Assembly (NCBI RefSeq): GCF_001547525.1
Contig: NZ_CM003769.1
Span: 682,001-746,000, forward strand
Length of the DNA: 64,000 nucleotides
Direction of reading: 5' to 3'
DNA from: Burkholderia anthina
GTDB taxonomy: Bacteria; Pseudomonadota; Gammaproteobacteria; Burkholderiales; Burkholderiaceae
Shown here in pieces: positions 1-64,000 of this stretch. A model generated the notes under the pieces. It was not told the DNA's origin and did no database searches. It saw only the letters and a program-made list of their open reading frames with translations. The stretch's first letter is position 1. Each line of letters starts with the position of its first letter. The position numbers and the translations under genes are program-made.

Positions 1-1
1 G

Positions 2-1651
2 CAGTACGGCCCGCGCGAATCGATGGAATACGACGTCGTGATCGTCGGCGGCGGCCCAGCCGGGCTGTCGGCTGCGATCCGGCTCAAGCAGCTGGCCGCC
101 GAGAAAGGCGCCGAGATCGGCGTGTGCGTGCTCGAGAAAGGTTCCGAGATCGGCGCGCACATCCTGTCTGGCGCGGTGATGGACCCGCGCGCGATCACCG
201 AGCTGTTTCCCGACTGGAAGGAACGCGGCGCGCCGCTCGACGTCGAGGTGACGGAAGACCGCTTCCTGTTCCTGTCCGAGAAGAGCGCGGTCACGACGCC
301 GAACTGGGCGCTGCCCGACAACTTCAAGAATCACGGCAACTACGTGATCTCGCTGGGCAACGTCACGCGCTGGCTCGGCCAGCAGGCCGAGGCGCTGGGC
401 GTGGAAATCTTCCCGGGCTTCCCCGCCGCGGAGATCCTGTACAACGACGACGGTTCGGTCAAAGGCGTCGCCACCGGCAACATGGGCGTGGGCAAGGACG
501 GCGAGCCGACCGAGAACTTCCAGCTCGGCATGGAGCTGCACGCGAAGTACACGCTGTTCGCCGAAGGCTGCCGCGGCCACCTCGGCCGCCAGTTGATCGC
601 GAAGTTCAAGCTCGACGCGAACGCCGATCCGCAGGCGTACGGGATCGGCATCAAGGAACTGTGGGAAATCGATCCGGCCAAGCACAAGCCGGGCCTCGTG
701 ATCCACACGGCCGGCTGGCCGCTGAAGTCCGATACGTACGGCGGCTCGTTCCTGTATCACATGGACAACAATCAGGTCGTGGTCGGCTTCGTCGTGGGCC
801 TCGGCTACACGAACCCGTACCTGTCGCCGTTCGAGGAATTCCAGCGCTACAAGACGCATCCGTCGATCCGCGCATTCCTCGAAGGCGGCAAGCGCGTGTC
901 GTACGGCGCGCGCGCGATCACGGCCGGCGGCCTGCTGTCGCTGCCGAAGACGGTGTTCCCGGGCGGCGCGCTGATCGGCGACGACGCGGGCTTTTTGAAC
1001 GCATCGCGGATCAAGGGCAGCCATGCGGCGATCAAGACCGGGATGCTGGCGGCCGATGCGGCATTCGACGCGGTGCAGGCCGGGCGTCAGTCGGACGAGC
1101 TCAACGCGTACCCGGACGCGTTCAAGCAATCGTGGCTGTACACGGAGCTGTACCGCGCGCGCAACTTCAAGCAGTGGATGGCCAAGGGCCTGTACCTGGG
1201 CACGCTGATGGTCGGGCTCGAGCAGAAGGTGATGGGCGGCAACGTGCCGTGGACGCTGCATCACCAGCACGCGGACCACGAGATGCTGAAGCCGGCGTCG
1301 CAGTGCGAGCCGATCGACTATCCGAAGCCGGACGGCAAGCTGACGTTCGATCGCCTCTCGTCGGTGTTCATCTCGAACACGAACCACGAGGAAAACCAGC
1401 CGGCGCACCTGACGCTGAAGGACGCGAGCGTGCCGGTGAACGTGAACCTGCGCACGTACGCGGGGCCGGAGGCGCGTTTCTGCCCGGCGGCGGTGTACGA
1501 GTTCGTGAAGAACGACGACGGCGGCGATCGGCTCGTGATCAACGCGCAGAACTGCGTGCACTGCAAGACCTGCGACATCAAGGACCCGACGCAGAACATC
1601 GTGTGGGTCACGCCCGAAGGCGGCGGCGGGCCGAATTACCCGAACATGTAA
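2..1651 (+). CDS. Electron transfer flavoprotein-ubiquinone oxidoreductase (5' partial)
   Basis: Membrane-associated flavoprotein that passes electrons from reduced ETF, produced by acyl-CoA and amino-acid dehydrogenases, to ubiquinone. The FAD-binding Rossmann motif VVIVGGGPAGLSAA lies near the visible N-terminus. The C-terminus has the 4Fe-4S cysteines: FCPAAVYEF followed by NCVHCKTCDIKDPTQNI. The frame stays open to the window edge (QYGPRES before the first ATG at 23), and family members usually carry this short extension, so the true start probably lies outside the window and the 542 residues from position 23 are slightly short. The next genes, beta-ketothiolase and 3-hydroxyacyl-CoA dehydrogenase, fit a shared role in beta-oxidation-type metabolism. 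The family assignment is very secure; the start is not. Confidence 0.96.
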   Translation, partial: QYGPRESMEYDVVIVGGGPAGLSAAIRLKQLAAEKGAEIGVCVLEKGSEIGAHILSGAVMDPRAITELFPDWKERGAPLDVEVTEDRFLFLSEKSAVTTPNWALPDNFKNHGNYVISLGNVTRWLGQQAEALGVEIFPGFPAAEILYNDDGSVKGVATGNMGVGKDGEPTENFQLGMELHAKYTLFAEGCRGHLGRQLIAKFKLDANADPQAYGIGIKELWEIDPAKHKPGLVIHTAGWPLKSDTYGGSFLYHMDNNQVVVGFVVGLGYTNPYLSPFEEFQRYKTHPSIRAFLEGGKRVSYGARAITAGGLLSLPKTVFPGGALIGDDAGFLNASRIKGSHAAIKTGMLAADAAFDAVQAGRQSDELNAYPDAFKQSWLYTELYRARNFKQWMAKGLYLGTLMVGLEQKVMGGNVPWTLHHQHADHEMLKPASQCEPIDYPKPDGKLTFDRLSSVFISNTNHEENQPAHLTLKDASVPVNVNLRTYAGPEARFCPAAVYEFVKNDDGGDRLVINAQNCVHCKTCDIKDPTQNIVWVTPEGGGGPNYPNM

Positions 1652-1700
1652 CGCAAACGCATCCCCGCGCCCGCGGGCGCGAACGAACCGGAGTGAGACG

Positions 1701-2894
1701 ATGAGCAATGCAGCGAAGGAAGTCGTGGTGGTGAGCGGTGTCCGTACCGCGATCGGCGATTTCGGCGGGAGCCTGAAGGATTTCTCGCCGACCGACCTCG
1801 GCGCGAAGGTGGTTGCCGAAGTGCTGTCGCGCGCGAACGTGCCCGGCGATGCGGTCGGGCACGTCGTATTCGGCCACGTCGTGAACACCGAGCCGAAGGA
1901 CATGTATCTCGCGCGCGTCGCGGCGATCAACGGCGGCGTCGCGCAGCACACGCCGGCGCTGACCGTGAACCGCCTGTGCGGCTCCGGCCTGCAGGCGATC
2001 GTGTCGGCCGCGCAGACGATCATGCTCGGCGACGCCGACGTCGCGATCGGCGGCGGCTCGGAAAGCATGAGCCGCGCGCCGTACACCGTGCCGGCCGCGC
2101 GCTTCGGCCAGCGCATGGGCGACGCGAAGCTCGTCGACATGATGCTCGGCGCGCTGCACGATCCGTTCCAGACGATCCACATGGGCGTGACGGCCGAGAA
2201 CGTCGCGAGGAAATACGACATCTCGCGTGAAGCGCAGGACGCGCTGGCGCTCGAATCGCATCGTCGCGCGGCGCGCGCGATCGCGGAAGGCCGCTTCAAG
2301 GACCAGATCCTGCCGATCTCGATCCGCACGAAGAAGGGCGAGGTCGCGTTCGACACCGACGAACACGTGCGTCACGACGCGAGCGCTGACGATTTCACGA
2401 AGCTCAAGCCGGTGTTCGCGAAGGAGAACGGCACCGTGACGGCCGGCAACGCGTCGGGCATCAACGATGCGGCCGCCGCCGTGCTGATGATGAGCGCGGA
2501 CGCCGCGCGCGCGCAGGGCGTGAAGCCGCTCGCCCGCCTCGTCGCGTATGCGCACGCGGGTGTCGATCCGGCGTACATGGGTATCGGCCCGGTGCCGGCC
2601 ACGCAGAAGGCGCTCGAACGCGCCGGCCTGAAGATCGGCGATCTCGATGTGATCGAAGCGAACGAGGCGTTCGCCGCGCAGGCGTGCGCGGTCACGCAGG
2701 AACTCGGCCTCGATCCGGCCAAGGTCAACCCGAACGGCTCGGGCATCTCGCTCGGTCACCCGATCGGCGCGACCGGCGCGCTGATCACGGTGAAGGCGCT
2801 GTACGAGCTGAAGCGCATCGGCGGGCGTTACGCGCTCGTGACGATGTGTATCGGCGGCGGCCAGGGGATTGCGGCGATCTTCGAGAACATCTGA
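1701..2894 (+). CDS. bktB: Acetyl-CoA acetyltransferase / beta-ketothiolase, BktB type
   Basis: Condenses or cleaves beta-ketoacyl-CoA in the cytoplasm. At 397 aa it has the usual thiolase length, with the nucleophilic Cys93 in [11 protein letters not shown], the GHPIGATGA histidine motif and the C-terminal cysteine in TMCIGGGQG. The sequence closely resembles what I recall of Ralstonia BktB (broad-specificity ketothiolase), including [13 protein letters not shown] and the start region [12 protein letters not shown], so BktB is preferred over PhaA; the substrate range is inferred. A GGAG ribosome site precedes the ATG. It begins 49 nt after the ETF-QO gene and is followed 38 nt later by a 3-hydroxyacyl-CoA dehydrogenase, suggesting one transcript. 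Confidence 0.93.
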
Positions 2895-2932
2895 TAATCG
2901 ACCGCTCAGCCTCCGAATACACAGGAATCGTC

Positions 2933-3787
2933 ATGGCCATCGAAACCGTCGGCGTCGTGGGCGCCGGAACCATGGGTAACGGCATTGCGCAAACCGCCGC
3001 CGTTGCAGGACTGAACGTCGTGATGATCGACGTCAGCGACGCCGCGCTCGACAAGGGCCTCGCGACGCTGAAGGGCAGCCTCGAGCGGCTCGTGTCGAAG
3101 GACAAGCTCGACGCGGCCACGCGTGACGCGGCGCTCGCGCGCATCACGACGTCGACCGACTACGCGACGCTCGCCGCGGTCGACATCGTGATCGAAGCCG
3201 CGACCGAGAACGTCGAGCTGAAGGGCCGCATCCTGAAGCAGATCGAGGCCGTCGCGCGCCCGGACGCGATCATCGCGACCAACACGTCGTCGATCTCGAT
3301 CACCGCGCTCGCGGCGCCGCTCGCCGATCCGTCGCGTTTCCTCGGCATGCACTTCTTCAACCCGGTGCCGCTGATGCCGCTCGTCGAGATCATTCGCGGG
3401 CTGCAGACGAGCGACGCGACCGCGTCGGCCGTGCGCGCGCTGACCGAGCGTTTCGACAAGTCGCCGATCGGCGTGCGCAATTCGCCGGGCTTCGTCGTGA
3501 ACCGGATCCTCGTGCCGATGATCAACGAAGCGTTCTTCGTGCTGGCCGAAGGCATCGCGTCGACCGAGGAGATCGACGCGGGGATGAAGCTCGGCGCGAA
3601 CCACCCGATCGGGCCGCTCGCGCTAGCCGACCTCGTGGGCCTCGACGTGTGCCTCGCGGTGATGGACGTGTTCGCGAAGGACTTCGGCGATCCGAAGTAT
3701 CGCGCGTGCCCGCTGCTGCGCGAGATGGTGTCGGCAGGGCGGCTCGGGAGGAAGACCGGGCGCGGCGTGTACGACTACGGCAAGTGA
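2933..3787 (+). CDS. 3-hydroxybutyryl-CoA dehydrogenase
   Basis: Cytoplasmic NAD(P)-dependent oxidation of 3-hydroxyacyl-CoA to 3-ketoacyl-CoA, the substrate of the thiolase just upstream. The 284-residue protein begins with the Rossmann motif [15 protein letters not shown] and contains NTSSISIT, the GMHFFNPVP motif around the catalytic histidine, and a C-terminal helical domain ([26 protein letters not shown]). This is the full length of the short Hbd/PaaH family. The start at ATGGCC is preferred because homology starts there; the reading frame is open further upstream inside the thiolase gene. It is the last gene of the cluster and is followed by a strong hairpin. Confidence 0.94.
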
Positions 3788-3808
3788 GCCGGTTGTCCCA
3801 TGGTGTTT

Positions 3809-3842
3809 CATGCGGCCGCCTTCGGGCGGCCGCGTGCTTTGT
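3809..3842 (+). terminator. Rho-independent terminator after the hbd gene
   Basis: A perfect 9-bp GC stem GCGGCCGCC / GGCGGCCGC around a stable TTCG tetraloop, extended by CAT/GTG pairs (one G-U) at its base and followed by a short T-containing run (CTTTG). It lies 22 nt after the stop codon and separates the cluster from a convergent gene on the other strand, so it may work in both directions. Confidence 0.8.
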
Positions 3843-3887
3843 ATGGCGCGCGCGGCGTGATGACGCGTCGTGTACCGACAGGTCGCG

Positions 3888-4754
3888 CTACAGCAGCCGC
3901 TCGGACAGGACGCGAAATGCGACGTCGGGCACGACGAAGCACAGCGGTTCGCCGGTCGCGCCGATGCGGGCGAGAAAGTCGCCGCCGCCGGCGGGGCCGA
4001 CCGTCTTCAGCGGCCGCACCGCGTCGACGTCGATCGGCAGGTCGATCGACGCATACGCGAGGCGGTCGCAGTCCTCGACGTGGGCGACGGCCGCGTGCTG
4101 CAGCGACAGCGCGGCCACGGCCGCGCGCCAGTCGTCGAAGAACGGTGCGAAGGCGGCGGGCAGCGTCCGGTCGTGCGACGCTTCGGCCGTGCAGCGGAAG
4201 TCGGGTGCGCTGCCGCCGCTTGCCGCCAGCCGCGTGTCGTACCGTCCGTCGCGCGCCTCGTGCGTGAAGGGCCGCGCGAGATGCGACGGCAGCGCGTCGC
4301 TGAACAGCCGGCTGCCGAGCGCATAGAGCGGGTGGTCGAACACGTTCTTCACGAACAGCACGGTGCGCTCGGCCGGCACGCCGTCCGGCAGCGCGTCGAC
4401 GTAGAGCCGCCAGTTGCTTTGCAGCGGCGACGGAAACGCGCGGCGCAGCGGGCCGGCGAGACGCGGGCCGAAGTGGCGATGCCGGTAGGTGAGCGTCGTG
4501 AACAGCGTGCGGCCGCCTCGGCTCGCGAGTGTGACGCCGCGCGGCACGAGATGCTGGACGGCCGCGACGTCGACGACCCATGTGCAATACACGACATGCT
4601 CGACGTCGCTCGCGAGCTGCAGGAACGGCAGCCGCGACAGCAGCGCGCGGCGTGCGCGCAGCAAGGGACGGCTCGCGACGATCCGGTTGGCGAGCCGCCC
4701 GGCGATGCCGGTGGACGGGTAGACGAAGGCGTTGTCGTTGCGCATGGGCGGCAT
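3888..4754 (-). CDS. DUF2071 / YqjF-like protein of unknown function
   Basis: About 288 aa from the ATG chosen here (MPPMRNDNAF); an ATG three codons later is equally possible, as neither has a clear ribosome site. The sequence resembles the YqjF/DUF2071 group, whose members share a fold with acetoacetate decarboxylase. Visible features are a conserved early segment (VYCTWVVDVAAVQHLVPRG), a central TLFTTLTYRHRHFGP stretch and LFVKNVFDHPLYALGSRLF. No membrane segments or signal peptide are seen. It converges on the hbd gene and has no obvious pathway partner. Its biochemical function is unknown. Confidence 0.7.
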   Translation of the reverse strand: MPPMRNDNAFVYPSTGIAGRLANRIVASRPLLRARRALLSRLPFLQLASDVEHVVYCTWVVDVAAVQHLVPRGVTLASRGGRTLFTTLTYRHRHFGPRLAGPLRRAFPSPLQSNWRLYVDALPDGVPAERTVLFVKNVFDHPLYALGSRLFSDALPSHLARPFTHEARDGRYDTRLAASGGSAPDFRCTAEASHDRTLPAAFAPFFDDWRAAVAALSLQHAAVAHVEDCDRLAYASIDLPIDVDAVRPLKTVGPAGGGDFLARIGATGEPLCFVVPDVAFRVLSERLL

Positions 4755-4914
4755 TGTGCCGGGGTTGTCGCATGCCCGGAAGAGGCGGCGCGGCTTGAGA
4801 CGAACGGCGCGCGTATTTTGCCATCGGCGCGCCGCGTGCTGCCGCTTGTGCAATGGATTCCGACGGCCGAGCCCGACGCATGACGTACGCGCGCAAAGGC
4901 CCGCCGTTCGCGCG

Positions 4915-5595
4915 TCAGTACCCCGACCCGCCGCCGCCCTGGTCGGTCACGATTGCCACGCCCGAACTCGTGCCGAGCCGCGTCGCGCCGGCTTCGAGCA
5001 TCGCCAGCGCGGCCGCGCGATCGCGCACGCCGCCCGACGCCTTCACGCCGAGCGTCGGCCCGACGGTGCGGCGCATCAGCGCGACATCGGCGAGCGTCGC
5101 GCCGCCGTGGCCGAACCCGGTCGACGTCTTCACGAACGCGACGCCGAGATCGCGACACATCTCGCACACGCGCACCTTCTCGTCGTCGGTCAGCAGCCCC
5201 GTTTCGAGGATCACCTTCAGCGGCACCGTGCCGCACGCGCGATGCACGGCGTCGATGTCGGCCTTCACGTCGTCGGCGCGGCCGCTTTTCAGCGCGCCGA
5301 TGTTGATCACCATGTCGATCTCGCCGGCGCCCGCCGCGATCGCGGCGGTGGCTTCGAATGCCTTCGCGGCGGACAACCCCGCGCCGAGCGGAAAGCCGAC
5401 CACGGCGCAGACGAGCACGCCGGTTTCAGCCAGCTCGCGCGCGGCGAGCGGCACGTTCGCCGAATTCACGCAGACCGAGTAAAAACGATGCTCGGCCGCC
5501 TGGCGGCAGAGTTCGCGGATCTGCGCGTCGCTCGCGTCGGGCGCGAGCAGCGTGTGATCGATGGTTTGGGCGAGCTGGGCGTTGGAAAGCGGCAT
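4915..5595 (-). CDS. deoC: Deoxyribose-phosphate aldolase
   Basis: Cleaves 2-deoxyribose 5-phosphate into glyceraldehyde 3-phosphate and acetaldehyde. The 226-aa protein has the class I aldolase signatures: DHTLLAP near the N-terminus, the Schiff-base lysine K156 in FVKTSTGFG, the second active-site lysine K185 in [10 protein letters not shown] and the acidic residue in EIDMVINIG. It is divergent from a DeoR-type regulator across a 146-nt promoter region. Kinase, permease and mutarotase-like genes 3 kb away complete a deoxyribose pathway, supporting sugar catabolism rather than only nucleoside salvage. Confidence 0.95.
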
Positions 5596-5640
5596 GTGTC
5601 AGGACTCCACGGATCGTGTGCGGAAAGGGCACACGGAAAG

Positions 5641-5669
5641 TTGATGTTTTCACATCGGTTTGTTACAAA
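5641..5669 (+). promoter_or_regulatory. Candidate promoter for the deoR-type regulator, with possible operator
   Basis: TTGATG (5641-5646) and TACAAA (5664-5669) are separated by 17 nt in a locally AT-rich patch upstream of the regulator's ATG at 5742. The spacer contains TTTTCACA, a word repeated on the minus strand in front of the deoxyribokinase gene (10050-10057), so it may form part of a common operator. Based only on sequence similarity to sigma-70 elements. Confidence 0.45.
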
Positions 5670-5741
5670 TACGACATTCCGGCCGGGCCCGCGCGCCCGG
5701 CACGACGAACGACTCACGCGGCGGGCACGCAGGATACCGGC

Positions 5742-6512
5742 ATGGAAACAAAGAAGGGCGAACGGATCAAGACCTTGATGAACGTGCTGCAAGGGCAGAA
5801 CGCGATTCATCTGAGGGAAGTCGCCGAACTGTTCGGCGTGTCCGAAATGACGATCCGTCGCGATCTCGCGGACAACCCGCACGGCTTGAGCCTGATCGGC
5901 GGCTACGTGACGCGCCATTTCGCCGCGCAGCGCAGCGACATCGGCGAATACCTGATCAGCGCCGAGAACAACCGGCAGACGGAGGAAAAGCGCCGCATCG
6001 GCAAGCTCGCCGCGCAATTCGTGACGACCGGCGACACGATCTTCGTCGACTGCGGGTCGACCACGCCGTTCATCGTCGACTTCATTCCCGACGACCTCGA
6101 ATTCACGGCAGTGTGCAATTCGCTGAACGTGTTCGCGAAGCTGCAGCAGAAGCCGCATTGCAACGTGATCCTGTGCGGCGGCGCGTATCACCGCCAGAAC
6201 ATGGTGTTCGAATCGGTCGCCGAAACGGGCATCCTCGATTCGGTGCGCGTGTCGAAGGCGTTCATTTCGGCGGCCGGCGTGAGCGAGCGCTGCGGCGTCA
6301 CGTGCTTCAACTTCCACGAAGTCGACGCGAAGAAGAAAGTGATGGCGCGCGCGCAGAACCGCTTCCTGCTCGTCGATCACACGAAATTCGACGAAGTGCG
6401 CGCGGCCTATTTCGCCGAACTGACCGATTTCAACTACGTGATCTCGGACGGGCAGCTGAGCCGTCGCTACGAAACGGCGATCCGCGAGCACGGGATCGCG
6501 CTCGTGACCTGA
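5742..6512 (+). CDS. deoR: DeoR-family transcriptional regulator of the deoxyribose genes
   Basis: A 256-aa DNA-binding regulator. The N-terminal winged helix (residues about 5-55) carries the classic DeoR pattern HLREVAELFGVSEMTIRRDL. The C-terminal sugar-phosphate isomerase-like effector domain includes FVDCGSTTPFIVDFIP, CNSLNVF and VILCGGAYHR. The ATG is preceded by AGGA at a 7-nt spacing. It is divergent from deoC and convergent with the mutarotase-permease-kinase operon, so it is the obvious candidate to control both, with a phosphorylated deoxysugar as likely inducer (inferred). Symbol given by family and context; specificity is not proven. Confidence 0.85.
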   Translation: METKKGERIKTLMNVLQGQNAIHLREVAELFGVSEMTIRRDLADNPHGLSLIGGYVTRHFAAQRSDIGEYLISAENNRQTEEKRRIGKLAAQFVTTGDTIFVDCGSTTPFIVDFIPDDLEFTAVCNSLNVFAKLQQKPHCNVILCGGAYHRQNMVFESVAETGILDSVRVSKAFISAAGVSERCGVTCFNFHEVDAKKKVMARAQNRFLLVDHTKFDEVRAAYFAELTDFNYVISDGQLSRRYETAIREHGIALVT

Positions 6513-6570
6513 TGCGGCGCGGGCGTGCGGCGCGCCATGCAGCGCGCTTCTCGGCGCGCCTCTCATCGCA

Positions 6571-7623
6571 TCACGCATCGCGGGCTTCCGCCGGGCTGAG
6601 GTAGCCCGTCAGCACTTCGAAGCGGCGCGATGCGCCCGGCGCGAGCGCCGCGACGTAGCCTTTGCGGCGTTCGGCTTCGTAACCCTCCGGCTCGCAGGTC
6701 GACGGCAGCGCGAACGCGGCGACCTGCTGGTCCGCGTTGTGCAGGATCCAGCGCGTCGCATGCGGAAATTGCTCGGGGCGGTATGAGGTGTGGAACGCGC
6801 CGCCGTCCGGATGCACGAGCCGGAAATGCGCGACGCCGTCGGCGTCCGTTTCAACGTCGTTCATGAAGAACACGATTTCGGGGTCGTACAGCGCGGGCGC
6901 ATCGAGCGTCGCGAGCCGCGCCGGATCGCGCGCGAGCGTGGCCGTGTAGTCGCGCCACGCGGCGGTCGGCTTCACATGGGCCGGCACGCTGTCGCGCAGC
7001 CGCAGCCCGCTCGGACGCAACGCTTGCACGAAGCGCCCGCCCGGCACGTACGCGTAGTTCAGGTGGACCATGTACATCAGGTCCATCGGCGTGCCGCCGA
7101 GGTTCGTCACGTCCATCGCGATCGTCATCCGCGCATCGTGCTCGGCCAGCCGCACCGACGGACGCGCGACGTAGTGACTGCCGAAGCCTTGCACGTATTC
7201 GTACCCGCCGGTCACTTCGACCGTCGCGCCGCGCGCATCGGAGCCGACGACGAGGCTCGCGCGGTCCATCGGCGCGCACGGCATCTCGCCGTGCAGCGCA
7301 TGCGTGTCGTCCGGCCCCGGGCAGCCGTTGCGCAGCAGCCCGCTGTGGAACATGAAGCAGCCGTAGGTATCGATGATCGACGCCGCGCGCTTCGGCTGCC
7401 GGAACATGTGCTTCATCGTCAGGTCGCGGCCGTCGAATTCGGCGGCCCAGATCATCTGCCCGAGATACGGCAGCAAGACGAGGTACCCCCGGCGGTTGTC
7501 GAGCTTCAGCGCCTCGACGCCGGACGGATATGCGAACGCGGTGACGGTGAGGCCGTCGGTGCGGTACAGCGTGCGCGGCGCTTCGCGGAAGTCGTCGCGC
7601 CGCAATTCGATCTCGCCCCGCAT
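6571..7623 (-). CDS. Aldose 1-epimerase-like (DUF4432) protein, candidate deoxyribose mutarotase
   Basis: A 350-aa protein of the galactose-mutarotase fold: long beta-rich sequence with conserved FDGRDLTMKHMF, CFMFHSGLLRNGCPGPDDTHALHGEMP and a late AFHTSYRP segment. Enteric bacteria that grow on deoxyribose encode a dedicated deoxyribose mutarotase (DeoM/DeoX) next to kinase and permease genes, and this gene holds the same position here, third in a kinase-permease-epimerase operon with only 2 nt after the permease stop. The role is therefore inferred from context; the protein could instead act on another sugar. Start chosen at ATGCGCGG, the first in-frame ATG after the permease. Confidence 0.75.
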   Translation of the reverse strand: MRGEIELRRDDFREAPRTLYRTDGLTVTAFAYPSGVEALKLDNRRGYLVLLPYLGQMIWAAEFDGRDLTMKHMFRQPKRAASIIDTYGCFMFHSGLLRNGCPGPDDTHALHGEMPCAPMDRASLVVGSDARGATVEVTGGYEYVQGFGSHYVARPSVRLAEHDARMTIAMDVTNLGGTPMDLMYMVHLNYAYVPGGRFVQALRPSGLRLRDSVPAHVKPTAAWRDYTATLARDPARLATLDAPALYDPEIVFFMNDVETDADGVAHFRLVHPDGGAFHTSYRPEQFPHATRWILHNADQQVAAFALPSTCEPEGYEAERRKGYVAALAPGASRRFEVLTGYLSPAEARDA

Positions 7624-7625
7624 GG

Positions 7626-8999
7626 TCACGCTCCCGACGTGTTGCGCGTCGCGGCGTAGCGCGCGGGCGCATGGCCGTCGGCCGCCGCGTCGGGCGTGGC
7701 TGCCGGCAGGTGGCGCAGGCAGTAGAAGCCGTAGTAGACGATCACGACGAAGCATGCGAGCGGCACGACGAACGCGAGCTGCATGTTGCCGCCGGTGTGA
7801 TCGGAGATCAGCCCCTGGATCAGCGGCACGACCGCGCCGCCGACGATGCTCATCACGAGGATCGAGCCGCCGTATTCGGTGTCCTTGCCGAGGCCGTCGA
7901 TCGTCAGTCCGTAGATCGTCGGCCAGCACGGGCCGAGGAACATGCTCACGCACACGGCCGCATACACGGCGGTGATGTTGTGCACGCCGATCGTGTACGC
8001 GAGCAGCGCGATGCACAGGATGCCGTAGACGATCAGCACCTTGGCCGGGCCGACGCGTTTCATCACGAGCGTCGCGACCAGCTTGCCGACGAAGAACGCG
8101 AAGAACGTCGCGAGCAGGTAGCGCGACGCGCCGCGCTCGGTGAGGCCGCCGATCTGCATCGCGAGCCGGATCGTGAAGCTCCACACGCCGACCTGCGCGC
8201 CCACATACAGGAATTGCGCGACCACGCCCGCGACGAAGCGCCGGTTGCCGAACAGGCGCGCGAGCGTGCCGCGCGCGTCGATCCGGTGCGTGAGCGCGCC
8301 CGCGCCGTTGCCCTTGCACGCCGGGTACGGCGTGAGCGCGAACACGATGAACACGGCGACGAGCACGACGATCAGCCACTTGTACGGTTCGAGCGTGGCC
8401 TGGATCATCGCGAGCTGGTGCGTGTGCGCGTCGGCGGCCGACATCGCCGCGAGCTGCGCATGCGAAGCGTCGCCTTCCTTGAAGATCAGGAAGCTGCCCA
8501 TGTAGACGCCGGCCATCGCGCCGAACGGATAGAACGTCTGCGAGATGTTCAGGCGCCGCGTGCTGGTGTCGCGCGGGCCCATCAGCGTCGAATACGAATT
8601 CGATGCCGTTTCGAGAAACGACAGGCCCGCGGCGATCACGAACAGCGCGACGAGGAACATCCCGTACTTCGCCATCGATGCGGCAGGGAAGAACAGCAGG
8701 CAGCCGGTCGTGTAGAGCAGCAGGCCGACGAGGATCGTCGTCTTGTAGCTGAATTTCTTCACGACGGTCGCGGCCGGAATCGCGAGGAAGAAGTAGCCGA
8801 GATAGAACGCGGACTGCACGAACGCCGATTCGAAATCGGACAGGAAGAACGATTTCTTGAACTGCGCGATCAGCACGTCGTTCAGGTTCGCGGCGGTGCC
8901 CCACAGCGCGAACAGGCAGCACAGCAGCGTGAACGCGAAAAACGGCGTGCGGTTCAGGTAATAGCCGTCGGGGGCGTGTTCGATCCGGGCTCGGCTCAT
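7626..8999 (-). CDS. FucP-type MFS sugar permease, probable deoxyribose transporter
   Basis: A 457-aa inner-membrane sugar:H+ symporter of the fucose permease type with about twelve hydrophobic segments, starting at FFAFTLLCCLFALWGTAANL. Family hallmarks include NDVLIAQFKKSFFLSDFESAF, LGYFFLAIPA and a long central loop (about residues 200-270). Known deoxyribose permeases (DeoP) belong to this same family. It lies between the kinase and mutarotase-like genes, 2 nt from the latter, and follows the kinase by about 40 nt. Substrate is inferred from neighbours. Confidence 0.85.
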   Translation of the reverse strand: MSRARIEHAPDGYYLNRTPFFAFTLLCCLFALWGTAANLNDVLIAQFKKSFFLSDFESAFVQSAFYLGYFFLAIPAATVVKKFSYKTTILVGLLLYTTGCLLFFPAASMAKYGMFLVALFVIAAGLSFLETASNSYSTLMGPRDTSTRRLNISQTFYPFGAMAGVYMGSFLIFKEGDASHAQLAAMSAADAHTHQLAMIQATLEPYKWLIVVLVAVFIVFALTPYPACKGNGAGALTHRIDARGTLARLFGNRRFVAGVVAQFLYVGAQVGVWSFTIRLAMQIGGLTERGASRYLLATFFAFFVGKLVATLVMKRVGPAKVLIVYGILCIALLAYTIGVHNITAVYAAVCVSMFLGPCWPTIYGLTIDGLGKDTEYGGSILVMSIVGGAVVPLIQGLISDHTGGNMQLAFVVPLACFVVIVYYGFYCLRHLPAATPDAAADGHAPARYAATRNTSGA

Positions 9000-9039
9000 G
9001 GGTGTCTCCTTCCCAATGTCTCGTCGATGAAGGCGCCGA

Positions 9040-9966
9040 TCAGAGGCCGGCGTCGCGGAGGAAGCGTTCGAATGTCGCGGCGTCGGCGTACGACTTCTGC
9101 GTGCCGAGGCCCGTGACCGAATGTGCGGCGTACGCGGACGCGTGGCGCATCGCGTCGAGCGCGTCGCGCGACGCGGCATAGCAGCGCGCGAAGCAGCCGA
9201 TATACGCGTCGCCGGCGCCCGTCGTGTCGCGCGCGTCGACCGGGACACCCGGCACGTGCCGCGCGCCGTCGCGCGACACCAGCAGCGAGCCGTTGCTGCC
9301 GAGCGTGACGAGCACGTGCTTGAGCCCGCGCGCGACCAGCGCTTCGGCGGCACGGGTGGCGCGCTCGCGCGAATCGACCGGCATGCCCGACACGATCGCG
9401 AGCTCGGTTTCGTTCGGCACGAAGAATTCGACGGAACGGATGCGTTCGAAATCGAGGTCGGCCACGGCGGGCGCGGGGTTCAGCAACACCGGAATGCCGT
9501 GCCGCGCGCCGAATTCGATTGCGTAATAGACGGTGTCGAGCTCGATTTCGAGCTGAAGCACGATCAGCGCGCATTCGGCGAGCATCGGCGCGGCCGCGTC
9601 GATGTCGGCGGGCCGCAGGTGGCGGTTCGCGCCCTTGACGATCAGGATGCTGTTGCTCGAATCGGGCTCGACGAAGATCGGCGCGACGCCGCTCGACACG
9701 CCGGCGACCTTGCGCACGTGCGTGGTGTCGATGCCTTCGCGCTCGAAGTTGCGGATCGTGTTGTCGGCGAACACGTCGTCGCCGACCTTCGTCACCATCA
9801 CGACGCGCGCACCGAGCCGCGCGGCCGCGACGGCCTGGTTCGCGCCCTTGCCGCCGCAGCCGAGTTCGAAGTTCGGCGCCTCGAGCGTTTCGCCCCGAAC
9901 GGGCATGCGCGAGACATAGGTCACGAGGTCGACCATGTTGCTGCCGATGACGGCGATTGTCTCCAT
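9040..9966 (-). CDS. Ribokinase-family sugar kinase, probable deoxyribokinase
   Basis: Phosphorylates a pentose at O5 before aldol cleavage by DeoC. The 308-aa protein has the PfkB/ribokinase motifs: IAVIGSNMVDLV, the GCGGKGANQAVAAARLGA loop, NPAPA, and the C-terminal anion-hole and catalytic base signature DTTGAGDAYIG. A GGAAGAGA ribosome site precedes the ATG. It is the first gene of the kinase-permease-mutarotase operon. Ribokinase and deoxyribokinase cannot be separated by motif alone; the deoC and deoR neighbours favour deoxyribokinase (deoK). Confidence 0.85.
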   Translation of the reverse strand: METIAVIGSNMVDLVTYVSRMPVRGETLEAPNFELGCGGKGANQAVAAARLGARVVMVTKVGDDVFADNTIRNFEREGIDTTHVRKVAGVSSGVAPIFVEPDSSNSILIVKGANRHLRPADIDAAAPMLAECALIVLQLEIELDTVYYAIEFGARHGIPVLLNPAPAVADLDFERIRSVEFFVPNETELAIVSGMPVDSRERATRAAEALVARGLKHVLVTLGSNGSLLVSRDGARHVPGVPVDARDTTGAGDAYIGCFARCYAASRDALDAMRHASAYAAHSVTGLGTQKSYADAATFERFLRDAGL

Positions 9967-10360
9967 CTGTTGTCTCTTCCTTGGTATAGGGGGGGCGACC
10001 GCGCGCGTGGTCGGCGGTTCGCGAAACGTGATAATAAAATCACATAAAGTGTGAAAATGCAATCCTGTGATGTTAGTGGGGTCACTTTGGGGACGACGGG
10101 CAGGCGGGCAAAAACCCATCCCGCCGCGTCAGGAAGGCTTCGAATTCGTCAGGGGAGCGTGGCGAATCATCACGCGAACGATGTCGGCGGGAGGACGAAC
10201 TCACCGCGAAGCGGCGCGCATGCCGCGGCGGTCCATGCAGCGTCGCGCCGCAACGACGCAAACGGGAATCGCCGGCGCCTTCGTGCAAGCTGTATTCAGG
10301 GTGCTCGCCGCCATGCAGTAGCGCGATGCATGCCCACGCGTCGCGACGATCGGAGCGCTG
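9967..10360. other. Intergenic region upstream of the sugar kinase
   Basis: No convincing gene. The first 100 bases contain an AT-rich patch with the inverted repeat listed separately and probably hold the kinase operon promoter. The rest is ordinary GC-rich sequence lying after the exporter gene. Reading frames across it lack recognisable domains. Confidence 0.6.
10040..10054. promoter_or_regulatory. Inverted repeat TCACA-N5-TGTGA, candidate operator of the deoxyribose operon
   Basis: Perfect 5-bp arms (TCACA 10040-10044, TGTGA 10050-10054) in an AT-rich patch about 75 nt before the kinase start. The minus-strand word TTTTCACA from this site also occurs in the deoC-deoR divergent region. 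This fits a common binding site for the DeoR-type regulator, though it also resembles half of a CRP site (TGTGA-N6-TCACA in opposite order), so the bound protein is uncertain. Confidence 0.4.
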
Positions 10361-10963
10361 TCAGCGGTTGACGACCGAGTACACGAGCGTGCCGGAGAAC
10401 ATCAACAGCACGAGCGAGGCGCCGCGCAGCAGCGTCGACGTGCGGGCGGCCCATGCGCGTTGCGAAGTGACGAGGCCGCCGAGGGACGACCAGCCCACGC
10501 CGATCGGCGCGAGCACGAGCAGAAATACGACGAGAGTCCATGCGAAATAGTGCGCCGACCGGAACGCCTCCAGCGGAAACAGCGTGCTCGAGAACAGCAG
10601 CGCCTTCGGATTCATCATCGTCGCGACGAACACGTCGCGAAAGCTCACCGGCGTGCTCGATATGTCCTGCAGCACGCGGCTGTGCGTCCACATCTTGAGC
10701 GCGAGGAAAAAGATGTAGACGGAACTCGCGAGCTTGACCACGTCATAAAGCCAGGGCCGGCCGGCAGCGAACGCGGCCAGGAAGAATCCCCATACGGAAA
10801 TCGCGATCGCGTAGCCGAGCGCTTCGGCGATCACGAGCGGCCAGGTGCCGCGCAGGCCGACCTTCAACCCGGACGACAGCAGCAGCGTATTGGTCGGCCC
10901 CGGCACGATCAGCACCAGCGATACGTACATCGACATCTTCAGCAACGCTTCCTGGATGGGCAT
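10361..10963 (-). CDS. LysE/RhtB-family exporter
   Basis: A 200-aa inner-membrane protein with about six hydrophobic segments, typical of amino-acid and small-metabolite exporters. It has the family's N-terminal motif VPGPTNTLLLSSGLKVGLRGTW and the central MMNPKALLFSSTLFP signature. It stands alone on the minus strand between the deoxyribose operon and the pyrrolnitrin region. It is not divergent with a regulator. A contribution to tryptophan or metabolite export near the prn operon is possible but unsupported. Confidence 0.85.
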   Translation of the reverse strand: MPIQEALLKMSMYVSLVLIVPGPTNTLLLSSGLKVGLRGTWPLVIAEALGYAIAISVWGFFLAAFAAGRPWLYDVVKLASSVYIFFLALKMWTHSRVLQDISSTPVSFRDVFVATMMNPKALLFSSTLFPLEAFRSAHYFAWTLVVFLLVLAPIGVGWSSLGGLVTSQRAWAARTSTLLRGASLVLLMFSGTLVYSVVNR

Positions 10964-11658
10964 GCGGCCTCCTCGATTCGTCAGTGTCGCGGTTTGCGTC
11001 CGGTCCAGGCGGGGTGCACCGTTGAACTGGCGGTGGCCCGGTACGCGCAACCGTTCGATCTGCTTACTCGGCGCTTCCTGTCCGATGCGTCTGGCGAGCA
11101 TCGTTCATGTTCGCCCGGACACATCATGACGAATTTCTCCGCAGGCGCGTTGAATTATTTTGGGGTCGAGATCAAGGCTGCCGAAATGAGAAAAGATCGT
11201 CATCTTTGTTTTGGTAATGGCGAAGGTTTTATTTCTTTCCTTTGAATTCGGTTGGTCATTTATCGTTTTTTTGTAAAACAAGTAAATTTGATGATGGACA
11301 TTGAATGAAAAAGTGAATTTATTCGTTCGATAAAATTGAATCGGTTGATGCGGGATATTTCGTCGAAATTCTTCGGGATTTAGAATTTCTCTGAACAACC
11401 CTGGATTGATATGAAATTTTTCGAGATAGACCATCGTGAACGCTGCTATGGTGTGTCCCGGAGGTCAAGTGCACGGTGTGACAATCCTGACTGCAATTAG
11501 GGAAATTGATCAAATCCATGCGCTAATGGCGATCGACGCGTCGGCAAGCCAATTTGTCGACGTGGAATCCGTTGCGCGGTGTGCCGCCGCGTGAAATGGG
11601 GATTCGCATTGTTGCCTGACTTCGCTGCGATTCACGTGCCTTTTCGACGCCGTTCGTC
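10964..11658. promoter_or_regulatory. AT-rich spacer upstream of the pyrrolnitrin operon
   Basis: Roughly 700 bases without a convincing gene. From about 11140 to 11520 the base composition drops sharply: bases 11281-11340 contain only 15 G or C out of 60, against a background that is mostly G/C. Reading frames here lack family signatures and use codons unlike neighbouring genes, so I do not call them. The stretch probably holds the prn promoter and binding sites for its regulators. It includes the 8-bp palindrome TTGATCAA at 11506-11513. A clear 20-bp LuxR-type box was looked for and not found. Confidence 0.6.
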
Positions 11659-14464
<2,806 letters not shown>

Positions 14465-14515
14465 CGCGCGACGCGCGCGGCCATGTGTTCCATCTCAACA
14501 GGAGAGTGTGCCCTC

Positions 14516-16216
14516 ATGACTCAACAGAGCCCCGCGAACGGGCGCGACAGCAACCACTTCGATGTGATCATCCTCGGTTCGGGCATGTCGGGCACCCAGA
14601 TGGGAGCCATCCTGGCCAAGCAGCGGTTTCGCGTGCTGATCATCGAGGAATCGTCGCACCCGCGCTTCACGATCGGCGAATCGTCGATCCCCGAGACGTC
14701 GCTGATGAATCGCATCATCGCCGATCGCTACGGCATTCCCGAGCTCGACCACATCACGTCGTTCTATGCGACGCAGCGTTACGTCGCGTCGAGTACCGGC
14801 ATCAAGCGCAACTTCGGCTTCGTGTTCCACAGGCCCGGCGAGGAACACGACCCGAAGGAGTTCACGCAGTGCGTGATTCCCGAGCTGCCGTGGGGGCCGG
14901 AGAGCCACTATTACCGGCAGGACGTCGACGCGTACCTGTTGCAAGCCGCCATCAAGTACGGCTGCACGGTTCGCCAGAAGACGAGCGTGACCGAATACCA
15001 CGCCGACAAGGATGGCGTCGCGGTCGCGACCGCGCAGGGCGAACGGTTCACCGGCCGCTACATGATCGACTGCGGCGGGCCCCGCGCGCCGCTCGCGACC
15101 AAGTTCAATCTCCGCGAAGAGCCGTGCCGCTTCAAGACGCACTCGCGCAGCCTCTATACGCACATGCTCGGCGTCAAGCCGTTCGACGACATCTTCAAGG
15201 TCAAGGGGCAGCGCTGGCGTTGGCACGAGGGCACCTTGCACCACATGTTCGAGGGCGGCTGGCTCTGGGTGATTCCGTTCAACAATCATCCGCGTTCGAC
15301 CAACAACCTGGTGAGCGTCGGCCTGCAGCTCGACCCGCGGATCCATCCGAAAACGGACATCTCCGCGCAGCAGGAATTCGACGCATTCCTCGCGCGGTTC
15401 CCGAGCATCGCGGCGCAGTTCCGGGACGCCGTGCCGGTGCGCGACTGGGTCAGGACCGATCGCCTGCAGTTCTCGTCGAGCGCCTGCGTCGGCGACCGCT
15501 ACTGCCTGATGCTGCACGCGAACGGGTTCATCGATCCGCTTTTTTCCCGCGGGCTCGAGAACACCGCGGTGACCATCCACGCGCTCGCGGCGCGCCTGAT
15601 CAAGGCGCTGCGCGACGACGATTTCTCCCCCGAGCGCTTCGAGTACATCGAGCGTCTGCAGCAGAAGCTTCTGGACCACAACGACGACTTCGTCAGTTGC
15701 TGCTACACGGCGTTCTCGGACTTCCGCCTGTGGGACGCGTTCCACAGGCTGTGGGCGGTCGGCACGATCCTCGGGCAGTTCCGGCTGGTGCAGGCGCACG
15801 CGCGGTTCCGTGCGTCGCGCGACGAGCGCGACCTCGATCACCTCGACGACAACCCCCCATACCTCGGGTACCTGTGCGCGGACATGGAGGGGTACTACCA
15901 GTTGTTCAACGACGCCAAAGCCGAGGTCGAAGCCGTGAGCGCCGGGCGCAAGCCGGCCGAGGAGGCCGCGGCGCGCATTCACGCCCTCATCGACGAACGG
16001 GAGTTCGCGAAGCCGATGTTCGGTTTCGGGTACTGCATCACCGGAGCCAAACCGCAGCTCAACAACTCTAAGTACAGCCTGCTGCCGGCGATGAAGCTGC
16101 TGCACTGGACGCAGACCAGCGCGCCGGCGGAGGTGAAAAGGTATTTCGACTACAACCCGATGTTCGCGCTGCTCAGGGCGTACATCACGACCCGCATCGG
16201 CCTGGCGCTGAAGTAG
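14516..16216 (+). CDS. prnC: Monodechloroaminopyrrolnitrin 3-halogenase
   Basis: Third step: FADH2-dependent chlorination of the pyrrole ring at C3 to give aminopyrrolnitrin. 566 aa, with the FAD-binding motif IILGSGMSGTQMG, the GESSIPETS segment typical of phenol/pyrrole-type halogenases and a WxWxIP element in GGWLWVIPFNN. It lacks the PrnA-style tryptophan-binding region. An AGGAG ribosome site lies 12 nt before the ATG; the gap to prnB is 51 nt, the widest but one in the operon. Confidence 0.98.
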   Translation: MTQQSPANGRDSNHFDVIILGSGMSGTQMGAILAKQRFRVLIIEESSHPRFTIGESSIPETSLMNRIIADRYGIPELDHITSFYATQRYVASSTGIKRNFGFVFHRPGEEHDPKEFTQCVIPELPWGPESHYYRQDVDAYLLQAAIKYGCTVRQKTSVTEYHADKDGVAVATAQGERFTGRYMIDCGGPRAPLATKFNLREEPCRFKTHSRSLYTHMLGVKPFDDIFKVKGQRWRWHEGTLHHMFEGGWLWVIPFNNHPRSTNNLVSVGLQLDPRIHPKTDISAQQEFDAFLARFPSIAAQFRDAVPVRDWVRTDRLQFSSSACVGDRYCLMLHANGFIDPLFSRGLENTAVTIHALAARLIKALRDDDFSPERFEYIERLQQKLLDHNDDFVSCCYTAFSDFRLWDAFHRLWAVGTILGQFRLVQAHARFRASRDERDLDHLDDNPPYLGYLCADMEGYYQLFNDAKAEVEAVSAGRKPAEEAAARIHALIDEREFAKPMFGFGYCITGAKPQLNNSKYSLLPAMKLLHWTQTSAPAEVKRYFDYNPMFALLRAYITTRIGLALK

Positions 16217-16232
16217 TCGGCCGACCTCCGGA

Positions 16233-17336
16233 ATGAAAATGATCGAAGACATTCAATTGAACGAGGCGGGGGCCAGGGAGCGCCCCGCGGGAGCGTACGA
16301 CGCGACCACGCGCGTGGCCGCGAGCTGGTACGTCGCGATGCGCTCGGCCGACCTCAGGGACAAACCGACGGCGCTGACGCTCTTCGGCCGGCCGTGCGTC
16401 GCGTGGCGCGGCGCGTCGGGACGGGCCGTGGTGATGGACCGCCACTGCGCGCACCTTGGCGCGAACCTGGCCGATGGGCAGATCAGGGACGGGTGCATCC
16501 AGTGCCCGTTTCACCATTGGCGATACGACGAGCGCGGCCAGTGCGTGCACATTCCCGGCAATAGCCCGGCGGTACACCGGCTGGAGCCCGTTCCGCGCGG
16601 CGCGCGCCAGCCGACGTGGGTCACCGCCGAGCGGTATGGTTACGTGTGGGTCTGGTACGGTTCCGCGCAGCCGCTGCACCCGCTGCCCGACATCGCCGCG
16701 GCCGACGTCGACAACGACGATTTCATGCATCTGCACTTCGCGTTCGAGACGACGACGGCGGTCTTGCGGATCGTCGAGAACTTCTACGACGCGCAGCACG
16801 CGACGCCCGTCCACGCGCTCCCGGTCTCGGCCTTCGAGCTCAAGCTGTTCGACGATTGGCGCGAATGGCCGGAGGTCGAGCCGCTGGCGCGGGCGGGCGC
16901 GTGGTTCGGCGCCGGGATCGACTTCACGGTGGACCGGTACTTCGGGCCGCTCGGCATGCTGTCGCGCGCGCTGGGCCTGAACATGTCGCAGATGAACCTG
17001 CACTTCGACGGCTATCCCGGCGGGTGCGTGATGACCGTCGCGCTGGACGGAGACGCCAAATACAAGCTGCTGCAGTGCGTGACGCCGATAAGCGACGGCA
17101 AGAACGTCATGCACATGCTGATCTCGATCAGGAAGGTGGGCGGCCTCCTGCGCCGCGCGACCGACTACGTGCTGTTCGGGCTCCAGACCCGGCAGGCCGC
17201 GGGGTACGACGTCAAGATCTGGAACGGGATGAAGCCGGACGGCGGCGGCGCGTACAGCAAGTACGACAAGCTCGTGCTCAAGTACCGCGCGTTCTACCGG
17301 GGGTGGGTCGACCGCGTCGGCTCGAGCGAACCGTGA
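16233..17336 (+). CDS. prnD: Aminopyrrolnitrin oxygenase (Rieske N-oxygenase)
   Basis: Final step: oxidises the aryl amine of aminopyrrolnitrin to the nitro group. 367 aa from this ATG; a second ATG two codons later would also fit the family. The Rieske 2Fe-2S ligands are Cys72/His74 (HCAH) and Cys91/His94 (CPFHH). The mononuclear iron site follows in NFYDAQHATPVH (His189, His194). Numbering is three higher than in the characterised Pseudomonas enzyme because of the longer N-terminus. A ferredoxin/flavin reductase partner is required but absent here. The gap to prnC is 16 nt. Confidence 0.98.
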   Translation: MKMIEDIQLNEAGARERPAGAYDATTRVAASWYVAMRSADLRDKPTALTLFGRPCVAWRGASGRAVVMDRHCAHLGANLADGQIRDGCIQCPFHHWRYDERGQCVHIPGNSPAVHRLEPVPRGARQPTWVTAERYGYVWVWYGSAQPLHPLPDIAAADVDNDDFMHLHFAFETTTAVLRIVENFYDAQHATPVHALPVSAFELKLFDDWREWPEVEPLARAGAWFGAGIDFTVDRYFGPLGMLSRALGLNMSQMNLHFDGYPGGCVMTVALDGDAKYKLLQCVTPISDGKNVMHMLISIRKVGGLLRRATDYVLFGLQTRQAAGYDVKIWNGMKPDGGGAYSKYDKLVLKYRAFYRGWVDRVGSSEP

Positions 17337-17694
17337 CGCGTGAGTCGACAGCGCCGGCCGGCCCTCGTTTGCGAGGACGGATAGTGACCCGATGCGGCTG
17401 CGTGTCAGCGCAAGCCGACCGACATGGCCGGCCATCTTTGCGAAATGTCTGGTCAGGCGGGAGTGCGTACATTGCAGCGAGTTTGCTTGCGTGCCGACAT
17501 AACGAACAACACCACACGCTGCGCGAGTTGGTCGGCGTATTCAGGATCGGTCGCGCGCTCGCGCACTGACGGGCGCGGCCCCGATGTTCCGCGGGAAGTC
17601 GACGCGAGCGGAAGCCGAGCCGCTTCGCGGCTTTCCAGGTGATTGTCGTTGGCGAGTTCCGGCGTAAGCCGCAAACGGCTGCCTTGCCCAGCCG
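17337..17694. other. Spacer after the pyrrolnitrin operon
   Basis: About 360 bases without a recognisable gene. A weak hairpin CCTCG-TTTG-CGAGG occurs shortly after the prnD stop but has no T-tract, so termination here is uncertain. The short frames in this stretch have no recognisable features. Confidence 0.5.
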
Positions 17695-18207
17695 CTATAT
17701 GGCGATCTGCGTCGAGGAAAAAACCTGTTTGAGCACCATGAAAGTCCGAATCTGGCGCACGCCGGGCAGATAAAGCAGTTGTTCGGCATGGAGTCGGTTG
17801 AAGCTTTCGCTATCGCGGGTGCGCAGCATCATGAAGTAGTCGAACTCGCCGGTCACCACGTGGCATTCCATGCAGCCGGATACGTTCTGGGCCGCTTTTT
17901 CAAACGCGGCAAAGGATTCGGGAGTCGATCGATCCAGTACGACGCCGATGATGACGACCATGCCCGCATCGAGGGCAGGCGCGTTGAGCAACGCGACGAT
18001 TCCTCGGATCAAACCCAGGCTCTTGAGCCGTTCGACGCGGCGCAAACACGCCGGCGCGCTCAAATTCACCTTCGCCGCCAGAGCGACGTTCGAGATCGAT
18101 GCGTCTTTCTGAAGGGCTCGCAGGATCGCTTTGTCCGTACGGTCAAGTTCGACGTGGCTCGCGTCGTCGGGGCGCGATTTGCCAGGAAATTTTGTTGTCG
18201 ATTTCAT
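17695..18207 (-). CDS. acdR: Lrp/AsnC-family regulator of ACC deaminase
   Basis: A 170-aa Lrp-type regulator: a short charged N-terminal tail, then the helix-turn-helix (LDRTDKAILRALQKDASISNVALAAKVNLSAPACLRRVERL) described here by its outline only, and the C-terminal RAM effector-binding domain (GVVLDRS, ECHVVTGEFDYFMMLRTRD). It is divergent from acdS across about 170 nt, the arrangement described for acdR-acdS in many beta-proteobacteria, where the regulator responds to ACC and leucine. Symbol assigned from that context. Confidence 0.88.
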   Translation of the reverse strand: MKSTTKFPGKSRPDDASHVELDRTDKAILRALQKDASISNVALAAKVNLSAPACLRRVERLKSLGLIRGIVALLNAPALDAGMVVIIGVVLDRSTPESFAAFEKAAQNVSGCMECHVVTGEFDYFMMLRTRDSESFNRLHAEQLLYLPGVRQIRTFMVLKQVFSSTQIAI

Positions 18208-18380
18208 TGATTCTAAAAAATATACATTCGTGAGAATGGGGGAAATTGTATTTCAAAGCGTGGCGATCGGCGGATGTTTGCAACCACGTTTCGTGGGTAT
18301 TTAACTAGAATTTCTTCGTGCCCGGTCGCTCTGACGACATCGGGCGTCGGAATCCACCGCCCACCTTTCGGAGAACCTCC
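18208..18380. promoter_or_regulatory. Divergent acdR-acdS promoter region
   Basis: The first 50 bases next to the regulator are AT-rich (TAAAAAATATACATT) and contain ATTCT and AGAAT arms (18209-18213, about 18232-18236) forming an imperfect inverted repeat, with another AGAAT near 18307. This is compatible with repeated Lrp-type binding sites. No confident -35/-10 pair could be fixed. Confidence 0.4.
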
Positions 18381-19397
18381 GTGAACCTCGATCGCTTTCC
18401 TCGCCACAAGCTGACCTTCGGACCCACCCCCATCCACGAGTTGCCCCGCCTCGGCAAGGCGCTGGGTGGAAAAGTTCATCTCTATGCAAAACGCGAAGAC
18501 TGCAACAGCGGCCTGGCGTTCGGCGGCAACAAGACCCGGAAGCTCGAGTACATCGTGCCGGACATTCTGGCGAGCGGAGCCGACACGCTGGTATCGATCG
18601 GCGGCATCCAGTCGAACCAGACGCGTCAGGTCGCGGCGGTCGCGGCTCATCTTGGCCTGAAATGCGTGCTGGTTCAAGAAAACTGGGTCAACTACTCGGA
18701 CGCCGTGTATGACCGCGTCGGGAACATTCAGATGTCCCGCATGATGGGCGCCGACGTTCGGCTGGTCAGCGATGGCTTCGACATCGGCATTCGTCCGAGC
18801 TGGGAACAGGCGATGGAGAGCGTTCGCAACGCGGGAGGGAAGCCGTATCCGATCCCTGCCGGTTGTTCCGAGCATCGGCTTGGCGGCCTGGGGTTCGTCG
18901 GTTTCGCGGAGGAAGTGCGCGCCCAGGAAGCTGAACTCGGATTCAAGTTCGACTACATCGTCGTGTGTTCGGTGACGGGAAGCACGCAGGCCGGCATGGT
19001 CGTCGGCTTCGCGGCAGACGGGCGCGCGGATCGCGTGATCGGTATCGATGCGTCGGCCAAACCCGAGCAGACGCGCGAGCAGATTCTTCGCATCGCACGC
19101 CACACCGCCGATCTCGTGGAACTCGATCGGCCGATCGGCGACGCGGACGTGGTGCTGGATACGCGCTACGGGGGCCCCGAATACGGCCTTCCGTCGGAAG
19201 GTACGCTCGAAGCGATTCGACTGTGCGCGAAGACCGAGGGGATGTTGACCGACCCGGTTTATGAAGGCAAGTCGATGCATGGCCTGATCGACAGGGTGCG
19301 CCGGGGCGAGTTTCCGGAAGGGTCCCGTGTCTTGTATGCACACCTCGGCGGCGTCCCCGCATTGAACGCATACAGCTTCCTGTTCAAGAACGGTTGA
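18381..19397 (+). CDS. acdS: 1-aminocyclopropane-1-carboxylate deaminase
   Basis: PLP enzyme converting ACC, the plant ethylene precursor, into 2-oxobutyrate and ammonia. Starting at the GTG with GGAG 7 nt upstream gives 338 aa, the standard length. It puts the PLP lysine at Lys51 (FGGNKTRK) and the diagnostic residues at Tyr294, Glu295 and Leu322 ([13 protein letters not shown]). Glu295 and Leu322 separate true ACC deaminases from the related D-cysteine desulfhydrases, so the call is firm. An upstream ATG would add 21 unconserved residues. The E1-type dehydrogenase downstream could consume the 2-oxobutyrate. Confidence 0.97.
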
Positions 19398-19403
19398 GGC
19401 TTG

Positions 19404-19439
19404 GCCGCGTTCCGACTGCAAGTGGAGTCGGAACGCGGC
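19404..19439 (+). terminator. Perfect 14-bp hairpin between acdS and the E1-like gene
   Basis: Arms GCCGCGTTCCGACT (19404-19417) and AGTCGGAACGCGGC (19426-19439) pair without mismatch around an 8-nt loop. It starts 7 nt after the acdS stop and ends 29 nt before the next ATG. There is no T-run afterwards (TGTATATCG), so it may be a partial terminator, a 3'-end stabiliser or an attenuation point setting the ratio of the two products. Confidence 0.6.
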
Positions 19440-19468
19440 GTGTATATCGTCAATTCGGGGTGCAAAGT

Positions 19469-22156
19469 ATGGACATGCAGAATCGACTTCGGACCACGAC
19501 GACCGATCCCGACCCGGAGGAGCTCCGGGAATGGTGCGACGCGCTCGATGGCGTGTTGCATGCGTGGGGCGGCGATCAAGGCAAGGAACGTGCACGCCAT
19601 CTTCTCGACTCGTTGTTGGCGCATGCACACGCCCGTCGCGTCGCGTGGAGGCCGCCGCTGGTCACGCCGTACGTCAATACCGTGGCGCCCGACGAACAGC
19701 CTGCCTATCCGGGCGATCTGCAAATCGAGCGGCGGATCGCGGCGTTGATACGGTGGAACGCGCTCGCGATGGTGGTCCGCGCCAACCGGGCGCAGGGCGA
19801 ACTGGGCGGACACATCGCGAGCTATGCTTCGGCCGCGGACCTGTTCGAGGTCGGCTTCCAGCATTTTTTCCGGGGCCCGGATGCGGTGCACGGCGGCGAT
19901 CTGGTGTTTTTCCAGGCGCACTCCGCGCCGGGTGTCTACGCTCGGGCGTTTCTCGAGGGGCGACTGTCGGAAGAATCGCTGTCCCATTATCGCCAGGAGA
20001 TCGTGGCGGAGGCCGGCGGCATCCGGGGATTGAGCTCATATCCTCATCCCTTTTTGATGCCGGACTTCTGGCAGTTTCCAACCGGATCGATGGGGCTGGG
20101 GCCGCTCAACGCCATTTATCAGGCGCGGTTCATGCGGTACATGGAAAATCGTGGCTTGAAGGCGCACGGCGATCGTCGCGTGTGGGGTTTTTTCGGCGAT
20201 GGAGAAATGGACGAGCCCGAGTCGATCGCCGCGTTGACACTCGCGGCTCGCGAGCGGCTCGACAACTGCATATTCGTCATCAACTGCAATCTCCAGCGAC
20301 TGGATGGCCCCGTTCGCGGCAACGGCCGGGTCATCGACGAACTCGAGGCATTGTTCGCCGGCGCCGGATGGAACATCGTCAAATGCATCTGGGGCTCCGA
20401 GTGGGATGCGTTGCTCGGCCGCGATCATGGCGGTGTGCTCGAACGCGCTTTCGCGAACACCGTCGATGGTGATTTCCAGACGTTGTCGGCCAATGACGGC
20501 GCGTTCAATCGCGAGACGTTCTTCAGCCGGACGCCGGAACTGCGAGCGCTGGTGGATTCGTTGTCCGACGACGACATCGCGATGCTTCGGCGCGGCGGAC
20601 ACGATCCCGTGAAAATCCATGCCGCCTTTGCCGCGGCGACGGTCAGGAATGGTCGGCCGTCGGTTGTGCTTGCCAAGACCATGAAGGGCTATGGCATGGG
20701 CACGATCGCGCAAGGGCGCATGACGACGCATCAGCAGAAAAAGCTGGAGCGGGACGACCTGCTTGCCTATCGGGACCGATTCGCGCTCCCGCTTTCCGAC
20801 GAAGAGGCATCGGAAGCGCGGTTCTATCGGCCGCCGCACGATAGCGATGAGCTGCGGTACTTGCGCAAGCGTCGCGAGACGCTTGGCGGCTATCTCCCTC
20901 AGCGACGTGCGGCATCCGAGCGACTGGCGGTGCCCGAACTGGCGAGCGTCGCGGGCTTCTCGCTGAATGCGGACGGCAAGGCCATGAGTTCGACGACCGC
21001 CTTCGTCAGGCAACTTGGTGCGCTGCTCAAGGACGCCAGCCTCGGCCCGCGATTGGTTCCGATCGTGGCGGACGAGGCCCGAACGTTCGGCATGGCGAAT
21101 CTTTTCCGTCAGGTTGGAATCTACGCGCCGTTCGGTCAGTTGTACGATCCGGAAGACAATTCATCGATGCTCTCGTATCGTGAAGCGTCCGATGGTCAAA
21201 TTCTCGAGGAAGGCATCACGGAGGCGGGGGCCATCTCGTCGTGGACGGCCGCCGCGACGAGTTACGCCGTGCACGGTATTCCGATGATGCCGTTCTATAT
21301 CTACTACAGCATGTTCGGTTTTCAGCGTATCGGCGACTTGATCTGGGCGGCTGCCGACCAGCGAGCCCGAGGCTTTCTCGTCGGCGCCACGTCAGGCCGC
21401 ACGACGCTGGGAGGAGAAGGATTGCAGCATCAGGATGGCTCGAGCCATCTTCTCGCGTCGACGATACCGACGTGTCGGGCGTACGATCCGTCCTTTGCCG
21501 GTGAACTGGCGGTCCTGGTCGATTACGGGTTGCGGCGCATGCTGAGTGATGCGCACGACGAGTTCTTTTACGTCACCGTGACCAATGAAAACGTCGCGCA
21601 ACCGAGTATTGCCGATGCGTCGCATGAAGGTATCGTGAAAGGCATGTATCTGTTTCGACGGGGCGGCCGCTTTCAGAGGCGGGTTCAGTTGTTCGGCAGC
21701 GGCGCGATCATGGGGGAGGTTCTCAAGGCGGCGGACGAGTTCGAGCGGTTGCATGAGGTGTCCGCGGACGTCTGGAGTATTACCAGCTATGTCGAGCTGG
21801 GGCGGGATGGTGCGCGATGCGAGCGGGAATGGCGGCTCGGTTCCGGAGACATCGGGGAATCGTGGATTTCCACCCAGCTGCGCGCCACAGTTGGGCCGAT
21901 CGTCGCCGCGTCGGACTATGTGAAAGCGCTTCCGGAAATGGTTCGTGCATATATTCCAGAAGGACGGCGATATGTCACGCTTGGGACCGACGGGTTCGGT
22001 CGAAGCGATTCGCGCGCGCAGTTGCGGCGGTATTTTGAGGTGGATGCTCAGGCCATCGTGCAGGCCGGGTTGAAGGCCCTCGAGGGGCCGGTGGTGGGGA
22101 ATGAGGCCCGCCAACGGTCGGGGGCGTCTGGTGTCGTCGGGGTGGTGGCGTACTAA
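19469..22156 (+). CDS. AceE-like homodimeric 2-oxoacid dehydrogenase E1, possible 2-oxobutyrate dehydrogenase
   Basis: An 895-aa thiamine-diphosphate E1 component, full length for the AceE family. The ThDP motif GDGEMDEPES...NCNLQRLDGPV is intact, as are NRAQGELGGHIASYAS and the late catalytic-loop segments (MKGYGMGTIAQGRMTTHQ, TSGRTTLGGEGLQHQDGSS). No E2 or E3 gene accompanies it. Pseudomonas putida has a related E1 (MdeB) acting on 2-oxobutyrate beside methionine gamma-lyase and an Lrp regulator; here the neighbours are another 2-oxobutyrate-producing enzyme (acdS) and an Lrp regulator. A role in turning ACC-derived 2-oxobutyrate into propionyl groups is inferred. A second pyruvate dehydrogenase is the alternative. 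Confidence 0.88.
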   Translation: MDMQNRLRTTTTDPDPEELREWCDALDGVLHAWGGDQGKERARHLLDSLLAHAHARRVAWRPPLVTPYVNTVAPDEQPAYPGDLQIERRIAALIRWNALAMVVRANRAQGELGGHIASYASAADLFEVGFQHFFRGPDAVHGGDLVFFQAHSAPGVYARAFLEGRLSEESLSHYRQEIVAEAGGIRGLSSYPHPFLMPDFWQFPTGSMGLGPLNAIYQARFMRYMENRGLKAHGDRRVWGFFGDGEMDEPESIAALTLAARERLDNCIFVINCNLQRLDGPVRGNGRVIDELEALFAGAGWNIVKCIWGSEWDALLGRDHGGVLERAFANTVDGDFQTLSANDGAFNRETFFSRTPELRALVDSLSDDDIAMLRRGGHDPVKIHAAFAAATVRNGRPSVVLAKTMKGYGMGTIAQGRMTTHQQKKLERDDLLAYRDRFALPLSDEEASEARFYRPPHDSDELRYLRKRRETLGGYLPQRRAASERLAVPELASVAGFSLNADGKAMSSTTAFVRQLGALLKDASLGPRLVPIVADEARTFGMANLFRQVGIYAPFGQLYDPEDNSSMLSYREASDGQILEEGITEAGAISSWTAAATSYAVHGIPMMPFYIYYSMFGFQRIGDLIWAAADQRARGFLVGATSGRTTLGGEGLQHQDGSSHLLASTIPTCRAYDPSFAGELAVLVDYGLRRMLSDAHDEFFYVTVTNENVAQPSIADASHEGIVKGMYLFRRGGRFQRRVQLFGSGAIMGEVLKAADEFERLHEVSADVWSITSYVELGRDGARCEREWRLGSGDIGESWISTQLRATVGPIVAASDYVKALPEMVRAYIPEGRRYVTLGTDGFGRSDSRAQLRRYFEVDAQAIVQAGLKALEGPVVGNEARQRSGASGVVGVVAY

Positions 22157-22275
22157 CGTGTGCTTTCTGTCGAATATGTGCGTGGGTCGTTGTTTTAAGT
22201 GGTTCTCCACGCCCTTGTCGTTGAACCTGTCTTGCTATCGGTCTATCAGCGTCGCCCCTGCGCGGGGCGGCGGTC

Positions 22276-22302
22276 ACTTTTCTTTGTCTTCCAAAGAAAA
22301 GT
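22276..22302. repeat. Perfect 11-bp hairpin inside a Burkholderia-type intergenic repeat
   Basis: ACTTTTCTTTG and CAAAGAAAAGT form perfect arms around TCTTC. The flanks GCGCGGGGCGGCGGTC and AACCAAAAGAAAGGCG belong to the same unit. I recognise this word pattern as a dispersed intergenic element common in Burkholderia and relatives, usually found after genes; its function is not established. It lies between the convergent E1-like and LysR genes and may end transcription from both sides. Confidence 0.65.
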
Positions 22303-22430
22303 AACCAAAAGAAAGGCGCGTCCTTGGGCGGACGGCAAAGGTGGTTCTGCTCAGGTTCGTGGTTTCTTTGCCCACCGTAGTTCGCGGGATGTCGGGACTC
22401 GGTGGGACACGGGTACGGGTCGCCACGTGT

Positions 22431-23327
22431 CTAGTCGGCCGTATGCAGTTGCTTCACCAGTTCGCCAATGAAGTCGATCAGTACAGTCGACAACTCGCGG
22501 CCCGACAAGGTCTGGATCTGGATCGCACGCAACGACATGCCCGGATGGTCGATCGGTATCGCCACCAGGCCGTCCGTCGCCAGACGCGCCCGTACCGTCA
22601 GGCGGCTGGTCAGCGACACGACCCCAGACATTTGAGTGAATGCATACAGCGTGCCGGAGTTGTTGCAGGTCAGGACAGGCTCGAAAAGAAGATTCTCGAG
22701 GCTCGCCGTCGTATCGAAAAGCTGACGGATCGTCGTGCCACGGTCAAGCAACGCAATCGGGAAATTCCGCAACTCGGCCATCGATACCGTCGCGCGACCA
22801 GCCAGCGCGTGAGAACGCGGCATGACGGCGCAAATGGGCGCGCTCTGCGTGTACTCGACGTTGATCTCCGGCTCTCGTACAACACCGAAAGTCAGGCCGA
22901 TATCCGCTTCGCCGCTCCGTACGTGTGCCGTCACCTCCTTCGGCGCCGTCACCGCCACCTCGAAACGGGTACCGGGCGACTTCTCCAGAAATTGCGTGAT
23001 GGCGCGAGGGAGAACATCCCGGGCAAACGCTTCCGACGTCGAGACGCGGATCGTGCTCCGATCGAACGAGTTCAGCGCCTTGATCTCCTCGATCACCTGC
23101 TGACCTTCGAGCAGGGTTCTACGAACATGGGCAGCCAGCAGCTCCCCGGCCTTGTTGGGGACCATGCCGCGCGCCTGACGCTCGAACAACGGGCAGCCGA
23201 CCTCCTCCTCCAGCTTCGTGATCTGACGGCTGATCGCCGAGATCGAAACGTGCAGCTTCTCGGACGCCTCGCTCAGCGAACCTGTATTGGCAACGGCAAG
23301 GAAGTATCGGAGTGCAGCGTTGTGCAT
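22431..23327 (-). CDS. LysR-family transcriptional regulator
   Basis: A 298-aa LysR regulator: N-terminal helix-turn-helix (LRYFLAVANTGSLSEASEKL, ISAISRQITKLEEEVG) and a two-lobe effector domain with ARDVLPRAI, GEADIGLTFG and the late VSLTSRLTVRARL segment. The start MHNAALRYF is preferred; an ATG 13 codons upstream would add unconserved residues. It is divergent from the M20 peptidase gene and the MHS transporter that follows, so it probably controls them in response to the transported compound. Confidence 0.9.
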   Translation of the reverse strand: MHNAALRYFLAVANTGSLSEASEKLHVSISAISRQITKLEEEVGCPLFERQARGMVPNKAGELLAAHVRRTLLEGQQVIEEIKALNSFDRSTIRVSTSEAFARDVLPRAITQFLEKSPGTRFEVAVTAPKEVTAHVRSGEADIGLTFGVVREPEINVEYTQSAPICAVMPRSHALAGRATVSMAELRNFPIALLDRGTTIRQLFDTTASLENLLFEPVLTCNNSGTLYAFTQMSGVVSLTSRLTVRARLATDGLVAIPIDHPGMSLRAIQIQTLSGRELSTVLIDFIGELVKQLHTAD

Positions 23328-23461
23328 GACGGGCCGCCAAGTTTGCGTTATTCGAAAGCAGGGCACGCAAAAAAGTCAATTGTAGTGCGCGTTTTGGCTC
23401 CGTACGCTTGATCCATCAAGGTCGAACAAGCCGCTCTCCCACGATACACGCGAGGATCACC

Positions 23462-24886
23462 ATGACGCGCCATCAAGCAATCGACTCTGCCACAACATAT
23501 TTCGATTCGGGGGGCTTTCTGAAAGATCTCGCGCGACGCGTCTCCATGACGACGGAAAGTCAGGATTCCGGACGGGAAGGCGAGCTTCGAGCATACCTCG
23601 TCGACGAGATCGTCCCATCGATCGACCGTATCGGCTTTGAGTCTCGTATCGTCGAGAACCCGGTTGCGGGGAGCGCGCCGTTTTTGATCGCGACGCGTAT
23701 CGAGGATCCCTCGCTTCCGACGATCCTGATGTACGGGCACGGTGACGTCGTCCGTGGCCATGACGGACAGTGGAAGGACCAGATGTCGCCATGGAACGTT
23801 ACGGTTGAAGGAGACCGATGGTTCGGGCGGGGCACCGCCGACAACAAAGGGCAACACACGATCAACCTGGCCGCGCTGGAGCAAGTCATCGAGGCCAGGA
23901 ATCGACGCCTGGGTTTCAATGCGACGCTGCTGCTCGAGATGGGGGAAGAAACCGGATCGCCCGGGCTGCGCGCGGTCTGCGAGCAGAACAAGGACCTTCT
24001 CGCCGCCGACGTTCTGATCGCTTCGGATGGCCCTCGGGCCAGGTCGAACGTCCCCTGCGTTTTTCTCGGGTCGCGTGGATTCGTGAACTTCACGCTTTCC
24101 GTCCGGCTCCGGTCGGGCGCACATCATTCCGGAAATTGGGGAGGAGCGCTCGGCAATGCCGGAACCGTGCTCGCGAACGCGATTTCGTCGCTCGTCGACG
24201 GGCGCGGGCGGATCCTCGTCGACGCGCTGTTGCCGACGCATATTCCGGCTTCGGTACGCACGGCGCTGAAGCATATTGCCGTCGGTGGCGGGCCCGACGA
24301 TCCTCACGTCGATGGCAATTGGGGCGAACCCGATTTGACGGCCCAGGAGCGCGTCTATGCATGGAACGCGCTCGAAGTACTGGCCTTTACCACCGGTAAC
24401 CCGACCAGCCCGATCGGCGCGATTCCGCCCGTCGCGCACGCGCATTGCCAACTCAGGTACGTCGTCGGTACGGATTGCGAGCGTATCGAAGAAGTTCTAC
24501 GGCATCGCCTCGACGAATGCGGGTTCGACAGGGTCGAGGTTTCGATCGGCGAGCGAATGGGCGCCACGCGTCTGCCGCCGGAAGATCCGTGGGTCGCATG
24601 GGCGCTCGATTCGATCGAGCGGACGACCGGAAAGCAGCCGGATTTGCTTCCCAATCTTGGCGGGTCGCTGCCCAACGACGTCTTTTCCGAGGTTCTGGGC
24701 CTTCCGACGATCTGGATTCCGCACTCATACGGAGCCTGCTCCCAGCACGCACCGAACGAACACCTGCTTGGAAGTGTCGCGCGTGAGGCGCTGCAGATCA
24801 TGGCCGGCATATTTTGGGATCTCGGGGAGTCGGCATCCGCCGTCCGGGATCGGCGCAAGGAAGGAGCGCTTGTCGTCCACGCATAA
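23462..24886 (+). CDS. M20-family metallopeptidase (dipeptidase or amidohydrolase)
   Basis: A 474-aa cytoplasmic zinc hydrolase. The metal-binding and catalytic motifs are in order: YGHGDVVRG (His and catalytic Asp), GRGTADNKGQ (bridging Asp), LEMGEETGSPG (general base Glu and zinc Glu), IASDGPR, and a late His in CSQHAPNEHL. A dimerisation domain sits between about residues 205 and 330. It is divergent from a LysR gene and followed 49 nt later by an MHS transporter, so it likely hydrolyses a compound taken up by that permease. The substrate, such as a dipeptide or an N-acyl amino acid, cannot be decided. Confidence 0.88.
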   Translation: MTRHQAIDSATTYFDSGGFLKDLARRVSMTTESQDSGREGELRAYLVDEIVPSIDRIGFESRIVENPVAGSAPFLIATRIEDPSLPTILMYGHGDVVRGHDGQWKDQMSPWNVTVEGDRWFGRGTADNKGQHTINLAALEQVIEARNRRLGFNATLLLEMGEETGSPGLRAVCEQNKDLLAADVLIASDGPRARSNVPCVFLGSRGFVNFTLSVRLRSGAHHSGNWGGALGNAGTVLANAISSLVDGRGRILVDALLPTHIPASVRTALKHIAVGGGPDDPHVDGNWGEPDLTAQERVYAWNALEVLAFTTGNPTSPIGAIPPVAHAHCQLRYVVGTDCERIEEVLRHRLDECGFDRVEVSIGERMGATRLPPEDPWVAWALDSIERTTGKQPDLLPNLGGSLPNDVFSEVLGLPTIWIPHSYGACSQHAPNEHLLGSVAREALQIMAGIFWDLGESASAVRDRRKEGALVVHA

Positions 24887-24935
24887 GACGCCAATTTTTT
24901 AATGCACTTGTCATCGTAAGTGAACGGAGAATGAG

Positions 24936-26222
24936 ATGCGTACTATGGAAATGGTGGATGCCGCGCCGACGAGAGAACAAGCTCCAAACGTGTTGCGACT
25001 GGTGTCCGCCGCAACCGTCGGCAATGCCTTGGAGTGGTTCGACATACTGATTTACGGGTTCTTCGCAATCTCGATTTCAAAGGCTTTCTTTCCTGCGTCG
25101 AACAGCGGGGTATCCCTTCTTCTGACGTTCGGGACGTTCGCGATCTCGTATTTGGCCAGGCCGATCGGAGCGCTGGTGCTGGGTTCGTATGCGGATCGTC
25201 GCGGCCGCAAGGCGTCGATGATGGTGTCGATCGTGACGATGATGATCGGCACGACGACGATCGCACTGATGCCGAGTTACGCGTCGATCGGCGTGATCGC
25301 ACCGATTCTGGTCATCTGCGCTCGGCTGCTTCAGGGATTTTCCGCGGGCGGCGAGTTCGGCAGCACAACCGCGTTTCTGGTGGAACAGTGTCCCGAGCGC
25401 AAGGGATTGTTCGCCAGCTTCCAGTTCGCGAGTCAAGGATTGAGCTATATGCTCGCGGCCGGTTTCGGCGTTCTCCTCACGTTGATCCTCGATGGAGACG
25501 CCATCGACGCATGGGGTTGGCGCATCCCGTTTCTCTTTGGTATGCTGATCGGCCCGGTCGGCCTGTACTTGCGAAAGCACGTGCATGAAGCCGACGGCGC
25601 AAGGCGTGAAAGGCCCGCATCGTTCCCGGTGAGGGAAGTGTTCGTCAATCAGAAAGCCAGAGTGTTGCTGGCGATCGGTACGCTCGTTCTTTCCACCGGC
25701 GCCAGTTACGTCATTCTTTATATTCCGACCTACGCGGTACGTGAACTTCATCTGCCTGCCAGTTTCGGTTTCATTGCAACGACGTTGACCGGCGCCATCC
25801 TGACGTTCGTTACGCCGTTCGTCGGTCATCTCTCGGACAGGATCGGCCGCATCAGGCTGATGATCTGGGCCGGGATAGCCTTCATTCTGACCATTTATCC
25901 GGTTTTCAAATTGCTTGGCGCGCATCCCGATCTGGGAAGACTCATTGCGATGATGGCCTGGATGGGGACGCTGAAGGCGGTCTATTTTGGCGCGCTGCCA
26001 GCGCTGATGGCGGAAGTATTTCCGACCGAAACGCGAGCGACGGGCATGGCGATCAGCTACAACATCGGCGTCACGCTGTTTGGCGGTTTCGCGCCGCTGA
26101 TCGTCGCGTCGCTGATCCATCAGACGGGCAATCTGGCATCGCCGGCGTTTTATCTGATACTGCTCGGCGTGCTGAGTCTGATTGCATTGCGCGGCTGTCG
26201 ATCGATGTTGAATCTCCGATAA
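24936..26222 (+). CDS. MHS-family MFS transporter
   Basis: A 428-aa inner-membrane permease with about twelve hydrophobic segments. It has the metabolite:H+ symporter signatures: GNALEWFDILIYGFFA in helix 1, the loop ARPIGALVLGSYADRRGRK and LLQGFSAGGEFGSTTAFLVE in helix 4-5. Relatives import organic acids, betaines and peptidomimetics. A GGAG ribosome site precedes the ATG. It is co-oriented with the M20 hydrolase, forming an uptake-plus-hydrolysis pair under the divergent LysR regulator (inferred). Confidence 0.88.
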   Translation: MRTMEMVDAAPTREQAPNVLRLVSAATVGNALEWFDILIYGFFAISISKAFFPASNSGVSLLLTFGTFAISYLARPIGALVLGSYADRRGRKASMMVSIVTMMIGTTTIALMPSYASIGVIAPILVICARLLQGFSAGGEFGSTTAFLVEQCPERKGLFASFQFASQGLSYMLAAGFGVLLTLILDGDAIDAWGWRIPFLFGMLIGPVGLYLRKHVHEADGARRERPASFPVREVFVNQKARVLLAIGTLVLSTGASYVILYIPTYAVRELHLPASFGFIATTLTGAILTFVTPFVGHLSDRIGRIRLMIWAGIAFILTIYPVFKLLGAHPDLGRLIAMMAWMGTLKAVYFGALPALMAEVFPTETRATGMAISYNIGVTLFGGFAPLIVASLIHQTGNLASPAFYLILLGVLSLIALRGCRSMLNLR

Positions 26223-26313
26223 GGCAGCGCATCGAGAGAACGCCGTACGACCGGGCGATGGCTTCGCCGGGTGCGGCGCGAGACTTGTTTCGACGACATG
26301 CGAGGTGATTGGC

Positions 26314-26787
26314 ATGAGTGCAAGGAAACTGGACGCGGTATCGTCGGGGGCTTCGACGTGGAACTGGCTGTTACCGCCTTCGGAGCGGGCTCGCGTGTGT
26401 GTCGTCATGGATCCGAGCCCCGGCGCGGCCGCGGTTTCAGCGGCCGTAGCCCGCTTCGCGGCGATGCCGGAAGTCGCGCTTCTCCAGATTGACGATCCCG
26501 TCGATGCGCATCGTGCATGGAGCGAGTCGCTCATGCCGGGTAACGTTCCCGATGCGGCGAAGACGAGGCCGGAATGCCGATTGAGTCGATTGCCGCGAGG
26601 CGTGCCGTTGCTGGTGTGGTCGACACGCCCGCAAGACCTCGACTGGCTCGGCGGCATCGACGGCAACAGGGTGCGTGCCCTCGTTACTTTCGACGGCGAC
26701 GAGGTCGAAATGCAGGTATCTCGTCTGCTCGCGCTTGTTCTGAAGGAGTTGAAGCACGCGATCGCCGAGAACATGTTGATCCATTGA
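26314..26787 (+). CDS. Hypothetical protein, 157 aa
   Basis: Begins MSARKLDAVSSGASTW with a GAGGTG ribosome site; no homologous family recognised. The middle has an alternating hydrophobic pattern (RARVCVVMD, GVPLLVWSTRPQDLDWLGG, VRALVTFDG) that suggests a small alpha/beta fold, ending in a helix (LLALVLKELKHAIAENML). No signal peptide or membrane segment is seen. Codon use matches its neighbours, favouring a real gene. It lies after the MHS transporter and right before a chemoreceptor fragment, at a likely recombination junction. Confidence 0.5.
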   Translation: MSARKLDAVSSGASTWNWLLPPSERARVCVVMDPSPGAAAVSAAVARFAAMPEVALLQIDDPVDAHRAWSESLMPGNVPDAAKTRPECRLSRLPRGVPLLVWSTRPQDLDWLGGIDGNRVRALVTFDGDEVEMQVSRLLALVLKELKHAIAENMLIH

Positions 26788-26861
26788 GGCGATGAAAATC
26801 GCTTTGCCCGGCCGTTGCAGACCGAGCGGCTGGTCAGTGACTGGTCCCGGCAAATCGGTGT

Positions 26862-27404
26862 CGCGGTCACGTCGTGGAAACCATGAAGGGCATCAACGAC
26901 AGCTCCCGCCAAATCTCGGACATCACGGGTGTCATCGACAGCATTGCCTTTCAGACCAACATTCTGGCCTTGAACGCCGCGGTCGAGGCCGCGCGCGCCG
27001 GCGAGCAGGGCAGAGGCTTCGCGGTGGTCGCCAGCGAAGTGCGCAGCCTGGCCGGACGTTCCGCCGATGCGGCCAGGGAGATCAAGAAGGTCATCGGCTC
27101 GAGCGTGGGGCGCGTGGCTCAAGGTTCGACCGAAGTCGAGCGCGCATGGGTGGCGATGACCGAAGTCGTGAACTCCATTCGTCGCGTCACCGAGACGATG
27201 CGTGAAATCAGTGCCGCGAGCGCCGAACAATCGCTCGGCGTGGCCCAGATCGGCGAAGCCGTCGGCCAGATGGAGCGCGCCACGCATCAAAACGCCGCGT
27301 TGGTCGAGCAAACGGCGGCGGCGGCGATCAGTCTGCGCCGGCAGTCACGGGAACGGGTGGAGGTCGTCTCGGTTTTTCGGCCTGGACGCGGTGAAGCGCC
27401 GTAG
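26862..27404 (+). pseudogene. Remnant of a methyl-accepting chemotaxis protein (C-terminal signalling part)
   Basis: About 180 residues match only the cytoplasmic tip and descending helix of chemoreceptors: [39 protein letters not shown] and [12 protein letters not shown]. The ligand-binding domain, both membrane helices, HAMP domain and first signalling helix are missing. Homology starts abruptly near [12 protein letters not shown] with no conserved start and no ribosome site for a truncated product. This looks like the 3' end of a receptor gene left by deletion. An expressed soluble signalling fragment is unlikely but cannot be excluded. Confidence 0.75.
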
Positions 27405-27608
27405 AGCCGGCGTGTTTAGGCATACGCGCCGCGATCGCGCTGGACCGACGGGACGGGAATCCTCGGCCTGGCGCCGCGACCGCACGCCAGGCTGACGGGC
27501 CGATTACCGTTTTGTCATCTACGCCGCTCGGGCCTGCACGGAGCGCGGCCGTGTCGCCGTTTCCGGGTAACATCGCCGTATGTCCCCACGAATGCGACGG
27601 AGCCGGCC

Positions 27609-28286
27609 ATGCGCATCCTGATAGTCGAAGACGAACCGAAAACGGGCGCGTACCTGAAGAAAGGGCTCGAGGAATCGGGCTTCAGCGTCGATCTCGCGAA
27701 GGACGGCGCCGAAGGGCTGATGCTCGCGCAGGAAGAGCGTTACGACGTGATCGTGCTCGACGTGATGCTGCCCGTGCTCGACGGCTGGGGCGTGCTCAAG
27801 CGGCTGCGCGAGACGCATACGACGCCGGTGCTGTTCCTGACCGCGCGCGACGACGTGCACGACCGCGTGCACGGCCTCGAACTCGGCGCCGACGACTACC
27901 TCGTGAAGCCGTTCGCGTTCGTCGAGCTGCTGGCCCGCATCCGCACGCTCGCGCGTCGCGGGCCGCCGCGCGAGACCGAGCACCTGGCGGTCGGCGATCT
28001 GGAAATCGACGTGGTGCGCCGCCGCGTGAAGCGCGGCGCCACGCGAATCGACCTGACGCCGCGCGAATTCTCGCTGCTGCAACTGCTCGCGCGCCGGCAG
28101 GGCGAGGTGCTGAGCCGCACGCAGATCGCATCGTACGTGTGGGACATGAATTTCGACAGCGACACCAATGTCGTCGAGGTCGCGATCCGGCGCCTGCGCG
28201 CGAAGATCGACGACGCGTTTCCGGTCAAGCTGATCCATACCGTGCGCGGCGTCGGCTACGTGCTCGAGCCGAAGGATGGCGCATGA
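27609..28286 (+). CDS. OmpR-family response regulator (IrlR/CusR type)
   Basis: A 225-aa response regulator: receiver domain (residues 1-120) with acidic pocket VEDEP, phospho-acceptor Asp51 (VIVLDVMLP), and Lys in [10 protein letters not shown]; then an OmpR winged helix ending in [15 protein letters not shown]. The sequence belongs to the heavy-metal-response group (IrlR, CusR, CopR). Its stop overlaps the start of the kinase by 4 nt (ATGA), indicating coupled translation. The RND efflux operon facing it is a plausible target. Confidence 0.92.
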
Positions 28287-29743
28287 CGCGCCCGCGCTCG
28301 CTCGCGGCGACACTCGCGCTCGCTTTCGCCGCGACCACGCTGGCCGCGTTCGCGCTCGTCGGCGCGTATGTGTATGCGGGCCTCGAGCGGCAGGTGAACA
28401 CGCAGGACGATCTCGACATCGTGCTGGCCGCGCGCCATACGCGCCGGCTCGCGGGCGAGCTCGAGTCGCTCGATGCGGTTCGCGCGCACGCGGAGCGGCT
28501 GACGAGCCAGGTGCTGGGCAACGAGGCGCTGTCGATGGTCGTCGTCGATGCGCAGGGCGACGTGCTCGCGCGCCACAACGTCCGGCTCGCCGCGCTCGAC
28601 GATGTACCCGCGGCCGCATCGGTTCCGCTGGCCGACGCGCAACTGTTCGCGCCGCACGCGGCGCCGGTTCCCGCGAACGACCGGATCACGGCCGACCGGC
28701 TCGTCACGTGGACCGCCGCCGGCGGCACGCCGATGCGCGGCGTCGCGATCGAGGCCGCGCTCGGCGACCGCACGCCGATCCGCATCGCGATCGCGCGCAA
28801 CATGCGCGACCGGGCCGAACTGCTCGACGGCTACCGCAACCGGCTCATGCTTGCCGGCGGCGTCGGCGCGCTGTTCGCGCTGCTGCTCGGCTACTGGCTG
28901 ATCCGCAAGGCGCTCGCGCCGCTGCGCGAGATCGTCGACGACACCGGCCGGATCACGGTCGACAAGCTCGACACGCGGCTCGATGCGTCGCGCGCGCCGC
29001 CGGAGCTGCGCGCGCTCGTCGATGCGCAGAATGCGATGCTCGGCCGCCTGCAGCAGGCGTTCTCGCATCTGTCGCAATTCAGCGCCGATCTCGCGCACGA
29101 CTTGCGCACGCCGCTGAACAACATGCGCGGCGCCACCGAAGTCGCGCTCGCGCGGCCGCGTTCGGCCGACGAGTACCAGACGCTGCTCGAATCGAATCTC
29201 GAGGAATACGATCGGCTCGCGCGGATGATCGAGAACGTGCTGTTTCTCGCGCGCGCCGAGCATCCGAGCTTCGTCACGCGGCAGCGCGCATTCGACGTGC
29301 GCGACGAACTCGAGCGCATCGCCGAGTATTTCGAGGGGCTCGCCGACGAAGCGGGCTCGGCGCTGCGCGTCGACGGGCACGGGCAGTTGACCGCCGACGT
29401 CGAGCTGTTCCGCCGCGCGGTCGGTAACCTGCTCGCGAACGCGCTGCGTTACACGCCCGCCGGCGGCGTCATCACGCTGAGTGTCGATGAAACCGCCGAC
29501 GCGGTGCGCGTCGTCGTCGCGAATCCCGGCGAGCCGATCGATCCCGCGCTGTTGCCGCGGATCTTCGACCGCTTCGTGCGCGGCGACCCCGCGCGCAGCG
29601 GCGGCGCGCCGGGCGGCACGGCAGGGCTCGGCCTCGCGATCGTGCGCTCGGTGATGGAACTGCACGGCGGCACCGCGCAGGTCGAAAGCGACGCGCGCGG
29701 CACGCGCTTCGTGCTCACGTTCAATCGGCCGCCGGCTGTGTGA
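28283..29743 (+). CDS. Heavy-metal-type sensor histidine kinase (IrlS/CusS group)
   Basis: A 486-aa inner-membrane kinase. TM1 lies at about residues 8-32, then a periplasmic sensor region, TM2 at about 187-207, a HAMP domain, the H-box with His272 ([14 protein letters not shown]), and an ATPase domain ([30 protein letters not shown]). It partners with the overlapping response regulator. Its last codons lie inside the first copy of an 82-bp direct repeat whose second copy overlaps the end of the efflux gene opposite, so its 3' end was probably duplicated when mazEF arrived. Confidence 0.92.
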
Positions 29744-29795
29744 CGGCGGGTTCGGGCTGCGCGGCCGCCGCGTGGTCCTTCGTGCCGGCGTTCGA
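29714..29795. repeat. 82-bp direct repeat, copy A (left of mazEF)
   Basis: Begins CTCACGTTCAATCGG and ends CCGGCGTTCGA; it matches copy B with 5 mismatches in 82 positions and no gaps. It contains the last codons and stop of the sensor kinase. The two copies are 1,254 bp apart and frame mazEF. Confidence 0.9.
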
Positions 29796-29861
29796 AACAG
29801 GGCAGCCGTTTGCGGGGTCTTCAAACGAACCGAATGTAGAATCAATGTAGATACAAACGGC

Positions 29862-29890
29862 TTGCCATTTCTGCGGCGCGTGTCTACAAT
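29862..29890 (+). promoter_or_regulatory. Sigma-70-type promoter of mazEF
   Basis: TTGCCA (29862-29867) and TACAAT (29885-29890) with an ideal 17-nt spacer, in an AT-rich patch 23 nt before the mazE ATG. Around it are TGTAGA (29835 region), TGTAGATACA and GTCTACA, imperfect inverted copies that could be the antitoxin's operator. Confidence 0.6.
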
Positions 29891-29912
29891 GGATAAACAT
29901 TCGGAGCGTGAT

Positions 29913-30164
29913 ATGGAACTCAAAATTCAGAAGTGGGGCAACAGTGCGGCCGTACGGCTTCCTGCTGTGTTGTTGGAGCAGATCGGCGCGTCGGCTGGCA
30001 GTTCTCTGCACGCCGATGTACGGCCGGATGGCGTGTTGCTTTCGCCCGCGCGGCGCAAATATTCGCTGGATGAACTCGTTGCGCAATGCGATCCGAAGGC
30101 TCCGCAACCGGCAGACCTCGTCGCGTGGGGTGAAGTCAAGCCCGTGGGACGTGAGGCATGGTGA
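29913..30164 (+). CDS. mazE: MazE-type antitoxin
   Basis: An 83-aa antitoxin with an N-terminal AbrB/MazE swapped-hairpin domain (MELKIQKWGNSAAVRLPAVLL) and a flexible acidic C-terminus that would bind the toxin. GGAG sits 6 nt before this ATG; an upstream ATG at 29889 lies on the -10 element and is therefore rejected. The stop overlaps the toxin start, typical for a toxin-antitoxin operon that represses itself. The pair is wedged between two convergent chromosomal genes. Confidence 0.88.
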   Translation: MELKIQKWGNSAAVRLPAVLLEQIGASAGSSLHADVRPDGVLLSPARRKYSLDELVAQCDPKAPQPADLVAWGEVKPVGREAW

Positions 30165-30508
30165 GGCGCGTCAAGTTCGACCGTGGCGATATCGTGCGGG
30201 TTAGCCTGAATCCGACAGTGGGCAAAGAACAGCAAGGGGATTTCCGTCCCGCGCTGGTTCTGTCACCCGCCGCGTTCAACACGCTTGGCGTGGCGCTCGT
30301 CGCGCCAATTACGCAAGGCGGCGAATTCGCGCGATACGCGGGATTCGCTGTGCCGCTCTCGGGTTCGGGGACGGAGACGCAGGGCGTGGCGCTGGTGAAC
30401 ATGGTCCGCACGCTCGACCTCGAGGCGCGCGGCGCACGCAAAGTCGAGCGTGCCCCCATTGAAGTTGTCGAAGATGCGCTCGCTCGCCTGCAAACCATTT
30501 TGGAATGA
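30158..30508 (+). CDS. mazF: MazF/PemK-type endoribonuclease toxin
   Basis: A 116-aa mRNA interferase: RGDIVRVSLNPTVGKEQQG (substrate loop), the conserved FRPALVLSP core, VAPITQGG and a C-terminal VVEDALARLQTIL helix. Length and motifs are complete, so it is probably active and neutralised by the upstream antitoxin, which it overlaps by 7 nt. A small CCGGC-CTC-GCCGG hairpin follows the stop. Confidence 0.88.
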   Translation: MVRRVKFDRGDIVRVSLNPTVGKEQQGDFRPALVLSPAAFNTLGVALVAPITQGGEFARYAGFAVPLSGSGTETQGVALVNMVRTLDLEARGARKVERAPIEVVEDALARLQTILE

Positions 30509-30967
30509 CGGGAAACGCCGGCCTCGCCGGTAAGTGACATCGCCAATCGACAGTGCGATCAACGCGTCGGTTCGCTGCCCAAAATGCGGCGCGCACGGCG
30601 TTGGCGCGTGCAACCGTGGGCGGCTGTTCGATGCGGAGCGTCTCGGCGACGTCATTGCCGGCGAATTGGTCGAAGCCCTGCTCGCAGATGGACAATTACG
30701 CGAGCACGCCCCAGCATTATTGGAGCTTGATCCAGAACGAGGCCGGGGACCATTCGCTTGCCAGCGGCAGGTCAACCGGACGTACGAGACCGGAGAGTGG
30801 CACCCAACTACCGCGAGGCAATCGACCCGGGCGCAAGTGATGGGGAAGACATGGTTCGCATGACTGACGGTGATATGTCGCAGTGTGACGTCAACGAGCC
30901 GTCTTACCGACGTGCAACCTTTCGTCCGCCGATCGAAGAGTTGAAATGGTGCTACGGCTGCGCGCCT
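30509..30967. other. Spacer between mazF and the efflux operon
   Basis: About 460 bases, part of the segment between the direct repeats. One frame from 30534 begins with a CPKCGAHGVGAC cysteine cluster but loses protein-like character, and competing frames are equally long. No domain is recognised; it may be the decayed remainder of whatever brought mazEF in. Confidence 0.4.
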
Positions 30968-31049
30968 CTCACGTTCAACCGGCCGCCGGCTGCGTGACGG
31001 CGGGTTCGGGCTGCGCGGCCGCCGCGTGTTCCTTCGCGCCGGTGTTCGA
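30968..31049. repeat. 82-bp direct repeat, copy B (right of mazEF)
   Basis: Second copy of the repeat at 29714. It contains the last codons of the outer-membrane efflux gene on the minus strand and, in the plus frame, a relic of the kinase tail (LTFNRPPAA then TGA). This relic shows that the two convergent genes once overlapped by about 23 nt before the duplication. Confidence 0.9.
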
Positions 31050-32516
31050 TTCCGCACCTGATTCCGCGCCCGCGCCCGCCTGCCAGCCGCCGCCCAACGC
31101 CTTCAGCAGGCCGACCGCCGCCTCCATCCGGCGCGCGTCGATCTGATCGGCGGTGCGCCGGTTCGTCAGCGCGATCGTCTGCGCGGTCACCACATCGAGA
31201 TAGCTGACGGCGCCGGCGTTGAAACGATTCGTCGTCAGCCGCAGCGACAGATCGGCCGCGTCGGTCGCGCGTTGCTGGCTGCCGGCTTCGGACGCGAGTG
31301 CATCGAGCGCGGACAACTGATCCTCGACCTGCTGGAACGCGACGAGCACGGTTTGCCGGTAATCGGCGACTGCGCCGTCGTATTGCGCATGCGCGCCGCG
31401 CAGCGATGCGCTGCGGCGGCCGCCGTCGAACAGCGTGCCGGCGAGCTGCGGGCCGAGCGACCAGAACAGGCTCGGTGCGGTGAGCCACGGCGCGAAGAAC
31501 GAACTCTCGAGCCCCGCGCTCGCCGACAACACCAGATCGGGAAAGAACGCGGCACGTGCCTCGCCGATCTGCGCGTTCGCGGCCGCGACGCGACGCTCGG
31601 CCGCCGCGATGTCGGGCCGCCGCTCCAGCAGTTGCGACGGCACGCCGGCCGGAATGGCCGGCACGTGGAACGCCTGCACGCGGGGCGGCAGCGCGAACGT
31701 CGATGCGCTTTCGCCGACGAGCGTCGCGATCGCATGCTGCAACTGCGCACGCGACGCGTCGATGTCGGTGTCCTGCGTGCGCGTCGATTCGAGTTGCGTC
31801 TGAGCTTGGGCGACGGCCGACGCGTCGATCGCACCGGCCGCGAGCTGCTGCCTGAGCAGCGTCAGCGCGTCCGCGTACGCGCGGACCGTGTCGTCGAGCA
31901 GTTGCTTTTGCGTGTCGAGCGAGCGCAGCGCGAAATAATCGGTCGCGAGTTCGGCCGTGACCGACAGCTTCACGGCCTGCAGGTCGGCCGCGCTCGCGGC
32001 CGCGTTCGCCTGCGCGCCCGTCACCGCATCGCGCACGCGACCGAACACGTCCGGCTCCCAACTCGCGGCCACGCCGGCCTGGTAGTCGGGCGTCGTCTTG
32101 CCGGCGAGCGACGAGCCGAGCCGGTTCTGCGACACGCGCGCGCGGCTTTGCGCGACGCCCGCGGTGATCGTCGGCAGGAATCCGGCGTGCTGATAGTCGA
32201 CCATCGCGCGTGCCTGCTGCAGATCGGCGACGGCTTTCTTCACGGTCTGGTTCGACACGTCGACGCGCGCTTCGAGCGCGTTCAGGTCGGCGTCGCCGAA
32301 CACCGTCCACCACGCGCCGCGCGCGGCGGTGTCGGCCGGCATCGCGACGTGCCAGCCGGCCTGCGCGGCAGGTGCGGCCGGCGCGCCCGCGTAGTGCGCG
32401 GGCACCGCGACGGCGGGCGGCGAGTAGGGCGGCAGCGTCGAGCAGGCGGTCAGTGCGGCGGTGGCGGCGAGCGTGACGATGCGACGTGCGAACGGAAGCG
32501 GATGACGGAGGCGCAT
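30975..32516 (-). CDS. Outer-membrane efflux channel, NodT/OprM type
   Basis: A 513-aa TolC-like outer-membrane lipoprotein. The signal peptide ends in a lipobox, LTACSTLPPY, so Cys is probably acylated. The body shows the duplicated outer-membrane efflux repeat with coiled-coil segments (VKKAVADLQQARAMVDYQHAGFLPT, ERRPDIAAAERRVAAANAQIGEARAAFFPDL given here by position, residues about 75-100 and 300-330). It is third in the RND operon, 31 nt after the adaptor. Its C-terminal tail is low-complexity ([15 protein letters not shown]) and lies in direct-repeat copy B. Confidence 0.92.
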   Translation of the reverse strand: MRLRHPLPFARRIVTLAATAALTACSTLPPYSPPAVAVPAHYAGAPAAPAAQAGWHVAMPADTAARGAWWTVFGDADLNALEARVDVSNQTVKKAVADLQQARAMVDYQHAGFLPTITAGVAQSRARVSQNRLGSSLAGKTTPDYQAGVAASWEPDVFGRVRDAVTGAQANAAASAADLQAVKLSVTAELATDYFALRSLDTQKQLLDDTVRAYADALTLLRQQLAAGAIDASAVAQAQTQLESTRTQDTDIDASRAQLQHAIATLVGESASTFALPPRVQAFHVPAIPAGVPSQLLERRPDIAAAERRVAAANAQIGEARAAFFPDLVLSASAGLESSFFAPWLTAPSLFWSLGPQLAGTLFDGGRRSASLRGAHAQYDGAVADYRQTVLVAFQQVEDQLSALDALASEAGSQQRATDAADLSLRLTTNRFNAGAVSYLDVVTAQTIALTNRRTADQIDARRMEAAVGLLKALGGGWQAGAGAESGAESNTGAKEHAAAAQPEPAVTQPAAG

Positions 32517-32547
32517 GGCAGGTATCTCGTGATTCGTCGTCGATGGG

Positions 32548-33993
32548 TCAGCCGCGGGCGGGCGCGGCAGCGGGTGTCGATGTAGCCGGTGCGGCGCCGA
32601 CCGCGCGCGGCGGCGGCACGTTGCGTGCATCGGCCGCAGACGCCGGTTGCGCGGCCTGCGCGGCCTGCCCGGCCTGCGCGGCGGAAGCGGCGGAAGCGGC
32701 CGAAGCCGGCGAAGCAGCGACCGGCGCCGCATCGTGCGCGGTCGACACGATCTTCACGGTCTCCCCGGCCGTGATCGCATCGCCCGGGTTGTCGATCACG
32801 CGATCGGTTGCCGCGAGCCCCGCGACGATCTCCACCCGCGTGCCGAAATCGCGCCCGATCTGCACGGTCTTCAGCGCGGTGCGCCCGTTCGCGCCGACGG
32901 TGGCCACCGTCACGCCGTTCGGGCGGAACAGCAGCGCGCTGACCGGCAGCTCGAGCGCCGGCGCCGCGCTCGGCACGACGAGATGTGCCTGCGCATACGC
33001 GCCGGGCATCAGCGCGCCGTCGCGATTGTCGACGTCGATCTCGACGCGCAGCGTGCGCGTGACGGGATCGATCGCGCCCGCGCTGCGCGCGACGCGCGCG
33101 GCGATGCGCCGCCCCGGATACTGCGGCGTCGTCAGGTAGACCGGCGTGCCGGTCGACACGCCCGTCGCGCTGTCCTGCGGCACATCGACGAACACGCGCA
33201 GCGTGTCCGTCTGTTCGAGATGGAACAGTTCGCCGGACAGGCCCGGGCTGCCCGGCGTGCCGCCCGCGGTGACGAGCGTGCCGACGTCGACGTTGCGTGC
33301 GGTGATCACGCCGTCGAACGGCGCGGTGACGGATTCGTACGACACGAGTTCGGCAAGATGCGCGACGTTCGCCTGCGCGGCGGCGAGCATCGCGCGCTTC
33401 GCGTTCATGTCCGCGACCTTCGTGTCGGTGTCCTGCTGCGACACCGATTGCGTCTTCAGCATGTCCTGCCAGCGCTGCGCGGTCGATTTCGCATAGTCGT
33501 AGTTCGCCTGCGCGCTTGCTTCGTCCGCGCGCGCCTGGCGCAACTGCGCGTCGAGATCGGGCGCCGAGATCTGCGCGAGCGTCTGGCCGGCCTTCACGTG
33601 CGTGCCGAGATCGGCGCTCCAATGCGCGATATAGCCGCTCGTGCGCGCATAGATCGATGCGTCCGCATACGGCGTCACCGCGCCGGGCAAGGTCAGCGTC
33701 TGGTCGGCCGGCGCCGTGCCGGGCACGACGACCGACACCGGCAGCGCCCGCTGCGCGGCCACCTGCGCACGCTGCGCGGCGCGCGCGTCGATACGCGGCA
33801 CGATGCCGAGCGCGAGCAGCGCGGCGGCGAGCGCCGCAACCGCGAGCGGCACGGTCAGTTTGCGGCCGCTGCGGGCCGGCGGGGTGTCGGAGGCGGCGCC
33901 GCGCGCGGCAGGCGGCACGGCTGCGGCGGCGGGGGCCGCGGTGGCCGTTTCGGCGGCCGGCGGCGGGGCGACGGGTTCGATCGAGTCGTTCAT
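32548..33993 (-). CDS. RND efflux periplasmic adaptor (membrane fusion protein)
   Basis: A 481-aa adaptor linking the inner-membrane pump to the outer-membrane channel. It has an Ala/Pro-rich cytoplasmic N-terminus, one membrane segment (VPLAVAALAAALLALGIVP), a lipoyl-like half motif (ADLGTHVKAGQTLAQI), an alpha-hairpin (about residues 150-210) and a beta-barrel segment VYLTTPQYPGRRIAARV. The C-terminal 60 residues are a low-complexity Ala/Pro stretch. It begins about 50 nt after the pump gene. Confidence 0.92.
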   Translation of the reverse strand: MNDSIEPVAPPPAAETATAAPAAAAVPPAARGAASDTPPARSGRKLTVPLAVAALAAALLALGIVPRIDARAAQRAQVAAQRALPVSVVVPGTAPADQTLTLPGAVTPYADASIYARTSGYIAHWSADLGTHVKAGQTLAQISAPDLDAQLRQARADEASAQANYDYAKSTAQRWQDMLKTQSVSQQDTDTKVADMNAKRAMLAAAQANVAHLAELVSYESVTAPFDGVITARNVDVGTLVTAGGTPGSPGLSGELFHLEQTDTLRVFVDVPQDSATGVSTGTPVYLTTPQYPGRRIAARVARSAGAIDPVTRTLRVEIDVDNRDGALMPGAYAQAHLVVPSAAPALELPVSALLFRPNGVTVATVGANGRTALKTVQIGRDFGTRVEIVAGLAATDRVIDNPGDAITAGETVKIVSTAHDAAPVAASPASAASAASAAQAGQAAQAAQPASAADARNVPPPRAVGAAPATSTPAAAPARG

Positions 33994-34046
33994 GATGGGT
34001 CCGGGGTCGGGCGAATCGAAGGATGAGAAGGGGCGGCCGTGCGCGC

Positions 34047-37000
34047 TCAACGCAGCGCCGGCGTATCGGGCGCGGGCTGCGCGCGCCGGGCGGCCGCGGC
34101 GTCGCGGCGCCGCGCGAGCCACGCGTGGACGAAGCCGAACAGCACCGGCACGAACAGCAGCGTCGACACCGTGCCGAACGCGAGGCCGCCGATCACCGCG
34201 CGGCCGAGCGGCGCATTCTGTTCGCCGCCGTCGCCGAGCCCGAGCGCCATCGGCAGCATGCCGATCAGCATCGCGAGCGCGGTCATCACGACGGGGCGGA
34301 AGCGGTTGAAGCCGGCATCGAGCGCCGCTTGCCACGGCGACGCGCCGCCCGCGAGCAGTTCGCGCGCCGCGTTCACGACGAGAATGCTGTTCGCGGTCGC
34401 GATGCCGATGCACAGGATCGTGCCGGTCAGCGCGGGCACCGACAGCGTGGTGCGCGTGACGAACAGCATCCATGCGATGCCGGCGAGCGACGCCGGCAGC
34501 CCGCCGACGATCACGAGCGGATCGAGCCACGACTGGAAGTTCACGACCATCAGCAGGTAGACGAGCGCGATCGCGAGCGCGAGGCCGCCGAGCAGGCCCG
34601 TGAACGACTCGTGCATCGCCTGCACCTGGCCGCGCAGCACGATCGACGAGCCGGGCGGCAGTTGCGCGCGTGCGGCGTCGACGAGCTTCGTCACGTCGGC
34701 CGTGACGCCGCCGAGGTCGCGCCCCTGCACCGACGCGAAGATGTCGAGCACCGGCTGCACGTTGTAGTGCGACACCACGGCCTGCTGCGTCGAGCGCGAG
34801 AACGTGCCGAGCGAGCCGAGCAGGTTCTGCGCGGGCGCGCCCGCGGCCGGGCCGCCGGCCGGCGTCTGCGGCGCGCGCGCGGTGCCGGCCGGCAGCGGCA
34901 CGTTCGCGAGCGACTGCAGCGAATTCACCGTGTATTGCGGCGTCTGCACGAGCACCGGGTAGCTGACGCCGTTGCGCGGATCGAGCCAGAAGTTCGGCGT
35001 CGTCTGCGAACTGCCGGACAGCGCGATCAGCAGGTTCTGCGCGACGTCGCGCTGTTCGAGGCCGGCCTGGATCGCCTTCGTGCGGTCGACGTTCACGTTG
35101 ATCGCCGGTTCGTCGCCGGGCTGCTGGATGCGCGCGTCGACGAGCCCGCGCACGCCGCGCAGTTTCGCGAGCAGCGCATTCGCGACCGCGCGGTTCTGGT
35201 CGAGCTTGTTGCCGACGATCTGGATGTCGATCGGCGCGGGCAGCCCGAAGTTCAGGATCTGGCTGATGATGTCGGCCGGCAGGAACGCGAACGTCACGCC
35301 GGGGAACGACTGCGCGAGCACGTTGCGCAGCTTCGCGACGTACGCGGCCGTCGACGCGTGATTCGGTTTCAGCGTGACGAGCACGTCGGCGTCCTCGGTG
35401 CCGATCGGGTCCGACGAGTCGTACGTGAGGTTGATCCCGCTCACCGGCACGCCGATGTTGTCGAGCACGCCGGCGAGTTCGTTCGCCGGAATCACGCCGC
35501 GGATCTTGGCTTCGACTTCGTCGGTCAGCCGCGCGGTTTCCTCGATTCGCGTGCCGGTCGGCGCGCGCAGGTGCAGGCGGATTTCGCCGGTGTCGACCGA
35601 CGGGAAGAAGTCCTGCCCGGCGAACGCGTAGAGGCCCGTCGACGCGACGCACGCGAGCAGGAACGCGGCCGCGAAGCGGCGGCGCCGCGCGATCGCCGCC
35701 GAGAGCAATGCGCGATAGCGCAGCCGCACGGCCTCGAAGCGATGCTCGAACGCGGCCTGGAAACGCGCGACGCGCGCGAATACGCCGCGCGGCGGCCGGC
35801 CTTGCCCCTTCGCGCGCATCAGCGCCATCGCGAGCGTCGGCACCAGCGTGCGCGAGAAGAAGTACGACGCGATCATCGCGAAGATCACGGCCTCGGCCAG
35901 CGGCACGAACAGATAGCGCGCGACGCCCGTGAGCAGGAACATCGGCACGAACACGATGCAGATCGACAGCGTCGACACGAAGGTCGGCACCGCGATTTCG
36001 CCCGCGCCGGTCAGAATGGCTTCCTCTAGCGGCGCGCCGAGCTCCAGATGATGCGTGATGTTCTCGATCGCGACGGTCGCGTCGTCGACGAGGATCCCGA
36101 CCGCGAGCGCGAGCCCGCCGAGCGTCATGATGTTGATGGTCTGGCCGAGCACGGACAGCGCGAGCAGCGACGTGAGCACCGCGAGCGGAATCGATACCGC
36201 GATGATCAGCGTCGCGCGCCAGCTGCCGAGAAACAGCAGGATCATCAGCGCGGTCAGGCACGCGGCGATCAGCGCCTCGCGCACGACGCCCTGGACCGCC
36301 GCCTTCACGAACACGGACTGATCGTCGAGCGGCGAAATGTGCAGCGCCTTCGGCAGGCCGGCCGCGATCTTCGGCAGCATCGCCTTCACCTGGTCGATGA
36401 TCGTCAGCGTCGACGCGCTGCCGGTCTTCTCGACCGTCAGCAGCGCCGCGCGCTTGCCGTCCACGCGCACGATGTTGGTCTGCGGCGCGTAGCCGTCGCG
36501 AACGTGCGCGACGTCGCGCACGTACACGACATTGCCGCCGATCGTCTTCACCGGCAGGTCGTTCAGCGCGGCGACCGTCTGCGTGCTGCCGTTCATCTGC
36601 ACGTTGTATTCGTGCGTGCCGATCTTCGCGGTGCCGCCCGGCAGGATCAGGTTCTGCGCGTTGATCGCGTTCACGACGTCGATCGGCGCGAGCCCCTTCG
36701 CCTGCAGCGCGCGCGTATCGAGATCGACGACGATCTGGCGGATCTTGCCGCCGAACGGCAGCGGCACGGCCGCGCCCTGGACGGTCGCGAGCTGCGTGCG
36801 GATGAAGCTGTTGCCGAGGTCGTACAGCTGCTGCTCGGCGAGCGTGCGGCTCGACAGCCCGAGCTGCAGGATCGGCACCGTCGACGCGTTGTACGTGATG
36901 ATGTTCGGCGGCAGCGTGCCGGGCGGCAGGATGCGCAGGATCGACGCGGCGTTGCTCGCGGCTTCCGCGATCGCGCGATTGATGTCGGCGCCCGGATGGA

Positions 37001-37286
37001 AGAAGATCTTCACGACGGACACGCCGTTCAGCGACTGCGACTCGATGTGCTCGATGTCGTCGACGTCGGACGTGAGCGCGCGCTCGTAGTTCGACGTGAT
37101 CCGCTTGGCCATGTCCTCCGCGGAGAAGCCGTTGTACGACCAGACGATGCTGACGACCGGAATGTCGATGCTCGGAAAAATGTCGGTCGGCGTGCGCAGC
37201 AGGGCAAGCGGCCCCGCGATGAAGATCAGCAGCGCGAGTACGACGAACGTGTAGGGCCTGCGTAACGCCAGCCGGACGATCCACAT
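34047..37286 (-). CDS. RND-family efflux pump, inner-membrane permease
   Basis: A 1,079-aa proton-driven multidrug-type exporter. The duplicated RND fold is complete: TM1 (RRPYTFVVLALLIFIAG), large periplasmic loops, and the TM4 proton relay with the Asp-Asp pair in VGILVDDATVAIENI. This matches hydrophobe/amphiphile exporters rather than the metal-exporting group. GAGGAG lies 8 nt before the ATG chosen; an upstream ATG would add 17 unconserved residues. It heads the pump-adaptor-channel operon, which converges on the two-component genes. Confidence 0.94.
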   Translation of the reverse strand: MWIVRLALRRPYTFVVLALLIFIAGPLALLRTPTDIFPSIDIPVVSIVWSYNGFSAEDMAKRITSNYERALTSDVDDIEHIESQSLNGVSVVKIFFHPGADINRAIAEAASNAASILRILPPGTLPPNIITYNASTVPILQLGLSSRTLAEQQLYDLGNSFIRTQLATVQGAAVPLPFGGKIRQIVVDLDTRALQAKGLAPIDVVNAINAQNLILPGGTAKIGTHEYNVQMNGSTQTVAALNDLPVKTIGGNVVYVRDVAHVRDGYAPQTNIVRVDGKRAALLTVEKTGSASTLTIIDQVKAMLPKIAAGLPKALHISPLDDQSVFVKAAVQGVVREALIAACLTALMILLFLGSWRATLIIAVSIPLAVLTSLLALSVLGQTINIMTLGGLALAVGILVDDATVAIENITHHLELGAPLEEAILTGAGEIAVPTFVSTLSICIVFVPMFLLTGVARYLFVPLAEAVIFAMIASYFFSRTLVPTLAMALMRAKGQGRPPRGVFARVARFQAAFEHRFEAVRLRYRALLSAAIARRRRFAAAFLLACVASTGLYAFAGQDFFPSVDTGEIRLHLRAPTGTRIEETARLTDEVEAKIRGVIPANELAGVLDNIGVPVSGINLTYDSSDPIGTEDADVLVTLKPNHASTAAYVAKLRNVLAQSFPGVTFAFLPADIISQILNFGLPAPIDIQIVGNKLDQNRAVANALLAKLRGVRGLVDARIQQPGDEPAINVNVDRTKAIQAGLEQRDVAQNLLIALSGSSQTTPNFWLDPRNGVSYPVLVQTPQYTVNSLQSLANVPLPAGTARAPQTPAGGPAAGAPAQNLLGSLGTFSRSTQQAVVSHYNVQPVLDIFASVQGRDLGGVTADVTKLVDAARAQLPPGSSIVLRGQVQAMHESFTGLLGGLALAIALVYLLMVVNFQSWLDPLVIVGGLPASLAGIAWMLFVTRTTLSVPALTGTILCIGIATANSILVVNAARELLAGGASPWQAALDAGFNRFRPVVMTALAMLIGMLPMALGLGDGGEQNAPLGRAVIGGLAFGTVSTLLFVPVLFGFVHAWLARRRDAAAARRAQPAPDTPALR

Positions 37287-37497
37287 GATGGTGCTCCTCG
37301 AAGCAGGGCTCGGATGCGCATTCGATGCGACGAGCATGCAGTCTGCCGGCGCGGCGTTGACCCGACCCTGACCCGAAGATTACGAAGTCGTTATCTGTGC
37401 AGGCGCGGCGGCGCCGGCCGCGCCGCTTCGTCCCTATAATGTCCGGCCGTGAACCTTCACGCGTTCCCGTATCCCGCCGCTTTTAGGAGCCTGACCG

Positions 37498-37965
37498 ATG
37501 TCGTTGCGCACCGATGCAGATTTCTTCCTCCTTCTCGCCGACTCCTACCGCCGGCTGTTGCACCATCCGCTCGTTCCCGACGGCATGAGCGCGTCCGACG
37601 GCGCCGCGTGGCTGTACGAGACGGCGCCGTTCGGCGTGCTAGCGCACGACACGTCGGCCGATCCGGTGTTCGTGTACGGCAACCGGCGCGCGCAGGCGAT
37701 TTTCGAATACGACTGGGACGAACTGACGGCGTTGCCGTCCCGCCTGTCGGCGGAGCCGATGGAGCGGCGCGAGCGGCAGATATTCCTCGACAAGGTGATG
37801 CGGGACGGCTTCGTGTCCGGATACCGCGGCGTGCGGGTCACGAAATCCGGCAAGCGGTTCTGGATCGAGCGCGCGACCGTATGGCAGGTCACGGACGCAG
37901 ACGGAATCGTGCGCGGCCAGGCCGCGATGATTCCGGAAGTGCGGCCGCTCGACGCGTCCGCATGA
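37498..37965 (+). CDS. MEKHLA-domain (PAS-like) protein
   Basis: A 155-aa soluble protein resembling stand-alone MEKHLA-domain proteins, a PAS-related sensory fold: LYETAPFGVLAHDTSADPVFVYGNRRAQ by position (residues about 40-68), then FEYDWDELTALPSRLSAEP and a final VTKSGKRFWIERATVWQV strand region. A clear AGGAG ribosome site precedes the ATG. No output domain is attached. It is divergent from the RND operon, sharing a 211-nt promoter region. Its ligand and partners are unknown. Confidence 0.82.
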   Translation: MSLRTDADFFLLLADSYRRLLHHPLVPDGMSASDGAAWLYETAPFGVLAHDTSADPVFVYGNRRAQAIFEYDWDELTALPSRLSAEPMERRERQIFLDKVMRDGFVSGYRGVRVTKSGKRFWIERATVWQVTDADGIVRGQAAMIPEVRPLDASA

Positions 37966-38187
37966 ACGCGACGGTCGTCCGACGTGCGCGCCTGCGCCGT
38001 GCCCGGCGAGCCGGGCGCCCCTGCACAACGGGCGCCGGCGCCCGGATAACAAAACCGTAATCGAAGCCTCACCTTCAGGAAAGCGCGCGAATCGCAGAAT
38101 GATCCCAACTCTTCATCACATCGATGGGGAGCGGATGTCCGGCCTGATCTGCGGACGCGAACACGCCATCTTTGAGAGGTGAACATC

Positions 38188-38493
38188 ATGAACAACCTGA
38201 TTCGTGCAGTCCTGCTTTCCTGTGCGCTGAGCGCACCGATCGTCGCATTTGCGCAAACCGCCGACCATGCGCTCACACGGGCCGACGTGCGCGCCGATCT
38301 CGTCCGTGTCGAAAAGGCCGGTTATCGGCCGGTCGGCAGCGATCCTTACTATCCCGAGGACATCCAGGCAGCGGAGGCGAAGGTCGCCGCCCAGCATCCG
38401 CAGTCGGTCGCTGCACGGCCGGATGCCGCCGCCGCGACGGGCGTGCCTTCGCTCGCGTCGCTCGACACGCAGCAATTGTTCGAGCACCACTGA
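38188..38493 (+). CDS. DUF4148 small exported protein
   Basis: 101 aa with a cleavable signal peptide (NLIRAVLLSCALSAPIVAFAQ). The short mature part has the DUF4148 pattern LTRADVRADLVRVEKAGYRP and DPYYPEDIQAAEAKV, common in many paralogues in Burkholderia. Function unknown; probably periplasmic. AGAGGTG precedes the start. It is followed by another small exported protein. Confidence 0.85.
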   Translation: MNNLIRAVLLSCALSAPIVAFAQTADHALTRADVRADLVRVEKAGYRPVGSDPYYPEDIQAAEAKVAAQHPQSVAARPDAAAATGVPSLASLDTQQLFEHH

Positions 38494-38634
38494 ACGCGGT
38501 TTTTTCAGCCGCCGTCCGCCGCCGGCGTCGGGTCATTCGACGCCGGCAACGCACACGTGACGCAACGAATCGCTTTCGCTCGTGCGGTCGTGCCGGCGGC
38601 GCGTCCCCATCGAATCGTTCTCGGGAGTGTCATC

Positions 38635-38895
38635 ATGAACCGCAAGCTTGTCGCCGCCGCATTGCTCGCTCTTTGCGTCGGCACGGCCGCCGCCACGCCG
38701 GCCTTCGCGCGCGGCCAGCCGCAACTGCCGGATGACGACGGCGGGCGCGCGAGCGTGCTGCACGCGCTCGACCCGGAGTCCGATGCGCCGCGCCGGGCGC
38801 ATGACACGCGGCCCGCGAACGCTCAGGCCGTGCCCATCAAACGTGCGCCGAGCGCGATTCCGCGCGCGGCGATCGATGCGCTGGCGGCGCGCTGA
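38635..38895 (+). CDS. Small exported hypothetical protein, 86 aa
   Basis: Signal peptide MNRKLVAAALLALCVGTAAA with likely cleavage after AFA, then a polar, Arg/Pro-rich mature part without a recognised domain. A GGGAG ribosome site precedes the ATG. Its last 73 nt overlap the 3' end of the flavin monooxygenase on the other strand, an unusually long convergent overlap; the signal peptide and ribosome site still favour a real gene. Confidence 0.6.
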   Translation: MNRKLVAAALLALCVGTAAATPAFARGQPQLPDDDGGRASVLHALDPESDAPRRAHDTRPANAQAVPIKRAPSAIPRAAIDALAAR

Positions 38896-39965
38896 CGGGC
38901 GTCCCAGCCCGCCAGCCCGGCGTCCAACGTGCTGCCGGGGGCGACGTCGCGCAACGCCTGCGCGAGACCGACCGCATCGTCGGCCGCTTTCGCGACGCCC
39001 GCCGCCGTGTGCGGGCGCACCATGCAGGCGGCGTCGCCGAGCAGCACCGCGCGCCCGAACGCCATCCGCTCGACCGCGAGATCGAGGATCGCCTGCGCGA
39101 ACGGCGCGGGTGTCGCATCGACGAGCGCGGCGAGCGTCGGCGCGAGCATCCGGTCGGCGGCGTCGACGAGTTCCGCGCGGTTGTCGTCGCGCATCGCGCC
39201 GGGCGGCAGCGACCCGTCGCGCTGCGTGCCGTCGCGTGCAAGGAACAGCGATGCCAGCCGGTCGGACGCGAGACGCCGGTACCACACCCAGTTCACGCGC
39301 CGCTCGCCCGGTTCGAGCGCGCCGTCGGCGCCGGGCACCAGATAGGTGAGGAACAGGTGCCGGTCGCCTTGCTGGAACGTGAAGCGTTCGCGCAGCAGAA
39401 CCAGCACCTGCTCGGGCAGCGCGCGTTCGTCGACGAGCCCGCGCCACGCGACATAGCCCGCATACGTCGGCCGCACGTCCGGCAGCAACTGCGCGCGCAC
39501 GGTGGAGCGGCCGCCGTCCGCGCCGATCAGCAGGTCGGCCGTCTCGGCATGGCCGCTCGCGAAGTGCGCGACGATGCGCTCGCCGTCCTGCTCGAACCGC
39601 TCGAACGCGTCGCCGGCGTGGAGGATGCCGGCCGGCAGCGCACGCTTGAGCGCCGTGTAGATCACGTTCCACGCGGTCTGCGTCTGCGGCATCGCGAAGC
39701 GTTGCACGATCCGGTCCTGTGCGTCGACGTAGATCCGGTCGATCGAATCGACGCCGGCCGCGCGCGGCAGCGGCACGCCGCCGAACGCGAACGCGCGCTC
39801 GATCGGCGGCTGCAGCACGATGCCGCCGCCGCGGCTGTCGAGTTCGTGCGGCGATTGCTCGAATACGCGGACGTCCCAGCCGGCCGCGCGCAACGCGGTC
39901 GCCGCGAACAGCCCGCCGACCGATCCGCCGGCGATGACGGCCTTGCGGCCCGATCCGTGTCCCAT
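38823..39965 (-). CDS. FAD-dependent aromatic-ring monooxygenase
   Basis: A 380-aa class A flavoprotein hydroxylase. The FAD motif is AVIAGGSVGGLFAATALRAAGW, mid-protein DG motif LLIGADGGRSTVRAQLLP and the ribose-binding GD motif VLLGDAACMVRPHTAAGVAKA. It resembles 2,6-dihydroxypyridine or salicylate-type hydroxylases, but the substrate is not determinable. It follows the alpha/beta hydrolase by 40 nt, so the two are probably co-transcribed and may be controlled by the TetR gene upstream. Confidence 0.87.
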   Translation of the reverse strand: MGHGSGRKAVIAGGSVGGLFAATALRAAGWDVRVFEQSPHELDSRGGGIVLQPPIERAFAFGGVPLPRAAGVDSIDRIYVDAQDRIVQRFAMPQTQTAWNVIYTALKRALPAGILHAGDAFERFEQDGERIVAHFASGHAETADLLIGADGGRSTVRAQLLPDVRPTYAGYVAWRGLVDERALPEQVLVLLRERFTFQQGDRHLFLTYLVPGADGALEPGERRVNWVWYRRLASDRLASLFLARDGTQRDGSLPPGAMRDDNRAELVDAADRMLAPTLAALVDATPAPFAQAILDLAVERMAFGRAVLLGDAACMVRPHTAAGVAKAADDAVGLAQALRDVAPGSTLDAGLAGWDARQRAASASIAARGIALGARLMGTA

Positions 39966-40005
39966 CCGATGGTCCTCCGATGATGCCGCAGGCAGCGGCG
40001 GTGCG

Positions 40006-40881
40006 TCAGCCGGCCCAGCCGCGCAGGAAATCGAGCAGCAGCATGTTCACGCGCTCGGGCTGCTCCTCGTGCGGCAGGTGTCCGCACTGCGCGATCGGCT
40101 CGGCCCGCAGGTTCGCCGCCATGCCTTCCCATACGGCCTTCATGTCGAACATCTTGCCGACCGCGTAGAAATCCTCGCCCCAGATCGCCATGGTCGGGCA
40201 CCCGATCCTGACATCCGCATCGACGAGATCCTGCTGCACGTCTTCCGCGTTCGCGCGATAGTCGGCCAACGCGCCGCGCACGGCTCCCGGGCGCCGATAC
40301 GCGCGTACGTACGTGTCGAATGCATCGCCCGAGATCGCATGCGGGTTGTAGCACCAGTCGGCGAAGAAATAGCTGAGCCATTCGGCTTCCTTGCCCGCGA
40401 TCAGCGCCTCCGGCAGGTCGGGCACCTGGTGGAACAGGAAGAACCAGTACGCGCGCGCCGTTTGCGCGGTCATGTTCTGCGCGACGATGCGCGTCGGCAC
40501 GTTGTCCATCACGACGAGCCGCTCGACGCGCGCGGGGAAGTCCTTCGCGAAACGCGTCGCGACGCGTGCGCCGCGATCGTGGCCGACGAGCGCGATGCGG
40601 TCGATGCCGAGCGCTTCGAGCAGCGCGGCGAGATCGCGCGCCATGTTGCGCTTGTCGTAGCCGGCCGCGGGCTTGTCGGTTTCGCCGTAGCCGCGCAGGT
40701 CGGGCGCGATCACGCGATAGTGCCGCGCGAGCACCGGGATCTGGTGGCGCCACGCGAAGCTGGTTTCGGGAAAGCCATGCAGCAGCACGACGACGGGCCC
40801 GGCGCCGGCATCGATGACGTGCTGGCGGATGCCGTTCGCGGTAATGGTGTGATGGGTGAGTGCGAGCGTGTCGGTCGTCAT
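40006..40881 (-). CDS. Alpha/beta hydrolase, haloacetate dehalogenase / epoxide hydrolase type
   Basis: A 291-aa cytoplasmic hydrolase. The oxyanion-hole motif is HGFPETSFAW, and the nucleophile elbow is GHDRGARV, with Asp102 instead of Ser, so the enzyme would form an alkyl-aspartate intermediate as in haloacetate dehalogenases and epoxide hydrolases. The arginines after the nucleophile (DRGAR) match fluoroacetate dehalogenase carboxylate binding. The late CGHLPHEEQPE supplies the catalytic His. It is co-oriented with a flavin monooxygenase and a TetR regulator 142 nt upstream. Confidence 0.85.
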   Translation of the reverse strand: MTTDTLALTHHTITANGIRQHVIDAGAGPVVVLLHGFPETSFAWRHQIPVLARHYRVIAPDLRGYGETDKPAAGYDKRNMARDLAALLEALGIDRIALVGHDRGARVATRFAKDFPARVERLVVMDNVPTRIVAQNMTAQTARAYWFFLFHQVPDLPEALIAGKEAEWLSYFFADWCYNPHAISGDAFDTYVRAYRRPGAVRGALADYRANAEDVQQDLVDADVRIGCPTMAIWGEDFYAVGKMFDMKAVWEGMAANLRAEPIAQCGHLPHEEQPERVNMLLLDFLRGWAG

Positions 40882-41023
40882 GTGGGAGCCCCGGTTCGAT
40901 GCGGACGGTGCGCGGTACGGCACGCGTCCAATGCTGTCCGAGCATAGGGCAAGCAGCGACCGTCGCGGCTGAATCGTTCTGAATCGGCCCGGGCGCGGTG
41001 CAACGCCACGCCGGGCCGCGGCA

Positions 41024-41743
41024 TCACGAGCGGCGGGCGCGCTTCGCGGCTGCGTCGGACGCGACACGCTTCAGCGCGGCCGGCGTGCCGTTCAGGAACG
41101 CGTCGATCTGCCGTTCGATTTCCGCGTCGAGATCGTCGGGCACCGGCAGCCCGTATACCCACTTGCGCACGCCGAGATAGAAGATGCTCGCGTGCAGGCT
41201 CCACACCAGTTCGATTTCCGCATTGCGCTGCGCTTCCGACGCCGGCGTCGCGATGTCGTACGCGTGCCGCAGCTCGCGCAGCACCGGCAGGAACACGCGT
41301 TCGCGCAGCCGCGACAGATAGCGCGTGTTGAAGCCCTCGCGGCTGAGCCCCGCGAAGATGAATGTGCGGATCCATTCGCGCCGCAGGATCGTCTGCGCAT
41401 ACGACCGGTAGAACGCGACGAGCCGCTGCTGCAGCGGAACCGAGCGGTCGGCGATCAGTTTTTCCCACTCGGGATCCCACGTGTAGACCTCGTCGTATAC
41501 GCGATCGATCAGCGCTTCCTTGCTCGGGAAATACCGGTAGAGCAGCGGCTGGGTCACGCCGATCTGCCGCGCGAGCTCACGCGTGCTGCCGGAAAAACCG
41601 TGGGTCGCGAAGTGTTCGACCGCCTTTTCGACGATCTGCCGCTCGCGCGCTTCCGGCGTGAGGCGGCGGCCCGATGTGGCGGCGGTGTCGTCGGCGGTCG
41701 CCCCGCGCGTGCGGGGCGCTGCCTTGCGCTTGGTGTCGGTCAT
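41024..41743 (-). CDS. TetR-family transcriptional regulator
   Basis: A 239-aa repressor-type protein. After a basic, disordered tail of about 30 residues comes the TetR helix-turn-helix (FATHGFSGSTRELARQIGVTQPLLYRYFPSKEAL, residues about 45-78), then an all-helical ligand domain (EWIRTFIFAGLSREGF). It precedes the hydrolase-monooxygenase pair in the same direction and probably regulates it and itself; a candidate operator lies 30-50 nt upstream of its start. Confidence 0.88.
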   Translation of the reverse strand: MTDTKRKAAPRTRGATADDTAATSGRRLTPEARERQIVEKAVEHFATHGFSGSTRELARQIGVTQPLLYRYFPSKEALIDRVYDEVYTWDPEWEKLIADRSVPLQQRLVAFYRSYAQTILRREWIRTFIFAGLSREGFNTRYLSRLRERVFLPVLRELRHAYDIATPASEAQRNAEIELVWSLHASIFYLGVRKWVYGLPVPDDLDAEIERQIDAFLNGTPAALKRVASDAAAKRARRS

Positions 41744-41774
41744 GCGTCGGCTCCTGAATGCGGCCATTCTGCAC

Positions 41775-41792
41775 TTATCGATCGAAAAATAG
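41775..41792. promoter_or_regulatory. Candidate TetR operator upstream of the tetR gene
   Basis: TTATCGATCGAAAAATAG includes the palindrome TCGATCGA and lies in an AT-rich patch in front of the TetR gene. It agrees at 15 of 18 positions with a site in front of the MFS-OYE operon near 61.3 kb (61326-61343, reverse strand), suggesting a common regulator. Assignment is tentative. Confidence 0.4.
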
Positions 41793-41970
41793 CAAGGCGC
41801 GCCATCGCGAAGCCGGCCACGCGGCGCGGGCGTCGCCGCCCCGCGCGTTCAGAACGATTCAGTTCGCCGCCATGACTTTCAGGCCCGCATTCCGTAGTCT
41901 TGCTCCCGAGCCGCCGCACGCGGCCGAATCCCTTCGGCCGGCCCGGCCGGCGGCGCAACCGGAACGGACC

Positions 41971-42207
41971 ATGCCTTACCTGATCTCGCCGGGAGCCGGC
42001 ATCGCAGTCGGCCTCCCGCACCCCCTCGTGCACGTGCAATCGCCCGCGCCGCCGCCGATCGCCCTGGCGGGCCTGCTCGGCCTCGTCTCGCGCGAGCATG
42101 CGGTCGCGCTCGCGCGGGCGCAATGGCGCGCGCGCGCCGCGCAGGTCCGCGATGCGGGCACCGTCGACCCAACCGCGGAAGCCACGACATGCAGCCCGCG
42201 CAAGTAA
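41971..42207 (+). CDS. XapX-domain small membrane protein (divergent copy)
   Basis: 78 aa containing a XapX-like unit: PYLISPGAGIAVGLPHPLVHVQSPAPPPIALAGLLGLVSREHAVAL by position (residues 2-47), with the family core QSPAPPPIALAGLLGL intact. The first helix is interrupted by polar and proline residues compared with the other two copies here, and an extra 30-residue tail follows. XapX proteins are tiny predicted membrane proteins of unknown function. The end overlaps the following DUF1275 gene by 19 nt. Confidence 0.65.
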   Translation: MPYLISPGAGIAVGLPHPLVHVQSPAPPPIALAGLLGLVSREHAVALARAQWRARAAQVRDAGTVDPTAEATTCSPRK

Positions 42208-42926
42208 CGGCAGCGGGCGCGGCGGCCCCCGATCGCCTGCGCGGCGAGGATGTGTTTCTCGCCTCGATCGCCGGCTACGTCGACACGCTCGGCTTCGTCG
42301 CGCTGTTCGGGCTCTTCACCGCGCACGTTACCGGCAACTTCATCCTGATCGGCTCGGGCCTCGCCGGTGTCGGCCAGGGCCTGATGATCAAGTGGCTCGC
42401 GTTTCCGGCATTCATCGCGGGCATCGTGGCCGCCCGCCTGCTCGATCACCGGATGCGCGTGCGCGGGCATGGCCCGCGGGCGCGCTCGCTGTACGCGCTG
42501 CAGACGATCCTGCTGGCCGGCTTCATGCTCGCGGGCGTCGCGGCGTCGCCGATCGGCAGCGCCGATGCGCCCGCGACGATCGTCTGCGGGCTGCTGGGGG
42601 CGGCGGCAATGGGCGTGCAGAACGCGCACGGCCGGCTGACCGCGCGCACCGTCGTCGCGAATACCGTGATGACCGGCAACGTCACGCAGGCGGTCATCGA
42701 TGCATTCGACTGGCTCGTGCCGATCGCCGCGCCGGCCGAACGGGAAGCCGCGCGCGCGCGGCTGCGACGCACGTTGCCGCCGGTCGCCGGGTTCGCGCTC
42801 GGTGCGGGCGCCGGCGCGAGCGCCTACCTGTACGCCGCGTTCTGGGCGCTGGCGCTGCCGCTCGCGATGCTCGTTTTCCTCACCTGGCGCGCCGGCCGGA
42901 CCGGCGACACGTCCGCGGCGCGCTGA
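42189..42926 (+). CDS. DUF1275 (YoaK-type) membrane protein
   Basis: A 245-aa polytopic membrane protein with about six hydrophobic segments and the DUF1275 hallmarks SIAGYVDTLGFVALFGLFTAHVTGNFILIG (residues about 27-56) and MGVQNAHGRLTARTVVANTVMTGNVTQ (about 139-165). The family resembles small transporters, but its substrate is unknown. It overlaps the XapX gene and is probably translated with it. Confidence 0.85.
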   Translation: MQPAQVTAAGAAAPDRLRGEDVFLASIAGYVDTLGFVALFGLFTAHVTGNFILIGSGLAGVGQGLMIKWLAFPAFIAGIVAARLLDHRMRVRGHGPRARSLYALQTILLAGFMLAGVAASPIGSADAPATIVCGLLGAAAMGVQNAHGRLTARTVVANTVMTGNVTQAVIDAFDWLVPIAAPAEREAARARLRRTLPPVAGFALGAGAGASAYLYAAFWALALPLAMLVFLTWRAGRTGDTSAAR

Positions 42927-43236
42927 GCGCCGATACTGCGCGCGGCGTCGGCTGTGCGCGACATCGGGGGCGGCGAAGCCGCTCCCGTTTCTTCATTCCG
43001 TCAACGCTGGCTTCAAGATTGGCTTGATTCAGGTCGGCAAGCGCCAGACGCCTCGACCGTTCACGGCTGATCTCCCGGAAACCGACACTCGGGGTGACGG
43101 ATGCGCAAATCACGCACAACGCGCGACTTCGCGCGCTGCGCCTTCCGTTCAAGCTGTTCGGCAGCATCGAGAAGATGACGGCCTTCGTCGACGACGACGC
43201 GGCCCATGCGCGTGAGCTTCGCTCGACGTGTGCCTG
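42927..43236. other. Spacer between DUF1275 and a minus-strand XapX gene
   Basis: No gene called. A GTG-started frame at 43094-43285 (63 codons) overlaps the end of the XapX gene and has no recognised family or clear ribosome site. No strong hairpin was seen. Confidence 0.4.
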
Positions 43237-43518
43237 TCACGTCGGTGTCGATTCGCGGTGCTTCACGGAAGCGTCGGAGGTGTGAGCGCCAGGTAACGGG
43301 CCGAACATGTGCTGACTGCACTTCGCGTCGCGCCACGCGGTTCCCGGTCGAATGCCGTCGAGCATCCGTCGCACCACGGGAAGAATCTGTTCGCCGGCCA
43401 GAATGCCAAGCAGGCCGGCGAGGGCGACGGCGGGCGGCGCCGGCGATTGCACGCCGATCAGCGCGTAGACGACGCCGGCGAGGATGCCGGCGAAAAGCGA
43501 AGCAGTGTACGGTTTCAT
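43237..43518 (-). CDS. XapX-domain small membrane protein with C-terminal extension
   Basis: 93 aa starting MKPYTASLFAGILAGVVYAL, then GVQSPAPPAVALAGLLGILAGEQ, a near-consensus XapX unit of about 50 residues with two membrane helices. The remaining 40 residues are polar, contain Cys and His (AKCSQHMFGP) and match nothing known, so the gene may have read through an ancestral stop. It is divergent from the YcaC-like gene across 306 nt. Confidence 0.75.
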   Translation of the reverse strand: MKPYTASLFAGILAGVVYALIGVQSPAPPAVALAGLLGILAGEQILPVVRRMLDGIRPGTAWRDAKCSQHMFGPLPGAHTSDASVKHRESTPT

Positions 43519-43824
43519 CGTTCTGGAATGAAATGACAGCCGTTAAAAATACGGATACCTACCGGTCTGGCGTCGATCCGAAAGTCTTGGGCCAGCCTAT
43601 CAGGTCGGCGCGCTCGTCGTTGGCGCATTCAATGAAATTCAGAACTTTTCAGTCTGAATGTCGAGCGTGGCGAGAATCAGAACAATTAACTGGTGCGGCC
43701 GCACGTTCGCGTATTGAATGACGCAGGCCGGCTGCCGACGCTTCCGACACCGCGCATTGGACGCCTCGCGGATTCGTCGGCCAGGCGAGTCTCATTTTTC
43801 TCCGCGTCAAAGGACATCATCACC
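43519..43824. promoter_or_regulatory. Divergent promoter region with inverted repeat
   Basis: 306 nt between the minus-strand XapX gene and the YcaC-like gene; no coding frame of interest. It contains a 7-bp inverted repeat ATTCAGA-N9-TCTGAAT (43637-43659) in an AT-rich stretch, a good candidate for a regulator site of the downstream operon. Confidence 0.45.
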
Positions 43825-44511
43825 ATGAGCAATCCCAAGCTTGAAGTACTTACCCCGCACAACAGCCAGCTGATCTTCATCGACCAGCAGCCGCAGATGG
43901 CCTTCGGCGTGCAGTCGATCGATCGGCAGACGCTGAAGAACAACGTCGTCGGGCTCGCGAAGGCCGCGAAGGTCTTCAACATTCCCACCACGATCACGAC
44001 GGTCGAAAGCGAGAGCTTCTCCGGCCACACCTATCCCGAGCTGCTCGACGTGTTCCCGAACCAGAAGACGCTCGAACGCACGTCGATGAACTCGTGGGAC
44101 GACCAGAAGGTGCGCGACGCGCTCGCCGCGAACGGCCGCAAGAAGGTGGTCGTGTCGGGCCTGTGGACCGAAGTCTGCAATACGACGTTCGCGCTGTGCG
44201 CGATGCTCGAGGGCGACTACGAGATCTACATGGTGGCCGACGCTTCGGGCGGCACGACGCAGGCCGCGCACGATATCGCGATGCAGCGCATGGTGCAGGC
44301 CGGCGTGGTGCCCGTCACGTGGCAGCAGGTGCTGCTCGAATGGCAGCGCGACTGGGCGCACCGCGAGACGTACGACGCGGTGATGGCGATCGCGAAGGAG
44401 CATTCGGGCGCATACGGGATGGGCGTGGACTACGCGTACACGATGCTCCACAAGGCGCCGCAGCGTACCGCGACGCCGCACGAGTCGATTGCGCCCGTTC
44501 CGGCGAAGTAA
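43825..44511 (+). CDS. Isochorismatase-fold cysteine hydrolase (YcaC-like)
   Basis: A 228-aa hydrolase of the isochorismatase superfamily. Asp20 (LIFIDQQPQM) and the nucleophile Cys118 (GLWTEVCNTTFALCAMLEG) are in place, followed by VVADASGGTTQAAHDIAMQRM, all as in YcaC. YcaC-type enzymes have no settled physiological substrate. It has an AGGA ribosome site and opens a plus-strand run with a XapX protein, an amidohydrolase, a VOC protein and an outer-membrane channel, suggesting uptake and hydrolysis of an amide-like compound (inferred). Confidence 0.87.
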   Translation: MSNPKLEVLTPHNSQLIFIDQQPQMAFGVQSIDRQTLKNNVVGLAKAAKVFNIPTTITTVESESFSGHTYPELLDVFPNQKTLERTSMNSWDDQKVRDALAANGRKKVVVSGLWTEVCNTTFALCAMLEGDYEIYMVADASGGTTQAAHDIAMQRMVQAGVVPVTWQQVLLEWQRDWAHRETYDAVMAIAKEHSGAYGMGVDYAYTMLHKAPQRTATPHESIAPVPAK

Positions 44512-44679
44512 GCGCGGACGGCCTGCAACCGCGGATGCCGGTGCGACGGGTTCGATGCGAACGCGCCGCATCGGCTCCATTGCCGCGGGCGGCGGACGTG
44601 ACCGAAACACGAATGCCGCCCGCGGCATGCCGTTCGGCACACCGCGCCTGCATTTGAAATTGTCCGGGAGATTGATCGC

Positions 44680-44847
44680 ATGAAACCTTATCTGGTTTCC
44701 CTTGGTGCGGGCCTGCTGATCGGTGTGATTTACAGCGCCATCAAGGTTCGCTCTCCCGCACCGCCGCTGATTGCGCTGGTCGGGTTGCTCGGCATGCTGA
44801 TCGGCGTGCAAGCGTTACCCACCGTGAAACAGCTGTTTGGCTTCTGA
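44680..44847 (+). CDS. XapX-domain small membrane protein
   Basis: 55 aa, a near-perfect XapX protein: MKPYLVSLGAGLLIGVIYSA, then VRSPAPPLIALVGLLGMLIGVQ and a short KQLFGF tail. Two predicted membrane helices with the conserved SPAPP turn. GGGAG precedes the ATG. It lies between the YcaC-like hydrolase and the amidohydrolase, 19 nt before the latter's start, within one probable operon. Function unknown. Confidence 0.85.
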   Translation: MKPYLVSLGAGLLIGVIYSAIKVRSPAPPLIALVGLLGMLIGVQALPTVKQLFGF

Positions 44848-44866
44848 TCAACAAGAGGTGATGCAC

Positions 44867-46756
44867 ATGACCGCAACCGTGACCCAACCGGATCTGATCC
44901 TGCATAACGGACGATTCACGACGCTCGACCGCGCGAACCCCGTCGCGACGGCCGTCGCGATTGCCGCCGGCCGCTTCGTCGCCGTCGGCAGCGACGCGGA
45001 CGTCATGCCGCTCGCGGGCCGCGCGACGAAAGTGGTCGATCTCGGCGGCCGCGGCGTGCTGCCGGGCCTGATCGACAACCACTGCCACGTGATTCGTGGC
45101 GGCCTGAACTACAACATGGAGCTGCGCTGGGACGGCGTGCCGTCGCTCGCGGTCGCGATGGAGATGCTCAAGCGCCAGGTCGCCGTGACGCCCGCGCCGC
45201 AATGGGTGCGTGTGGTCGGCGGCTTCACCGAGCACCAGTTCGTCGAGAAACGGCTGCCGACGATCGATGAGCTCAATGCGGTCGCGCCCGATACGCCCGT
45301 GTTCATCCTGCGCCTGTACGACCGCGCGTTGCTGAACGCGGCCGCGCTGCGCGTGGTCGGCTATACGAAGGACACGCCGGAGCCGCCGGGCGGCACGATC
45401 CTGCGCGATGCCGCGGGCAATCCGACCGGCCTGCTGCTCGCGAACCCGAATGCGACGATCCTCTACGCGACGCTCGCGAAGGGGCCGAAGCTGCCGTTCG
45501 AGTATCAGTACAACTCGACGCGCCATTTCATGCGCGAGCTGAACCGGCTCGGCGTGACGGGCGTGATCGACGCGGGCGGCGGCTCGCAGAATTATCCCGA
45601 CGATTACGAAGTGATCCGCAAGCTGCACGACGCGGGCGAGATGACGATCCGGATCGCGTACAACCTGTTCACGCAGAAGCCGAACGCGGAGAAGGAAGAC
45701 TTCGTGAACTGGACGAAGAGCGTCAAGTACCACGACGGCACCGACTACTTCCGCAATAACGGCGCGGGCGAGATGCTGGCGTTCTCGGCGGCAGACTTCG
45801 AGGATTTCCGCGTCGCGCGGCCGGATTTGCCCGCGCAGATGGAGGACGACCTCGAAGGCGTCGTGCGCGTGCTCGCGGAAAACCGCTGGCCGTGGCGCAT
45901 GCACGCGACCTATGACGAAACGATCAGCCGCGCGCTGGACGTGTTCGAGAAGGTCAACGAAGACATCCCGCTCGACGGTCTGAACTGGTTCTTCGATCAT
46001 GCGGAAACCATCTCCGAGAAATCGATGGACCGGATCGCCGCGCTCGGCGGCGGCATCGCGGTGCAGCACCGGATGGCGTACCAGGGCGAATACTTCGTCG
46101 AGCGTTACGGCGCTCAGGCCGCCGAGGCGACGCCGCCTGTCGCGAAGATGCTCGGCAAGGGGCTCAAGGTATCGGCCGGCACGGACGCCACGCGCGTCGC
46201 GTCGTACAACCCGTGGGTGTCGCTCGCGTGGCTCGTGACGGGCAAGACGGTCGGCGGCATGCGCCTGTATCCGCAGCGCAGCCTGCTCGATCGCGAAACC
46301 GCGCTGCGGATGTGGACCGAGTACGTGACGTGGTTCTCGAACGAGGAAGGCAAGAAAGGGCGCATCGCGGTGGGGCAGCTTGCCGACCTCGTGGTCCCCG
46401 ATCGCGATTTCTTCGCGTGCGCGGAAGACGATATCGCCGGCACGACCGCGTTGCTGACGGTGGTCGACGGGAAGATCGTGTGGGGCGCGGGGCCGTTCGC
46501 GTCGCACGACGCGCCGATTCCGCCGGCGATGCCGGACTGGTCGCCGGTGCGCGAGTTCGGCGGCTATGGCGGCTGGGGCGCGACGCAGCGCGCCGGCGCG
46601 CCGTTGCAGCGCGCGGCGGCCGCCGCGATGTGCGGCTGCGCGAACGAATGCAACGTTCACCAGCATGCGCACGCGAGCGCATGGGCGAACGCGTTGCCGA
46701 CGTCTGACGCGAAGGGTTTCTGGGGCGCGTTCGGCTGTTCGTGCTGGGCGGTCTGA
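44867..46756 (+). CDS. YtcJ-like metal-dependent amidohydrolase
   Basis: A 629-aa amidohydrolase. The metal-binding set is complete: His72-x-His74 (LIDNHCHVIRGG), HATYDE, the His in FFDHAETIS and the Asp in SAGTDATR, so it should be active. The C-terminal beta-sandwich part reads VVDGKIVWG. Unusually it ends in a Cys/His-rich tail (MCGCANECNVHQHAHAS ... GCSCWAV) absent from typical YtcJ proteins. The ATG chosen has AGAGG at an 8-nt spacing; the ATG two codons upstream is too close. Substrate unknown. Compare the paralogue at 56.1 kb. Confidence 0.85.
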   Translation: MTATVTQPDLILHNGRFTTLDRANPVATAVAIAAGRFVAVGSDADVMPLAGRATKVVDLGGRGVLPGLIDNHCHVIRGGLNYNMELRWDGVPSLAVAMEMLKRQVAVTPAPQWVRVVGGFTEHQFVEKRLPTIDELNAVAPDTPVFILRLYDRALLNAAALRVVGYTKDTPEPPGGTILRDAAGNPTGLLLANPNATILYATLAKGPKLPFEYQYNSTRHFMRELNRLGVTGVIDAGGGSQNYPDDYEVIRKLHDAGEMTIRIAYNLFTQKPNAEKEDFVNWTKSVKYHDGTDYFRNNGAGEMLAFSAADFEDFRVARPDLPAQMEDDLEGVVRVLAENRWPWRMHATYDETISRALDVFEKVNEDIPLDGLNWFFDHAETISEKSMDRIAALGGGIAVQHRMAYQGEYFVERYGAQAAEATPPVAKMLGKGLKVSAGTDATRVASYNPWVSLAWLVTGKTVGGMRLYPQRSLLDRETALRMWTEYVTWFSNEEGKKGRIAVGQLADLVVPDRDFFACAEDDIAGTTALLTVVDGKIVWGAGPFASHDAPIPPAMPDWSPVREFGGYGGWGATQRAGAPLQRAAAAAMCGCANECNVHQHAHASAWANALPTSDAKGFWGAFGCSCWAV

Positions 46757-47071
46757 CAGGGCGATGCGTGCCACTTGCGACACCGCGGCGCAGGTCCGCG
46801 CGCTGCCGTCGCGGCCATGGGAAATCCAGCAGCGCGTCATCGTGCTCGACGATATACGACGCCAGACCGGCAGCGTTCCCGCCATTCGGTGACGTTGCGG
46901 CGACCGCGCTGAAACGACGAGTCTGCGCCGTCTCCCGCCGGGCGGGAAGCCGCGCGCGCCGCTCGTGTTTCTCGCCGGTCGTCCGGCCGCCCGGACGCGT
47001 GGCCCGTATCCCGCTGAATCCGAATCCGCGCGCGGCGCTGGCCGCGCGCATCACCATCAAGGAGAAAACCG
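46757..47071. other. Spacer between the amidohydrolase and the VOC gene
   Basis: 315 nt without a gene. It contains the palindrome TCCCGCCGGGCGGGA (46933-46947) and a perfect 7-bp hairpin CGTCCGG-CCGC-CCGGACG (46980-46997); neither has a T-tract. An AAGGAG ribosome site for the next gene lies at its end. Confidence 0.5.
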
Positions 47072-48025
47072 ATGAGTTCATTGAACCTGCGCACCATGCT
47101 GCGCATGACCGCCGCGTCGTCGGCCGTGCTCGCCGCGCTGCTGGCCGGCGCGCCGGCGCTCGCCGACGAAACCCATCTCGACGACATCGCGTCGCCGGCC
47201 GCCGCGGCGCGGTTCCCCGCCGTTGCGGTCGGCCCGCAGTACGACACGACCCACGTGTGCGTCGCGCCTGAGGACTTCGACCGCTTCACCGACAGCTTCG
47301 TCGCGACGTTCGGCGGCAAGAAGTCGAAGCAGGGCGTGTTCCAGGTCACGCCGACGCCAAGCCAGACGATGTCGCAGCTCGTGCTGACGCCGGTCGGCAC
47401 GATCTCGGTGTTCGGTTTCAAGACACCGATTCCGTATCCGTTCTGCGAGGAGCGCACCGGCTATCTCGTCACCGACATGGACGTCGCGGTGAAGTCGGCG
47501 CGCGCGCATGGCGCGGACATCGTCGTGGCGACGTTCCCCGACCCGATCGGCCGCGACGCGATCGTCCGCTGGCCGGGCGGCGTGAACATGCAGCTGTACT
47601 GGCATACGCAGGCGCCGAACTACGACCCGCTGCAGACGGTGCCGGAGAATCGCGTGTACGTGTCGCCGGAAAGCGCGGGCAAGCTCGCGCGCGACTTCGC
47701 GGCGTTCTCGCACGGCAAGATCGTGTCGGACGTGCGCCATGCGCCGGGCATCGAGATCGGGCGGCCGAACGACACGTATCGCCGCATTCGCATCGAATCG
47801 GGCTTCGGCAAGATGACCGTGCTCGCGACCGACGGCCATCTGCCGTACCCGTTCGGCCGTGAGATGACGGGCTACGAAGTGGCCGATCTCGCGGCGACGC
47901 TGAAGCAGGCCGAAGCCGCGGGCGTGACGGTGCTCGTGCCGCCGTTCAAGTCGGACGGGCGCGACGCGGCGCTCGTGCAGTTCCCGGGCGGCTACGTCGC
48001 CGAGATCCACGCGCGATCGAAATGA
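47072..48025 (+). CDS. Exported VOC (glyoxalase-like) family protein
   Basis: 317 aa with a signal peptide (MTAASSAVLAALLAGAPALA then DETHL), so periplasmic. Two VOC-like halves follow, each with a related strand pattern: EERTGYLVTDMDVAVKSARAHGADIVV and REMTGYEVADLAATLKQAEAAGVTVLV (residues about 128-155 and 268-295), ending FPGGYVAEIHA. VOC proteins bind a metal and act on small molecules, but export is unusual. The stop overlaps the next gene by 4 nt. Confidence 0.82.
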   Translation: MSSLNLRTMLRMTAASSAVLAALLAGAPALADETHLDDIASPAAAARFPAVAVGPQYDTTHVCVAPEDFDRFTDSFVATFGGKKSKQGVFQVTPTPSQTMSQLVLTPVGTISVFGFKTPIPYPFCEERTGYLVTDMDVAVKSARAHGADIVVATFPDPIGRDAIVRWPGGVNMQLYWHTQAPNYDPLQTVPENRVYVSPESAGKLARDFAAFSHGKIVSDVRHAPGIEIGRPNDTYRRIRIESGFGKMTVLATDGHLPYPFGREMTGYEVADLAATLKQAEAAGVTVLVPPFKSDGRDAALVQFPGGYVAEIHARSK

Positions 48026-49500
48026 CGGTGCACCGGCCGATGAAGCGATCGTGGCGCGGCGCGCTGTCGTGCGTCGTGCTGGCGGGCGGTGCCGCGTCGC
48101 ACGCGGGTACCGCCGTCGGCGCCGAGGCCGATGCGGCGTCGGCCGGCGCGGCCGCGTCGCCGGCTGCCGCCGCCGCGTCGTGCACCGCGAAACGCCCGAC
48201 GGTGCTGTTCAACCGCTGGCAGGAAGACTGGTCGGCGCTCGCGAATCCGTGCGTGCCGCGCAAGCCGTTCGACGCGCTGAAATACGTGCCGCTCGGCGAC
48301 GACCCGTCGACCTATCTGTCGCTCGGCGCGAACCTGCGCGAGCGATTCGAGCTGAACAACGCGCCGCTGTTCGGCCTCGGCGCCGCGCACGACGACAACT
48401 ACGTGATCCAGCGCGCGAACGTGCATGCGGACCTGCGCTATCGCGGGCACCTGCAGGCGTTCGTGCAGTTCGTCGATGCGCGGCCGTTCGGCAAGGATAC
48501 GGTCGGCCCGGTCGACAAGGACCAGCTCGACCTCGAGCAGGCGTTCGTCGCGTACGTCGATCAACTCGGGCCCGGCACGTTCAAGACGCGGATCGGCCGG
48601 CAGGAGATGGCGTTCGACTTGCAGCGCTTCGTGTCGGTGCGCGACGGCCCGAACGTGCGCCAGGCGTACGACGGACTGTGGACCGATTACGAGATCGGCA
48701 AATGGCGCGTGATCGGCTATGTGACGCGTCCGGTGCAGTATCGCAACGCGGCCGCGTTCGACGACGTGTCGAACCGGCACCTGCGATTCGACGGCGTGCG
48801 CGTCGAGCGCACGGGCACGGGGCCCGGCGATCTGTCCGCGTACTGGTCGCGCTACACGCGCGACAACGCGCGCTATCCGGATGCATCCGGCACCGAGCGG
48901 CGCGACGTGTTCGACATGCGCTACGCGGGCAAGACCGACGGGTTCGACTGGGACGTCGAGGCGATGCTGCAGACGGGCCATGTCGGGCAGGACACGATCG
49001 GCGCGTGGGCGTTCGGCGCGCTGGGCGGCTACACGTTCGCGAAGACGGCCGGCACGCCGCGCGTCGGCATCCAGGTCGACGGCGCATCGGGCGACGCGCA
49101 TCCGGGCGACCGGCGCGTCGGCACGTTCAACCCGATGTTTCCGAACGGCTATTACTTCACGCTCGCCGGGTATACCGGATACAGCAACCTGATCCACGTG
49201 AAGCCGTCGCTGACCTTCAAGCCGGCAAGCTCGGTGACGGTGCTCACCGCCGTCGGCTTCCAGTGGCGGCAGACGACGGCCGACGCGATCTACGGGCAGG
49301 GGATGTCGGCGGTGCCGGGCACGGCGGGCAAGGGCGGCGCGTGGACGGGGATGTACGCGCAGGCGCGCGTCGACTGGCTCGTGAACGCGAACGTCGCGCT
49401 CGCGCTCGAAGCCGTGCACTTCCAGCTCGGCTCGTCGATTCGCGCGCTCGGCGCGCGCAATGCCGACTATGTCGGGATGGAAGCGAAGTTCGGCTGGTGA
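48022..49500 (+). CDS. Alginate-export-type outer-membrane channel
   Basis: 492 aa. The N-terminal signal region is Ala-rich, followed by a beta-barrel rich in alternating hydrophobic strands and ending in Phe-Gly-Trp (EAKFGW), the usual terminal aromatic signal for outer-membrane insertion. Segments such as YLSLGANLRERFELNN, YVIQRANVHADLRYRG and RIGRQEMAFDLQRFVS match the AlgE-like alginate export domain, a family that also includes substrate-uptake porins. Coupled to the periplasmic VOC gene by a 4-nt overlap, it probably admits the substrate of this cluster. Confidence 0.83.
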   Translation: MTVHRPMKRSWRGALSCVVLAGGAASHAGTAVGAEADAASAGAAASPAAAAASCTAKRPTVLFNRWQEDWSALANPCVPRKPFDALKYVPLGDDPSTYLSLGANLRERFELNNAPLFGLGAAHDDNYVIQRANVHADLRYRGHLQAFVQFVDARPFGKDTVGPVDKDQLDLEQAFVAYVDQLGPGTFKTRIGRQEMAFDLQRFVSVRDGPNVRQAYDGLWTDYEIGKWRVIGYVTRPVQYRNAAAFDDVSNRHLRFDGVRVERTGTGPGDLSAYWSRYTRDNARYPDASGTERRDVFDMRYAGKTDGFDWDVEAMLQTGHVGQDTIGAWAFGALGGYTFAKTAGTPRVGIQVDGASGDAHPGDRRVGTFNPMFPNGYYFTLAGYTGYSNLIHVKPSLTFKPASSVTVLTAVGFQWRQTTADAIYGQGMSAVPGTAGKGGAWTGMYAQARVDWLVNANVALALEAVHFQLGSSIRALGARNADYVGMEAKFGW

Positions 49501-49524
49501 CGCGCCGCGCCCGGCTCTCGCGTA

Positions 49525-50430
49525 TCAGGGCTGCGCGCGGGCGAGCGATTCGACGAAATCGATGAACGCGGTCACGCGCTTCGAGCCGCGCTGGTTTGGC
49601 AGGTACAGGGCCGTGATCACCGCGCGCGCCGAGCCCGGCGTCACGTCGTACTGGTCGAACAGCCGCTGCAGGCGGCCGGCTTCGATATCCGCCCCGACCA
49701 GCCAGTCGGGCAGCAGCGCGATGCCGGCGCCGTCGAGCGCGGCCTCGCGCAGCACCTCGCTGTGATTCGATTTCAGCCGCCCGGTGACGACGACCTGCGT
49801 CGTGCGTGGCGGGCCGGCGAACGTCCACGCCTGCTGATCGACGCCGAAATGAAAGCGCAGGCACGCGTGATCGACGAGTTCGCCGGGTGTCGCCGGCGTG
49901 CCGTGCGCGTCGAGGTAGCCGCGGCTCGCGACCACGTAGCGCCGGAACGTGCCGAGCGGACGCGCGACGACGTCCGCGGTCGGGGCCGCGTCGCCGAGCC
50001 GGATCGCGACGTCGATCCGCGCGGACACGAGATCGACGCGTTCGTCGGTCAGTTGCAGATCGAGGTCGAGCTTCGGATGGCGCGCGACGAACGCGGCGAC
50101 GTGCGGCGCGATGCGGCGCAGCCCGTAGGCGACCGGGACCGATACGCGCAGCGGGCCGGACGGCGCGTCGCCGCGGTCGGCCACCAGCGCGTCGGCATCG
50201 GCGAGCTCGCCGAGCACGCGTTTCGCCCGCGCATAGTAGACGGCGCCCGCGTCGGACAGCGTGACTTGCCGCGTCGTGCGGTTCAGCAGCACGGTGCCGA
50301 GCGACGCCTCCAGCGCGTCCACCGCGCGCACGACCGACGAAGCGGCGAGATCGAGCCGGCGCCCCGCGCTCGAGAAGCCGCCGGCTTCCGCGACTTCGAC
50401 GAACGCGCGCAGCGCGGAGAATTTGTCCAT
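49525..50430 (-). CDS. LysR-family transcriptional regulator
   Basis: 301 aa: helix-turn-helix MDKFSALRAFVEVAEAGGF to LLNRTTRQVTLSDAGAVYY (residues 1-65) and a periplasmic-binding-protein-like effector domain (RVSVPVAYGLRRIAPHVAAF, DVAIRLGDAAP). This is the CrgA-like subgroup common beside oxidoreductases. It converges on the outer-membrane channel gene and is divergent from the metallo-beta-lactamase-fold gene across 218 nt, its most likely target. Confidence 0.88.
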   Translation of the reverse strand: MDKFSALRAFVEVAEAGGFSSAGRRLDLAASSVVRAVDALEASLGTVLLNRTTRQVTLSDAGAVYYARAKRVLGELADADALVADRGDAPSGPLRVSVPVAYGLRRIAPHVAAFVARHPKLDLDLQLTDERVDLVSARIDVAIRLGDAAPTADVVARPLGTFRRYVVASRGYLDAHGTPATPGELVDHACLRFHFGVDQQAWTFAGPPRTTQVVVTGRLKSNHSEVLREAALDGAGIALLPDWLVGADIEAGRLQRLFDQYDVTPGSARAVITALYLPNQRGSKRVTAFIDFVESLARAQP

Positions 50431-50648
50431 GAGATCGTCCTTGGGCGGGTGGCAACGTCGCGTTGCATGCGGTTCGCATTCTAGCGCCGGGCGGCGCGGC
50501 GGCCGGATCGCGTGCGGCGTGTCTTCAGGACAATTCAGGCGTCGCTCAGGATTTTCGCCGCGGCGGCCGATAAGCTGCGCGACATCGCGTGTTGCGCTGG
50601 CCGTTCCGTTCGTGACGGGCCACGCGCACGATTCGTCACGGAGATCCG

Positions 50649-51683
50649 ATGAAGAACCTGTTTCGGCACGCGTGCGTCGCGCAGGCGGCCCGTTGGTTGA
50701 TCGTGGCCGGGTGCGCGGGCCTGTTGGCGCCCGCGGCGCATGCGCAGGCCGGCGTGCGGGCCGATGCGGCGTCCGGCGTGCAGCCCGACGCGCCGGTGCC
50801 CGCCGCGGGCCGGCAGCCGCCCGGCTTCTATCGGCTGAAGATCGGCGACTTCACGGTGATCACGCTGTCCGACGGCACGCATCCGTTTCCGGTCGATTCG
50901 GTGTTTCGCGACATCTCGAAGGACGAGATCCGGCGCGACCTCGACCGCGCATTCCTCGAGCCGCCCGTGCAAGGGTCGATCAACGCGTTCCTCGTCGATA
51001 CCGGATCGAAGCGGATCCTCGTCGACGCGGGCGCCGGCACGCTGTACGGCGACTGCTGCGGCAAGCTGCTCGACGACCTGCGCGCGGCCGGCTACGCGCC
51101 CGCGCAAATCGACGAAGTGCTGCTCACGCACCTGCACAAGGACCATGTCGGCGGCATTGCGTCGAATGGCGCGATGACGTTTCCGAATGCCGTCGTGCGG
51201 GTGAACGCCGTCGAGGCCGCGTACTGGCTCGATCCGGCGAACAAGGCGCACGCGCCGGCGTTTCTCGCGTCGTTCTTCGATGCGGCCGCCGCGGCGGTCG
51301 CGCCGTACGTCGCGGCCGGCCGCTTCAAGACGTTTCGCGGCGACGCGACGCTCGCGCCCGGCATTCGCGCGGTGCCGATGCCCGGCCATACGCCGGGCCA
51401 TACGGCTTACCTGATCGAGAGCGGCCGCGCGGGCCTGCTCGCGTGGGGCGACATCGTGCACGTGGCGGCGATCCAGTTGCGCGACGTCGACGCGACGGTC
51501 CAGTACGACAGCGATGCCGAGGCCGCCCGCCGCACGCGGCGGGATACGCTGAAGCGCGTCGCCGAGCGGCGCTATCTCGTCGGGGCCGCGCATATCGCGT
51601 TTCCCGGGCTCGGCCACCTGCGTCGGGACGGTGCGCAATACGACTGGGTGCCGGTCAACTACGACGCGACGCCGGTGCGGTGA
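50649..51683 (+). CDS. Exported metallo-beta-lactamase-fold hydrolase
   Basis: 344 aa with a signal peptide (WLIVAGCAGLLAPAAHAQA), hence periplasmic. The di-zinc motif is intact: His161-x-His163-x-Asp165-His166 (LLTHLHKDHVGG), a further His in PMPGHTPGHTAY, Asp in LAWGDIVH and a final AHIAFPGLGH. Relatives include lactonases such as quorum-quenching enzymes as well as many unknown hydrolases. The preceding LysR gene is a likely regulator. The converging AraC gene ends 38 nt away. Confidence 0.85.
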   Translation: MKNLFRHACVAQAARWLIVAGCAGLLAPAAHAQAGVRADAASGVQPDAPVPAAGRQPPGFYRLKIGDFTVITLSDGTHPFPVDSVFRDISKDEIRRDLDRAFLEPPVQGSINAFLVDTGSKRILVDAGAGTLYGDCCGKLLDDLRAAGYAPAQIDEVLLTHLHKDHVGGIASNGAMTFPNAVVRVNAVEAAYWLDPANKAHAPAFLASFFDAAAAAVAPYVAAGRFKTFRGDATLAPGIRAVPMPGHTPGHTAYLIESGRAGLLAWGDIVHVAAIQLRDVDATVQYDSDAEAARRTRRDTLKRVAERRYLVGAAHIAFPGLGHLRRDGAQYDWVPVNYDATPVR

Positions 51684-51721
51684 CGTCCCGGCGTGCGGCC
51701 CGGCGTGCGCCATGCCGCCGG

Positions 51722-52642
51722 TCAGCGTGCCCGTGCGCGCCGCCACGCGCCGGGCGGGTGCCCGACGATCCGCGCGAATACGCGGTTCAGGTGGCTCTGG
51801 TCGGCGAAGCCGCACGCGACCGCGATGTCGGCCAGCGTCATGTCGGACGTCTCGATCAGCTCGCGCGCGCGCATCACGCGCTGTTCGAGCAGCCACTGGT
51901 GCGGCGTGCGGCCGGTCGTGCGCGAGAACGCGCGGATGAAATAGCCGCGCGACAGGTCGCATTCGTTCGCGACTTCCTCGATCGACACGCCGAGGTCCGC
52001 CTTTTCCATCAACAGCTCCTTGGCGAGCGCCACCTTCGCGGGAGACAGCGCGCCCTTGTGCTCGAGTTCGCGCGCGCGCACGTTGCCGTAGCGGCGCACG
52101 AGATGCGTGCCCATCGCGAGCCCGACCTGCTCGATGAACAGCGCGTTCAGCGGGCCGGGCGCGTCGAGGCTGTCGGCCACCGCGTGCGCGAGATGCCCGA
52201 GCACCGGGTCGCGCGCATCGACGCGGCACGTGAGGCCGTCGACCGGGCTGCCGCCGTGTTCGGGGCCGATGCGCGCCAGATACGGGTGCGGCAGCTCGAT
52301 TAGCACGAAGTCGAAATTGCCGTACAGGTCCGCGTGGAAATGGCGCGAGAAGTCGCGAATGTAGATCGAGTGATGCTGGAACCGGCGTTCGCTCGCGCCG
52401 GCGCGCCCATAGAGCGTGCGGCGGTGGCCGCCGTTCAGCGACACGCCGACCAGGAAGCCGCGGTCGCACGCGGGCATGTCGATCCGTTCGACGTGCGCTT
52501 CGCGCATGCATTTGCGGTGGAGCTTCAGGCCGCCGGATGCCGTCTCGACATCCTTCGCCAGCAGGCTCGACACGCACCCGAGCGTGTCTTTCGGCCGTGG
52601 CGGAGGCGATGCCGTCGGGGCTGCGATGACGGAGTCTGACAT
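51722..52642 (-). CDS. AraC-family transcriptional regulator
   Basis: 306 aa. The C-terminal 100 residues hold the two AraC helix-turn-helices (EEVANECDLSRGYFIRAFSRTTGRTPHQWLLEQRV and LADIAVACGFADQSHLNRVFARIVGHPPGAWR, residues about 205-300, cited by position). The N-terminal part contains a cupin-like sensing region (CDRGFLVGVSLNGGHRR). It is divergent from the large winged-helix ATPase regulator, sharing a 399-nt intergenic region. Confidence 0.87.
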   Translation of the reverse strand: MSDSVIAAPTASPPPRPKDTLGCVSSLLAKDVETASGGLKLHRKCMREAHVERIDMPACDRGFLVGVSLNGGHRRTLYGRAGASERRFQHHSIYIRDFSRHFHADLYGNFDFVLIELPHPYLARIGPEHGGSPVDGLTCRVDARDPVLGHLAHAVADSLDAPGPLNALFIEQVGLAMGTHLVRRYGNVRARELEHKGALSPAKVALAKELLMEKADLGVSIEEVANECDLSRGYFIRAFSRTTGRTPHQWLLEQRVMRARELIETSDMTLADIAVACGFADQSHLNRVFARIVGHPPGAWRRARAR

Positions 52643-53041
52643 GGAATTCCCCAGCGAGGGACTCGGAGCGTGAAATGACGAGTCCAGTTTAGATGCGCGC
52701 GCGAACGTTCAAAATGAATTTGCATAAACGTCCGCTCTTCATCCTGACAAATTGCTTTCAATGCGTGCGCGCGGTGAGTGCGTGCCCCGGCGCGACGCCT
52801 GCGCGAGCGGCCCGGCAGAGTATAGCGCCCCACTTTTACACGCAAGCGATCGTGCCGGCCGCGCGTGCGCGGCATGCGCGGACAGCGCATTTTCCTTCAA
52901 GATTTTCACGGCACGCCCCTCTACACTCGACCCGTATTTCGACATTTATCGTCCGGCGCGGCAGCACGCCGGACTTGGACTCTCCGCCGGGCGAACTGCC
53001 GCGTTCACCCGGCGCTCATCCCGAGGTACCCGGAGGCGGCC
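52643..53041. promoter_or_regulatory. Divergent region between AraC and the winged-helix ATPase
   Basis: 399 nt without a supported gene. An AT-rich patch (TTCAAAATGAATTTGCATAAA, about 52710-52730) lies nearer the AraC gene and is the likely core of one or both promoters. No confident -35/-10 pair or repeat was fixed. Confidence 0.45.
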
Positions 53042-55945
53042 ATGGTCCAGATCGGAACTTTGTCGGTGGATTTCGAGCAGCGGGACATTCGCCGTCACGG
53101 CGCGTCGCTGCGCATCGGCGCGCGCGCGCTCGACATTCTCGAGGTCCTGCACCGCGCGAGCGGTTCGGTCGTGTCGAAAGACGACATCATGGATGCGGTC
53201 TGGCCGGGCCTGATCGTCGAGGAAAACCGGCTGCAGGTGCATGTGGCGACGCTGCGCAAGGCGCTCGGCGCGAGCCGCGATCTGATCAAGACGGTGCCCG
53301 GGCGCGGCTATCTGCTGGTCGCGAGCCCGTCGCCCGGCCCGGACCTCGTGCCCGCGGCCGACGCGCCGGCCGTCGCGGCGCCGCCCGACGCTCCCGCGTC
53401 GTCGCTGCTTGCGCCGCTCGTCGGGCGCGACGCCGAAATCGCGCAGATCGTCGACATGCTCGAGCGCACGCCGGTCGTCACGCTCGTCGGCGCGGGCGGC
53501 ATCGGCAAGACGAGTCTTGCCGTACGCGTCGCGCACGGCGTGCGCAGCCGCTCGCGCGAGCGCGTGCTGTTCGTCGAGCTGGCGCGCGCGTCGACGCGCG
53601 ACGACATGCTGATCGCGCTGGCCGCCGAGCTCGGTCTCGACACGCAGGGCGTGCCGGCCATCGAGCGCATCGGCGACGCGTTCGCGACGTCGCGCTGCCT
53701 GCTCGTGCTCGACAACGCGGAGCACATCGTCGATCTGGTGGCGAGCCTCGTCGAAACGCTGACGTCGCGCGCCGGCTCGCCGCGCGTGCTCGTGACGAGC
53801 CGCGAGCCGCTGCACATCTCGGCCGAAGCGGTGCTGCGGATGAGCCCGCTCGCGGTGCCGGACGGCGGCGCGTCCGTCCCGGAAATGGTCCGCTGTTCGG
53901 CCGTCGAGCTGTTCCTGGAGCGCGTGCGCACGGCCGCGCCGGATTGTCCGGTCGACGAAGCCGGCGTGCGGGTGATCGCGGACATCTGCCGGCGCCTCGA
54001 CGGGCTGCCGCTCGCGATCGAGCTGGCCGCGGCGCGCGTGGCGACGCTCGGGCTCGCGGTCGTCGCGTCGCGTCTCGACGACCGGCTGAACCTGCTGACG
54101 GGCGGGCTGCGCTCGGCGCTGCCGCGTCATCAGACGCTGCGGGCGACGTTCGACTGGAGCTACGTGCTGCTCGATCCGGCCGCGCGCGCGCTGTTTCGCC
54201 GGATGGGATGCTTCATCGGGCCGTTTTCGTTCGATGCCGCACGCGCGGTCGCGACCGAGCCCGGCACGTCGGCCGCGGACATGATCGCGGTGCTCGGCGA
54301 GCTGGTGGCGAAGTCGCTGGTGACCGTCGAGTTCCATGGCGCGTATGCGCGCTACCGGCTGACCGAATCGACGCGCGCGTACGCGCTCGAAAAACTGCAC
54401 AACGAAGGCGAATTCGAACGCATCGTCGCGCGCCACGCGGCGTACGAGCGCGAGCATGCGCCCGCGCGTCCCGCGACGCTCGCCGACGCGCTGCCCGCGG
54501 ATGCACCCGCGCCGGCCGCGGACGAACCGGCGGAGGCCGCCGTGGCCGCCGTGGCCGCAGGCGTGCCCGAGCCCGACCGGCTGGCGCGCGCGCTGCTCGA
54601 GCCGGCGCGGATGCGCGCGTGTACGGCGCGCGCGCGCCAGGTACTCGACGCGCTCGACACGGGCGCCGCGGGCCCGGTCGACGCCGCGCGCGAGATGCGG
54701 CTGCGGGCGGCCTGCGCGTCGGCGCTGCTGCATACCGATGGCGATGCGCCGGCCGCCGCCGCTATGTGGAACCGCACGCTCGGTCTCGCCGCGCATATCG
54801 GCGACGATGCGTTCGACGCGCGCGCGCTGGTCGGGCTGTGGCATACGATGCTGACGCTGTCGGACATCCACGAATCGCTGCGCTACGCGACGCGCTTCGA
54901 GCGCGCGGCCGAGCGGCGCGGGGACCGGTCGCAGCGGTTGCTGGCGAACACGATGGTCGCGACGTCGCTGCATTACTTCGGCGAGCATGCGCAGGCGCGC
55001 GAGCGGCTGGAAGCGGCGACGGCCGAACTCGCCGACGCGGACGAACCGGCGTGCGCGCAGGCCGCGCTCGGCGTCGACATGGCGACGCTGGGGCGCACGA
55101 TGCTGATCCGTCTGCTCTGGATGCAAGGCGAGCCCGAGCATGCGATGCGCGTCGCCGCGCAGGCGGTCGAGTGCGCGCGCCGCGGCCCGTCGGCGCTCAC
55201 GCTGTGCATCGTGCTCGGTGCGGCCGCCGCGCCGATCGCGCTGCGCTACGGCGATCACGACATCACCTCCGACTATCTCGCGACGCTGCGCGCGACCGCC
55301 GACGCGCACGGCTTCGACATCTGGCGCAGTCACGCGGAATGCCTGACCGGACAGTTCGACATCCAGGCCGGCCATCCCGGCGCCGGTCTCGCCCGCCTCG
55401 AACCGGCGCTGCGGCGCGTCGAGGCGAGCGGTTTCCGGCGTCTGCTCGCGCCGTTGACCGTTGCGTACGCGGAGGGCCTCGTGCGGACCGGCCGCGCGAA
55501 CGAAGCGCGCTCCCGGCTCGATGCGACGCTCGCGCGCTGCCGCGCGCACGGCGAGCACCTGTTCGTCCCGGAATTGCTGCGGGTGAACGGCGTCGCGATG
55601 CTCGAACAGGCGCGCACCGTCGGCGCGGATCTCGCGGTGGCGTACGAGGCCGACGGCCATCGTCATCTGCAGATGGCGATCCAGACCGCGAATGCGCAGG
55701 GCGCCGCGATGTGGGCGCTGCGCAGTTCGCTCGATCTCGCCGATCACCTGATCGAGCGCGGGCACACCGCGCAGGCGTCGACGCTGGTTGCCGCGGGCGC
55801 GCGGCACTTCGATCCGGATTCGCGCGCGCACGACGTGCGCCGCCTGCTGCGCGTGCAGAACTTCGTCCGTCAGGAGGCGCCGCTCGCGCCGTGCCGGACG
55901 CGCGCGCGACGCGATGCCGCCGACGCGGCGCAGCAGGCGGCATAG
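53042..55945 (+). CDS. Winged-helix DNA-binding ATPase, large transcriptional regulator
   Basis: 967 aa. Residues 1-95 form an OmpR-type winged helix (VQIGTLSVDFEQRDIRRHG, NRLQVHVATLRKALG, IKTVPGRGYLL). An NTPase module of the STAND type follows, with Walker A VGAGGIGKTSLA (149-160), Walker B CLLVLDNAEHI and the GLPLAIELAAARV motif. The C-terminal 450 residues are helical and TPR-like. GGAGG precedes the ATG. Such proteins activate transcription after binding a ligand or partner. It lies 132 nt before the amidohydrolase and HD-family genes, its likely targets. Confidence 0.88.
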   Translation: MVQIGTLSVDFEQRDIRRHGASLRIGARALDILEVLHRASGSVVSKDDIMDAVWPGLIVEENRLQVHVATLRKALGASRDLIKTVPGRGYLLVASPSPGPDLVPAADAPAVAAPPDAPASSLLAPLVGRDAEIAQIVDMLERTPVVTLVGAGGIGKTSLAVRVAHGVRSRSRERVLFVELARASTRDDMLIALAAELGLDTQGVPAIERIGDAFATSRCLLVLDNAEHIVDLVASLVETLTSRAGSPRVLVTSREPLHISAEAVLRMSPLAVPDGGASVPEMVRCSAVELFLERVRTAAPDCPVDEAGVRVIADICRRLDGLPLAIELAAARVATLGLAVVASRLDDRLNLLTGGLRSALPRHQTLRATFDWSYVLLDPAARALFRRMGCFIGPFSFDAARAVATEPGTSAADMIAVLGELVAKSLVTVEFHGAYARYRLTESTRAYALEKLHNEGEFERIVARHAAYEREHAPARPATLADALPADAPAPAADEPAEAAVAAVAAGVPEPDRLARALLEPARMRACTARARQVLDALDTGAAGPVDAAREMRLRAACASALLHTDGDAPAAAAMWNRTLGLAAHIGDDAFDARALVGLWHTMLTLSDIHESLRYATRFERAAERRGDRSQRLLANTMVATSLHYFGEHAQARERLEAATAELADADEPACAQAALGVDMATLGRTMLIRLLWMQGEPEHAMRVAAQAVECARRGPSALTLCIVLGAAAAPIALRYGDHDITSDYLATLRATADAHGFDIWRSHAECLTGQFDIQAGHPGAGLARLEPALRRVEASGFRRLLAPLTVAYAEGLVRTGRANEARSRLDATLARCRAHGEHLFVPELLRVNGVAMLEQARTVGADLAVAYEADGHRHLQMAIQTANAQGAAMWALRSSLDLADHLIERGHTAQASTLVAAGARHFDPDSRAHDVRRLLRVQNFVRQEAPLAPCRTRARRDAADAAQQAA

Positions 55946-56077
55946 CGATGCGCGAATCCGGTGCAGCAGCGCGCCCGCGCGATCGCGGCATGCGTGCCGA
56001 CGCGCGCGGTGCGGCCGCGTTTCAGGCAGCGGCGCCGAGCAGCGCGTCGCGCGCGGATGCGCACGGGAGGCCCGACG

Positions 56078-57964
56078 GTGCTTAGGGCGACGGAACCCGC
56101 GCGCTCGGCGGACCTCGTCGTCTTCAACGGCAAGATCGCGACCCAGGACGAACGACGCTCGTTCGTCCGCGCGCTCGCCGTGAAGGACGGGACCATCGTC
56201 GCGACCGGCGACGATCGCGACGTGCTGCGCCATGCGCGCGACGGCACGACCCGTATCGATCTGAACGGCCGTACCGTGATACCGGGCCTGATCGATGCGC
56301 ACCTGCAGGCGATCCGCGGCGGCATGAACTTCAACCTCGAGGTGCGCTGGGACGGCGTGCCGTCGCTTGCCGACGCGCTCGAACTGCTGGGCCGGCAGGT
56401 GCGACGCACGCCCGCGCCGCAATGGGCGCGCGTGGCGGGCGGCTGGACGGCGCTGCAGTTCGCGGAAAAGCGCGGCCCGACGGTGGCCGAGCTCAACGCG
56501 ATCGCGCCCGACACGCCCGTATTCATTCAGCATCTGGGCGACAGCGCGTGGCTGAATGCGGCCGCGCTGCGCGCGCTCGGCTACGGCCGCGACACGCCCG
56601 ATCCGCCCGGCGGCGAACTGCGGCGCGATCGCCACGGGCGGCCGACCGGGCTGCTGCTCGCGCGTCGGGATCCGGCCGTGCTGTTCGCGGCGCTCGCCCG
56701 CGCGCCCATGCTCGATGCGGCCGACCGGCTCAACTCCACGCGGCAGTTCATGCGCGCGCTGAACCGCGTGGGCGTGACGAGCGCGATCGACGCCGGCGGC
56801 GACGGCCTCGCGTATCCGGACGACTATGCGGCGGTCGCGACGCTCGCGCGGCGCGGCGAACTGACGACGCGCATCGCCTATGCGCTGGGCGCGCGGCACG
56901 CCGGCCGCGAGCTCGACGATTTCGCGACATGGATCGCGCGGACGGCGCCCGGCGACGGCGACGCGTTCCTGCGCGTGAGCGGCGCGGGCGAGCGGCTGCT
57001 GTGCTCGGCGATCGATCTCGGGAATTTTCTCGAACCGCGCGTCGAGCTGGCCGCGTCGGTCGACGCGGACCTGGCGGCCGTCGTCCGGCTGCTCGTGCGC
57101 CATCGCTGGCCGTTCCGGCTGCATGCGACCTACGACGAATCGATCGGCCGCTTCCTCGACGTGTTCGAAGCGGTGGATCGCGACACGCCGTTCGACGGGC
57201 TGCGCTGGTGCTTCGACCGCTGCGAGACGATCTCGGATGCCAATATCGCGCGTGTCGCGGCGCTGGGCGGCGGCATCACCGTGCAGCCGCGCATGGCGTT
57301 CCAGGGCGAAGCCTTCATCGCCCGCCACGGCGCGGCGGCGGCCACGCGCGCGCCGCCGATCCGCGCGATGCTCGCGGCCGGGCTGCCGGTCGGCGCGGGC
57401 TCCGGGGCGACGGGCGCGGCGAGCTACAACCCGTTCGTCGCGCTGTACTGGATGGTGTCGGGGCGCTCCGTCGGCGGCACCGCGCTGTATCCGGCGCGCA
57501 ACCGGCTCGGCCGGATGGAGGCGCTGCGCCGCTATACGGTCGGCAGCGCATGGTTCTCCGCCGACGAGCACCGCAAGGGCGCGCTGGTGCCCGGCCGGTA
57601 CGCCGACTTCGCGGTGCTGAGCGACGACTACTTCACGATCGACGCGCGGCGCATCCCCGCGTTGTCGTCGGTGCTGACGGTCGTCGACGGCAAGGTCGTG
57701 CACGCGGAGCAGGAATTCGCGCCGCTGGCGCCGCCGCCGCCGCCCGTCAGTCCCGCATGGTCGCCGGTCGCGGAAGGCGGCGTCGGCGGCGCGGCGCTCG
57801 CCCGTCCGCATGCGTCGGCGGCGGGCGACGCATGCGCGGCGCCCGGCAGCGATGCGTGCCGGGCGCGCGGTCACGGCCGCCGTTTCGCGCGGCCGCGCTA
57901 TCCGACGGCAAGTGCGGCCGCCGAGCGCTGCGAAGCGTTCGGCCGCTGCTGCGTCGCGTTTTGA
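56078..57964 (+). CDS. YtcJ-like amidohydrolase paralogue lacking metal ligands
   Basis: 628 aa from a GTG with GGGAGG at a 7-nt spacing; it is collinear with the amidohydrolase at 44.9 kb over its whole length. The metal ligands have changed: the first HxH is His75-Leu-Gln77 (LIDAHLQAIRGG), the FFDHAE His is Arg (CFDRCETIS, codon 57218-57220), and the GTD Asp is Gly (GAGSGATGA, codon 57404-57406). HATYDE is kept. Catalysis by the usual mechanism is therefore unlikely, yet the frame is intact, suggesting a pseudoenzyme with a new role. The Cys-containing tail (GRCCVAF) is also kept. Confidence 0.83.
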   Translation: MLRATEPARSADLVVFNGKIATQDERRSFVRALAVKDGTIVATGDDRDVLRHARDGTTRIDLNGRTVIPGLIDAHLQAIRGGMNFNLEVRWDGVPSLADALELLGRQVRRTPAPQWARVAGGWTALQFAEKRGPTVAELNAIAPDTPVFIQHLGDSAWLNAAALRALGYGRDTPDPPGGELRRDRHGRPTGLLLARRDPAVLFAALARAPMLDAADRLNSTRQFMRALNRVGVTSAIDAGGDGLAYPDDYAAVATLARRGELTTRIAYALGARHAGRELDDFATWIARTAPGDGDAFLRVSGAGERLLCSAIDLGNFLEPRVELAASVDADLAAVVRLLVRHRWPFRLHATYDESIGRFLDVFEAVDRDTPFDGLRWCFDRCETISDANIARVAALGGGITVQPRMAFQGEAFIARHGAAAATRAPPIRAMLAAGLPVGAGSGATGAASYNPFVALYWMVSGRSVGGTALYPARNRLGRMEALRRYTVGSAWFSADEHRKGALVPGRYADFAVLSDDYFTIDARRIPALSSVLTVVDGKVVHAEQEFAPLAPPPPPVSPAWSPVAEGGVGGAALARPHASAAGDACAAPGSDACRARGHGRRFARPRYPTASAAAERCEAFGRCCVAF

Positions 57965-58057
57965 GCGGCGCGTGCCGGTGTGCGACGCGCCGCGCGCCGG
58001 ACGCCCCCGGGCATTGAACGATTTTCCGCCCCGTGCGCGGGGCATGAAGGAGACAGG

Positions 58058-58741
58058 ATGAATGCTGCGCACCCGCGCGCACCGGCCATCGGCGACGAAG
58101 TGGCCGGCGTTCGCATTCCGCGCACGCCCGTTGCGCTCGATGCGGCCGACGCGGCCCGCGCGTCGTTGCCCGCCGTGCTGGTCGATCACGCGGCGCGCGT
58201 GTTCGTGTTCGCGTCGCTCGCCGCGCGGCGGGCAGGCGACGCATGCAACGCATGCGACGCCGACGCGCTGTACGTCGCCGCGATGTACGCGAACATGGGG
58301 TTGAGCCACGCGTATTGCCGCTCGACCGAGCGCTACGAGCTCGACGGCGCGGATGCCGCATGCGCGCTGCTGTTGCGCCATCGGCGCTCGCGGCGCGTGC
58401 GCGACGACGTGTGGCAGGCGATCGCGCTGCATACGACGCCCGGCGTGGCCGCCCGCGCGTCGCCGCTCGCGCGCGCGCTGGCGGCCGCCGTGTCGACCGA
58501 TCTGATGGCGACCGACTTCGACGCATACACGCTCGACGAGCGTGACGCGTTGCTCGCCGCGTATCCGCGCGGCAGCGGTTTTCGCGAAACGTTCCTCGCG
58601 ACGGTCGCGCGCGGCGTCGAACATCGGCCGCAATCGACGTTCGGCACGTGGAGCGCCGACGTGCTCGAACGCGCGGATCCGGATTTTCATCGGCCGAATT
58701 TCTGCGGGCGCGTGCTGGGCGCGCGGTGGAACGATACGTGA
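58058..58741 (+). CDS. HD-domain-family protein with a degenerate HD motif
   Basis: 227 aa, clearly related to the HD-domain hydrolases resembling cyanamide hydratase: STERYELDGADAA, IALHTTPG and PQSTFGTWSADVL are kept. The signature His-Asp, normally in a MFHDLGL-type context, reads MYANMGL here (Ala78-Asn79), while His44 and His125 remain. Without the HD pair, the metal site should be impaired. AAGGAG precedes the ATG. It follows the ligand-less amidohydrolase by 93 nt in the same direction. Confidence 0.8.
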   Translation: MNAAHPRAPAIGDEVAGVRIPRTPVALDAADAARASLPAVLVDHAARVFVFASLAARRAGDACNACDADALYVAAMYANMGLSHAYCRSTERYELDGADAACALLLRHRRSRRVRDDVWQAIALHTTPGVAARASPLARALAAAVSTDLMATDFDAYTLDERDALLAAYPRGSGFRETFLATVARGVEHRPQSTFGTWSADVLERADPDFHRPNFCGRVLGARWNDT

Positions 58742-58823
58742 CGGCGCCGCTCCGGCACGCGGCGGCCGGACGCGTCGCGGCACCGCGTCCGGCATGCCGG
58801 GCCCTGCGCGCCGCATGCGCGGA

Positions 58824-59936
58824 TCATGCGTGCGACTGCACGGCGTCGTGCCGCGCATAGTCAACGTAGCCGGCGCGGTCGCCGCCGTACCAGCCGATGG
58901 TCTTCGGCTCCGCGAGCGGTGCGCGGGCCGCGATGCGCTCCACGAGATCCGGGTTCGCGATGTACGCACGCGCAAACGCGACGAGATCGGCGTCGCCCGC
59001 GTCGATCAGCGCGTTCGCCGCGTCCGGTGAAATGCCGCCGTTGACGATCAGCGTGCCGCGGAACGACCGGCGCGCGTGCTCGACGATGCGCGGCAGATCG
59101 GGCTCGCCGCTCCAGCCGTTGGTATCGGCCGCGTGCAGATAGGCGACGCCCGCCGCGTCGAGCATCCGGCCGACGTAGGCGAGCGTCGCGTCCGGATCGG
59201 CGTCGCGCACGTTGTTGTATTTCGCGTACGGCGAGATGCGCACGCCGACGCGGTTCAACGGCATCACGCCGCCGACCGCGTCGACGATTTCCTCGAGAAA
59301 GCGCGCGCGGTTCGCGACCGAGCCGCCGTAGCGATCGTCGCGGCGGTTCAGCGTCGACGACAGGAACTGGTGCGGCAGGTAGCCGTTGGCCGCATGGATC
59401 TCGACACCGTCGAAGCCCGCGACCATCGCGCGCGCGGCCGCCTGCCGGAACTCGTCGACGGTCGCGACGACTTCATCGGTCGTCATCGCGCGCGACGGCG
59501 TCGCATGAATCTTCGTGTAGTAGCCGTTCTGCAACTGTGCCCAGACCTGCAACTGTTCGAGGTCGTCGTTCACGCCGGACGGCGACAGCGGCGCGGCGCC
59601 GCCGAGCAGCGTCAGCGAGCTGACGCGGCCGCCGTGCCACAGCTGCGCGAAGATGCGCCCGCCGTTCGCGTGGACGGCGTCGGTGACGATTTTCCAGCCG
59701 GCGGCCTGTGCATCGTCGACGAGGCCGGGCGTCAGCTCGAACGCCGCGGAGGCCGCGCTGACGTTGGTGGCCTCGGTCACGATCAGGCCGGCCGACGCGC
59801 GCTGCGCGTAGTACTCGGCCATCAGTTCGGTGGGCAGGCCGCGCGACGGCGCGCGCGAGCGCGTCATCGGCCCCATCACGACGCGGTTCGGCAGCGCGAG
59901 GCCGCGCAGATCGTAGGCACTGAGCAGGGAAGACAT
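58824..59936 (-). CDS. Old Yellow Enzyme family NADH:flavin oxidoreductase
   Basis: A 370-aa FMN enzyme reducing activated alkenes or nitro compounds, NemA-like. It has NRVVMGPMTRSRA, AQLWHGGRVS, the substrate-binding His/Asn pair in GVEIHAANGYLPHQFL, DDRYGGSVANRARFL and the FMN-phosphate segment DLVAFARAYIANPDLVERI (cited in parts). It lies 78 nt after the MFS gene in the same direction, so the two probably form an operon handling electrophilic compounds; a LysR gene lies just upstream. Confidence 0.92.
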   Translation of the reverse strand: MSSLLSAYDLRGLALPNRVVMGPMTRSRAPSRGLPTELMAEYYAQRASAGLIVTEATNVSAASAAFELTPGLVDDAQAAGWKIVTDAVHANGGRIFAQLWHGGRVSSLTLLGGAAPLSPSGVNDDLEQLQVWAQLQNGYYTKIHATPSRAMTTDEVVATVDEFRQAAARAMVAGFDGVEIHAANGYLPHQFLSSTLNRRDDRYGGSVANRARFLEEIVDAVGGVMPLNRVGVRISPYAKYNNVRDADPDATLAYVGRMLDAAGVAYLHAADTNGWSGEPDLPRIVEHARRSFRGTLIVNGGISPDAANALIDAGDADLVAFARAYIANPDLVERIAARAPLAEPKTIGWYGGDRAGYVDYARHDAVQSHA

Positions 59937-60014
59937 GATGGACTCCTGTGGTTCGACGTGGAGCGGGGCGGCGGCGCGCCCCGCGAACGGATCGATTCGA
60001 TGGGTGAGGGCGGC

Positions 60015-61232
60015 TCAACCCGCGGCGTGACGTTGCGCGTGCGGCCGCCCGACGAGCAGGTAGTGGGCGAGCGCGACGATCGGGAACGCGCCGGCCGCCG
60101 CGGCGACGAGCGGCCAGCCGCCACGCTCGTACAGCGGGCTCGCGAGCGCGGAGCCGACGGCGCCGCCGACGAAGATGCTCGTCATGTACAGCGCGTTCAG
60201 CCGGTTGCGGCTCGCCGCGTGCAGTGCGTAGATCTCGCGCTGGCCGAGCACCATGTTCATCTGCACCGCGAAGTCGAGCACGATGCCGGTGACGACGAGC
60301 CCGTACAGGCCGGTGCCGTGCACGAACCCGACCGCATACGACAGCGCGCCGGCCACGAGCGCGATCAGCGTCGCGCGCACCGTATGGCCGGCATCCGCCA
60401 GACGCCCCGCTACCGGCGCCGACGTCGCGCCGATCGCACCGACCAGCGCGAACAGGCCGATCGCCGATTGCGAAAGCCCGTAGTGACGCGTCAGTTCGAC
60501 CGGCACGGCCGTCCAGAACAGGCTGAACGACGCGAACATCAGGCCCTGGTAGAACGCGCGGTGGCGCAGCACCGGCATCGTGCGAACGAGGTGCAGCAGG
60601 GAGCCGATCAGCTCGAAATAGGTCGCGCGGTGATCGGGCTGGCGCGACGGAATCGTCAGCGCGAGCACGGCCGTGACGAGCGTCATCAGCACGGCCGCGG
60701 CCGCGAACACGAAGCGCCAGCCGAACGCGTCGGCCACCACGCTCGACAGCGGGCGGGCCAGCAGGATGCCGAGCAGCAGCCCGCTCATGATCGTGCCGAC
60801 GATGCGGCCGCGCGAATGATCCGGCGCGAGGTGCGCGGCGAGCGGCACGAGAATCTGCACGGCCACCGAGCTGAACCCGATCAGCAGCGAAACCGCGAGA
60901 AAGAGCCCGGGCGTGCGCACGAGCGCCGCCGCCGCGAGGCTCGCGATCGACACGACGGCCGTCACGATCATCAGCTTGCGGTTCTCGAGCAGGTCGCCGA
61001 GCGGCACGATGAAGAACAGGCCGAACGCATAGCCGATCTGCGTCAGCGACACGATCAGGCTCGCCGTGTCGCCGGACATGTGCAGGCTCGGCGCGATGAG
61101 CTCCGTGATCGGTTGCGCGTAGTACAGGTTCGCGACGATCGCGCCGCAACTGAAGGCGAACAGCAGGATCAGCCCCTGCGTGAGCCTGGCGCCGTGCGCG
61201 GGCGGCGCGAGCGGTGTTGAATCCGTTGACAT
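60015..61232 (-). CDS. MFS transporter (YgaY/sugar-efflux-like)
   Basis: 405 aa with about twelve hydrophobic segments. It has ANLYYAQPITELIAP in helix 1, the loop FIVPLGDLLENRKLMI and the LLLGILLARPLSSVVAD helix, as in the YgaY drug-exporter group. It precedes the Old Yellow Enzyme gene and is probably expressed with it from a promoter in the 61233-61409 spacer, where a palindrome is found. Confidence 0.87.
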   Translation of the reverse strand: MSTDSTPLAPPAHGARLTQGLILLFAFSCGAIVANLYYAQPITELIAPSLHMSGDTASLIVSLTQIGYAFGLFFIVPLGDLLENRKLMIVTAVVSIASLAAAALVRTPGLFLAVSLLIGFSSVAVQILVPLAAHLAPDHSRGRIVGTIMSGLLLGILLARPLSSVVADAFGWRFVFAAAAVLMTLVTAVLALTIPSRQPDHRATYFELIGSLLHLVRTMPVLRHRAFYQGLMFASFSLFWTAVPVELTRHYGLSQSAIGLFALVGAIGATSAPVAGRLADAGHTVRATLIALVAGALSYAVGFVHGTGLYGLVVTGIVLDFAVQMNMVLGQREIYALHAASRNRLNALYMTSIFVGGAVGSALASPLYERGGWPLVAAAAGAFPIVALAHYLLVGRPHAQRHAAG

Positions 61233-61325
61233 GGTCGACTCCTGGAAAAGGGAAAGGCCGGCTACCGGAGCGCCGCGCCGTCATGGAGGCCGGCCGCGAT
61301 ACGGTGCACCGCATTGCCGTCAATA

Positions 61326-61343
61326 CTATTGATCAATCGATAA
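61326..61343. promoter_or_regulatory. Palindromic candidate operator of the MFS-OYE operon
   Basis: CTATTGATCAATCGATAA lies about 95 nt upstream of the MFS start. It reads as TATTGAT-CA-ATCGATA, symmetric in 6 of 7 pairs, and also contains the perfect 10-bp palindrome ATTGATCAAT. Its reverse complement matches the site before the TetR gene (41775-41792) at 15 of 18 positions. The bound protein could be that TetR, an unlinked one, or the adjacent LysR. Confidence 0.45.
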
Positions 61344-61409
61344 AGCCGGAAGCGGAACGCCGCGCAATCGAGCGTTGCGCGGCACGCAAAGGTGCCGCGC
61401 CGGGCGGGT

Positions 61410-62327
61410 TCAGCCGCGTTTGCCCTGCAGCGTCGGAATCTGCTCGAACAGCCCCGCGAGCCAGTCGACGAACACCTTCAGCTTGACCGGAATGTGGCGA
61501 TTGGGCGGATACAGCACCGAGATCGGTCGGGCCGGCGCGTTGAAATCGGTCAGCACCTCGCGCAGCCGGCCCGATTTCAGGTACGGCTCGACGAGGTACA
61601 GCGACGTCTTGATCAGCCCGATGCCGGCGACGCCGCACTCGATGTAGTTGTCCGCGTCGTTGACGGCCACGGTGCCGCACATCTGCACGATGCGCGGCTC
61701 GCCGTCGACCACGTAGTCCCACGCGCGTGGCCGCCCGGTATCGGCGGAGATGTGACTGACCGCGACGTGCCGCGCGAGATCGTCGACGGTCTCCGGCTCG
61801 CCGAACCGCGCGAAATACGCGGGCGAGCCGCACGTGCAGGTGGTCAGGCTGCCGATCCGCCGCGCGATCATCCCCGAATCGTCCAGCGCGCCGATGCGCA
61901 CCACGCAGTCGACCCCTTCGCCGACGAGGTCGATCTGCCGGTCGGTCACGCCGAGTTCGAGCATGATGTCCGGATGGGCGTCGAGAAACGCCGGCAGCGC
62001 GGGCACCACGACCTGCTTCGCCATCGCCGGCGGCAGGTTCACCTTCAGCCGGCCGCGCGGCACGTTGCGCGCCTGCGAGACCGACGCCTCCATGTCGTCG
62101 ATCTCGCGCAGCACCGCGACGGACCGTTCGTAGTAGGCCTGGCCGTCCTCGGTCAGCGAGATGCGGCGCGTGGTGCGGTTCAGCAGCCGGCAGCCGAGGT
62201 GCTGCTCGAGACCGCTCAGCAGCGCCGACACGCGCGGCGTGGTGAGGCCGGTCGTGTCGGACGCGCGCGTGAAGCTGCCGGTTTCGACGATGCGCGTGAA
62301 CACGCGCATCGAAAGCAAGGTATCCAT
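61410..62327 (-). CDS. LysR-family transcriptional regulator
   Basis: 305 aa: helix-turn-helix MRVFTRIVETGSFTRASDTT to LLNRTTRRISLTEDGQAYY (residues 7-66) and a CrgA-like effector domain (LKVNLPPAMAKQVVVPALPAFL by position, GVDCVVRIGALDDSGM). It lies between the molybdenum hydroxylase gene and the MFS-OYE operon, all on one strand; regulation of either is possible. Confidence 0.88.
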   Translation of the reverse strand: MDTLLSMRVFTRIVETGSFTRASDTTGLTTPRVSALLSGLEQHLGCRLLNRTTRRISLTEDGQAYYERSVAVLREIDDMEASVSQARNVPRGRLKVNLPPAMAKQVVVPALPAFLDAHPDIMLELGVTDRQIDLVGEGVDCVVRIGALDDSGMIARRIGSLTTCTCGSPAYFARFGEPETVDDLARHVAVSHISADTGRPRAWDYVVDGEPRIVQMCGTVAVNDADNYIECGVAGIGLIKTSLYLVEPYLKSGRLREVLTDFNAPARPISVLYPPNRHIPVKLKVFVDWLAGLFEQIPTLQGKRG

Positions 62328-62424
62328 CGTCGGAAGTTCTCCAGCCTGTCGGCATGCGGCGCCGGTGCGTGCCGGCGCCGTCTGGTCGGATATCGGGTAT
62401 CGCGTAGCGGGGGCGACCGGGCCG

Positions 62425-64000
62425 CTATGCGTCGATGCGCTTTCTCAGCGCGTCGCCGGCAAACGGCATTTCGCGCATGCGCTGGCCGGTCGCGTCGAAG
62501 ATCGCGTTGGCCAGCGCGCCGGCGGTCGGCCCCATCGACGCCTCGGCCGCGCCGAGAAACGGCGCGCCGGGACGATTGATCAGATGAACCTTCACGCTTT
62601 GCGGCGCCGCCGAGAAACGCAGGATCGGATAGCTGCTCCAGTCGAAGCTGCGAATCCGTGCGGTGTCGTACTTCAGCGCCTCGTACAGCGTCCAGCTCGC
62701 GGCCTGCACGATGCCGCCCTCGATCTGGTTGCGGATCCCGTCCGGCGACACGACCTGGCCCGCGTCGACCGCCGCTTCCGCGCGCTCGAGCGTCACCTGG
62801 CCGGTTTCCGGCACGACCGACACCTCGACCGCGATCGCGACGTAGGCCATCAGGTTCTTGTACTTGCCGAACGCGAAGCCGACGCCGCGGTTGCGCGCTC
62901 GCGGCGGCCGCGGCCAGCCGAAGTGCGTCGCGGCGAGCTTGATCACCTGCCGCGCGCGATGGTCGTCCATGTGGCGCAGCCGGAATTCGACCGGATCGAC
63001 GCCGGCCGCGTGCGCGAGCTCGTCCATGAAGCTCTCGATCGCCCAGACGTTGGTGTGCGCGCCGAGCGAGCGCATCGCGGAGGTCTGCAGCGGCATCGTC
63101 GGCGAGAAGTTGTTGACGATGTGCTGGTTCGGCAGCGCATACAGCGGAATCGCGTTGCGGTCGCCGCCGCCTTCCGGTTGCAGCATCGGCGTCGACGGCG
63201 CGGGCACGAACGGCGGCTCCAGCATGCGCGCCGGCAGCAGCCGGCCGGCGTTGACGATCCGCTCGTTGTGCGAGCTGCTCCACAACGCATAGTTCCAGTC
63301 GACGATGCGCCCGCTCGCGTCCAGCGATGCGCTGACCTCCGTCACCATCGCGGGCGTGAAGTGGTCCCACGTGTGTTCCTGTTCGCGCATCCATTGCACG
63401 CGAATCGGCTTGCCCGGCATCGCGGCGGCGATCAGCGCGGCGTGCGCGGCCGCGTCGTCCGCCGCATTGTGCCCGTAGCAGCCCGACCCCTCGGTGTGAA
63501 TGCAGCGGATGCTCGCCTTCGGCATCGACAGCATCTCGGCGAGCGCGTCGCGCAGCGGGTAGACGCCCTGCGAGTGCGTCCACACCGTCATCATCCCGTT
63601 CTCGAGATGCGCGACCGAACACGACGGCCCGATCGACCCGTGCAGCAGGTAGTTCTTCAGGAACGTCGCATTGAGCGTCTTCACGGCCGGCGCGGTGGCC
63701 GCGTGCGTGTTCGCGATCTCGATGCGCTGCGTCGCGATCCGCTTCAGGTCCGCGTGCACGGTGCCGCGCTCGGGCAGCGTGCGGCCCGGCGACCAGCGGC
63801 AGCCGGCGGCGAGCGCGCGCTGCGCGACCACCGCCTGCCATTCGCCCTGCGCGACGACCGCGAGCATGCTGCCGTTGCGCACGATCCGCACGACGCCCGG
63901 CAGCTTCAGGATCGCGGCTTCGTCGAACGACAGCAGCTTCGCTTCATATACCGGCGGCATCACGACGCGCGCGTGCAGCATGCCGGGCAACTGCATGTCC
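62425..64000 (-). CDS. Molybdopterin-binding oxidoreductase large subunit (xanthine dehydrogenase / isoquinoline 1-oxidoreductase type), 5' partial
   Basis: At least 525 residues of the C-terminal part; the gene continues beyond the window edge and its start is not seen. Visible motifs are GSIGPSCSVAHLENG, the cofactor-binding GCYGHNAADDAAAHA, RSLGAHTNVWAIESFMDE and the active-site glutamate region GAAEASMGPTAGALANAIF. Such subunits hydroxylate N-heterocycles or oxidise aldehydes, partnered by a small 2Fe-2S subunit that would lie outside the window. An apparent internal Met at 63996 should not be taken as the start. Confidence 0.88.
   Translation of the reverse strand, partial: DMQLPGMLHARVVMPPVYEAKLLSFDEAAILKLPGVVRIVRNGSMLAVVAQGEWQAVVAQRALAAGCRWSPGRTLPERGTVHADLKRIATQRIEIANTHAATAPAVKTLNATFLKNYLLHGSIGPSCSVAHLENGMMTVWTHSQGVYPLRDALAEMLSMPKASIRCIHTEGSGCYGHNAADDAAAHAALIAAAMPGKPIRVQWMREQEHTWDHFTPAMVTEVSASLDASGRIVDWNYALWSSSHNERIVNAGRLLPARMLEPPFVPAPSTPMLQPEGGGDRNAIPLYALPNQHIVNNFSPTMPLQTSAMRSLGAHTNVWAIESFMDELAHAAGVDPVEFRLRHMDDHRARQVIKLAATHFGWPRPPRARNRGVGFAFGKYKNLMAYVAIAVEVSVVPETGQVTLERAEAAVDAGQVVSPDGIRNQIEGGIVQAASWTLYEALKYDTARIRSFDWSSYPILRFSAAPQSVKVHLINRPGAPFLGAAEASMGPTAGALANAIFDATGQRMREMPFAGDALRKRIDA

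What the first reader, a model, noticed from the sequence alone, without database searches (positions are those of the whole stretch)
56078..58741. Adjacent pair of apparent pseudoenzymes: a metal-less amidohydrolase and an HD protein without HD
Seen directly: the amidohydrolase has HLQ instead of HCH, DRCE instead of DHAE and GSG instead of GTD compared with its intact paralogue at 44867. The next gene has AN (residues 78-79) where its family has the HD pair. Both frames are intact, well-coded, with good ribosome sites, and follow a large ATPase regulator. Known: these residues bind the metals in both superfamilies. Inference: two neighbouring enzymes lost catalysis but kept their folds, which suggests a joint non-catalytic role such as ligand sensing or regulation with the ATPase, or a new chemistry.
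Basis: partly seen in the sequence, partly recalled or inferred. Interest (0 to 1): 0.72.

Follow-up and report, generated by a model that had tools for sequence, protein, structure and literature searches.

The report
Enzyme pair that lost metal sites
Two neighbouring bacterial genes encode proteins shaped like metal-using enzymes whose metal-binding residues are partly gone; the loss is real, happened in two separate steps and the genes are still kept by selection, so they may do a different job now, perhaps helping the regulator encoded next to them.

Summary
In the amidohydrolase (56078-57964) three of five metal-ligand positions, invariant in 39 of 39 other rows of the genus alignment, are replaced. 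In the neighbour (58058-58741) the HD dyad is AN. Frames are open and codon-model dN/dS is 0.15-0.18, so this is not simple decay. A joint loss is not supported: the amidohydrolase site was lost once, in one clade of 13 Burkholderia genomes, with a burst of amino-acid change and then renewed constraint; the HD dyad was lost earlier, and dyad-less proteins lie beside intact amidohydrolases in 16 of 16 sister genomes, or in some species with none nearby. The HD-like protein has a confident cyanamide-hydratase (Ddi2) fold and keeps H44, R92, E94, D96 and H125 in all 74 dyad-less rows, so its pocket looks repurposed rather than dead. In 23 of 23 examined genomes of the wider 31-genome clade both genes follow a STAND-type regulator, without the metabolic genes that accompany their relatives. 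My leading, unproven mechanism: both act as ligand-binding or inhibitory partners of that regulator, as MalY and Aes act on MalT. The main rival is dyad-free catalysis by the HD-like protein.

The parts
53042..55945 (+). STAND-type regulator (Trans_reg_C winged helix, NB-ARC/AAA_16-like NTPase, long C-terminal part), first gene of the trio
   Evidence: Pfam PF00486, PF13401, PF13191, PF00931; same-strand neighbour of the pair in 23 of 23 distinct genomes examined in the clade
56078..57964 (+). YtcJ/Amidohydro_3-type amidohydrolase without its metal site (pseudoenzyme); GTG start at 56078 (an ATG at 56057 is in frame)
   Evidence: PF07969, 352 bits; ligand positions lost
56300..56308 (+). former HxH metal motif, now HLQ: first His kept, second His lost
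57122..57124 (+). strand-5 metal His, kept (12 of 13 in the clade)
57218..57220 (+). former strand-6 metal His, now Arg (DRCE), 13 of 13 in the clade
57287..57289 (+). His of VQHRM (39 of 39 outside rows), now Pro, 13 of 13 in the clade
57404..57406 (+). former strand-8 metal Asp, now Gly (GSG), 13 of 13 in the clade
58058..58741 (+). Ddi2-like (cyanamide hydratase fold) HD-family protein without the HD dyad
58289..58294 (+). former HD dyad, now Ala-Asn (residues 78-79)
58187..58501 (+). span that holds the retained residues H44, R92, E94, D96, H125 and D148
   Evidence: H44, R92, E94, D96, H125 in 74 of 74 dyad-less and 62 of 62 dyad-bearing rows; D148 in 71 of 74 (E in 3) and 61 of 62 (E in 1)
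44867..46756 (+). paralogous amidohydrolase with intact metal site and Cys/His tail (comparison)

Best explanation
Shown: the amidohydrolase has lost ligands needed for its family's metal-dependent hydrolysis, once, in one Burkholderia clade, and has since evolved under constraint. The HD-like protein belongs to an older branch of Ddi2-fold proteins that dropped the HD dyad but kept most other polar signature residues. In the genomes examined both genes lie directly behind a STAND-type regulator, without the metabolic genes that accompany their relatives. Inferred: the trio is a regulatory module. Enzyme folds that once processed the pathway's small molecules now bind such a molecule, or the regulator itself, and set the threshold for STAND activation, as the enzymes MalY and Aes do for MalT. 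The HD-like protein would be the ligand-binding member with its pocket kept; the amidohydrolase would be the scaffold or inhibitor whose active site became dispensable.
For: One clade of 13 (SH-aLRT 100) for the amidohydrolase loss; 62 of 76 rows keep all five ligands. Codon-model omega in up to 10 derived and 10 sister genomes: amidohydrolase 0.183/0.173, HD 0.170/0.149, STAND 0.164/0.168; with all 13 and 16 genomes, amidohydrolase 0.174/0.130, HD 0.151/0.153 (fits, printed). Burst then constraint: mean between-clade over mean within-clade dN is 2.54 for the amidohydrolase against 1.42-1.90 for nine other genes, at dS ratios of 1.27-1.69 for all ten (6-10 genomes a side). Fixed amino-acid differences between the clades per 100 gap-free columns: amidohydrolase 10.9, STAND 4.0, HD 4.0; flanking OYE 1.4, XDH 0, MFS 0. 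STAND-AMID-HD on one strand in 23 of 23 distinct genomes whose fetched flank reached the regulator (25 loci, two of them repeats; 8 further genomes of the 31-genome clade had short flanks and were not examined). The amidohydrolase's conserved Cys/His tail is missing in that same 31-row clade and needs one change on the tree (two of the 31 rows are cut by contig ends). Precedent: MalY and Aes, enzymes that inhibit the STAND regulator MalT by direct binding (PMC10427625, abstract and passages).
Against: No physical interaction with the regulator was tested. Gene order alone also fits a relic operon. Trio omegas are about one and a half to two and a half times those of flanking metabolic genes (OYE 0.094/0.114, MFS 0.078/0.080, XDH 0.065/0.079), so constraint is weaker than for those genes. 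On the full set the derived amidohydrolases are a third less constrained than the intact sisters (0.174 against 0.130; NG86 medians 0.254 against 0.201). Several former active-site positions vary within the clade (for example position 454: G, Q, D, V, C), which speaks against a conserved ligand in that pocket. Some dyad-less HD proteins have no STAND gene directly upstream, so this regulator cannot be the general reason for dyad loss. The excess of fixed differences in STAND and HD may partly reflect their higher baseline rate and other histories of the flanking genes.
Confidence: 0.38

Rival explanations
1. The HD-like protein is still an enzyme: it works without the dyad, through H44, E94, D96 and H125 (metal-free, or with a changed metal site), and the amidohydrolase is its scaffold or an unrelated passenger.
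Against: Ddi2 itself uses H55, H88 and D89 for zinc (PMC8177086, passages); two of these three positions are lost here by alignment. The dyad residues vary (AN, HN, HH, HL, HS, VN, SN, TN, AG, SH), so no single new catalytic pair was fixed. Of 42 columns near-invariant in dyad-bearing rows only 18 stay strictly invariant in the dyad-less ones.
Confidence: 0.3
2. The amidohydrolase is an inactive subunit that assembles with, and tunes, the intact paralogues of the same genome (44867 and chromosome 1).
For: The own genome has two intact paralogues at 50-51% identity (ligands); catalytically dead subunits of oligomeric enzymes are a common fate (recalled).
Against: It shares only about half of its residues with them and lacks the conserved Cys/His tail; its closest linkage is to STAND and HD, not to them.
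Confidence: 0.13
3. The trio is a slowly decaying remnant of the metabolic operon, kept by chance or by weak selection.
For: Relatives in G014 and G015 and in L132, L133 and L135-L137 sit in a longer run with alpha/beta hydrolase, isochorismatase, DoxX, DUF1427, DUF1275 and VOC-like genes (families); the trio lacks these, the tail and then the metal site. Constraint is weaker than in flanking genes, and in the full set a third weaker than in intact sisters.
Against: No stop inside the gene in any of 13 genomes; codon-model dN/dS 0.15-0.18, not near 1; 12 positions invariant elsewhere are replaced in all 13 genomes.
Confidence: 0.14
4. The amidohydrolase gained a new chemistry at the old site with the two remaining His residues.
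For: First His kept in 13 of 13 and strand-5 His in 12 of 13; burst of change then constraint.
Against: One close relative (G026) has lost the strand-5 His; the loop of the former Asp is variable. Among 59 non-overlapping differences between the clades the only ones where all derived rows share D, E, H or C alone are D53 (N-terminal part) and C593 and C601 (tail), none in the barrel motifs.
Confidence: 0.05

Closest known systems
YtcJ-like amidohydrolases (Pfam Amidohydro_3, PF07969; solved relatives 3igh, 3icj)
   Different: Three of five metal-ligand positions replaced; conserved Cys/His tail of its near relatives missing
Yeast cyanamide hydratase Ddi2 (6dk9, 6dka; TIGR03401)
   Different: HD dyad (H88-D89 in Ddi2) is Ala-Asn; score far below the TIGR03401 cut-off
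HD-related domains known to lack or blur the dyad (RelA's divergent HD domain, PMC8177086 passages; HDOD domains, recalled)
   Same: HD fold without canonical hydrolase residues
   Different: Different subfamily; here several polar signature residues are strictly kept and HD, HN and AN states are all seen in one tree
MalT with its enzyme-like inhibitors MalY and Aes (PMC10427625)
   Same: STAND regulator with enzyme-fold proteins as possible partners: a functional analogy only
   Different: MalY and Aes are a PLP enzyme and an esterase; no interaction is shown here

Membership tests
Amidohydro_3 (PF07969) | Sequence profile above the gathering score | tested here: met
   352 bits against 29.7
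Catalytic metal-dependent amidohydrolases | HxH, strand-5 His, strand-6 His and strand-8 Asp ligands (roles recalled) | tested here: not met
   H,Q,H,R,G in place of H,H,H,H,D
HD-domain metalloproteins | HD fold | tested here: met
HD-domain metalloproteins | HD dyad, called common to all members in PMC8177086 (passages) | tested here: not met
   Ala78-Asn79; 74 of 136 family rows lack HD
HD-domain metalloproteins | Terminal Asp of the metal site | tested here: inconclusive
   D148 is kept, but Ddi2 has T157 there and the sequence alignment seems to put T157 at a neighbouring column
Cyanamide hydratase family TIGR03401 | Curated score cut-off | tested here: not met
   36.8 of 109.85 bits; the dyad-bearing paralogue of the same genome scores 53.2 and is also below it
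Cyanamide hydratase family TIGR03401 | Hydration of cyanamide | not testable with these tools
   needs purified protein
STAND transcription regulators | DNA-binding domain plus STAND NTPase with Walker A | tested here: met
   PF00486, PF13191 and PF00931 above their cut-offs; GAGGIGKTS seen in the translation
MalY/Aes-type STAND inhibitors | Direct binding to the regulator | not testable with these tools
   gene adjacency only

The most novel reading that the evidence does not exclude
A branch of Ddi2-fold 'HD' proteins in Burkholderiaceae has given up the dyad that names the superfamily while strictly keeping H44, R92, E94, D96 and H125. Either it catalyses without that metal site or it has become a family of small-molecule receptors. 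In one Burkholderia clade its amidohydrolase partner then also gave up its metal site, turning part of a metabolic operon into a metal-free sensory module for a STAND regulator.
Probability: 0.3. Interest if true: 0.72.

Novelty: new variant of a known kind. Interest (0 to 1): 0.5.

Why it matters
It is a phylogenetically resolved case of two metalloenzymes in one gene cluster losing their metal sites one after the other while staying under selection. It goes against the working rule that HD-domain proteins keep the HD dyad, and it gives a clean comparison (13 derived against 16 intact sister genomes, same locus) for asking what a retired enzyme fold does. If the link to the STAND regulator holds, it would add two enzyme folds to the few known inhibitors or sensors of bacterial STAND activators.

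Tried and rejected
Simple decay as the leading idea: set back by dN/dS and the 13-genome conservation, though not excluded. Joint loss: rejected by the trees. A substitute metal site in the amidohydrolase: no conserved candidate in the barrel motifs by sequence; the AlphaFold model is weak there (pLDDT under 50 at, among others, residues 78-95, 298-330 and 449-457), so it cannot be used to argue about geometry. Literature: a search for a pseudoenzyme amidohydrolase and three for the gene cluster returned 0 papers in the held library; most subscription papers are missing from it, and the Ddi2 structure paper is not held. An N-substituted formamide or isonitrile pathway was considered because NfdA is placed in PF07969 (PMC13081902, figure-legend passage), but nothing here tests it. 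Other folds beyond Ddi2 were not pursued.

Rows left out of the HD tree: two broken or cut genes (L072, L080), loci that repeat a named one, and rows under 180 residues; four identical pairs remain in it. Rows left out of the amidohydrolase tree: L003 (repeat of the window paralogue), loci that repeat another one, and rows under 500 residues. L013 and L014 end at contig edges, so their tails are cut. In one search, 104 amidohydrolase and 92 HD hits were listed, many of them the same place seen in two loci; the alignments hold 53 and 42 rows (my note says 50 and 40, which is wrong). In one search and some flanking genes were found in fewer genomes (6-9), and the XDH and AraC alignments are cut to 518 and 95 codons.

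Full report
What is there. The window lies on contig C2 (963 kb) of a Burkholderia-like genome of 7.27 Mb in 4 contigs; the genus is inferred from named near relatives. Three genes run in one direction: a STAND-type regulator (about 53042-55945), an amidohydrolase (GTG 56078-57964) and an HD-family protein (58058-58741). Both downstream genes have good ribosome sites, seen directly in the sequence. Unless said otherwise, amidohydrolase numbers count the ATG at 56057 as residue 1 (alignment A2); those printed are one higher, as are the HD numbers printed.

Order of events. AN proteins lie directly beside intact amidohydrolases in the 16 sister genomes, and in the same gene run, one gene away, in Paraburkholderia tropica, Burkholderia sp. 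SRS-W-2-2016 and others. HN proteins lie in the same run as intact amidohydrolases in, for example, L149, L159, L165, L166 and L195. In P. heleia, P. sacchari, P. silvatlantica and P. bannensis an AN protein has no amidohydrolase in the fetched 8-kb flanks and, in the first three, lies beside an alpha/beta hydrolase gene. So the dyad went before the amidohydrolase site, and the two losses are separate events. The amidohydrolase also lacks a conserved C-terminal Cys/His tail (pattern like CxxxC..HxHxH ... FWGALGCSCFAF) in a clade of 31 rows (SH-aLRT 96, one change), which holds the 13 derived rows, the 16 sisters and two more.

Gene context. In G014 and G015 and in named loci L132, L133 and L135-L137 the amidohydrolase and HD genes sit in a longer run with an alpha/beta hydrolase, isochorismatase, DoxX, DUF1427, DUF1275, a VOC-like gene and usually an Alginate_exp porin (families by Pfam on ten representatives, where the VOC-like protein is just below its cut-off). 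In the 31-row clade STAND, amidohydrolase and HD follow each other directly: 25 loci, or 23 distinct genomes of 23 whose flank reached the regulator. Eight other genomes of the clade had flanks too short to examine. Dyad-bearing HD paralogues often lie instead next to, and divergent from, an AraC-type regulator with a GlxA/FtrA-like N-terminus (family c13, 29 loci; the L128 member matches FtrA at 250 bits, below the cut-off of 425).

Selection. IQ-TREE codon models give omega 0.174 for the derived amidohydrolases (13) and 0.130 for the intact sisters (16), and 0.151 and 0.153 for HD. On up to 10 plus 10 genomes with genes called at nearly full length the values are 0.183/0.173 (amidohydrolase), 0.170/0.149 (HD), 0.164/0.168 (STAND) against 0.094/0.114 (OYE), 0.078/0.080 (MFS) and 0.065/0.079 (XDH). 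Median pairwise NG86 values are 0.254 and 0.201 for the amidohydrolase and 0.191 and 0.202 for HD. The between/within ratio of dN is 2.54 for the amidohydrolase and 1.42-1.90 for nine other genes, while dS ratios are 1.27-1.69 for all ten: amino-acid change was concentrated at the split, then constraint returned. That is not the picture of a pseudogene. It is also not proof of a new function, since constraint on fold or on a complex would look the same.

Mechanism. I favour a regulatory module: the pair are partners of the adjacent STAND regulator. The argument is adjacency in every genome examined, similar omegas of the three genes, more fixed differences in all three than in three flanking genes, and the MalT precedent, in which enzyme-fold proteins inhibit a STAND activator by direct binding (PMC10427625, abstract and passages). 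It remains inference; no interaction was tested. The main rival is that the HD-like protein still does chemistry with its retained His/Glu/Asp/His set. I keep about one chance in three for that, because strict retention of these residues in 74 dyad-less rows is hard to explain for a mere scaffold.

Novelty. Pseudoenzymes and degenerate HD domains are known kinds. What is new, as far as the held literature shows (searches returned nothing; most subscription papers are not held), is this Ddi2-fold branch without the dyad and the two-step loss in one gene cluster. I file it as a new variant of a known kind.

Noticed in passing
window 42245-49515 and G000 contig C1, about 1135300-1143250 (L210): Contig C1 carries a parallel cluster; isochorismatase and amidohydrolase genes are 95-97% identical in DNA between the two, the VOC-like gene 87%, the porin 76%: a gradient that suggests recent gene conversion of one part.
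   Followed up: partly
C-terminus of the amidohydrolase at 44867-46756 and its relatives: A conserved Cys/His-rich tail ending in FWGA(L/F)GC(S/A)C(W/F)A(V/F) in most rows; possible metal binding or partner docking, function unknown. It is missing in the 31-row clade that holds the trio.
   Followed up: partly
L076-L079, L081, L082, L151, L158 (second HD group): Further, separate changes of the dyad (FHHFGL, FHLVGL) among intact FHDIGL relatives, beside STAND genes on the opposite strand.
   Followed up: partly
L110 (G112), about 8344-10086: An amidohydrolase outside the 13-genome clade with the second His of HxH replaced by Pro and a shortened tail: a separate partial loss.
   Followed up: no
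G026:C3:775627-777127, G003:C17:5-1353, G021:C2:598524-599008: Fragmented copies of the amidohydrolase (first two) and of the HD gene (third) in other genomes.
   Followed up: no
window 11763-17336: Four genes that look like the pyrrolnitrin cluster prnABCD (recalled from the look of the first protein); NCBIfam gave no match for the first two, sub-threshold halogenase/flavoprotein matches for the third and a sub-threshold Rieske-type monooxygenase match for the fourth.
   Followed up: partly
window 30158-30508: ChpB/MazF-type toxin gene of a toxin-antitoxin system (NF007320, 206 bits against a cut-off of 129).
   Followed up: no
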